From IMG/VR virus record IMGVR_UViG_3300009609_000052, positions 1-26,199 of that record: a stretch of 26,199 nt of DNA. One strand, written 5' to 3'. The notes under the pieces were generated by a model. It had not been told where the DNA came from. It saw only the letters and a list, made by a program, of their open reading frames with translations, and did not search any database. Below, one piece after another: positions 1 to 26,199 of the stretch. A program made the translations under genes and the position numbers. Numbering within the stretch: position 1 is the first letter of the stretch; the number at the start of each line of letters is the position of its first letter. Source of the stretch: a virus.

Positions 1-1061
1 CCGAGCCCGACGACATAGACGTACGACTTGCTCATGGTGAATCCGCCGTAGGTTCCCGGCAGCGCGTAGATCGTGTACGGCTTGGAGACAGCGTTGTCGC
101 TGATACTCGCCAGCGCGAGGTCGACCGTTGTGTACCGACACGTTGCACAGACAATTCGGCTCTGCCCGTTGCTGGTCAGCAGGTCGAATAGAGTCGTCCC
201 GCTGTCCGGCGTGAAGGAGGCGTATCCAAGCCCGAAGTTGAACCGGCGCGCTCCCTCGGTCAACAGGTTCGGAGATGAAGATGCGAACGATGGGAAGCGA
301 AGCTCGCCGTCCATCACCTGAAAGATCGTCTTCTCTGCGGTCGTGTTGACCTGACTGGTGATGTCCGTTCCGGAACCGGAACAGCCGCAGCTCACCGACG
401 ATGTCCCGATAGCGGTGACCGGCCCGGTGGACGAACAGTTCCGCACGACGGACGGCGCGGCAGTCACATCGGTAAACGCCGGAGACCAATGGGTCGCAGT
501 CGGCGGGTAGTCTGACGGACGAATGACCGGGATGTTCTTGCTCGTCGCCCAGCCTGTCTGGTTCGATGTAGCCGGAGACAACCCGGTAACCCCACCGTGG
601 TTGTAGTAGACGGCACGGAACGTCCAGTTCTTCGTACCGAGGCACCCGCTCACCCCGGTAGGGGTTCCAATGGTCGGGGCGGTGACCGGGTCGGCCATCG
701 TGAAATCGGCCTTTGCCTGCAAAAGCGGGATGGTCGCGGACGCCCCGGACGCAAGGATGCTGGACCCTGTCAGGTGAATGATTGGGCCACTCGCCGCCGT
801 CGTGTCATAGACATCGTGCGTGAACACGCCGCCCGTGCTGGCGACCGGCTCATAGAATCCGGCCACCGGATCGCAGGCATAGATCGTCGTGTCGGTTGTC
901 GAGTTGCGGCACAGTTGCTTGGTGGCGCTGGTACACGCTGTCGTCGCGCACGCTCCGCCCGTGCCAATCCTGAAAGCCGAGACCAGCGGGTTCGTGACCT
1001 GCGCCGAAGCCGACACGATCCCGGCCAGCGTCAACAGCAGCCCTGCGAGTAGTCGGCGCAT
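1..1061 (-). CDS. Partial secreted-type tail spike or structural protein (signal peptide, beta-helix onset)
   Basis: This frame is open from an ATG at 1061 to the window edge (353 codons), so the C-terminus is missing. An SD-like GGGGG lies 4 nt before the ATG and overlaps the stop of the preceding gene. The N-terminus reads as a Sec signal peptide: MRR, a hydrophobic run LLAGLLLTLAG, and a likely cleavage site after ASA at about residue 20. The middle is Thr/Ser/Gly/Cys-rich with about nine cysteines in the first 250 residues. The last visible residues (about 310-353: YTIYALPGTYGG then VYVVGLG) resemble the first rungs of a right-handed beta-helix, as in tail spikes and pectate-lyase-like proteins. 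It is the last visible gene of the tail operon, where receptor-binding proteins or depolymerases usually sit. The role is inferred; the open frame and signal peptide are seen directly. Confidence 0.75.
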   Translation of the reverse strand, partial: MRRLLAGLLLTLAGIVSASAQVTNPLVSAFRIGTGGACATTACTSATKQLCRNSTTDTTIYACDPVAGFYEPVASTGGVFTHDVYDTTAASGPIIHLTGSSILASGASATIPLLQAKADFTMADPVTAPTIGTPTGVSGCLGTKNWTFRAVYYNHGGVTGLSPATSNQTGWATSKNIPVIRPSDYPPTATHWSPAFTDVTAAPSVVRNCSSTGPVTAIGTSSVSCGCSGSGTDITSQVNTTAEKTIFQVMDGELRFPSFASSSPNLLTEGARRFNFGLGYASFTPDSGTTLFDLLTSNGQSRIVCATCRYTTVDLALASISDNAVSKPYTIYALPGTYGGFTMSKSYVYVVGL

Positions 1062-1070
1062 CGATCCCCC

Positions 1071-1874
1071 TTACGCGCTCAAGGGCTGCGTCGCCCAGAA
1101 CGCATGGATGTAGTCGAAGTTCTGCGTGCGCGCCCCGGCGCCGTCCGAAGTTCCGACCATCGGCCGCAGCACGACCCCGTTCGGAATGTTGGTGGTGGAT
1201 GTCCCCACGCTCGTGCCGTCGACGAAGAACTCCACCTGCTGCGTCGCTCCGGCGAACGTCAGTTCGATCCGCAGCACCGTCCACGCCGAAGCATCGCCCT
1301 CGTCGTCGACAACCACGGTCGGCCCGGCGCCGGCATCGTCACACTGCGCCCGGTAGGTGTTCGCAACGCCGGTGCCCTGGATGAACCCCATGAAGTCCGT
1401 CCGGTCCTTGACGAGGTTGACCGTCCCGATCATCGCCTCGTCCTGAAATCCGAACGTCCAGTATTCCGTGATGTCCGACTGGCTCGACTTGTGCCGGCAC
1501 TCGAAGACGATTGTGTGGTCGAGGTCCAGCGCGAACCGCATCTTGTAGGAGCTGGCCATGATCGAGGCGTAGTCGTTCACGCCTCCGGCCTGCGTCAGGG
1601 CGCAGGTGTGGCGCGTCGCCAGGCTATGGCTACCAGTCCCACGGAAATCCCAGGTGTACGGGTCCTCGTGCCCGACGGCGCCGCCGCCAATGATGACGCG
1701 CGTGCTCAGCAGGGCGCTCGTGAAGTTGTCGTAGATGTTCTGATCGCTCGGCGTCCCGATGGCGCTGACCCTGTCGTTGAGGTCGTCAAGGTTCGTCCGG
1801 ATCGAGTCCATCAACGTCTGGTTGACGATGCTCCCCGCGTCGGTCTGTGTGCTGCTGATCGGCGTCCACGCCAT
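1071..1874 (-). CDS. Putative tail-tip/fibre protein with lectin-like (LamG/concanavalin) fold
   Basis: 267 aa, with a purine-rich SD-like GGGGGTAGGG before the ATG. Residues 1-50 look like a virion-attachment segment (helical, Asn/Asp-rich). From about residue 60 the alternation of beta-strand-like segments ends in a pattern typical of concanavalin A-like jelly rolls: a VLRIELTFAG strand, then QQVEFFVDGTSVG, then a closing FDYIHAFW strand. Such domains in phage tail proteins commonly bind glycans or decorate the virion. It lies 10 nt downstream of the tail hub gene and 9 nt upstream of the signal-peptide gene. Family assignment rests on strand pattern only; a structure prediction would be needed to confirm the fold. 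Confidence 0.7.
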   Translation of the reverse strand: MAWTPISSTQTDAGSIVNQTLMDSIRTNLDDLNDRVSAIGTPSDQNIYDNFTSALLSTRVIIGGGAVGHEDPYTWDFRGTGSHSLATRHTCALTQAGGVNDYASIMASSYKMRFALDLDHTIVFECRHKSSQSDITEYWTFGFQDEAMIGTVNLVKDRTDFMGFIQGTGVANTYRAQCDDAGAGPTVVVDDEGDASAWTVLRIELTFAGATQQVEFFVDGTSVGTSTTNIPNGVVLRPMVGTSDGAGARTQNFDYIHAFWATQPLSA

Positions 1875-1884
1875 GCCCTACCCC

Positions 1885-4320
1885 CTACCAGATCGCATAG
1901 CCGGGGTCACCGGCGGTTGGAATCGTTCCGTCGTCGCTGGCGATGTACGCATGCCGGCGCTCATCCGGAGTCGCGTTGTCGTACTCATCGGCGTTCGCGT
2001 CCGGAGCGATGAAAGCGTACCGCTGCCCGAGAGACGTATCGACGGCAACGTAGCCAAGCCGTCCGCGCGTCTCGTCACGCGACTTCTTCACAATCTGCAT
2101 CACGCGTTGCGGGTCGGTCGTGCCGTCCGGCTGCACGATGCGCGAAGTCGTCAAGGTCACATACTCGCCGCACTCGGTATCGTCGTGCCGCAGTTCAAGG
2201 TCGAACTCAACCTCACGCACGGGCGCCTTGAACCGCGCCAGGATGTGCGCTGCCAGCGTGGACGCCGTTGACGAGTCGGTGGTCTTGATCCACGGCGAGA
2301 GCACCACCTTAGTCCGCGCCTCCCCGTAACTGTTCGGGTTCTCCGCATCGCCGTCAACCCGCGCGACAAACTTGCCATAGTCGGAGAGCCGGTCACCGTT
2401 CTTCCCGGCTTGCAGGTCGTACCCGATGATGACGCGCGACACGCGGGTATCCTCGCGGTCATCGACGTTGACGCTCCCGACGAGGATGTCATCCGTCTCG
2501 GTCAGGTCGTTGAGCGTCTCGGTCGGCAGCGCCGGAGCGAACACGCTTCCCGTAAGCATCTGCTCCTGATTCGTCCACAGGTCCAGAAGCGAGGACTCCC
2601 GAATCTGCCGGATGAAGTATTCGATCTCATGCTGGTCAATGATGGCCCCGTTCCCGGAGCCGACCGTATCGCCGCACCGCTTGAACAGAATGCCGGTCTC
2701 GGTCGTGCCGGAGATCTCCCCGGTCAACCAGGTGTCGCCCTCGAAGTCGAGCGTCACCTCGTCAACCTCGTCGGCGGTGAAGCCAGCGCGGAAGGCCAGT
2801 TCCTTCACGATGTCAACGACCTTCTTCCCCATCGGCGGGGACGCGGGCGTCGGGTTCTCCGTACCGAACTGGAGCACCTCGCGGAAGACCGCGTTGTCGG
2901 CATGGGCCGCCGCCGCCGTGCCCCACCGGCCGCGCTGAATCGTCAGCGTGTTCCCGCTCTTGGCGGTGACGTTGACAAACTCGTCGGTGCCGCTGTAGGT
3001 CAACTGTAGACAGACGTTGTAGCCATCGCCGGGGTCGGTGATTTCAGTAGCGTCATCGACAACCATCGATGTCGCGCCCGACGTGATGGCCCCGTTAATC
3101 AGGTTCGTCTCTGAAATCTTCGGCGGGGCTTTCGCCTTGAGGAGCTTGAGCCGGTCAGCGCACTCCATCGTCATCGTGAAGCCGGACGAGAGCGCGAGGT
3201 TCTTGATGATGTACTTCCCGCGCGCCTCGTAATCCGCCTCGGTCCCGCCCGACTCCACGAACCCGGCGTACAACTTGGCGTAGCCCTTCGGGTTCGCATA
3301 GTTCCGGTGCAGCCGCATGAAGCGGGTCCAGAAGGTTCCCGATGGGGTGCCGGTGTTCGTCTTCGCCCCTTCGTTCACCTTGTCCTGATTCCAATTCCAC
3401 GTTGCGGTGTGGTCAGAGAACTTGAACTTGATCCGCTCCGACTGAGTGACCGCCTTCTCGGTGTCGATCTTCTGCGGCGTGAAGGCGGCCGATTCGAGAA
3501 GCGGCATGACCTCAGCCCCGGCCACGGCGAGCGGTGAGTCCTTGCGACAGAATCGGAACTCTTTGATGCCACGAAGCGCGGCGGTAGCCTCGTACGAGTT
3601 CCCGTCGTTGTAGTTCTCCACGTCCTGACATGAGGCGAAGGTGTAGTAGCAGCGCGCCCCGACTCCGGCATCAGTAACCGAACACGGCGAGGACTTCACG
3701 CTTTCAGTCTGGACCGTCTCCGTCTCTCGCTTGACGTAGGGGAACACGTGGCCGGCCGCGGTCGGCGGATAGTCCGCGCCGATCCGGCTCATGTTCGCGC
3801 CCCACACGATGACCTGTGCGAGGTCGCCCACGGCCCGCGTGATGAGGAACCGGTAGTTGCCTCCGTTCGACGCGGACAGGGCCGCCATTGACAGGCGCAC
3901 CCATGAAGTCGTGACGTTGACGATGGACGTTGTCTCCTCAACGCCAGCCGACTTTCGAATCATCAACGTGACGGTCCCGGCCCCTGTCGCCTTGATCCAG
4001 ACGGACCCGGTGTAGCCGTCACCGGTCGCGCCGGTCAGGCTGTAATCGCCGATCATCTCGACGCTTCCGGTCGCCGCCGTGAAATCAATCGTGTCTGCCG
4101 TGGTCTCGCCGTCCGGTGCCTCGGCGGTGTTCGTCGTGATGGTGGCGTTGGTCTTAATCCACAGGACGTTGCTGAAATCCTCAGTCCACTTGAGGCCCTG
4201 CTCTCCCTGCAATCCTCCGGCGGATCGGCTGGCGTAGAAGTTCGCACACTGCGGCACGCCCACGACGACGAGCTGCTGCGGCGTCCTGACCCCAGCGTCC
4301 CGCTGCGTTGCGTAACTCAC
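1885..4320 (-). CDS. Tail hub/tip protein with N-terminal carbohydrate-binding-like domain
   Basis: 811 aa, overlapping the distal tail gene by 4 nt (ATGA). Three regions are visible. Residues about 45-175 start with EDFSNVLWIKTNATITTNTA and continue APDGETTADT, the signature of a beta-sandwich binding module frequent in phage structural proteins. Residues about 215-310 carry several cysteines with CYYTFASCQDVENYNDG, FRFCRKDSPL and FTPQKIDTEKAV, matching the Cys-containing tail protein found after the tape measure in B3/D3112-type phages. The C-terminal half (about 380-811) is strand-rich with SGTTETG and SRVIIGYD segments, as expected of a gp27-like hub barrel. It probably closes the tail tube and carries the binding proteins encoded downstream. 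Hub assignment is from gene order and motif resemblance. Confidence 0.75.
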   Translation of the reverse strand: MSYATQRDAGVRTPQQLVVVGVPQCANFYASRSAGGLQGEQGLKWTEDFSNVLWIKTNATITTNTAEAPDGETTADTIDFTAATGSVEMIGDYSLTGATGDGYTGSVWIKATGAGTVTLMIRKSAGVEETTSIVNVTTSWVRLSMAALSASNGGNYRFLITRAVGDLAQVIVWGANMSRIGADYPPTAAGHVFPYVKRETETVQTESVKSSPCSVTDAGVGARCYYTFASCQDVENYNDGNSYEATAALRGIKEFRFCRKDSPLAVAGAEVMPLLESAAFTPQKIDTEKAVTQSERIKFKFSDHTATWNWNQDKVNEGAKTNTGTPSGTFWTRFMRLHRNYANPKGYAKLYAGFVESGGTEADYEARGKYIIKNLALSSGFTMTMECADRLKLLKAKAPPKISETNLINGAITSGATSMVVDDATEITDPGDGYNVCLQLTYSGTDEFVNVTAKSGNTLTIQRGRWGTAAAAHADNAVFREVLQFGTENPTPASPPMGKKVVDIVKELAFRAGFTADEVDEVTLDFEGDTWLTGEISGTTETGILFKRCGDTVGSGNGAIIDQHEIEYFIRQIRESSLLDLWTNQEQMLTGSVFAPALPTETLNDLTETDDILVGSVNVDDREDTRVSRVIIGYDLQAGKNGDRLSDYGKFVARVDGDAENPNSYGEARTKVVLSPWIKTTDSSTASTLAAHILARFKAPVREVEFDLELRHDDTECGEYVTLTTSRIVQPDGTTDPQRVMQIVKKSRDETRGRLGYVAVDTSLGQRYAFIAPDANADEYDNATPDERRHAYIASDDGTIPTAGDPGYAIW

Positions 4321-5138
4321 GAGGCCGCCTCAGTCCACGCTTCCTCGACGGGGATGGCTAGGGTGAGCCGATTCCACATCCCGCCCACCGCCTGCCGCGA
4401 CACGTCGCCGTCATCGGTCTTCTTCAGGTAGACCGGCTTCTTGAAGTCAGTATCGTCGCTGTCCACCTGAAAGATGAACGGGCGCAGCAGGTAGGCATGC
4501 GAGTCGAGGAAGGTCATCACCGGGGCCATCGCCGTTCGGTTCCCGCCAGCCTCTCCGAACCCAAGAACGAACCGATGCACCTGCCCGCGCAGCACGGCGC
4601 CCGCGAAGTGCCCGCCCTCCGTGCGCTCAGAAGCCCCGCCGACCTGCTTGAGATACGGATCGATCTCGGGGTTGAGATACTCGGTCAAGGTCGTGCGCGA
4701 CCCGATGAACAGCTCCCCAATGAACGGCTTGTTGGTGAAGTTGCCGCCCTTGGCGAGCACAATCCTCCAGCGCCGGAGGTTCGCGGCCTCAGTGAACGTC
4801 TTGAGGTCCACATCGCCATAGGTAGGCGTGTAGGCCGCTTGACGAACAGTCGTCGGCGGGTTGGCCCCGGCCGAAGTGTCGGCGCGCAGTTCAACCGTCC
4901 CCGCCTCACTCGTGATGTTGTGGTTGACGAGCCCGATGGTGTCGGCAGTGCCCGTGTCGGCGCCGAGGTCGATGTCGATGTTGATGCCGGTGACGAGCGT
5001 TCCGGACTTCCACATCTTCCAGGGCAGGAAGTCGAGCAGGTACGAGGCGGCATAGTCCCCGGTCTCGGTGGACGAGGCGACAACCGTGGCCCCGGTGTCG
5101 CGGAGAATCGAATCGTAGAGAATGACAGGGAATGCCAT
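4317..5138 (-). CDS. Putative distal tail protein (Dit-like)
   Basis: 273 aa, starting at the ATG at 5138, which shares one base with the stop of the tape measure gene, and ending in a 4-nt overlap with the hub gene. The N-terminal half is a discoidin/galactose-binding-like beta sandwich: ILYDSILRDTG, then WKMWKSGTLV, then INIDIDLGADTGTADTIGLVNHN. The C-terminal half (AGAVLRGQVHRFVLGFGEAG, later FIFQVDSDD) alternates strands as expected for a ring-forming tail protein. In siphophages the gene directly after the tape measure normally encodes the distal tail ring to which tip proteins attach. No clear sequence family was recognised, so the call rests mainly on position. Confidence 0.65.
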   Translation of the reverse strand: MAFPVILYDSILRDTGATVVASSTETGDYAASYLLDFLPWKMWKSGTLVTGINIDIDLGADTGTADTIGLVNHNITSEAGTVELRADTSAGANPPTTVRQAAYTPTYGDVDLKTFTEAANLRRWRIVLAKGGNFTNKPFIGELFIGSRTTLTEYLNPEIDPYLKQVGGASERTEGGHFAGAVLRGQVHRFVLGFGEAGGNRTAMAPVMTFLDSHAYLLRPFIFQVDSDDTDFKKPVYLKKTDDGDVSRQAVGGMWNRLTLAIPVEEAWTEAAS

Positions 5139-6421
5139 CAGGCAGGCACCACGGCCAACTGAGAGCCGCCAACGCCATCGGTGATCGCCTTCACCACGCC
5201 GCCGGTCAATTCCCTGACGCGCACGTCCGACAGCGTGCCCTCAAGGTAGAGATGAATCTCCGGCCGAACCGGCTGCGCCTGGTTGACCTGTTGGAATCGT
5301 CCCGCGTTGACCGCCCGGTCCGCGCCCGTCCCGCCCGCCCCGAACGCCCCGGCTCCCTTGAACGCGGCGGTGGCGAAGTAGAGTCCAGCCGCGATCTTGT
5401 GCAGGACCGCGCCGCGATAGTCGTAAGACGCAGCGGACGCGGCAGCGGCGGCAAGTTCAAACATTCCCCGAATGGTCGCCTCGGCCGCGATGATGGCGGC
5501 GCTAATTCTCGCGGCCGTGCCCTGTGAGACGATCCCGGACTGAGCCGCAGCGGCCACCGCATCACCGGCCGCGCTCGCCACCGCGCCATACTCCGCGTAA
5601 TGGTTGGTCAGTTCAACGATGACGTTCCCCTGCTGCTCCCAGAACTCGATCTGTCGCTCTTGAAGCTCAAGCGCCTCCTCCCACCGGGCGAGCGCGTCAT
5701 CGTCTGGAATCTCCGGCCATGCGTATTGCAGCGGCTCTCCAAAGCCGACGCCCTGGTCGATGCGCTGCGCCAGCGGCGGCCCCTGAATCTTCGGGTTGAA
5801 TCCGGCAGTGGGATTCTTGGATAGGAAATTGTTGCGCTCCTCGACCGCCTTGAGCGCCTTTTCCCAATCCGAAACGGCCCACGGGTCGGCAATTCCCGGC
5901 TTCGCCTCGGTCGGAAGCGCCTTGTCAATCAGTCCGCCAACGCCCTCGAGCGCCTGCTTGAACAGGTTGTAATTGCTTCCCCACAGAAGCGTCCCGATGA
6001 TTCCGAACGCGGTCGGCCCCTGGTAGTTCTGCCCCTTGGCGACTCCAGCGAGACGCTCAAGTCGGTTGAGCCACGGCGTCGTGCCTTCGAGTGCGGCGGT
6101 GATTCCAAGCAGGTCCGCGAGGAGATTCGCGGTGCGCTTCCCGGCCGCATCGGCGCTCTTGGAATAAGCGGCCCATGCGTCACTCGACGTAATGACGGCC
6201 GTGGCGAGTTCGCGCAGTTGGAAGATGGCGCCGGCTAGCGTGAAGCCACCGAGGAAGGCGGCGGCGGCGGATCGCATATTGAACATGCGCGCCGTGAACG
6301 CATCCGAGGTTGTCTTCGTCTGCGCGTCGAGCTTCTTCTCCGCACCGACAAGGTTATTGACCGAGCGCACCGCTCCCTGCTCGTCAATCGTCAGGGTTGC
6401 GACTGTGACGCGCTCGGCCAT
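5138..6421 (-). CDS. Tape measure protein (short)
   Basis: 427 aa. The ATG directly follows the TAG of the chaperone extension and lies in the same frame. It starts with a strand segment (RVTVATLTIDEQGAV) and an Ala/Lys-rich helix (NNLVGAEKKLDAQTK). Hydrophobic stretches follow: RSAAAAFLGGFTLAGAIFQL at about 50-70, then a long Ala/Gly-rich helix at about 290-375 that includes AAIIAAEATIRGMFELAAA. This is the layout of tape measure proteins, which fill the tail lumen and set tail length. With the usual rule of about 1.5 angstrom per residue, 427 residues would give a tail of roughly 60-65 nm. It sits immediately downstream of the frameshifted chaperone, the diagnostic position. Confidence 0.85.
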   Translation of the reverse strand: MAERVTVATLTIDEQGAVRSVNNLVGAEKKLDAQTKTTSDAFTARMFNMRSAAAAFLGGFTLAGAIFQLRELATAVITSSDAWAAYSKSADAAGKRTANLLADLLGITAALEGTTPWLNRLERLAGVAKGQNYQGPTAFGIIGTLLWGSNYNLFKQALEGVGGLIDKALPTEAKPGIADPWAVSDWEKALKAVEERNNFLSKNPTAGFNPKIQGPPLAQRIDQGVGFGEPLQYAWPEIPDDDALARWEEALELQERQIEFWEQQGNVIVELTNHYAEYGAVASAAGDAVAAAAQSGIVSQGTAARISAAIIAAEATIRGMFELAAAAASAASYDYRGAVLHKIAAGLYFATAAFKGAGAFGAGGTGADRAVNAGRFQQVNQAQPVRPEIHLYLEGTLSDVRVRELTGGVVKAITDGVGGSQLAVVPA

Positions 6422-6784
6422 CTACTTCCTCGCGGCTTCCCGTTCCCGGTGGAGAATCTGAATCTTCCGAATCATCCCCGGCCACTCCGGCACAGGGACT
6501 TCACGCGCCTCCAGAGTGAGGCGAACCCATCCCGCATCAAGAACGAATACCGGCCGCTCAGCCATCGGCGCGAGGTTGACGATGGCCGCGCCAAGGTCAG
6601 TCGTGAAGATGTTGAATGCCTCACGGTTGCCTTCGTCCAGGGCGTTGAGTGCGTCGGCAACGCCGCACTTGGAGCAGTCAGGAAGCCCGGAGCGCCGAAC
6701 GCCTCCGCCGTGAAGGCAACAGCGCGGGGATATGCGGGAGAAGAACTGCCGGGCGCATGTCTCAAGGTTCTCCTCCTCTAGCCG
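6422..6784 (-). CDS. Tail assembly chaperone C-terminal (T) extension, reached by -1 frameshift
   Basis: This 120-codon frame plus stop has no upstream start codon of its own. In its frame, codons run from CGG CTA GAG after the slip site, and the first ATG is only about 47 codons from the end. It opens exactly at the -1 frame after the heptamer A AAA AAC in the overlapping upstream gene. The fusion would be about 239 aa (119 from the upstream gene plus 120). The extension has an acidic start (LEEENLETCARQ), then a possible zinc knuckle with CCLHGGG and CSKCG, then a helical tail rich in E and R. This corresponds to the T part of lambda gpGT: a scarce, longer chaperone that recruits the tape measure and tail tube subunits. 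The TAG at 6424-6422 directly abuts the tape measure ATG. Confidence 0.85.
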   Translation of the reverse strand, partial: RLEEENLETCARQFFSRISPRCCLHGGGVRRSGLPDCSKCGVADALNALDEGNREAFNIFTTDLGAAIVNLAPMAERPVFVLDAGWVRLTLEAREVPVPEWPGMIRKIQILHREREAARK

Positions 6785-7140
6785 TTTTTTTCAGCCTCGA
6801 AGTTGGCCGCCTCGTTCGCCGCGTTGATGACGAAGACCCGGAAGTCCGGAGTCGCATCCCACAGCATGCGGCGGTCCTCTTTCGACTTCCCGAACGGCTC
6901 ACCGTCCTTCGTGAGCCCTTCGATGTCGGTAACGATCTCGTCGCAGTAGAAGTCCCGCAGCGCAATCGGGTCCACCTTGTCTTCGGTCCGGTTGTGCCCC
7001 CGGTACTGCGGCTTGACGATGCGCTGTGCGCGGCGCTCCATCTCCCCGGAGAACGGGCGCAGACGCACGGCGATCTTGCCGCGCCACATCACGACGGCGG
7101 TTCCGTCGCCGTTGACCATTAGTTCGTTGAGCTCCATCAC
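6778..7140 (-). CDS. Tail assembly chaperone (G-like, shorter product)
   Basis: 120 aa, located between the tail tube gene and the tape measure. The protein is a small alpha/beta protein: MMELNELMVNGDGTAVVMWRG strands, then a helical part with SKEDRRMLWDATPDF, ending ANFEAEKNG. The last codons are GAA AAA AAC GGC TAG, which form a canonical -1 slippery sequence immediately before the stop. By analogy with lambda G/GT, most ribosomes stop here and make the short chaperone, and a minority slip to make the fusion. An ATG ATG pair begins the gene; the first is used here, and AAAAGGGGG 5-6 nt upstream supports it. Confidence 0.88.
   Translation of the reverse strand: MMELNELMVNGDGTAVVMWRGKIAVRLRPFSGEMERRAQRIVKPQYRGHNRTEDKVDPIALRDFYCDEIVTDIEGLTKDGEPFGKSKEDRRMLWDATPDFRVFVINAANEAANFEAEKNG
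6784..6790 (-). other. Programmed -1 ribosomal frameshift site (A AAA AAC)
   Basis: On the minus strand the sequence is GCT GAA AAA AAC GGC TAG, so the heptamer A AAA AAC fits the X XXY YYZ rule with the zero-frame codons AAA and AAC. Slipping back one base continues into CGG CTA GAG and then 120 open codons. The zero-frame stop is two codons after the heptamer. A purine-rich AGGAGGAG lies just downstream. This is the conserved expression mechanism of long-tailed phage chaperones upstream of the tape measure. Confidence 0.9.
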
Positions 7141-7149
7141 TACCCCCTT

Positions 7150-8109
7150 TTAGGTTAGAACCACCTGCACTTCGTCGTTCCCGGCGTTGGCCGAACGCAG
7201 ACACTCGAAGGCGGCCTGCCAGACCAGAGCCCCGGCGCGGTCGGCGTGGTCGACTCCGGTAAACCGGATGTTTGGAGCGTTGAGCGCCACCTTGTTCCCT
7301 GCGGTCGCCACCGGAGTCATGGCCAGCGCCCCGAGAGTGTTGGCCGTGATCCTCGTGTAGATGTTGAACGTCGAGAGCTTCTCGGCCTCGATGTCCACGG
7401 TGCCGGTCGGACGCCTCGAGGTGATCTGCGCCGTGAGCCCGCCGGTCGCGCTGTTGGCGTTCGGGCGGTATGCGATCTCCTGGCCCATGTCGATCTCCAG
7501 CGTCTCGAAGGCCAGAGTCGATCCGTGGATTACCGCCGCATCGTTGAGGAACGCGGTCGGGGCCGTCGTATCCCAGGTCGGGGCCGAGAGAATCGTGGAG
7601 TCGGACGGGGCCGCGATGATGCCGGTGGCCGAGACGTTCATCCGGCGCAGGTCGCCCGCCTTGAACGTGAACTTCGCGTTCGCCTGACAGCCCGCGAGGC
7701 GGTGCAGCATGTCCTCGCCACCGGCGCCTAGGCCGGGGACGATCCACGACATCGTGTAGTACGCCTCCGGGGCGGCCGGGGCGTAGGTGACCGACGTTGC
7801 CCCGACGATGGTCTCGGAGAACCCGCACATCATGATCAGGTCGCGCCACTCGGGGGCCGTGCCGGCGGCTCCTGAGCCCTTCATCACGACATCGAACGAG
7901 ACGGTCCCGGTCTGGACGCCGGAGGCCCCCGGCGACTTGCTGAACACGCCGCCGCCCATGCTGTTGTTCGGGGCGTTGCCGTAGGTCGGTGTGAACTTGA
8001 AGTTCTCGACCAGCACCATGTCGGCAGCGGCCGGGGTCTCGGCGGTTCCGGGGACGGCCTCGGCCTCGCAACAGACTTGCGCCTCGTTGAGCCTATACGG
8101 CTTCGCCAT
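7150..8109 (-). CDS. Major tail tube protein
   Basis: 319 aa, immediately upstream of the chaperone pair. It begins AKPYRLNEAQVCCEAEAVPGTAETP, the common start of tail tube proteins that mention an entry state and a PGT turn. Repeated beta-strand segments follow: TGTVSFDVVMKG, NAKFTFKAGDLRRMNVSATG, and FETLEIDMGQEIAYRP. The order tail terminator, small protein, tail tube, chaperone, tape measure is standard for long non-contractile tails, and no sheath gene is present. The ATG at 8109 lies inside the end of the preceding small gene, so the two are translationally coupled; an SD-like GGAGG occurs about 5 nt upstream. Confidence 0.85.
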   Translation of the reverse strand: MAKPYRLNEAQVCCEAEAVPGTAETPAAADMVLVENFKFTPTYGNAPNNSMGGGVFSKSPGASGVQTGTVSFDVVMKGSGAAGTAPEWRDLIMMCGFSETIVGATSVTYAPAAPEAYYTMSWIVPGLGAGGEDMLHRLAGCQANAKFTFKAGDLRRMNVSATGIIAAPSDSTILSAPTWDTTAPTAFLNDAAVIHGSTLAFETLEIDMGQEIAYRPNANSATGGLTAQITSRRPTGTVDIEAEKLSTFNIYTRITANTLGALAMTPVATAGNKVALNAPNIRFTGVDHADRAGALVWQAAFECLRSANAGNDEVQVVLT

Positions 8110-8254
8110 CTGTGGCCTCCTGGTGCTTCTTCACCTTCGGCGGCGCCGGTGGGGTGATGATGTACGAGCGGTTCGCCCGCGCTTCTGCGGGATCGGAAAT
8201 CTGGATAGGCTCCGGTCGGTTGCGCGCCGCCGGCTTGGGGTCAGAGGCTTTCAT
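8093..8254 (-). CDS. Small Pro/Ala-rich protein between tail terminator and tail tube genes
   Basis: 53 aa from ATG 8254 to TAG 8095-8093. It overlaps the upstream gene by 14 nt and the tail tube gene by 17 nt, which leaves no room for anything else and argues that it is translated. The sequence is basic and low-complexity (KPAARNRPEP near the start, then ITPPAPPKVKKHQE) and ends in an acidic tail. No family was recognised. Small unstructured proteins at this position are seen in many siphophages, but no role can be assigned. Confidence 0.6.
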   Translation of the reverse strand: MKASDPKPAARNRPEPIQISDPAEARANRSYIITPPAPPKVKKHQEATDGEAV

Positions 8255-8765
8255 GCGTCACCACCTTCAACGGCACGACGGCCGAGAGGATGAATTGCCC
8301 CTCCCCCTGCTCCGGGTTGAGGCGGTAGGTCATGGGGTTCGCGCCGATGCGGTGGACTCGCGTGACGGTCTCCGTCAGGGTCGGGTACTTGACGGTCAGG
8401 ACGCGGCAGATGGCGCGGGCGTAGCGCATCACGCGGCGCTTGGTGAGCGTCGGATTCTCGTTGCCGGAGTCCTTGAGCGTGACGGAGACCGCGACGGAAT
8501 GCTCGTCAACCATGCGCCCCGGCGAGTTCGTGATGGTGTCCGTGATGAGCGCCTCGCTGTCGTCTGCGTTGACGTTGATATACAGGACATGCTCCATCTC
8601 GGCGGACGGGTTCTCGTACTCGTAGTACGCGGCGTTATCCACGTCCGCGAGGGTGATCGTGTCTGCCATCTCGGCGTCGATCAGGTCCAGCTCTGTCGGT
8701 AGATAGAGTTGGAGCGTTGCGACAATCCGAGTCACGGCGTACTCCGCGCCCTTGATCGCCATCAC
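8241..8765 (-). CDS. Putative tail terminator / tail completion protein
   Basis: 174 aa from a GTG at 8765, or 173 aa from the adjacent ATG at 8762; neither has a strong SD. The start AVTRIVATLQLYLPTELDLIDAE and the long beta hairpins (HVLYINVNADD, HSVAVSVTLKDSG, FILSAVVPLKVV) fit the small alpha/beta tail terminators of the lambda gpU type, which cap the tail tube and join it to the head. It sits directly after the gpG-like completion gene and before the tail tube gene, the expected position. No diagnostic motif is present, so the assignment is positional. Confidence 0.6.
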   Translation of the reverse strand: MMAIKGAEYAVTRIVATLQLYLPTELDLIDAEMADTITLADVDNAAYYEYENPSAEMEHVLYINVNADDSEALITDTITNSPGRMVDEHSVAVSVTLKDSGNENPTLTKRRVMRYARAICRVLTVKYPTLTETVTRVHRIGANPMTYRLNPEQGEGQFILSAVVPLKVVTHESL

Positions 8766-8780
8766 ACGTCCGGCGCAGAC

Positions 8781-9281
8781 CTACAGATGCCGTAGCACCT
8801 GACGAGTCCGCTTGATGTAATACGAGGCGAAAGCCTCGGTGAACTGCTTGAGGTCTGCGGCGGTCTTTGCAAGGACGCTCCGCCTAGGGAGCACCTGCTT
8901 GCCTTCGCCGGTCCCGGTCTCGTGGCGCCACGCCTTCGTGGAGGCGACGCCGAACAGATAGGTCCACGGCCGAACCCACTCGCGGATGTGATTGGCGCTC
9001 GCCGGCAGCGTGAATCGGTCGCGCATGTCACCGCTGAATACCAGGATGCGGCGGCCCGGCTTGACCCTGCGCTTCCATGCGGCGTAGCCCTTAGAGAGCG
9101 GCTTCCATGCCGAGCCGGTGGACACGCCCTCTGTCGTGAATGCGCGGCGAGCCTGCTGAGAATGAACACGGTCCAGCGCCACGAGGATCGGACCCTGCCT
9201 CTCGCGGTCGGAGATCAGGAGTGCCGCGGTACGCTTCCGGAGCCGCTCGAGTTCCCGCTTGTTGGGCGTCATCCTGACCAT
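8781..9281 (-). CDS. Virion morphogenesis / tail completion protein (Mu gpG-like)
   Basis: 166 aa. The frame stays open far upstream, but the start is placed at ATG 9281, which overlaps the stop of the preceding gene (TGATG); the upstream extension is Arg/His/Gly-rich, typical of an antisense artefact. The pattern SAWKPLSKGYAAWK at about 57-70, ILVFSGDMRDRF at about 79-90, a WTYLFG segment and VLPRRSVL near residue 130 matches the phage virion morphogenesis family (Mu gpG type: a W..L...Y motif, then an L..SG.L.DS motif, then a PRRP/R-like segment). These proteins act at the head-tail junction during assembly. A second ATG at 9272 is possible. Confidence 0.8.
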   Translation of the reverse strand: MVRMTPNKRELERLRKRTAALLISDRERQGPILVALDRVHSQQARRAFTTEGVSTGSAWKPLSKGYAAWKRRVKPGRRILVFSGDMRDRFTLPASANHIREWVRPWTYLFGVASTKAWRHETGTGEGKQVLPRRSVLAKTAADLKQFTEAFASYYIKRTRQVLRHL

Positions 9282-10099
9282 CAGTAGAGGTCCGACATGG
9301 AGGTCACGATGCCGAGAGAGACCGGCGCCGTCGTGACGGTGGGCGCCGTCGTGTCGCCGCTCAGGATGTGGTCGGTTGACAGGGACGCCAGAGAGCCGCG
9401 AATCTCCTGCTCGATGAGGCCGGCGCCAACCTGCCCAAACTCTCCGGTGCCGCCGACATAGGAGGTCCAGAGCGCCTGCAACCATTCCGCCTTGCCGGCC
9501 AACGACCCGCCACGCGACGAGAAGGACGCCGCCATGACGCAATCCCACGCCGCCCCGATGGCGTTCGCCTCGCGCAGCATGTCCTGCAAGCGCGAGCCGC
9601 TGACCACCGTAACCGGCGTGACCTCAAAGCCGTACCGCGTACAGATCGACATGAGGATCGCGGCCCGCGTCTCCGCGAACCCGGCCGCCTCGGTACTGGA
9701 CGGGGCCGTAGCGCTTGTGATGCTCTGCTGCATCCATCGCTCGATGTCCGACTCGGAGCAGAAAGCATTGGACAGGGACGGCACGAACACCGACCCGGCA
9801 GTCACAACGTCGAAGTCCCACTCCATGCGCCGGCCGAGCGGAGCGTCCCCACCGAGCTCGTACAGCACCAGGTGGTACTGCCCTGCCGTGAGCGGAGTGA
9901 CCGTCACGTTGTACGACCCGGTGACGCCGATCTCCGGAAGCGTGACCGCCTCGGATGCCGCGGCGAACCCGGAGCCGGTGTTCAGGTGCAGCGTCAGGGT
10001 CACGTCGGCGGGCGCAGTGATGCCGGTGACGGCGGCGCCGTTCCCGTCCAGCACCGTCCACAGCCGGCGGATCGTCTCTCCGATGACGAACTGGCTCAT
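9281..10099 (-). CDS. Head-tail adaptor with N-terminal Ig/BppU-like domain
   Basis: 272 aa. The start ATG at 10099 overlaps the upstream stop by 4 nt; the frame continues upstream, but that part is low-complexity and belongs to the antisense of the preceding gene. Residues about 1-110 form a beta-sandwich (FVIGETIRRLWTVLDGNGAAV, then VTLTLHLNTGSG, then GSYNVTVTPLTAGQYHLVLYE) of the type found in baseplate BppU and other Ig-like modules. Residues about 130-272 (FCSESDIERWMQQS then TRAAILMSICTRYG) resemble the helical gp6/gp15-type adaptors that sit under the portal. The combination in one chain is unusual. Function is inferred from position between capsid and tail completion genes. Confidence 0.6.
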   Translation of the reverse strand: MSQFVIGETIRRLWTVLDGNGAAVTGITAPADVTLTLHLNTGSGFAAASEAVTLPEIGVTGSYNVTVTPLTAGQYHLVLYELGGDAPLGRRMEWDFDVVTAGSVFVPSLSNAFCSESDIERWMQQSITSATAPSSTEAAGFAETRAAILMSICTRYGFEVTPVTVVSGSRLQDMLREANAIGAAWDCVMAASFSSRGGSLAGKAEWLQALWTSYVGGTGEFGQVGAGLIEQEIRGSLASLSTDHILSGDTTAPTVTTAPVSLGIVTSMSDLY

Positions 10100-10641
10100 G
10101 CCGTCATCACCCCGTAGTCCTCGCTGACCGAGTGGGCGCGGCTCAGAAGCGCGGCCCGGTACGACAGCTCGACGCTGATGAGAGAGACCCGCGCGGTGCC
10201 GATGGCGCCGCTGAGCATCCGGAGGCACGGCTGCATCGGGAGCAGGTCATCCGCCGCCCACGCGGAGGCGTTGAACGGGTTGGTGGAGAACGTCGTTTCC
10301 TCGTCGTCGTACTGCGCGCCGGGGATGACGGTGGTCATCGAGAAGGCCGTCGCGCCGCCACGGTAGAACCCGACCTCGACCTCGGGGTTCCCGGAGTTGA
10401 GCTTGATCGACGTGCGAATCGTGACGCTCGTCGGGATGAGGTTCTCCGACCCGTCGAAGAAGCGGAACGACATGATCCCGGCCGTCCCGATTTGCCGCGG
10501 CAGGACGATGTAGGAGGTGTCGCCGTCGTCATCGGAGTCGTTCGACTCGTCGATGGCGTCGTAGCCGAACGTTCCCCCGACGATGGAAGACCATCCGGCA
10601 AGTTCACCGTTGGCCTGCACGGGGAGGTTGATCGTCGGCAT
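10096..10641 (-). CDS. Virion structural protein, beta-rich, unknown
   Basis: 181 aa, first gene after the major capsid gene and its hairpin, with GAGG 4 nt before the ATG. It is acidic and strand-rich: YDAIDESNDSDDDGDTSYIV, then MSFRFFDG, TIRTSIKLNSG and EVEVGFYRGG. The alternation looks like a jelly roll, as in fibre or head-decoration proteins. Its stop overlaps the adaptor start by 4 nt. No named family was recognised. It could be a head fibre, a decoration protein or a head-completion factor; the sequence alone does not decide. Confidence 0.6.
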   Translation of the reverse strand: MPTINLPVQANGELAGWSSIVGGTFGYDAIDESNDSDDDGDTSYIVLPRQIGTAGIMSFRFFDGSENLIPTSVTIRTSIKLNSGNPEVEVGFYRGGATAFSMTTVIPGAQYDDEETTFSTNPFNASAWAADDLLPMQPCLRMLSGAIGTARVSLISVELSYRAALLSRAHSVSEDYGVMTA

Positions 10642-10659
10642 GTCGCCTCGGGATGGAAA

Positions 10660-10691
10660 GGGGCGGGAGCCCCGATGCGGACCCCCGCCCC
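10660..10691 (-). terminator. GC-rich hairpin after the major capsid gene (weak terminator or attenuator)
   Basis: Just after the capsid gene stop, the minus strand folds into an 8-bp perfect stem GGGGCGGG/CCCGCCCC with a 16-nt loop, followed by CTTTCC. The T-tract is short, so it may attenuate rather than terminate. It could reduce expression of genes beyond the highly needed capsid protein, or protect the capsid mRNA 3' end. Confidence 0.5.
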
Positions 10692-10698
10692 GCGTGGC

Positions 10699-11664
10699 TT
10701 ACGACCAGACCTGACGGATGGTCCCCTTCCAGTCCCACGGGATAAACTCGAAGCGAGCGTAGGAGTGGATCAGGGCCGTCTGGTTGAGCCTCCAGGCGTC
10801 GGAGTCCGTGTTGATGTTGTCCACGACCTCCCAGTCCTTGTTCTTGAGCAGCGCGACCGGGTAGTAGCCTGGGCGCTTGCAGAAGATGTAGTGCCGGGTG
10901 GCCGGAACGAACGGAGATGAGACGATCTCGAACATCCCCTTGAACCGTCCGGTCGCGCCCGAGACATCGAGTCCGGGGTGCGCCATGTTGGAGGTCCCGA
11001 GCGAGATGTTGTAGAGCGGCTCGAACTCGACCGGGATGAGCATCAGGTACTGCTTGACCGTCGCGTTGACCGGAGTCAAGGCGTCGTCGGTGAACAGGCG
11101 CAGAAGCGCAACGTTCAGGTCGAGCTGCGCCTCCAGTTCGGCAACCGTCGGCTTGGTGCCGGTGGCCGCCGCGCTGGTGTCGGCGTTGTCCTGCGCCGTG
11201 CCGCTCTCGGTGTGCGTTGTGCTGTAGAGCGCGTCACCGTCGTATCCGAGGGTGGCAGCGTCGAGGATGGTGCCGACGAAACGGCGATCCATGAACAGAA
11301 GCGCCTTGCGTGCCAGTTCGGCCGCCTTCTCGGCGGCGAGCCCGGGCTGTGTTTCCACGACGCTTCGCGGGATCTCGATGGTCTGCTCCCACTCCACGAC
11401 GCTCCCGGTGACCTTGTAGTCCATGAGCTGCTTGGCCTGCCGTCCGCCTCCGGTGCCACTCCCGTTCAGGGCAGTCGAAAGCTGCCGCGGCTCGGGAGCC
11501 CCACCCCACGCCGTATAGGTCGCGGTGAGGTCATCCTGATCGACCGGCTTGCAGAGCTTGCCGTAGGTGTAGTCCGGCTCCTCGGCGAGGATGGTTCCGT
11601 AGAACGAGTCGGCGATCCCGTGCTTGATCGCCGAGTAAACCTCTGAGTTGATCGGGAATCCCAT
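10699..11664 (-). CDS. Major capsid protein (Mu gpT-like)
   Basis: 321 aa, with SD AGGAGA 5 nt before the ATG. It follows the cement gene and precedes a strong hairpin. The pattern fits the Mu-like major head subunit (gpT) with an HK97 fold: an N-terminal arm (INSEVYSAIKHGIADSFYG), the segment WEQTIEIPRSVVETQ, a helix with AAELARKALLFMDRRFVG, then DGDALYSTTHTESG. That last segment corresponds to the D(G/K)xxLFSTxHP motif of the family. It ends with VVDNINTDSDAW and a WDWKG loop. In Mu phages the gene order protease/scaffold, cement, capsid is the same. Many copies build the icosahedral shell. Confidence 0.88.
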   Translation of the reverse strand: MGFPINSEVYSAIKHGIADSFYGTILAEEPDYTYGKLCKPVDQDDLTATYTAWGGAPEPRQLSTALNGSGTGGGRQAKQLMDYKVTGSVVEWEQTIEIPRSVVETQPGLAAEKAAELARKALLFMDRRFVGTILDAATLGYDGDALYSTTHTESGTAQDNADTSAAATGTKPTVAELEAQLDLNVALLRLFTDDALTPVNATVKQYLMLIPVEFEPLYNISLGTSNMAHPGLDVSGATGRFKGMFEIVSSPFVPATRHYIFCKRPGYYPVALLKNKDWEVVDNINTDSDAWRLNQTALIHSYARFEFIPWDWKGTIRQVWS

Positions 11665-11673
11665 CGTCGTCTC

Positions 11674-12132
11674 CTAGGCGTTGGTGCCGCGGGGACTGCG
11701 CGCCCCGATGCCGATGTCGAACCAACCGGATGTCCCGGTCACGTCGGGCTGAACGAGGGTTCCGATCTGCCCGGTGGTCCCGGCCGCGAGCTGGATGATG
11801 TCGGCCGGGTTGTCGGAGGCGGCGGTGCAGGCCGCATATCCGGTGTTCGCCACGTTCGCGTCCGCCGCGTAAGTCGTGGCGAACCACATGATCGCGTCCA
11901 AGATGACCCAGACGTTCCCGGCGGTGCCGGTGAACGACCTGCGCTGGTCACAGACGCCGACGAACTCCGAGGCATCGACAGAGGTGACGACGGCGAGCCC
12001 GGTTCCGGCGGCGCAGGTCACAAGAGCGCCCCGGTAGAACTCGTCGGTGATAGCGCCGGTCTTCCACTGGCGCTTGATCGGATTGCGCGCCGGGTCGTAG
12101 ACGACGACGGCATTGTCTGCAAGAGCGGCCAT
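11674..12132 (-). CDS. Capsid cement / head decoration protein (DUF2190-like)
   Basis: 152 aa, between the scaffold gene and the capsid gene. It is a Gly/Ala/Thr-rich beta protein with FYRGALVTCAAGTGLAVV, EFVGVCDQRRSFTG and GNVWVILDAIMWF segments. That resembles small capsid decoration proteins of the DUF2190/lambda gpD functional class, where each chain carries short beta hairpins that clip over capsid threefold axes. The start at 12132 is 1 nt after the upstream stop and an AAGGGG sequence is found upstream. Function is inferred from position and composition. Confidence 0.65.
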   Translation of the reverse strand: MAALADNAVVVYDPARNPIKRQWKTGAITDEFYRGALVTCAAGTGLAVVTSVDASEFVGVCDQRRSFTGTAGNVWVILDAIMWFATTYAADANVANTGYAACTAASDNPADIIQLAAGTTGQIGTLVQPDVTGTSGWFDIGIGARSPRGTNA

Positions 12133-12133
12133 G

Positions 12134-12691
12134 TCAGTTCCCCTTCGCGGCGGCCTTGAGACGCCGGTATTCGCCGAGGTCGCGGGCCTTGGCGGCGACA
12201 GTCACCTTCTCCGGGTCGATCCCGCGAGACCGGAGCCAGTCCTTGTCCTCGGACGAAAGCTGCGCTACCGGGCCCTCCGCCGGAGCGCCGGACGCGAACG
12301 TCTGGTTGAGGCGCACCACCGGATCGGTCTGCTCCACCTGGTACTTGAGGAGCTTGAGGTCGCCCCCGAAGCGGGACGCCTTGAACCACGAGAGCGTCCC
12401 TTCGTGGCCTCCCTTGTTGTAGTTGCTGCACCACGCGGCCTTGAGGGTGCCGCGCTGGAGACCGTTGAACACCAACTCGCGGATGTCCATCGCCTCCAGC
12501 TTCCGCTCCGTGAGGGCAAGGCGGGTGAGCGCCTCGTCCTTCTCGGGGTCCTTCGTCACGTTGTCGAGCTGCTCTCGAAGACTGAGGATCTCGGCCTTGA
12601 GCTGCACGACCTCGTTGTCCTTCGCCTTGATCGCGGCCTCGTGATCGGCCTCGGCCTTGGCGAGGATCTGCTCGGTGTTCGGCTCGCTCAT
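12134..12691 (-). CDS. Internally started scaffold protein (Mu gpZ-like)
   Basis: 185 aa from an in-frame ATG at 12691, codon 158 of the protease gene. The product begins SEPNTEQILAKAEADHEAA and has a predicted coiled coil at about residues 5-45 (heptad-like Leu/Val with Glu/Lys), followed by a conserved-looking C-terminal part with LVFNGLQRGTL and SYNKG-like segments. In Mu, gene Z is encoded as the in-frame 3' part of gene I and makes the internal scaffold; the same arrangement is indicated here by a strong Shine-Dalgarno placed exactly before this ATG. A protein-level test is needed to prove separate expression. Confidence 0.75.
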   Translation of the reverse strand: MSEPNTEQILAKAEADHEAAIKAKDNEVVQLKAEILSLREQLDNVTKDPEKDEALTRLALTERKLEAMDIRELVFNGLQRGTLKAAWCSNYNKGGHEGTLSWFKASRFGGDLKLLKYQVEQTDPVVRLNQTFASGAPAEGPVAQLSSEDKDWLRSRGIDPEKVTVAAKARDLGEYRRLKAAAKGN

Positions 12692-13162
12692 CGCGGCCTC
12701 CTTTTGGGCTGTGAGGTAGATCACGGCTTCGCCGCCCTTGTTCCGCTGCGCCGCGATGTTGAGGTCCGAAAAGAACGGGGTGTTCGTGATGAGCAGGTGA
12801 TCCAGCACCCACCCGACCGGCTTGCCGTGGAGGTCCCGACCGCTGAAGGCGCCGATGCTCGCCCCGCGGAAGGTGTCCGCAAGAACGGCGGCGGCGGCCT
12901 CACCCATGAGCTTGACGCGGGCGATCAGGTCCATCCCCTTGCGGTAGATGTCCTCCACCCACCCGTCAGCCGGCCGGTCGGCTCGCTCAGGCCCCATGAG
13001 GTGCGGGCCACGGAACAGGACCGGCACCTGACGCTTGAGAGCCGCGAAGTTCGTCACCATCGCGTCCATGTCTTCGGTGGTGAGGTCGAACTCCTGCGCG
13101 CCGTTCTTGAAGTTCATCCCGGCGTGGGCGACGACGATCTCCTTGACGAGGACCGGCTCCAT
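12134..13162 (-). CDS. Prohead protease (Mu gpI-like) with C-terminal scaffold region
   Basis: 342 aa from ATG 13162, which overlaps the stop of the MuF-like gene by 1 nt; the upstream extension of the frame is low-complexity and excluded. Residues 1-140 follow the Mu I/assemblin-type protease plan: VAHAGMNFKNG, EDMDAMVTNFAAL, a VPVLFRGPHLMG segment with His54, GWVEDIYRKGMDLIARV, RGASIGAF with the likely nucleophile Ser102, and LLITNTPF. Residues from about 158 onward form a charged coiled coil and an Asp/Leu-rich tail, the scaffold. The protease would mature the prohead and degrade the scaffold. An in-frame internal start gives the scaffold alone (see the separate entry). Confidence 0.85.
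   Translation of the reverse strand: MEPVLVKEIVVAHAGMNFKNGAQEFDLTTEDMDAMVTNFAALKRQVPVLFRGPHLMGPERADRPADGWVEDIYRKGMDLIARVKLMGEAAAAVLADTFRGASIGAFSGRDLHGKPVGWVLDHLLITNTPFFSDLNIAAQRNKGGEAVIYLTAQKEAAMSEPNTEQILAKAEADHEAAIKAKDNEVVQLKAEILSLREQLDNVTKDPEKDEALTRLALTERKLEAMDIRELVFNGLQRGTLKAAWCSNYNKGGHEGTLSWFKASRFGGDLKLLKYQVEQTDPVVRLNQTFASGAPAEGPVAQLSSEDKDWLRSRGIDPEKVTVAAKARDLGEYRRLKAAAKGN
12692..12705 (-). promoter_or_regulatory. Strong internal ribosome binding site for the scaffold start
   Basis: AAAAGGAGG lies 5 nt upstream of the in-frame ATG at 12691, inside the protease gene. A perfect AGGAGG inside a coding sequence with optimal spacing to an in-frame ATG is unlikely to be accidental and decides the second start of this gene. 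Confidence 0.8.
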
Positions 13163-13629
13163 CACGCGGCGCTCCGGTAGATGTAGAGGCACCGACACTG
13201 CTCGCCGCCGTCGCAGTGGTTCGGGGGCATGTCGTTGAAATAGTCGGCGCTGTTGAACGTGTAGGTCTGGCCGTCTAGCCCAACGCACGGAGGGCAGGAG
13301 TTCTCATCGAGAATGGCCGAGCGCACGACGCCGCCGATGCTGTCGGCCTGTGACTGCGCCTCGAGGTTCCGGCCGAGCGCGAATGCCTCGTGCGTGGCCT
13401 CGCGGCCGGTGCGCTCAAGCGAAGTCCCGAACATCGCCTCCAGGTCCGAGGTGACGGCGTTCGCTAATGCCGGCCCGGTCAGACCGCGCTGCGAATAGTC
13501 CGCGATGAGGCGGGCGGCTTCGTTCTGGAGGCGGGAGACTATCTCGGCGAGATCGATGGAAGCGCGAACGCGGATCGCCTCCTCGGTGACGATGGAGGCT
13601 TTCGGTCCCTTGGGTGGGGCTTGTGCCAC
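13162..13629 (-). CDS. MuF-like head morphogenesis protein, short C-terminal form
   Basis: 155 aa from a GTG at 13629. The start cannot lie further upstream because an in-frame TAG occurs in the preceding hairpin. Only the C-terminal part of the usual MuF protein is present: a helical region (ASIDLAEIVSRLQNEAARLI, then LERTGREATHEAF) followed by the Cys/His domain VRSAILDENSCPPCVGLDG, with C112, C115, H138, C139, C145 and C147. That domain matches the SxLDxxTCxxCxxLDG...PPxHxxCRC signature of the Mu F family. These minor head proteins enter the capsid and act with the portal. The missing N-terminal helices seem to be those encoded in the -1 frame at the end of the portal gene (13741-14037), so the ancestral protein was probably split by the intervening stop and terminator-like hairpin. 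Confidence 0.8.
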   Translation of the reverse strand: MAQAPPKGPKASIVTEEAIRVRASIDLAEIVSRLQNEAARLIADYSQRGLTGPALANAVTSDLEAMFGTSLERTGREATHEAFALGRNLEAQSQADSIGGVVRSAILDENSCPPCVGLDGQTYTFNSADYFNDMPPNHCDGGEQCRCLYIYRSAA

Positions 13630-13655
13630 TCTGCCGCCGACTCGCGCAGGCCACG

Positions 13656-13696
13656 AAAAAAGGGCCTAACGAGGTGACGGCCCCGTCAGGCCCTTT
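13656..13696 (-). terminator. Rho-independent terminator-like hairpin between portal and MuF-like genes
   Basis: On the minus strand, AAAGGGCCT (13696-13688) pairs with AGGCCCTTT (13667-13659) around a 20-nt loop, and the run continues to TTTTTT ending at 13656. The stem is a perfect 9 bp with a U-tract, so it reads as an intrinsic terminator in the direction of the structural operon. On the plus strand the T-tract is only CCCTTTG. It stands in the largest gap (111 nt) of an otherwise tightly packed operon. It may act as a partial terminator. Confidence 0.65.
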
Positions 13697-13740
13697 GTTC
13701 GCGTCCCGGAAGCCGGCGGGGTTCGATGCCCCGACGACGG

Positions 13741-14037
13741 TTAACGCTTGAGTTCGTCCTGCACCTGCTCGCGCCCGAAGTCCCGGACGCCCTTCAAGGC
13801 CCCGATGAGGCGCTGTCGAGCCGCCCGGCCGGAGCCGATAACGCGAGATGTTGGGGCCAGAACGTCCCGGATGTCAATACCCTGTGCAACGGCGCGTCCG
13901 ATTTTCCGGATCTGGGCGTCCGCATGATCGGTCAGGATGCGGGCGTAGTCGGCCGCGAAGGCGTCGAGCCCGGAGTCGATTTCATCCAGGGCCAGGACGC
14001 GGGCCTCCTCGTCGGTCGGTTCCCGGCGTCTGGAGTT
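13741..14037 (-). CDS. Portal C-terminal / MuF N-terminal extension in the -1 frame
   Basis: 98 codons plus a TAA at 13743-13741 that have no ATG, GTG or TTG start in frame; the frame opens after a TGA a short way upstream, just ahead of the A9 run. The encoded sequence is protein-like: EEARVLALDEIDSGLDAFAA, then ILTDHADAQIRKIGRAVAQG, then DIRDVLAP and GALKGVRDFGREQVQDELKR. Amphipathic helices of this kind form the region between DUF935-type portals and MuF proteins. The zero-frame continuation of the portal (34 residues after LLEEKK) is by contrast Pro/Thr/Arg/Ser-rich and looks like out-of-frame coding. The region is therefore probably translated by a -1 slip or after transcriptional slippage on the A9 run, giving a portal of about 582 aa. 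A miscalled homopolymer (A10 read as A9) would give the same picture. Confidence 0.65.
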   Translation of the reverse strand, partial: NSRRREPTDEEARVLALDEIDSGLDAFAADYARILTDHADAQIRKIGRAVAQGIDIRDVLAPTSRVIGSGRAARQRLIGALKGVRDFGREQVQDELKR

Positions 14038-15488
14038 TTTTTTTCCTCCAGCAAGCCGAACCGCCGCGAGTTCTCATCGTCCCGCCCTTCCTGATCCGTC
14101 CCCGCGCCGTCCGGACGCCCTCCGATGCTAGGCGTGAGCGACTTGCGCGCCTCGGCCCACTCGGCTTCGTTCATCACCGGGTAGCCAAGCCGCTTGAGCA
14201 CCTCGTTCGCCAGCTTCATGTTCGGAGGGATGACCTGCTTCTGCACCATGTCACCGATCAGCGGGATGTTGTCGAGCTGCTCGGTCGGGGAGATGCGCGA
14301 CCCGGTGATGCGCGCATACTCCTTGATGTTCGGGAAGTTGAGATCCTGCAATTCCTCGGAAAGCCCCGGCAGCGAACCGACGCCGAAGTTGATCGCGTCC
14401 TCCAGCCGAATCCGGATCGAGTCGGCGTGAATGAACGCCCCGGTGGACATGCTCGATGACGCCGCCCGGCTTCCGCTCTGGGTGTTTCCGCTCTCCAGAT
14501 ATTGCGTGATGCCGACCCGCGCCACGTCAGCGGCCTTGCCGTCAAGGATCGTCTGCGCCTCACGGACGTTCCCGTCAGTCGTCAGGAACTTGACCTCCTC
14601 CTCATTGCCAATGACGATGAACGCGAGTTCCTTGGACCCATACCGGAGATGCTTGAGGATGGAGACGAGCTGGTCTCGCTCCTTCGTCCCGCCCGTTGAC
14701 GCCAGCTTGGCGATGGGGATGCCGACGCCGCGGTTCTGGAGGTCGATGAGGTCGATCTTCTCGGCGAGCTCGCGCATCTTCCACGGCTTATACATCGGCC
14801 GGATGAAGGCATTGCCCTCGAAGTTCGGGCCGCGGCGGTCCCACGGAACGATGAACAGATCGCCGGCCGGACGGAACTCCCGCACCTGACGCCCGGTGCC
14901 GTCCATGAACGAACGGTTGACGCCTATGAGATTGTCTGACCCGTCGATGACCCAGGCGTTCCCCTGCTCAAGACTGCGCGGGTGGAGCCACTTGATCTCG
15001 GCGTATATCTGGCGCCCGTTCACCGGCACAACGCGCTTGCCGAACATGGCGAACCCGTGGATCAGGCACCCGAGCATCTCGTAGAGCCGCTCCGTCCACG
15101 AGGTCAGGCACCATAGGGCGCGATCCCCTTCCCGCAGAAGGTTCGCGGCGAGAAGATCCTGCTGCTCGGCGGTGCCGCCCTCCACCTTCCATCGCACCCC
15201 GGAGATGAGCGCCGATGAGATGACGTTCAACTGACCCCGCACGACTGGATCGTTCGCCATCCGCTCCAGAATCGGCAGGCGGCCGTGCAGGGTAAACAGC
15301 TCGGGGACGTATTCCTCCTGAATCGTGTGCAGGTTGAGCTTGATCCCGGAGCCGCCGAAGACGCTGCGGCCCATCTCGACGCCGACCTGAGACCGGAGAT
15401 TCATAATCTCGCGGTTGAGGCGCTCGGCCTTCTGTGCCTTCTGAATCTTCCCCTGCCGCGCGTTAGCCGCCGCCTGCTGCCGCGTCAT
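13932..15488 (-). CDS. Portal protein (DUF935 / Mu gp29-like), zero-frame form
   Basis: 518 aa in the uninterrupted frame. The ATG at 15488 overlaps the stop of the preceding 83-aa gene by 4 nt, and GAGG lies 8 nt upstream. The features fit the Mu-like portal family: an N-terminal Lys/Arg/Gln-rich segment, LFTLHGRLPILERMANDPVVRGQLN, the VRWKVEGG strand, a helix with RLYEMLGCLIHGFAMFGKRV, the WLHPRSLEQG segment, and the stem/crown region with RELAEKIDLIDLQNRGVGIP and IADLASTGG-like turns. The ring of 12 portal subunits is the channel for DNA packaging and tail docking. The final 34 residues of this frame look artificial; the likely full-length product switches frame at the A9 run (see the separate entries). 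Confidence 0.85.
   Translation of the reverse strand: MTRQQAAANARQGKIQKAQKAERLNREIMNLRSQVGVEMGRSVFGGSGIKLNLHTIQEEYVPELFTLHGRLPILERMANDPVVRGQLNVISSALISGVRWKVEGGTAEQQDLLAANLLREGDRALWCLTSWTERLYEMLGCLIHGFAMFGKRVVPVNGRQIYAEIKWLHPRSLEQGNAWVIDGSDNLIGVNRSFMDGTGRQVREFRPAGDLFIVPWDRRGPNFEGNAFIRPMYKPWKMRELAEKIDLIDLQNRGVGIPIAKLASTGGTKERDQLVSILKHLRYGSKELAFIVIGNEEEVKFLTTDGNVREAQTILDGKAADVARVGITQYLESGNTQSGSRAASSSMSTGAFIHADSIRIRLEDAINFGVGSLPGLSEELQDLNFPNIKEYARITGSRISPTEQLDNIPLIGDMVQKQVIPPNMKLANEVLKRLGYPVMNEAEWAEARKSLTPSIGGRPDGAGTDQEGRDDENSRRFGLLEEKKTPDAGNRPTRRPASWPWMKSTPGSTPSRPTTPAS
14036..14044 (-). other. A9 slippage site near the portal 3' end
   Basis: The minus strand reads GAG GAA AAA AAA ACT CCA, that is TGGAGG followed by nine A and CTCCA. 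One additional A, or a -1 slip on A AAA AAA, moves reading to AAC TCC AGA and opens the 98-codon extension. TGGAG and CTCCA can pair around the run. Runs of nine A are known to cause transcriptional slippage, for example in Thermus dnaX. A sequencing error in this homopolymer is the main alternative. Confidence 0.6.
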
Positions 15489-15736
15489 GACACGAGCCTC
15501 AGAGTTCTAGTGGTCGCCGTCTCCAGCGGGTCAACCCGCCCGGTCCACTCGCGACCGTCGGCCCACTTGACGTGCCGATAGTACCGCACTCGCGGAGATC
15601 CGGGCTTCAACCCGAACGTTCCGACCATCTGGACGATGTCGTCAACCCGACTAGAGCCCACCAGCCGGCCGTATCCCTTGATCTCGGCCATGTAGCCGTC
15701 CATCGTCACCGGACAGTCGCGCTTCGGAATGTTCAC
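15485..15736 (-). CDS. Small protein between terminase and portal genes
   Basis: 83 aa from a GTG at 15736 that overlaps the terminase stop as GTGA; its own stop overlaps the portal ATG by 4 nt. The longer frame upstream of the GTG lies inside the terminase gene and is less likely. The protein is strand-rich and basic: DGYMAEIKGYGRLVG, then RVDDIVQMVGTFGL, then RVRYYRHVKWADG and WTGRVDPLETATTRTL. It may be a small beta-barrel. No family was recognised, and its position does not correspond to a well-known conserved gene. Tight overlap on both sides supports it as a real gene. Confidence 0.65.
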   Translation of the reverse strand: MNIPKRDCPVTMDGYMAEIKGYGRLVGSSRVDDIVQMVGTFGLKPGSPRVRYYRHVKWADGREWTGRVDPLETATTRTLRLVS

Positions 15737-17301
15737 AGCACCGTCCCCATGATGTCCACCTCGAACGATTCCGGCGGTTCTCCCTGCCCGAACCACCCTG
15801 AGCCGCCAGCATTCTCCAACACCGCACCGCGATTCAGGTCCGCGAAGTTGACCGAATTGATCATCGGCAGCAGGTCCATCGCCAAGCGCCGCAAGACCGC
15901 CGAAACGTCGTCATGCGCGCCCTTCCGCTTCGCCGCCTCGATCTTCTTTCCCTTCCACCGGAGGCCGGTCAGGTCACGCGCGATCTCCTCCATATCCGGC
16001 AGCTTCATCTTCTGCGCCGTCATCACGGAGAGGAGATTCCGGTATTCCTTGAGCTTGTTCTCCTCGTTCACCGGCCGCTCGATGAACCCAATCCCGTGCT
16101 TCGCGTACTCATTCTTCAGAGGGATGTCGCAGAACTGGTCACCGACCACCGCGTCAACCCCGTACGCCCGAAGGATCGGCACCTGCTCCGCGACCACATC
16201 CTCGTCCGACAGCGGCCGCTCCGGCTCCGGCTTCCAGATCCGCAGCGCCGACAGCACCACGCTCTCTCCGTCCAGCCGACCAATCCCCAACGGGAAGAAG
16301 TCCTGCTTGAACGCCGCGTCGATGTGCGCGACGTAGTGAGCACCCGTCACCGGCGCCTCCAGGTCACGCCCGCGCTCCGTACACGCCTCCACCATCGCCC
16401 GCGTGAACTTCTTGGACTGCGCCCCGGTGTGCCACTTCGCCTCGTACTCCCGCGGATACGACTCCGGGTCCGCGATCCGCTCCTCCTCCAGAAACTCCAG
16501 ACTCACCGAAGGATTCAGATACCGCGTCGGCACCTCATGCATCACGAGCTGCCGCGTCTGAAACCGCCGCTTGTAATCGTCATAGAACACCCCAATCTCA
16601 TCGTACGGCGTCGAGGTCTTCAACAGAGGCACCTTGTACCCCCGGGACTTCATCGTCGCCCTGGTCGGCCGCACCGCCCGCAGAATCTCCACGTCCGCGT
16701 TGTACGCCCCCTCCTCCAACTGCCAGTGACCGATCTCGTCCAGCACAATCGCAATCGTCGTCAGCCCACGCACCGCCACCTTCTTGCACGGCATGCACTT
16801 GACCACGACCCGATTCGCCAGCCGAATCTCCTCAGCCGTCACCGCCTTGCTCTGCGCGGGGAGATCCTCGAACACCTTCCACCCACGCCCCGCAAGAATC
16901 CCGAACTTCGCCTCCGTGTAGTCCCTGACGATCCGCGCCTGCTTCTCGTTCTGCGCCACCACGATCCCGTAAGCCGTCTCGCCCGGACTCAGGTGCTCCG
17001 GGTTGAACATCACGCACTCGTACGCCAACACGTTCCCGCCGATCTTCTCTCCCTTGCCTGACCGACGACCGAACCCGAGACTGGCCTCGTCATACCCACC
17101 CTTCCGCGCCGCCCTCTGCTCATGCATCGCCAGAAACGCCGCCATCTCCTCCCGCGTCATCTCCAGCCCGTAGATCGCCTTTAGCACAGCAATCTGAGCA
17201 ACAGAGAGAGACTTGTCCCCGAGAAAATCATCACCCGTCACGAACTCGATGATGTCGCGGGGCGGACACGGTGCAGCAGGAGAAGAACGGCGGGCAGGCA
17301 T
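15733..17301 (-). CDS. terL: Terminase large subunit
   Basis: 522 aa, with SD GGAGG 7-8 nt before the ATG at 17301. It is the packaging motor: an N-terminal ATPase and a C-terminal RNase H-like nuclease. A Walker A-like loop GRRSGKGE is at about 78-85 and a Walker B IAIVLDE at about 183-189. A motif III-like LLKTSTPYDEIG follows at about 226-237. Nuclease acidic residues are placed in VAHIDAAF (about Asp328), VVGDQFCD (about Asp388) and GAHDDVSAV (about Asp464-465). Length and domain order are normal. It would dock on the portal and translocate DNA into the prohead. No convincing small subunit was recognised; the unknown gene at 17686-18168 is a positional candidate. Confidence 0.9.
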   Translation of the reverse strand: MPARRSSPAAPCPPRDIIEFVTGDDFLGDKSLSVAQIAVLKAIYGLEMTREEMAAFLAMHEQRAARKGGYDEASLGFGRRSGKGEKIGGNVLAYECVMFNPEHLSPGETAYGIVVAQNEKQARIVRDYTEAKFGILAGRGWKVFEDLPAQSKAVTAEEIRLANRVVVKCMPCKKVAVRGLTTIAIVLDEIGHWQLEEGAYNADVEILRAVRPTRATMKSRGYKVPLLKTSTPYDEIGVFYDDYKRRFQTRQLVMHEVPTRYLNPSVSLEFLEEERIADPESYPREYEAKWHTGAQSKKFTRAMVEACTERGRDLEAPVTGAHYVAHIDAAFKQDFFPLGIGRLDGESVVLSALRIWKPEPERPLSDEDVVAEQVPILRAYGVDAVVGDQFCDIPLKNEYAKHGIGFIERPVNEENKLKEYRNLLSVMTAQKMKLPDMEEIARDLTGLRWKGKKIEAAKRKGAHDDVSAVLRRLAMDLLPMINSVNFADLNRGAVLENAGGSGWFGQGEPPESFEVDIMGTVL

Positions 17302-17462
17302 TACGCCCCCTCCCGCCTCCCGTGCGGCCCCGCATGATTCATCCCCTTCTCACACGCAGGATCAGGACACCCCAACGATTGCCGCAACGGCGGCAACACC
17401 ACCGGCTCAGGCTGTACCACCTTGACCGGCTCCGACTGCTTCGCCTTGTGTCGCTTCGCCAT
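17301..17462 (-). CDS. Small basic protein with Cys/His cluster upstream of terL
   Basis: 53 aa. ATG 17462 is chosen because AGGAGG stands 6 nt upstream; a longer frame from 17489 would bury this SD. The stop shares a base with the terL ATG (TAATG). The N-terminal half is basic (AKRHKAKQSEPVKVVQPEPV) and the C-terminal part has GCPDPACEKGMNHAGPHG, a C-x4-C-x5-H-x3-H pattern compatible with a small zinc knuckle. Function unknown. It could help the terminase bind DNA, but that is speculation from position and charge. Confidence 0.7.
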   Translation of the reverse strand: MAKRHKAKQSEPVKVVQPEPVVLPPLRQSLGCPDPACEKGMNHAGPHGRREGA

Positions 17463-17551
17463 CTCGTACCTCCTGAATAGGAAAATCATGGGGAGAAAAA
17501 ACGGGAGACCTGAGAAGCGCTGCCGACCGACTCTCTGTTCAATGCATAACC

Positions 17552-17580
17552 TCTATACGCCTCTCGCCAGCGTCCGATAA
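17552..17580 (-). promoter_or_regulatory. Candidate sigma70-like promoter for the terL operon
   Basis: On the minus strand, TTATCG (17580-17575) and TATAGA (17557-17552) are separated by 17 nt, about 90 nt before the small gene upstream of terL. The -10 is fair and the -35 is weak. The -35 lies inside the palindrome ATAAG-TACG-CTTAT (17577-17590), which could be an operator. Confidence 0.35.
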
Positions 17581-17671
17581 GTACGCTTATGGTAACCGAG
17601 ACTAACTGTTGCACACGCTAGCCTTATCGCTAAGTGCTGTTGCGCTCGTAACGCTATGCGCTGCAACAGTT
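17575..17671. repeat. Dyad and repeat cluster in the non-coding gap upstream of the packaging genes
   Basis: The 223-nt interval 17463-17685 has no convincing gene and looks lower in GC than its flanks. It contains a perfect 10-bp inverted repeat AACTGTTGCA (17604-17613) / TGCAACAGTT (17662-17671), three copies of CTGTTGC (17606, 17637, and inverted at 17663), a 7-bp inverted repeat CGATAAG (17575-17581) / CTTATCG (17623-17629), and the palindrome ATAAG-TACG-CTTAT. This may be an operator array, a replication origin or a packaging-initiation (cos/pac) region. Confidence 0.6.
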
Positions 17672-17685
17672 GAGGCGCATATGTA

Positions 17686-18168
17686 TCAGCTCTCCGGCTC
17701 GGGCGATTGTAAAGTCGGCTCAGTTGGCTTCGCATAATCCGTATGGGCGAGAGTGTCCGGTGGGGGTGTTACCGCTGAACCCGACCACATTGTCGGTCCT
17801 TGCCTATGCACCACATCGTTGCTGCCCCTATCCTTAGTGCTGCTACCGTTTACGCCCATGCGCTTCATGTTGTCGCCTAGGCGTGTGTGGGACCAGACGG
17901 TAGCCTTGTACTGGTGAGAGCCAGGTATCTGGGTAGGCATGGCCTCACCTGTTCGGAGGGATTCGATGTAGGAGCGGAGGTGGTTAGCCTGCATGGTACG
18001 GCGTTCCAGGTTCCAGGGCTGGCGTCTTACTTGGGTGATGAGTACCCTGACGTGGGCCTTCTGTTCTGGCGAGTAGTGCTTGGAGCGCTTGATGGAGCGC
18101 CAGAGGAAGTCTACGGGGTCTTGAGAGCGGCCCTTGGTGTCGCGGATGGGGGCGCGAGTAGCCGGCAT
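17686..18168 (-). CDS. Hypothetical protein; positional candidate for terminase small subunit
   Basis: 160 aa. The N-terminal 75 residues are basic and helix-rich (RDTKGRSQDPVDFLWRSIKR, then SPEQKAHVRVLITQVRRQPW and RRTMQANHLRSYIESLRTG). The second half is Ser/Thr/Pro-rich and looks disordered (VTPPPDTLAHTD, ending SPEPES). No SD is obvious; TATTCA stands 6 nt before the ATG, which weakly recalls the leaderless starts elsewhere in the window. A basic helical domain near the terminase would suit a small terminase subunit or a DNA-binding factor, but no helix-turn-helix was identified with confidence. No homology is claimed. Confidence 0.5.
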   Translation of the reverse strand: MPATRAPIRDTKGRSQDPVDFLWRSIKRSKHYSPEQKAHVRVLITQVRRQPWNLERRTMQANHLRSYIESLRTGEAMPTQIPGSHQYKATVWSHTRLGDNMKRMGVNGSSTKDRGSNDVVHRQGPTMWSGSAVTPPPDTLAHTDYAKPTEPTLQSPEPES

Positions 18169-18278
18169 GGTGGGTGAATAGTAGCACTGATGTGGTGGCC
18201 CCGGACGTGCCTACGGCAGATGCTCGTGGCGTTGGGTGGGTGATCGTGACCTGACTGCCCTGCGTTCCACCGGGCTGA

Positions 18279-18301
18279 GATAGGGCGGGCCAGCCCCTAT
18301 C
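18279..18301. other. Hairpin in the 142-nt gap between two small minus-strand genes
   Basis: The interval 18169-18310 has no gene. It contains a perfect 7-bp inverted repeat GATAGGG (18279-18285) / CCCTATC (18295-18301) with a 9-nt loop. No T-tract follows on either strand, so it is not a clear terminator. GTTCCAC, the half-site of the divergent operator at 20098-20136, occurs nearby at 18264-18270. Confidence 0.4.
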
Positions 18302-18310
18302 AGGCCCCGG

Positions 18311-18619
18311 CTACGGGTTACCCGGCGTCCGGGTGGTTACGGACGATCCGTCCGGGATGCACCCCTGCGACCGGGAGCCTTTCCGGTGTGTCGTAGGCTC
18401 GGAGTCCGGGGCTTGGGACCCGCCCTGTGCCAAGGGTTCCGCTGGGCCGGTGTGGTCCTGGTTGTCGGGACGGTTGTTGGTCAAAGCCGCCCGTTGTCGA
18501 TGACGTTCCTGTTGCCAGAGTTTCGCGCAGTGGGCTCGACCGCTGCCGGCGTTGAAGTGGCCTGTGGCGAGCGGGGTGAAGCCACGGATGCCCCAGACGT
18601 GTCTACGCTTTCGGCTCAT
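18311..18619 (-). CDS. Hypothetical small protein
   Basis: 102 aa. Its ATG overlaps the stop of the upstream gene by 4 nt (ATGA), which supports translation. The first 45 residues are basic and aromatic (SRKRRHVWGIRGFTPLATGH then RAHCAKLWQQERHRQR); the remainder is polar and low-complexity (NRPDNQDHTGPAEPLAQ then HRKGSRSQG). No domain was recognised. The C-terminal part looks disordered. It may be a nucleic-acid-binding accessory protein, judging by charge only. Confidence 0.5.
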   Translation of the reverse strand: MSRKRRHVWGIRGFTPLATGHFNAGSGRAHCAKLWQQERHRQRAALTNNRPDNQDHTGPAEPLAQGGSQAPDSEPTTHRKGSRSQGCIPDGSSVTTRTPGNP

Positions 18620-19107
18620 GCCGGAGCCAAGGCTTGGTCTGCACAGCAGTCCATGCAGTAAGTGTCATCCGGCTTGAAGCGCATGTTGGTACTGCCGCAC
18701 TTGTAGCAGGCTGGTGACCCTGACGGGGGGCGCACTAGAGCCGGCCTCACGCCCCCGCTGGGGAGGTTCTCGGCGTCATTGGATCGTGTCGTCAGGGTCG
18801 CAAGTCGTAGGCGTGTGTCGATGTCGTTGAGCGCGACGAGGAGGATGCGGGTGGTCTGGAGGATGACCCGTTGCGCGTTCAGGGTCTCGAACATGAGCTC
18901 CTGTGTGGAGGGCATGTTCAGGTGAGCGGCCGAGCGTCCGCCGGGGCCGACTATCACGGGGCTCTTGCCGTTGCCGGCGGCGCGCTCCATGAGGGCGGTG
19001 AGGCGCTGCTCTATGGCGTGGGCGGTGAGGGCTCCGGCGACCATCTTCCCGAAGTCGTCCTCGGGGAGGCTGCGTGGTGTGCCCTGTGGCGCGTCAGGCT
19101 GGCTCAC
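18616..19107 (-). CDS. Hypothetical protein with C-terminal zinc ribbon
   Basis: 163 aa from a GTG at 19107 that overlaps the upstream stop (GTGA). The N-terminal part is helical (PEDDFGKMVAGALTAHAIEQ then LTALMERAAG), followed by a helix with MFETLNAQRVILQTTRILLV. The end contains CYKCGSTNMRFKPDDTYCMDCC, two CxxC knuckles about 15 residues apart, a typical zinc ribbon. It stops 4 nt inside the next gene. The layout suggests an oligomerising helical part with a zinc-ribbon tail that binds nucleic acid or protein. No named family was recognised. Confidence 0.65.
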   Translation of the reverse strand: MSQPDAPQGTPRSLPEDDFGKMVAGALTAHAIEQRLTALMERAAGNGKSPVIVGPGGRSAAHLNMPSTQELMFETLNAQRVILQTTRILLVALNDIDTRLRLATLTTRSNDAENLPSGGVRPALVRPPSGSPACYKCGSTNMRFKPDDTYCMDCCADQALAPA

Positions 19108-19292
19108 AAGCGCGTTTTACGCTCCACGGCGACGGTTGTCAAGACCGCCTTGAGGTCGCGGTACAGGGCCACGGAGAGCGCCTTGAGGGCGGCCCTAGCA
19201 TGGGGGCCATCGTCCACCGTCACCCAGTCCAGCCTGTAGCGTCCATCGACCTCCACCATGCGGGCTCGGATGAGGACTGGCGGGAGGTCCAC
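19104..19292 (-). CDS. Small alpha/beta hypothetical protein
   Basis: 62 aa from a GTG at 19292, with a 4-nt overlap into the next gene. The sequence has two strands (VLIRARMVEVDGRYRLDWV) followed by a helix (HARAALKALSVALYRDLKAV) and a final strand. It is compact and protein-like, but no family was recognised. It belongs to the tightly packed minus-strand block between the divergent promoter and the terminase region. Confidence 0.6.
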   Translation of the reverse strand: MDLPPVLIRARMVEVDGRYRLDWVTVDDGPHARAALKALSVALYRDLKAVLTTVAVERKTRL

Positions 19293-19293
19293 G

Positions 19294-19557
19294 TCAGCAC
19301 CCCGTCACCATCTCTCGGGGGCAGCCGTACAGGCAGGCCCCGTCGACCTCGCACAGGGAGAGGGCGCGGCACTCGTCTACGCGCTCCTGCCAGAGCGGGG
19401 CGATGGAGATGGCCCCTGAGCCAGGGCTGTGGTACGAGGTGCAGGTGATGGAGGCGTCGGGCTGCGGCACCACGGGCAGGCCGGCGTCGTTGCTGCCACC
19501 CCTAGAGCAGGCGGCCACGGTCAGCAGGACAAGGGCACAGATGGCTAGTCGGTTCAT
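19294..19557 (-). CDS. Putative small lipoprotein, cysteine-rich
   Basis: 87 aa. The ATG at 19557 is chosen because AAAGGAG lies 5 nt upstream and it starts a clean type II signal peptide: MNRLAICALVLLTVAACSRG, with lipobox VAAC at residues about 15-18. The ATG also overlaps the stop of the upstream gene (ATGA). The mature part is short, with more cysteines (ITCTSYHSPG, then VDECRALSLCEVDGACLYGC and a C-terminal Cys) that could form disulfides outside the cytoplasm. Phage lipoproteins can act in superinfection exclusion or as outer spanins, but no lysis partner is visible here and the function is open. Confidence 0.7.
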   Translation of the reverse strand: MNRLAICALVLLTVAACSRGGSNDAGLPVVPQPDASITCTSYHSPGSGAISIAPLWQERVDECRALSLCEVDGACLYGCPREMVTGC

Positions 19558-19931
19558 CGGGTCTCCTTTACGGTTGGTCCCCACATCGGCCTACACCATC
19601 GACACTGACAGAACCTCAACACGACAGACTCGTATTCATCGCTTGCGGCGCGTCCCCGCGAACACGACAGGGATTCGGTCTGCGGGCAGGCCGGGGAGTA
19701 GTAGAGCGACCCCTCCCCATGCCGAGCCCGAACGACCGATATAGACCGCCCGCAGTTGATGCACGGCACCTTCTGCTCTACTGCCTTGTCCGCCAGTTCG
19801 CGCGGCATCTCCTGAAACTCAATGCGGTGGCGAACCTTCTTGCGGCTGGTGTCTTTGCCGTACGGCTCAACATGAAGGAACCCCTTGATGCGGGGCCAGA
19901 GCGGGTGCATCTCCAGGGCGGCGAATTTCAC
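19554..19931 (-). CDS. Hypothetical protein with zinc-binding cysteine pairs
   Basis: 125 aa from a GTG at 19931 (GTGA overlap with the preceding gene) to an overlap with the lipoprotein start. The N-terminal half is basic (MHPLWPRIKGFLHVEPYGKD then KKVRHRIEFQEMPREL). The second half has CINCGRSISV, ACPQTESLSC and FCQCRWCRPMW, so at least three cysteine pairs, suggesting one or two zinc sites. It may bind nucleic acid. No named family was recognised. Confidence 0.65.
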   Translation of the reverse strand: MKFAALEMHPLWPRIKGFLHVEPYGKDTSRKKVRHRIEFQEMPRELADKAVEQKVPCINCGRSISVVRARHGEGSLYYSPACPQTESLSCSRGRAASDEYESVVLRFCQCRWCRPMWGPTVKETR

Positions 19932-20074
19932 GCTGTTCCCCGTGGAACCTTGACGGCGTGTGTTCTACGGCTCTCCCTCATGTAGTCGGCATGGCAGGTG
20001 CGGCACCACCTCTGGTTCGGCCTCCTGACCCTGACGTGGCAACGGGTACAGATGTGTGGGCGCTTGGTTGGCAT
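19928..20074 (-). CDS. Small zinc-finger protein, first gene of the minus-strand block
   Basis: 48 aa from ATG 20074 to TGA 19930-19928. It shows two CxxC pairs: ICTRCHVRVRRPNQRWCRTCH, spaced by about 13 residues, followed by DYMRESRRTH. This is a frequent layout of small phage zinc fingers, related in look to HNH-associated or transcription-factor knuckles. It is the first gene downstream of the divergent control region, and its ATG lies exactly 6 nt after a TATACT -10 hexamer, so its mRNA is probably leaderless. It may have a regulatory role, inferred from position only. Confidence 0.7.
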   Translation of the reverse strand: MPTKRPHICTRCHVRVRRPNQRWCRTCHADYMRESRRTHAVKVPRGTA

Positions 20075-20080
20075 GGAACG

Positions 20081-20108
20081 AGTATACCCCGATTCCGGTT
20101 CCACGCAA
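20081..20108 (-). promoter_or_regulatory. Leftward promoter, leaderless
   Basis: On the minus strand, TTGCGT (20108-20103), a 16-nt spacer and TATACT (20086-20081). The start codon of the zinc-finger gene begins 7 nt after the last base of the -10, so the likely transcription start is at or next to the A of ATG. The -10 matches five of six consensus bases; the -35 matches three of six. Confidence 0.6.
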
Positions 20109-20136
20109 TCACAAAATAGTGCTTGCCTTGTGGAAC
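20098..20136. promoter_or_regulatory. Large dyad over both divergent -35 boxes (probable shared operator)
   Basis: GTTCCAC-GCAATCAC-AAAATA-GTGCTTGC-CTT-GTGGAAC: the outer 7-bp arms are perfect inverted repeats, the inner 8-bp arms match at seven of eight positions, and the centre is AT-rich. It spans the leftward -35 and part of the rightward -35, so one bound protein could control both promoters. No repressor gene is identifiable in the window. Confidence 0.6.
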
Positions 20137-20151
20137 ACTAAGGCGTATACA
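20123..20151 (+). promoter_or_regulatory. Rightward promoter, leaderless
   Basis: TTGCCT (20123-20128), a 17-nt spacer and TATACA (20146-20151). ATG begins at 20158, exactly 7 nt after the last base of the -10, mirroring the leftward promoter. It would drive the plus-strand block of small genes. Confidence 0.6.
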
Positions 20152-20157
20152 TAGGGC

Positions 20158-20364
20158 ATGAGAGCCGCCGGTCCTCACCGAGAGCAGACAACGGGCAGCG
20201 AAAGCACAGCACTCCCGAGGAGCCCCGTTGCTGTCTCACCGGCAAGCCGTTCCTTGGCGAGTGCTCTGATCGGCTCCCGCTGCGGGGCGGACACGCTGAA
20301 CGGGCAGGCGGTCGGCATTCCACGGGCGGAACAATCGGCCGCCTGCCCAAAGGTGAGCAAGTGA
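20158..20364 (+). CDS. Hypothetical 68-aa protein or structured leader
   Basis: The ATG at 20158 is at the predicted start of a leaderless transcript, and the stop overlaps the GTG of the next gene (GTGA), which supports coding. The protein itself is weak evidence: Ser/Ala/Arg-rich with no clear secondary structure (TGSESTALPRSPVAVSPAS). The same DNA is rich in inverted repeats: CAACGGG/CCCGTTG at 20189-20195/20224-20230, CGGT/ACCG, CTCC/GGAG, and a 10-bp stem at the end. It may therefore be a structured leader or small RNA as well as, or instead of, a gene. Confidence 0.4.
   Translation: MRAAGPHREQTTGSESTALPRSPVAVSPASRSLASALIGSRCGADTLNGQAVGIPRAEQSAACPKVSK
20302..20348 (+). other. Long hairpin just upstream of the ribosome binding site of the 84-aa Cys-rich gene
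   Basis: GGGCAGGCGG (20302-20311) pairs perfectly with CCGCCTGCCC (20339-20348). Inside, ATTCC and GGAA can form a smaller stem. The hairpin ends 2 nt before AAGGTG and 12 nt before the GTG at 20361, so it could control translation of that gene. Confidence 0.5.
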
Positions 20365-20615
20365 GCCGATTCATCGACTTCGGCCGCCTGACGGGGCCGG
20401 ATTTCTCGCATTGTCCCTACTGCTCCCGCTGCGTGGACACGGTGGGGCATTGCGACGGTGACGACTGCGCGCCGGACTGGAAGTCCGGAGCCGACAACCG
20501 GAAGCCTGACGCGCATTGCGCCTGTGACTGTGAACGATGCCTACACCCGTGGGCGGCGAAGTGCGACAACTCGGCGGAGCACAAGTGGTGCGCCCATCAC
20601 GGGCGGGAGGACTAA
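20361..20615 (+). CDS. Cysteine-rich putative zinc protein
   Basis: 84 aa from a GTG with AAAGGTGA upstream. It contains 10 cysteines and several histidines: HCPYCSRCVDTVGHCDGDDC, then HCACDCERCLHPWAAKC and WCAHHG. The spacing allows at least two, possibly three, zinc sites. Acidic overall. It overlaps the preceding frame by 4 nt and is followed directly by the next gene, whose TTG abuts the TAA. No family was recognised. It is one of many Cys-rich mini-proteins in this block. Confidence 0.7.
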   Translation: MSRFIDFGRLTGPDFSHCPYCSRCVDTVGHCDGDDCAPDWKSGADNRKPDAHCACDCERCLHPWAAKCDNSAEHKWCAHHGRED

Positions 20616-20840
20616 TTGAGCCTAATCCTGACCGACCCGAGATTCCACCGACCCGAGGAGCAGCCCGCGAGGAAGGCTACCGTGCCCATGCCCGACCATC
20701 ACAGGCCGCCACAGGACACGCCCGACCCGATGCCGCGCTGGTTCCCGCTGCTCGTGCTGCTCGTGGCGGGCGTGATCGGGACGTTCCTGATCGGGCTGCT
20801 CTCTTGGGCGGCTCGCGTGCTGACGGAGGTGACGAGGTGA
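20616..20840 (+). CDS. Single-pass membrane protein
   Basis: 74 aa from TTG 20616, supported by GGGAGG 5 nt upstream; ATG 20688 is an alternative. Residues 1-41 are hydrophilic and Pro-rich (RPEEQPARKATV, then DHHRPPQDTPDP), residues about 42-66 are one transmembrane helix (FPLLVLLVAGVIGTFLIGLL), and a short tail RVLTEVTR follows. A small membrane protein of this size could be a holin-like, superinfection or membrane-stress factor, but no lysis genes are nearby and the type cannot be fixed. The stop overlaps the next GTG by 4 nt. Confidence 0.65.
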   Translation: MSLILTDPRFHRPEEQPARKATVPMPDHHRPPQDTPDPMPRWFPLLVLLVAGVIGTFLIGLLSWAARVLTEVTR

Positions 20841-21019
20841 GCCGGGGCAGATGCCTTGTATGCGGCTCCTCCCCCTCTCTGGACATCGCGCCGGGCATCC
20901 TGCTCGACCTGCGCCGGCTGCTCGGCCCGAAGAAGCGCGCCACCATCAACGGCTATTCGGAGCCGCTCTGCTGGCAGTGTCAGTGCTGGGCGGCCCGGCT
21001 CGTGGGGATTCTGCTGTGA
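20837..21019 (+). CDS. Small zinc-ribbon-like protein
   Basis: 60 aa from a GTG at 20837 that overlaps the upstream stop (GTGA); the longer frame starting at 20537 is a shadow of the preceding genes. CLVCGSS at about residues 6-12 and LCWQCQCW at about 45-52 form a two-knuckle zinc ribbon separated by a helix (LLDLRRLLGPKKRATINGY). This looks like the recombination endonuclease VII/HNH-type or zinc-ribbon scaffold without catalytic residues. Function unknown. Translation appears coupled to both neighbours. Confidence 0.65.
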   Translation: MSRGRCLVCGSSPSLDIAPGILLDLRRLLGPKKRATINGYSEPLCWQCQCWAARLVGILL

Positions 21020-21210
21020 AACGCTGCGCCATGACCACGCAGCCACGCGCCGAAGTCGGGCCGGTCCCGCCCGGCTACTTCACCCGCTGCGAGACCTGCG
21101 CCGCCACGCTCAAGACGCCGCTGGACTGGCGGCTGCACACGAACGGAACCGGAGTCTGCACCCTGTTCGAAGGCGTCAAGCCGCGACGTTCACCGCTCGA
21201 CAACCTCTAA
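21016..21210 (+). CDS. Small C2HC-type finger protein
   Basis: 64 aa from a GTG at 21016 overlapping the preceding TGA (GTGA). The core is RCETCAATLKTPLDWRLHTN followed by GTGVC, giving a C-x2-C-x12-H-x6-C pattern similar to a zinc finger, with a short basic tail. The longer frame reaching back to 20851 belongs to the shadow of the preceding gene. No family was recognised. The 18-nt gap after it carries the Shine-Dalgarno of the SSB-like gene. Confidence 0.65.
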   Translation: MKRCAMTTQPRAEVGPVPPGYFTRCETCAATLKTPLDWRLHTNGTGVCTLFEGVKPRRSPLDNL

Positions 21211-21228
21211 CCACCCACAAGGAGACTC

Positions 21229-21585
21229 GTGAACATCAACAAGGCGTTCCCGTCCAAGTACCTCAAAGCGTCCGACCTCGACGCGGAAATGATCGTCAAG
21301 GTCAAGTCCATCACCTTCGAGGAGGTCGGCCCACAGAAGGACCGCCGCCCCGTCGCCTACTTCGAGGGCATCGAAAAGGGCGTGGTCCTCAACAAGACCC
21401 GCAGCAACGGCATCGTGCGCGCCTCCGGCTCAGAGGAGACGAACGATTGGGTCGGGGTGGACGTGGTGCTCTACCCGTCCACGACTCAGTTCCAGGGTGA
21501 GGAGGTCGAGTGCATCGGCATCCGCCCGCCCAAGCACAAGAAGCCGGTCGGGCCGGTTCCGTCCGGCGAGGACATCCCGTTCTGA
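21229..21585 (+). CDS. Putative single-stranded DNA-binding-like protein with acidic DIPF tail
   Basis: 118 aa from GTG 21229 with SD AAGGAG 4 nt upstream. It begins NINKAFPSKYLKASDL, then strands VKVKSITFEEVG, RRPVAYFEGIEKGVVLNKT and WVGVDVVLYPSTTQFQGEEV, a pattern fitting a small OB-like barrel. The C-terminus is PSGEDIPF, very close to the SSB C-terminal tip (DDDIPF) that recruits replication and repair partners in bacteria. Proteins beginning this way and carrying an LNKT segment occur in phage and prophage genomes near replication genes. It probably coats ssDNA or docks to host SSB partners. The SSB assignment is inference from fold pattern plus tail. Confidence 0.6.
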   Translation: MNINKAFPSKYLKASDLDAEMIVKVKSITFEEVGPQKDRRPVAYFEGIEKGVVLNKTRSNGIVRASGSEETNDWVGVDVVLYPSTTQFQGEEVECIGIRPPKHKKPVGPVPSGEDIPF

Positions 21586-21788
21586 TGATCGACCCGTCTG
21601 CCGACATGGAGCGGACCGCGCCCTGTCCCCGCTGTGGGGCGCGCTCCATGCCGGTCAGGTTCGAGACGGGGGTGATTTGGTACTCCTGCCTCGAGCCGAC
21701 CTGCTACGAGACGGACGGGCGGTTCTGGCGGTGGGATGTGGAGCGGCACGAGTTCGCGTACTACTACCCGGAGAGGAAGAAGCGATGA
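21585..21788 (+). CDS. Small zinc-ribbon protein
   Basis: 67 aa from ATG 21585, sharing one base with the SSB-like stop (TGATG). CPRCGARSMPVRFETGVIWY followed by SCLEPTC gives a zinc ribbon resembling those of transcription or topoisomerase zinc domains; the tail is aromatic and basic (FRRWD-like, then EFAYYYPERKKR). No enzyme motifs are present. It may bind DNA, RNA or a host polymerase, but this is inference from the ribbon alone. Its stop overlaps the next ATG by 4 nt. Confidence 0.65.
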   Translation: MIDPSADMERTAPCPRCGARSMPVRFETGVIWYSCLEPTCYETDGRFWRWDVERHEFAYYYPERKKR

Positions 21789-21895
21789 CCCGCTACATCA
21801 CCCGAGCGTGTCAGGTCGGGCTGCACGAGGAGTGCGACGAGAGCAACGATGACGGCGAGGAGTGCCGCTGCTCCTGCCACGAGGGACGGGAATGA
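21785..21895 (+). CDS. 36-aa Cys/His mini-protein
   Basis: Between two coupled genes with ATGA overlaps on each side. The sequence is TRYITRACQVGLHEECDESN then DDGEECRCSCHEGRE: cysteines and histidines in C-x5-H-x2-C and C-x-C-x-C-H arrangement, with a highly acidic centre. It fits a single zinc-bound knot. Its size is below usual gene-calling limits, but the overlap pattern and the Cys/His content shared with the neighbours support it. Confidence 0.55.
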   Translation: MTRYITRACQVGLHEECDESNDDGEECRCSCHEGRE

Positions 21896-22188
21896 CCTGC
21901 ACCCGCTGCGGCAGTTCTGAGATACCCGCCAAGATGTTCGTAAGCCTTGGCTTCACGCGCTGCCGCAAGTGTGCAGGGGCGCTGTGTCAGGAGCTGCTCG
22001 GCTACATCCGGGATTTCGAGGCGAGGTGGCCGAAGGTGAAGAAGCCTAAGAATCCCGAGAAGCCGATAGGGGGTCCGCTGCACGGGTACTGCTGCCGGAA
22101 CTCCATGTGCCAAGCGAAACTGCCAGATTGGAAGCCCGGCGAACCGGCCTACTGCGGGCTGTGCGTCCAAGAGGGGAAGGCGTCGTGA
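21892..22188 (+). CDS. Zinc-finger-like protein
   Basis: 98 aa from ATG 21892 (ATGA overlap); the longer upstream frame is a shadow. It has TCTRCGSSEIPAKMF then FTRCRKCAGALCQE near the start, a basic linker (WPKVKKPKNPEKP), and YCCRNSMCQAKLPDW then YCGLCVQEG at the end. Two four-cysteine sites are therefore plausible, one at each end. Its stop overlaps the methyltransferase GTG (GTGA). Function unknown; the methyltransferase neighbour suggests shared DNA work, without proof. Confidence 0.65.
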   Translation: MTCTRCGSSEIPAKMFVSLGFTRCRKCAGALCQELLGYIRDFEARWPKVKKPKNPEKPIGGPLHGYCCRNSMCQAKLPDWKPGEPAYCGLCVQEGKAS

Positions 22189-22922
22189 AGCCTTACTACC
22201 AGGACTCGGCGGTGACGATCTACCACGGGGACTCGCTCGAGATCCGCTCTGGTCTTGAATACCAAGCCATCCTGAGCGACCCGCCGTGGGGATCAAAGAC
22301 CGCCTGCAACGCGCAGCGATTCACCCGCACCAACTCTCCGTGGTGGACCAACGTAGACAACTCCAAAGTCGTCGCCCACCAGGACATCACCGGAGACGCC
22401 AAACCGTTCGACCCTTCACCGTGGGTTGACCGTCCGGCAATCCTCTGGGGTGCAAACCACTACGCTAGCCGACTGCAGGACAGCGGTGGGTGGCTCATCT
22501 GGGACAAGCGCGACGGAGCCGAAGACCTCGCAGCGAAGGGCTGGCCTCTTGGGGAGGCCGAACTCGCATGGACGAATGTGCGTGGTTCGACTCGTGTGTT
22601 CCGCAATCTGTGGGTCGGACTGCTACGCAGCAGCGAGCGCGGCGACTTCTACCACCCAACCCAGAAGCCTACCTCTCTCATGCGCTGGTGTGCAGAGTTC
22701 CTGCCTGCCGGCCTCATCCTAGACCCATTCATGGGCTCCGGAACCACCCTGCGTGCCGCGAAGGATCTCGGCAGGAAGGCCATCGGAATCGAGATCGAGG
22801 AACGCTACTGCGAGATCGCCGCCAAGCGCATGAGCCAGGAATGCCTGCCGCTGGCGCCGCGCGTCCAGCCGGTTCAGCTCGTCATGGCCGAAAGCCGAAA
22901 GGGGCCAGCCCGTGAGGACTGA
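22185..22922 (+). CDS. DNA methyltransferase, beta-class, N6-adenine type
   Basis: 245 aa from GTG 22185 overlapping the upstream stop. The catalytic motif IV DPPW is at 32-35, preceded by YHGDSLE (about 13-19) and followed downstream by HPTQKP at about 157-162 (motif X) and LDPFMGSGTTLRAA at about 179-192 (motif I, SAM binding), then KAIGIEIEERYCEIAAKR. Order IV to I is that of beta-class amino-methyltransferases. No restriction endonuclease gene is nearby, so it is an orphan enzyme, perhaps protecting phage DNA or marking it for regulation. The recognition site cannot be derived. Its stop is 8 nt before a -35 box. Confidence 0.88.
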   Translation: MKPYYQDSAVTIYHGDSLEIRSGLEYQAILSDPPWGSKTACNAQRFTRTNSPWWTNVDNSKVVAHQDITGDAKPFDPSPWVDRPAILWGANHYASRLQDSGGWLIWDKRDGAEDLAAKGWPLGEAELAWTNVRGSTRVFRNLWVGLLRSSERGDFYHPTQKPTSLMRWCAEFLPAGLILDPFMGSGTTLRAAKDLGRKAIGIEIEERYCEIAAKRMSQECLPLAPRVQPVQLVMAESRKGPARED

Positions 22923-22930
22923 CCCCTCTC

Positions 22931-22960
22931 TTGACTCCAGCCTCTCGGCTGGCATATCGT
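22931..22960 (+). promoter_or_regulatory. Internal promoter with palindromic spacer, leaderless
   Basis: TTGACT (22931-22936), an 18-nt spacer and TATCGT (22955-22960). The spacer holds the perfect palindrome CCAGCC-TCTC-GGCTGG (22937-22952), well placed for a repressor. A GTG starts at 22967, exactly 7 nt after the -10, as in the two divergent promoters. Confidence 0.5.
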
Positions 22961-22966
22961 GCCTCT

Positions 22967-23320
22967 GTGACGAAGCGCCCGCAGTATACAGCACACCTAG
23001 ACCAGCCGGTCAAGGGCTGCGCCCGCCTACTCACCCCACCTTCGCGCTACACCGTTCCGTGGGTCACTCTGGGAACGGGCTACCACATGCACAGCTATCA
23101 CCCATCCTCGCCCCGCGACTATGGCCGGGGAATCCAGAGGTCCACAGCGGGCAGTCGGGCTCTCCGAACTCTGTGGGTGGAACCGCTACCACGGCTAGCC
23201 GGCGGAGAACAGGGCATGGGATTCCACGACCCCGAAACCTGGGCGTTCGTGGGGGGCTCTGTTCACATGGGCGCTCTGGCGTTTCGCGCTTGGGTAGGTA
23301 CAGGGATAGAGCAGGGCTAA
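22967..23320 (+). CDS. Hypothetical protein transcribed from its own leaderless promoter
   Basis: 117 aa from GTG 22967 (a longer form from TTG 22931 is possible but would place the start codon on a -35 box). Composition is protein-like: KRPQYTAHLDQPVKGCARLL, then YTVPWVTLGTGYHMHSYHPS, RALRTLWVEPLPRLAGG, and FHDPETWAFVGGSVHMGALA. Aromatic- and Gly-rich, possibly an alpha/beta fold. A 7-bp stem CCGTTCC/GGAACGG (23052-23058/23072-23078) occurs within it. No family was recognised. The 102 nt after its stop contain no gene but lead to the SD of the next gene. Confidence 0.5.
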   Translation: MTKRPQYTAHLDQPVKGCARLLTPPSRYTVPWVTLGTGYHMHSYHPSSPRDYGRGIQRSTAGSRALRTLWVEPLPRLAGGEQGMGFHDPETWAFVGGSVHMGALAFRAWVGTGIEQG

Positions 23321-23422
23321 GGGCTCACTACTACAGCAGGACAGCCCAACAGCACCCGAACTTCCCCACCGATCCCGGCCCTACAAGGCTAGCCATGTCT
23401 ACAGAGAGAGGAGACGAGAGAC

Positions 23423-23842
23423 ATGAGCGACGAGAAGGTGAAAGCCGTGGAGTTCATCAGCGAAGAAGAAGTACAGCGGCGCATGTTCGCCAACACCACC
23501 GAGAGCATTTGCACATCGGCTCTCGCCGTTGCCTCCGAAGCCCTGACGCGGGCGAGGGAGAAGTGGGGGGTTGGCGGGGAACGGGTTGATGGGTTTGTGA
23601 GCGGAGACACGACACCTGCCAAGTTCGTTACGGTGAATCGCATCTCCAGGCGCGACGTTCCAGCTACCCTCTACATCCACGAGCCCCCGAAGCCGAAGAA
23701 GTCTGCGGAGGAGAGGATCGAGGATGCGCTCATGGTGCTCGACAAAACGATTGCCGATTTGAGCGAGAGCACCCATAACTACGCCGCCTACGAGAATGCC
23801 AAGCGAGCCCGCCGCATCCTTCGCGGCGACGGAGGCGAGTGA
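23423..23842 (+). CDS. Hypothetical helical protein
   Basis: 139 aa from ATG 23423, preceded by GAGAGGAGA. It starts DEKVKAVEFISEEEVQRRMF, continues with a helix (SALAVASEALTRAREKWG), a strand segment (AKFVTVNRISRRDVPATLYI) and an end helix (EERIEDALMVLDKTIADLSE), and finishes ARRILRGDGGE. It is acidic to neutral, mostly helical, with no cysteine clusters, unlike its neighbours. No family was recognised. The stop shares a base with the next ATG (TGATG). Confidence 0.7.
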   Translation: MSDEKVKAVEFISEEEVQRRMFANTTESICTSALAVASEALTRAREKWGVGGERVDGFVSGDTTPAKFVTVNRISRRDVPATLYIHEPPKPKKSAEERIEDALMVLDKTIADLSESTHNYAAYENAKRARRILRGDGGE

Positions 23843-24015
23843 TGGCGAATGACTATTGGAGCGACAGAAAGCGGGCTGGCGCGACGTTCTACTGTCGGTG
23901 CTGTAATCAGGAGAACGACAACCGGCCCAATGAGCGGTGTTATGAATGCCTCTCACACGACGAAACATGCGGTGAGCGGAAGCCCGACGGAGACTTACAT
24001 GCCCATCCCCGATGA
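23842..24015 (+). CDS. 57-aa zinc-finger-like protein
   Basis: Starts at ATG 23842 overlapping the previous stop (TGATG) and ends at TGA 24013-24015, overlapping the next gene by 17 nt. The sequence has FYCRCCNQENDNRPNERCYE then CLSHDETC, giving C-x-CC and C-x2-C pairs about 12 residues apart with a further Cys, compatible with a zinc ribbon. Hydrophilic at both ends. It belongs to the Cys-rich mini-protein set. Confidence 0.65.
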   Translation: MANDYWSDRKRAGATFYCRCCNQENDNRPNERCYECLSHDETCGERKPDGDLHAHPR

Positions 24016-24196
24016 GGTCAGGGAGGCGATTCACCAATATGTCCTGTATCACGACAAGGCGCGCTGGACGGCCCTCGAACGCGCCATCGAGAGGGCGCTT
24101 GAATTGGCAGAGGTGAAGGGGCGGGTTGCGGAGGGTGAGCGAATGCTTGCACAGGTCCGCGCCCAAGCCGCTGCGCTCTCCGGGGAGAAGCCATGA
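23999..24196 (+). CDS. Small helical protein
   Basis: 65 aa from ATG 23999; the frame continues upstream to 23849, but that part is the shadow of the preceding gene. It reads PIPDEVREAIHQYVLYHDKA then helices WTALERAIERALELAEVKGR and RMLAQVRAQAAAL, i.e. two or three amphipathic helices, possibly a coiled-coil dimer. The start overlaps the preceding gene by 17 nt and the stop overlaps the next ATG by 4 nt. Function unknown. Confidence 0.65.
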   Translation: MPIPDEVREAIHQYVLYHDKARWTALERAIERALELAEVKGRVAEGERMLAQVRAQAAALSGEKP

Positions 24197-24438
24197 GCAT
24201 CAAGCCAGAGGATTTCATCAACGCGCTTGCCGACCTTGAGAACCTTGTGCATGCGCACTTCATTCTCAACGACGCCGGGCGGATCGAGTTCGCCAGAGTG
24301 GTCGGCCTCGTGCATGTGGCGCACAACCGCGAGGTGAATCATTGGAAGGTCGCCCACGCTGACGAGGTTCGCAAGAAGCGCGCCGGGCAGGATCACGACT
24401 ACGAAGCGCATCACTCTCCAGAGGCGAAGAAGCCATGA
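24193..24438 (+). CDS. Small hypothetical protein
   Basis: 81 aa, coupled to its neighbours by 4-nt overlaps on both sides. The start SIKPEDFINALADLENLVHA is helical, followed by HFILNDAGRIEFARVVGLVH and a His-rich region VAHNREVNHWKVAHADE, ending in a basic low-complexity tail (KKRAGQDHDYEAHHSPEAKK). The many His residues could bind metal. No family was recognised. Confidence 0.6.
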   Translation: MSIKPEDFINALADLENLVHAHFILNDAGRIEFARVVGLVHVAHNREVNHWKVAHADEVRKKRAGQDHDYEAHHSPEAKKP

Positions 24439-24584
24439 CCCTCCCCCTCTGGCTCAGGCGGGTGGTGATCGTGCTGGTGGTGGCGATGGGGTGCGTTGGG
24501 TGTATCGGTGGGCGCTGTCGCATTGAGCGGGTGTGCGATGCGCCGCCTAGTCCATGCCCATGCGCAGAGAAGGAGTCCCGATGA
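24435..24584 (+). CDS. 49-aa membrane-associated Cys-rich peptide
   Basis: From ATG 24435 (ATGA) to TGA 24584. The first 25 residues hold a hydrophobic segment (WLRRVVIVLVVAMGCVGCIG) after a short basic start, and the rest is Cys-rich (GRCRIERVC then PSPCPCAEKESR). It could be a signal anchor or a small lipoprotein, since AMGC and CVGC resemble a lipobox, but neither has the usual Leu at -3. Role unknown. Confidence 0.5.
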   Translation: MTLPLWLRRVVIVLVVAMGCVGCIGGRCRIERVCDAPPSPCPCAEKESR

Positions 24585-25069
24585 GCGACGACGCGGCAAG
24601 GGTGGACAGGCTGGAGCGGGATGCAATGGAGTCTAGTGCTGCCATCTACGTCGTGCAGTTGGCAGACCTCGCCCGCAGCGTGATTGCCGAACGCGACGCA
24701 GCCTACAAGCGGCACGAGAACTGGAAACACGGGACGTGCTGCACCTGCCAGCGGTGCGGTAAGTGGTTCGATGATTGCCGGTGCGAACTGGATGAGGTGA
24801 TTGCCGAGCGCGACAGGATGCAGATGACGTTCAGGCAGGAGCCGTGTAGCAAGTGCGGCCACGGCATTCAAGCGGGGTGCTACGGCTGTCAACTGGAAGC
24901 GGCACGGGCCGAACGCGACAAGGCCGTCGCGGACCTGCGGGGGGCGAGGGAGGCGCTGACGCACCACACCGATAAGGCGCACTACGGCTATCACCCAGAC
25001 GCCTGTCCGCAATGCAATCTCACACGCGCCGCCCTGTCCGAGCGGCAGGAGGGACGGGATGGCGACTAG
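24581..25069 (+). CDS. Coiled-coil protein with repeated zinc-binding cysteine motifs
   Basis: 162 aa from ATG 24581, with AAGGAG 5 nt upstream and a 4-nt overlap with the previous stop; a frame extending upstream to 24554 is discounted. A helix (ARVDRLERDAMESSAAIYVV then RSVIAERDAAYKRHENW) is followed by CCTCQRCGKWFDDCRCE, then another helix (VIAERDRMQM), CSKCGHGIQAGCYGCQ, a third helix (AARAERDKAVADLRGA) and CPQCN. The repeated (I)AERD helix starts suggest internal duplication of a helix plus zinc-knuckle unit. No family was recognised; protein- or DNA-binding is plausible. Confidence 0.7.
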   Translation: MSDDAARVDRLERDAMESSAAIYVVQLADLARSVIAERDAAYKRHENWKHGTCCTCQRCGKWFDDCRCELDEVIAERDRMQMTFRQEPCSKCGHGIQAGCYGCQLEAARAERDKAVADLRGAREALTHHTDKAHYGYHPDACPQCNLTRAALSERQEGRDGD

Positions 25070-25217
25070 GAAGAAGGCGAGGAAGGCGAGGACGTGGCGA
25101 GAGTGGCGACACGAAGATGACAAATCGGTGTGCGATTTCATCGGTCTGGACAGGTGCAAGCACACATTCCAGGTCCGCGTGATAGAAATCCTGCCGCGCC
25201 GGAGGGGGAGGAGATGA
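25059..25217 (+). CDS. 52-aa basic protein
   Basis: From ATG 25059, overlapping the previous gene by 11 nt, to TGA 25217, which overlaps the next ATG by 4 nt. It starts with a strongly basic helix (ATRKKARKARTWREWRHEDD) and has SVCDFIGLDRCKHTFQVRV with C-x7-C-x-H, which may bind metal, and ends PRRRGRR. The charge suggests nucleic-acid binding. No family was recognised. Confidence 0.6.
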   Translation: MATRKKARKARTWREWRHEDDKSVCDFIGLDRCKHTFQVRVIEILPRRRGRR

Positions 25218-25318
25218 AGAGCCGGTTCGGTAAGACGGAAGGCCGAATGCTCTGTCTGTTATTCATCGTTGTAATGGCGATCTGTCTATATCAGTTAATC
25301 TGTTTGGTGATTCGATGA
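25214..25318 (+). CDS. 34-aa single-pass membrane peptide
   Basis: ATG 25214 (ATGA overlap) to TGA 25318 (overlapping the next ATG). After KSRFGKTEGR a hydrophobic stretch MLCLLFIVVMAICLYQLICL spans most of the remaining length. The base composition is AT-rich compared with the rest of the window. Single-helix peptides of this size are common among phage accessory genes that act on the host membrane. No specific role is visible. Confidence 0.55.
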   Translation: MKSRFGKTEGRMLCLLFIVVMAICLYQLICLVIR

Positions 25319-25659
25319 CTGATAACCAGAAGCCTAAACAAGAAATCAAGATCATAGTCTGTAAAACAACCGATTTCACCAAGATGAACAAGGTGACAGT
25401 TCCGCAGCCAGACTGCAAAACGGGTTGCGCGCCAATGTGTTCCGTATGCCTGATGAGGAAGAAGCCGATAGGCAGATCGGCGCCGATGGAAATGGCAAAC
25501 TCGCTGTGCGATTCCGATTGTGTGGGATACCGGCAAGACCCAACGCCGTGCGATCTGTGGCCCGGAGAGGCGAAGATCACCCCAAGCAATCCACCGTGTC
25601 GTACCTGTGGACGCCCGGTTTCCATGTGTACCTGCGAGGAGCCTCAGTATGGTGAATGA
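25315..25659 (+). CDS. Hypothetical Cys-rich protein in an AT-rich pocket
   Basis: 114 aa from ATG 25315. The N-terminal part is TDNQKPKQEIKIIVCKTTDF, followed by cysteine clusters DCKTGCAPMCSVCLM, LCDSDCVG and PCRTCGRPVSMCTCEE near the end. Two or three zinc sites are likely. The first 150 nt are clearly more AT-rich than the flanking genes, with Lys- and Ile-rich codons. It overlaps the next gene by 11 nt. No family was recognised. Confidence 0.65.
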   Translation: MTDNQKPKQEIKIIVCKTTDFTKMNKVTVPQPDCKTGCAPMCSVCLMRKKPIGRSAPMEMANSLCDSDCVGYRQDPTPCDLWPGEAKITPSNPPCRTCGRPVSMCTCEEPQYGE

Positions 25660-26199
25660 CCCGAATCCCGGCGAGGGGAATCCGCGACAGAACACCGACC
25701 GCGAAATCTGGCGGGAGCGTGAGGACGACTACTACGCCGACTCGATTCATGTCACCGAAGGCGGCCACGTCGGAATCAACTGTGGAGGTCACGTCATCGT
25801 GAAGCCGATCCGGGAGTGGCACGCGCTGGCGGCGGGGAATCCCGGCGAGGGGAAGGTGTGCCCGATCTGCGGGAACGATCCTGACGGTCAGCCGATGGTC
25901 AACGGTCACTTGACCTGTACGCACGGCAAGCCAGCCCCGCCGCAGCCCGACCAGCCCGACACGGTGCATCCTGTCGCGTTCGCTGCCCGCCTTGCTGATT
26001 GGTGGAACGCGCGTACGCGCAACACCCCCGAGTGGCGAATGATGTCTCCCGATGTTCTTCGTGGCATCGCTGCCCTCGTGGCTGCCGAGGTCGCAGCCGC
26101 CAAGCGGGAGGCGGTGAGCGGGATGCACATCTGGCGATGCCTGTGTGCTCGTGAAGATGACACATGGCCGGGTCACGTTGACCCCCGCTGCATCGCCGC
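25649..26199 (+). CDS. Partial hypothetical protein with zinc knuckle
   Basis: Open from ATG 25649 to the window end (about 183 residues seen), so the C-terminus is missing. The N-terminal part includes NPGEGNPRQN and WREREDDYYADSIHVTEGGH, then a second NPGEGK followed by VCPICGNDPDG and LTCTHGK, a likely zinc site, and later VAFAARLADWWNARTRNTPE and a helix LRGIAALVAAEVAAAKREA. The repeated NPGEG segments come from a 17-nt direct repeat. No family was recognised. Confidence 0.65.
   Translation, partial: MVNDPNPGEGNPRQNTDREIWREREDDYYADSIHVTEGGHVGINCGGHVIVKPIREWHALAAGNPGEGKVCPICGNDPDGQPMVNGHLTCTHGKPAPPQPDQPDTVHPVAFAARLADWWNARTRNTPEWRMMSPDVLRGIAALVAAEVAAAKREAVSGMHIWRCLCAREDDTWPGHVDPRCIA
25664..25854 (+). 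repeat. 17-nt direct repeat pair inside the last gene
   Basis: AATCCCGGCGAGGGGAA occurs at 25664-25680 and again at 25838-25854, 174 nt apart, in the same reading frame, so both encode NPGEG. This may be a trace of a duplication or an insertion-site remnant. Confidence 0.7.

Follow-up and report, generated by a model that had tools for sequence, protein, structure and literature searches.

A conserved run of nine A in a Mu-type phage portal gene as a probable programmed recoding site for two portal forms

The portal gene of the phage in IMG/VR virus record IMGVR_UViG_3300009609_000052 is very probably recoded in a programmed manner at a run of nine A (A9), either by slippage or by ribosomal frameshifting. 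The 26,199 bases of this record are referred to below as the window. One gene would have two decodings: a 518-aa portal that ends at the zero-frame stop and, from a fraction that changes to the -1 frame at these nine A, a 582-aa portal with a helical tail of 98 residues. An earlier note on this DNA had raised a recoding or slippage site giving these two forms, and the proposal is supported by the conservation of both the A9 and the -1 open reading frame in two diverged phages. Among phage genes, those for tail chaperones and coat proteins are familiar sites of programmed frameshifting, and a portal gene is an uncommon place for a built-in slip; the literature searched contained no report of a programmed frameshift in a portal gene. 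Annotation pipelines would truncate the gene and lose the extension in all such phages.

The portal open reading frame occupies 15488..13932 on the minus strand and encodes 518 aa. It belongs to PF06074 (Portal_Mu) with 56.3 bits against a curated cut-off of 23.9, and its likeness to the phage Mu-type portal covers the portal core, residues 73–400. Residues 1–481, encoded ahead of the run codons (14046..15488, minus strand), are common to both forms. The run itself (14036..14044, minus strand) has exactly nine A, spans portal codons 482–485 and is read in the zero frame as GAG GAA AAA AAA ACT, with the heptamer A_AAA_AAA in frame. Only one other A or T run of at least seven is present in the 26.2 kb, namely an A7 in the tail chaperone gene. 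Beyond the run, the zero frame supplies the tail of the 518-aa form with its stop (13932..14035, minus strand), whereas the -1 frame continues for 98 codons plus TAA (13741..14037, minus strand), from AAC at 14037 to the TAA at 13743–13741, and would give the long portal form peptides such as VLALDEIDSGLDAFAADYAR. The sequence thus confirms the earlier description of a 98-codon -1 frame opened by the run and closed by TAA 13741. The accompanying statement that this frame has no start codon holds for a usable start, but an ATG, GTG or TTG does exist; the first lies 247 nt beyond the run start, close to the end of the frame, which makes an independent start at a useful length impossible.

At the A9 run, the coding signal leaves the zero frame and continues in the -1 frame. 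Codon log-odds, for which ten other gene stretches of the window served as the training set, were scored over stretches of 97 codons, with means of 0.70 ± 0.11 for true-frame gene stretches (minimum 0.44) and −0.68 ± 0.13 for off-frame stretches (maximum −0.38). Past the run, the -1 frame scores +0.40 and the zero frame −0.39, in line with the earlier impression of an out-of-frame zero-frame tail beside a protein-like -1 frame; over the overlap up to the zero-frame stop, the values are +0.54 and −0.38, respectively. GC content by codon position is in accord with a frame switch at the run. The openness of the frame is weak evidence, because an off-frame is open for at least 98 codons at 9% of random points in the window; the strong evidence is the codon signal together with conservation.

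Three independent lineages were found, consisting of the window and two diverged uncultured phages, L026 (3300037755_000444) and L041 (3300032516_000505). An alignment of eight portal sequences was too divergent for searching; L026 was found with a two-sequence alignment of the window and Rhodococcus phage Whack, and an alignment of the window and L026 then found L041. By best tblastn segments over the part that precedes the run, the portal of L026 is 51% identical to that of the window (53% by global alignment) and the portal of L041 about 61%. Identity to the portals of named phages is about 20–26%. When the portal, capsid, terminase and MuF proteins were each used singly to look for close relatives, the scans returned identical contigs and one distant locus only, and a search of the genome collection for relatives gave no match. 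Contig 3300012167_000045 matches 9,076 bases of the window (7963–17038), A9 included, at 100% identity, and contig 3300011440_000103 is 100% identical over 9.4 kb (window 3751–13135), ending short of the run; judged by these identities, the window phage is the same virus present in several metagenomes.

An exact A9-CTC is found at the matching portal position in 3300012167_000045, L026 and L041. The alignment with related portals, proposed in the earlier note as a check, places a continuing -1 frame past the A9 in both L026 and L041, so that the run and the alternative frame of a slippage site are both conserved in diverged homologues. The -1 frame opens after the run with NSRRREPTDEEARVLALDEID in the window and with NSYWREPTPEESRIVALAEVD and NSRWREPTPEESRILALDQIE in L026 and L041, respectively, and the three phages share the block N-S-x-x-R-E-P-T-x-E-E straight after the run. 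Over about 98 residues, the window extension is 38% identical to that of L041 (E 6e-17) and 30% identical to that of L026 (E 1e-8, database size set to 1e6). Since the similarity in the -1 frame starts at the first codon past the run, the switch is located at the run. L026 has a -1 frame stop at the run itself and the frame opens only there, which blocks entry to it from upstream. The zero-frame tails after the A9 measure 34, 23 and 23 aa in the window, L026 and L041. Synonymous changes over the overlap, counted for the -1, zero and third frames, are 6, 3 and 1; 5, 4 and 0; and 6, 3 and 1 for the three pairs, all small numbers, with the -1 frame highest in every pair. The TGGAG/CTCCA flank remarked on earlier is a 6-nt palindrome in the window and is absent from L026 and L041. 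An A-run extension of the window's kind was seen in none of the distant portal relatives examined.

Codon usage indicates that the run is under selection. Lysine is encoded by AAG at 165 of 167 codons in the window's genes and by AAA at two, and the other Lys-Lys pairs are AAGAAG in eight of eight cases. With this codon usage, the probability of GAA AAA AAA for Glu-Lys-Lys is 1.8e-5, and an A9 arose in 0 of 2000 synonymous recodings of the window's genes; the lysine bias and the recodings together argue for selection on the run. Despite the AAG usage the run is retained in three lineages, as expected of a functional slippery run but not of an error, a decayed gene or an ordinary gene.

These observations bear on several other explanations of the -1 frame. 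The extension might be a separate protein begun inside the frame, by reinitiation or at a rare start codon, and possible starts are present in L026 (GTG at +49) and L041 (ATG at +76, overlapping the zero-frame stop at L041 3090–3097). We consider this quite improbable, given that no usable ATG, GTG or TTG is available in the window's frame and that the N-S-x-x-REPTxEE block precedes any such start in all three phages; with this conserved block ahead of both starts, a fused product is the simplest reading. As a separate matter, coupled reinitiation at the L041 ATG could yield a distinct C-terminal piece. A phase-variable tract, in which mutation of the run length toggles the extension, would agree with the mutability of A9 runs. 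It is very improbable, as the run length is equal in four of four contigs from three lineages and thus does not vary as a phase-variable tract should, and no other run length between the window's flanks was found in the viral collection.

A homopolymer miscall or assembly error, with a single 582-aa open reading frame as the real gene, had been entertained in the earlier note, and long A runs are a classic error spot. The data disfavour it to the point that it is barely credible: the A9 recurs in two assemblies of the window phage as well as in the diverged L026 and L041, which come from other metagenomes, and an ordinary gene would not keep AAA for the run lysines where usage is 99% AAG. The A9 sequence is not a sequencing error. 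We give almost no credence to a damaged gene, in which a true frameshift mutation struck a portal C-terminus that was no longer needed. The complete Portal_Mu match does lie within the zero-frame product, but the codon bias and amino-acid conservation that the -1 frame retains across three lineages argue that this frame is still selected.

Programmed recoding at the run could reach the extension frame through A10, through A7 (two A lost) or through a -1 ribosomal shift, and A10 and the ribosomal shift give an identical protein. We favour RNA-polymerase slippage as the main mechanism, with reasonable but limited confidence: one extra A in the mRNA would change the reading to GAA AAA AAA AAC, and the shift in vivo would be mainly transcriptional. 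Slippage sites call for an A or T run of at least nine within a coding region, as the A9 at 14036–14044 provides, and counterselection of A/T runs in bacterial coding regions is evident from nine in many genomes (PMC1088944). The A9 run of Thermus dnaX gives about 50% slippage (PMC1088944), and the A11 run of Citrobacter tssM gives about 20–25% by transcriptional slippage (PMC4256274). Thermus dnaX, IS elements and tssM resemble the window in having at least nine A in a coding region, a conserved second frame and two C-termini (PMC1088944, PMC4256274); they differ in that here the gene encodes a phage portal and slippage is predicted from sequence.

The alternative route, -1 ribosomal frameshifting on A_AAA_AAA instead of polymerase slippage, would leave the 582-aa product unchanged and competes on mechanism only; we hold it to be possible but rather doubtful, and the two mechanisms may also act side by side. 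The heptamer has the X_XXY_YYZ form in the zero-frame phase, as GA[A AAA AAA]ACT in the window and L026 and CA[A AAA AAA]ACT in L041, and the window phage also possesses a canonical A_AAA_AAC tail-chaperone site. A small stem-loop on the 3' side of the A9 (14005..14035, minus strand), common to the three phages, is a tentative candidate for a frameshift stimulator: 93% of its cells are paired against 37–53% with partners slid, in three sequences only, and two pairs are altered on both sides. Against the ribosomal route, however, the stem begins directly at the run and not 5–9 nt further, its energies give z-scores of −1.4 to −1.9 only, and the upstream GGAGG stands at differing distances among the phages, so that the SD spacing is not conserved. 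In addition, nine A rather than seven are conserved in all lineages, and A_AAA_AAA is a far weaker ribosomal site in E. coli than A_AAA_AAG (PMC5009743).

The extension, whichever route produces it, is a predicted two-helix hairpin. AlphaFold2, run with the three-sequence alignment, places helices at 9–51 and 56–97 with a mean pLDDT of 75.7 and a pTM of 0.42. Pfam and PHROG searches with the extension gave no significant family match, and the best match in a structure comparison with viral models was no better than E 0.77. Profile searches of the PDB matched 7rdr (a designed repeat protein) and SalC, but both matches were put down to composition and set aside. Comparison by hmmsearch and hhalign with known MuF N-termini, including those of Arthrobacter phages, was not significant; going by its position and helical form, the extension may correspond to the MuF N-terminal module. 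MuF proteins normally have 100–200 residues ahead of the part covered by the 155-aa MuF gene of the window, and the PHROG matches of this gene begin at profile positions 110–194 and later.

The MuF-like gene (13162..13629, minus strand) has a GTG start and encodes the C-terminal MuF domain. It scores 25.6 bits (E 2e-5) against PF04233 (Phage_Mu_F), under the curated cut-off of 29.6, and 28.3 bits against TIGR01641, under the cut-off of 39.65; it is a clear relative of MuF/gp7 although it falls below these family cut-offs, and it is 42% identical to its counterpart in L026. Its codon log-odds are +0.50 and in the window it shares its frame with the extension, with 111 nt between them that score as non-coding in the shared frame. 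This interval holds a strong terminator-like hairpin (13634..13719, minus strand), with 16 unbroken pairs inside a longer stem and U6 on the 3' side (dG −65.9, z −4.7). L041 has a hairpin of similar sequence at the matching place before MuF (about 3372–3453, z −7.7), and L026 has one just before its MuF gene (about 3304–3358, z −4.7). Rfam families and tRNA offered no explanation for the window hairpin, and the hairpins look like intrinsic terminators amid the head operon. The earlier note had described the extension as the missing portal/MuF linker. As a join this description fails, because the extension has a stop of its own, the terminator-like hairpin follows, and the MuF gene starts separately. 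The common frame of extension and MuF in the window had suggested that read-through might fuse the two; this was likewise rejected, as MuF lies in another frame in L041 and about 775 nt off in L026, with three small open reading frames between. These three separate the extension from the MuF gene at L026 2550–3281.

In the proposed arrangement, some of the 12 portal subunits would have the tail and bring it inside the capsid, where it would perhaps replace the N-terminal portion of a minor capsid protein of the MuF/gp7 type, the MuF C-terminal domain being supplied by the separate gene behind the terminator. We propose tentatively, and with somewhat less than even confidence, that slippage at the A9 sets the number of the 12 subunits with a covalent MuF-like tail, giving a mixed ring in which recoding replaces the usual non-covalent portal–MuF contact. 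In SPP1, MuF (gp7) gets into the capsid by portal binding and in few copies (PMC6316719); a tail attached covalently through recoding would achieve the same as the SPP1 portal and gp7. If this is true, a two-length portal ring would be a simple way of placing a few internal domains at one vertex.

Portal–MuF fusions are found in Microbacterium phage clusters EA3, EA5, EA8 and EB (PMC7302621). These fusions, together with those of MW202444 and two IMG/VR loci (L035 and L036), resemble the long form in that portal and then MuF material are present in one polypeptide, but they have one open frame and a whole MuF, whereas the window would gain a 98-aa piece by frameshift and keeps the MuF C-terminal domain separate. 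L035 (3887–6007) and L036 (2874–4994) encode distant Mu-type portals of 706 aa with a complete MuF domain in frame. The tail chaperones G/GT, T7/T3 gene 10 and the Listeria A118/A500 coat proteins are alike in having a C-terminal extension on a fraction of a structural protein (PMC5009743, PMC6316719); those frameshift cases concern tail chaperones, a tail tube and coat proteins, whereas the window case concerns a portal.

The surrounding genes form a head module on the minus strand. The terminase lies at 17301–15733, a probable protease (PHROG head maturation protease) at about 13288–12134 and the major capsid protein, with a weak gpT match, at 11664–10699; the tail genes follow, also on the minus strand. 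At the end of the 7140–6778 open reading frame is the A_AAA_AAC slippery heptamer (6785–6791, minus strand), and a long -1 continuation of this frame reaches up to a tape-measure-like gene, the usual tail-chaperone frameshift. The half of the window encoded on the opposite strand includes an N6/N4 DNA methylase gene (PF01555) at 22107–22922 on the plus strand.
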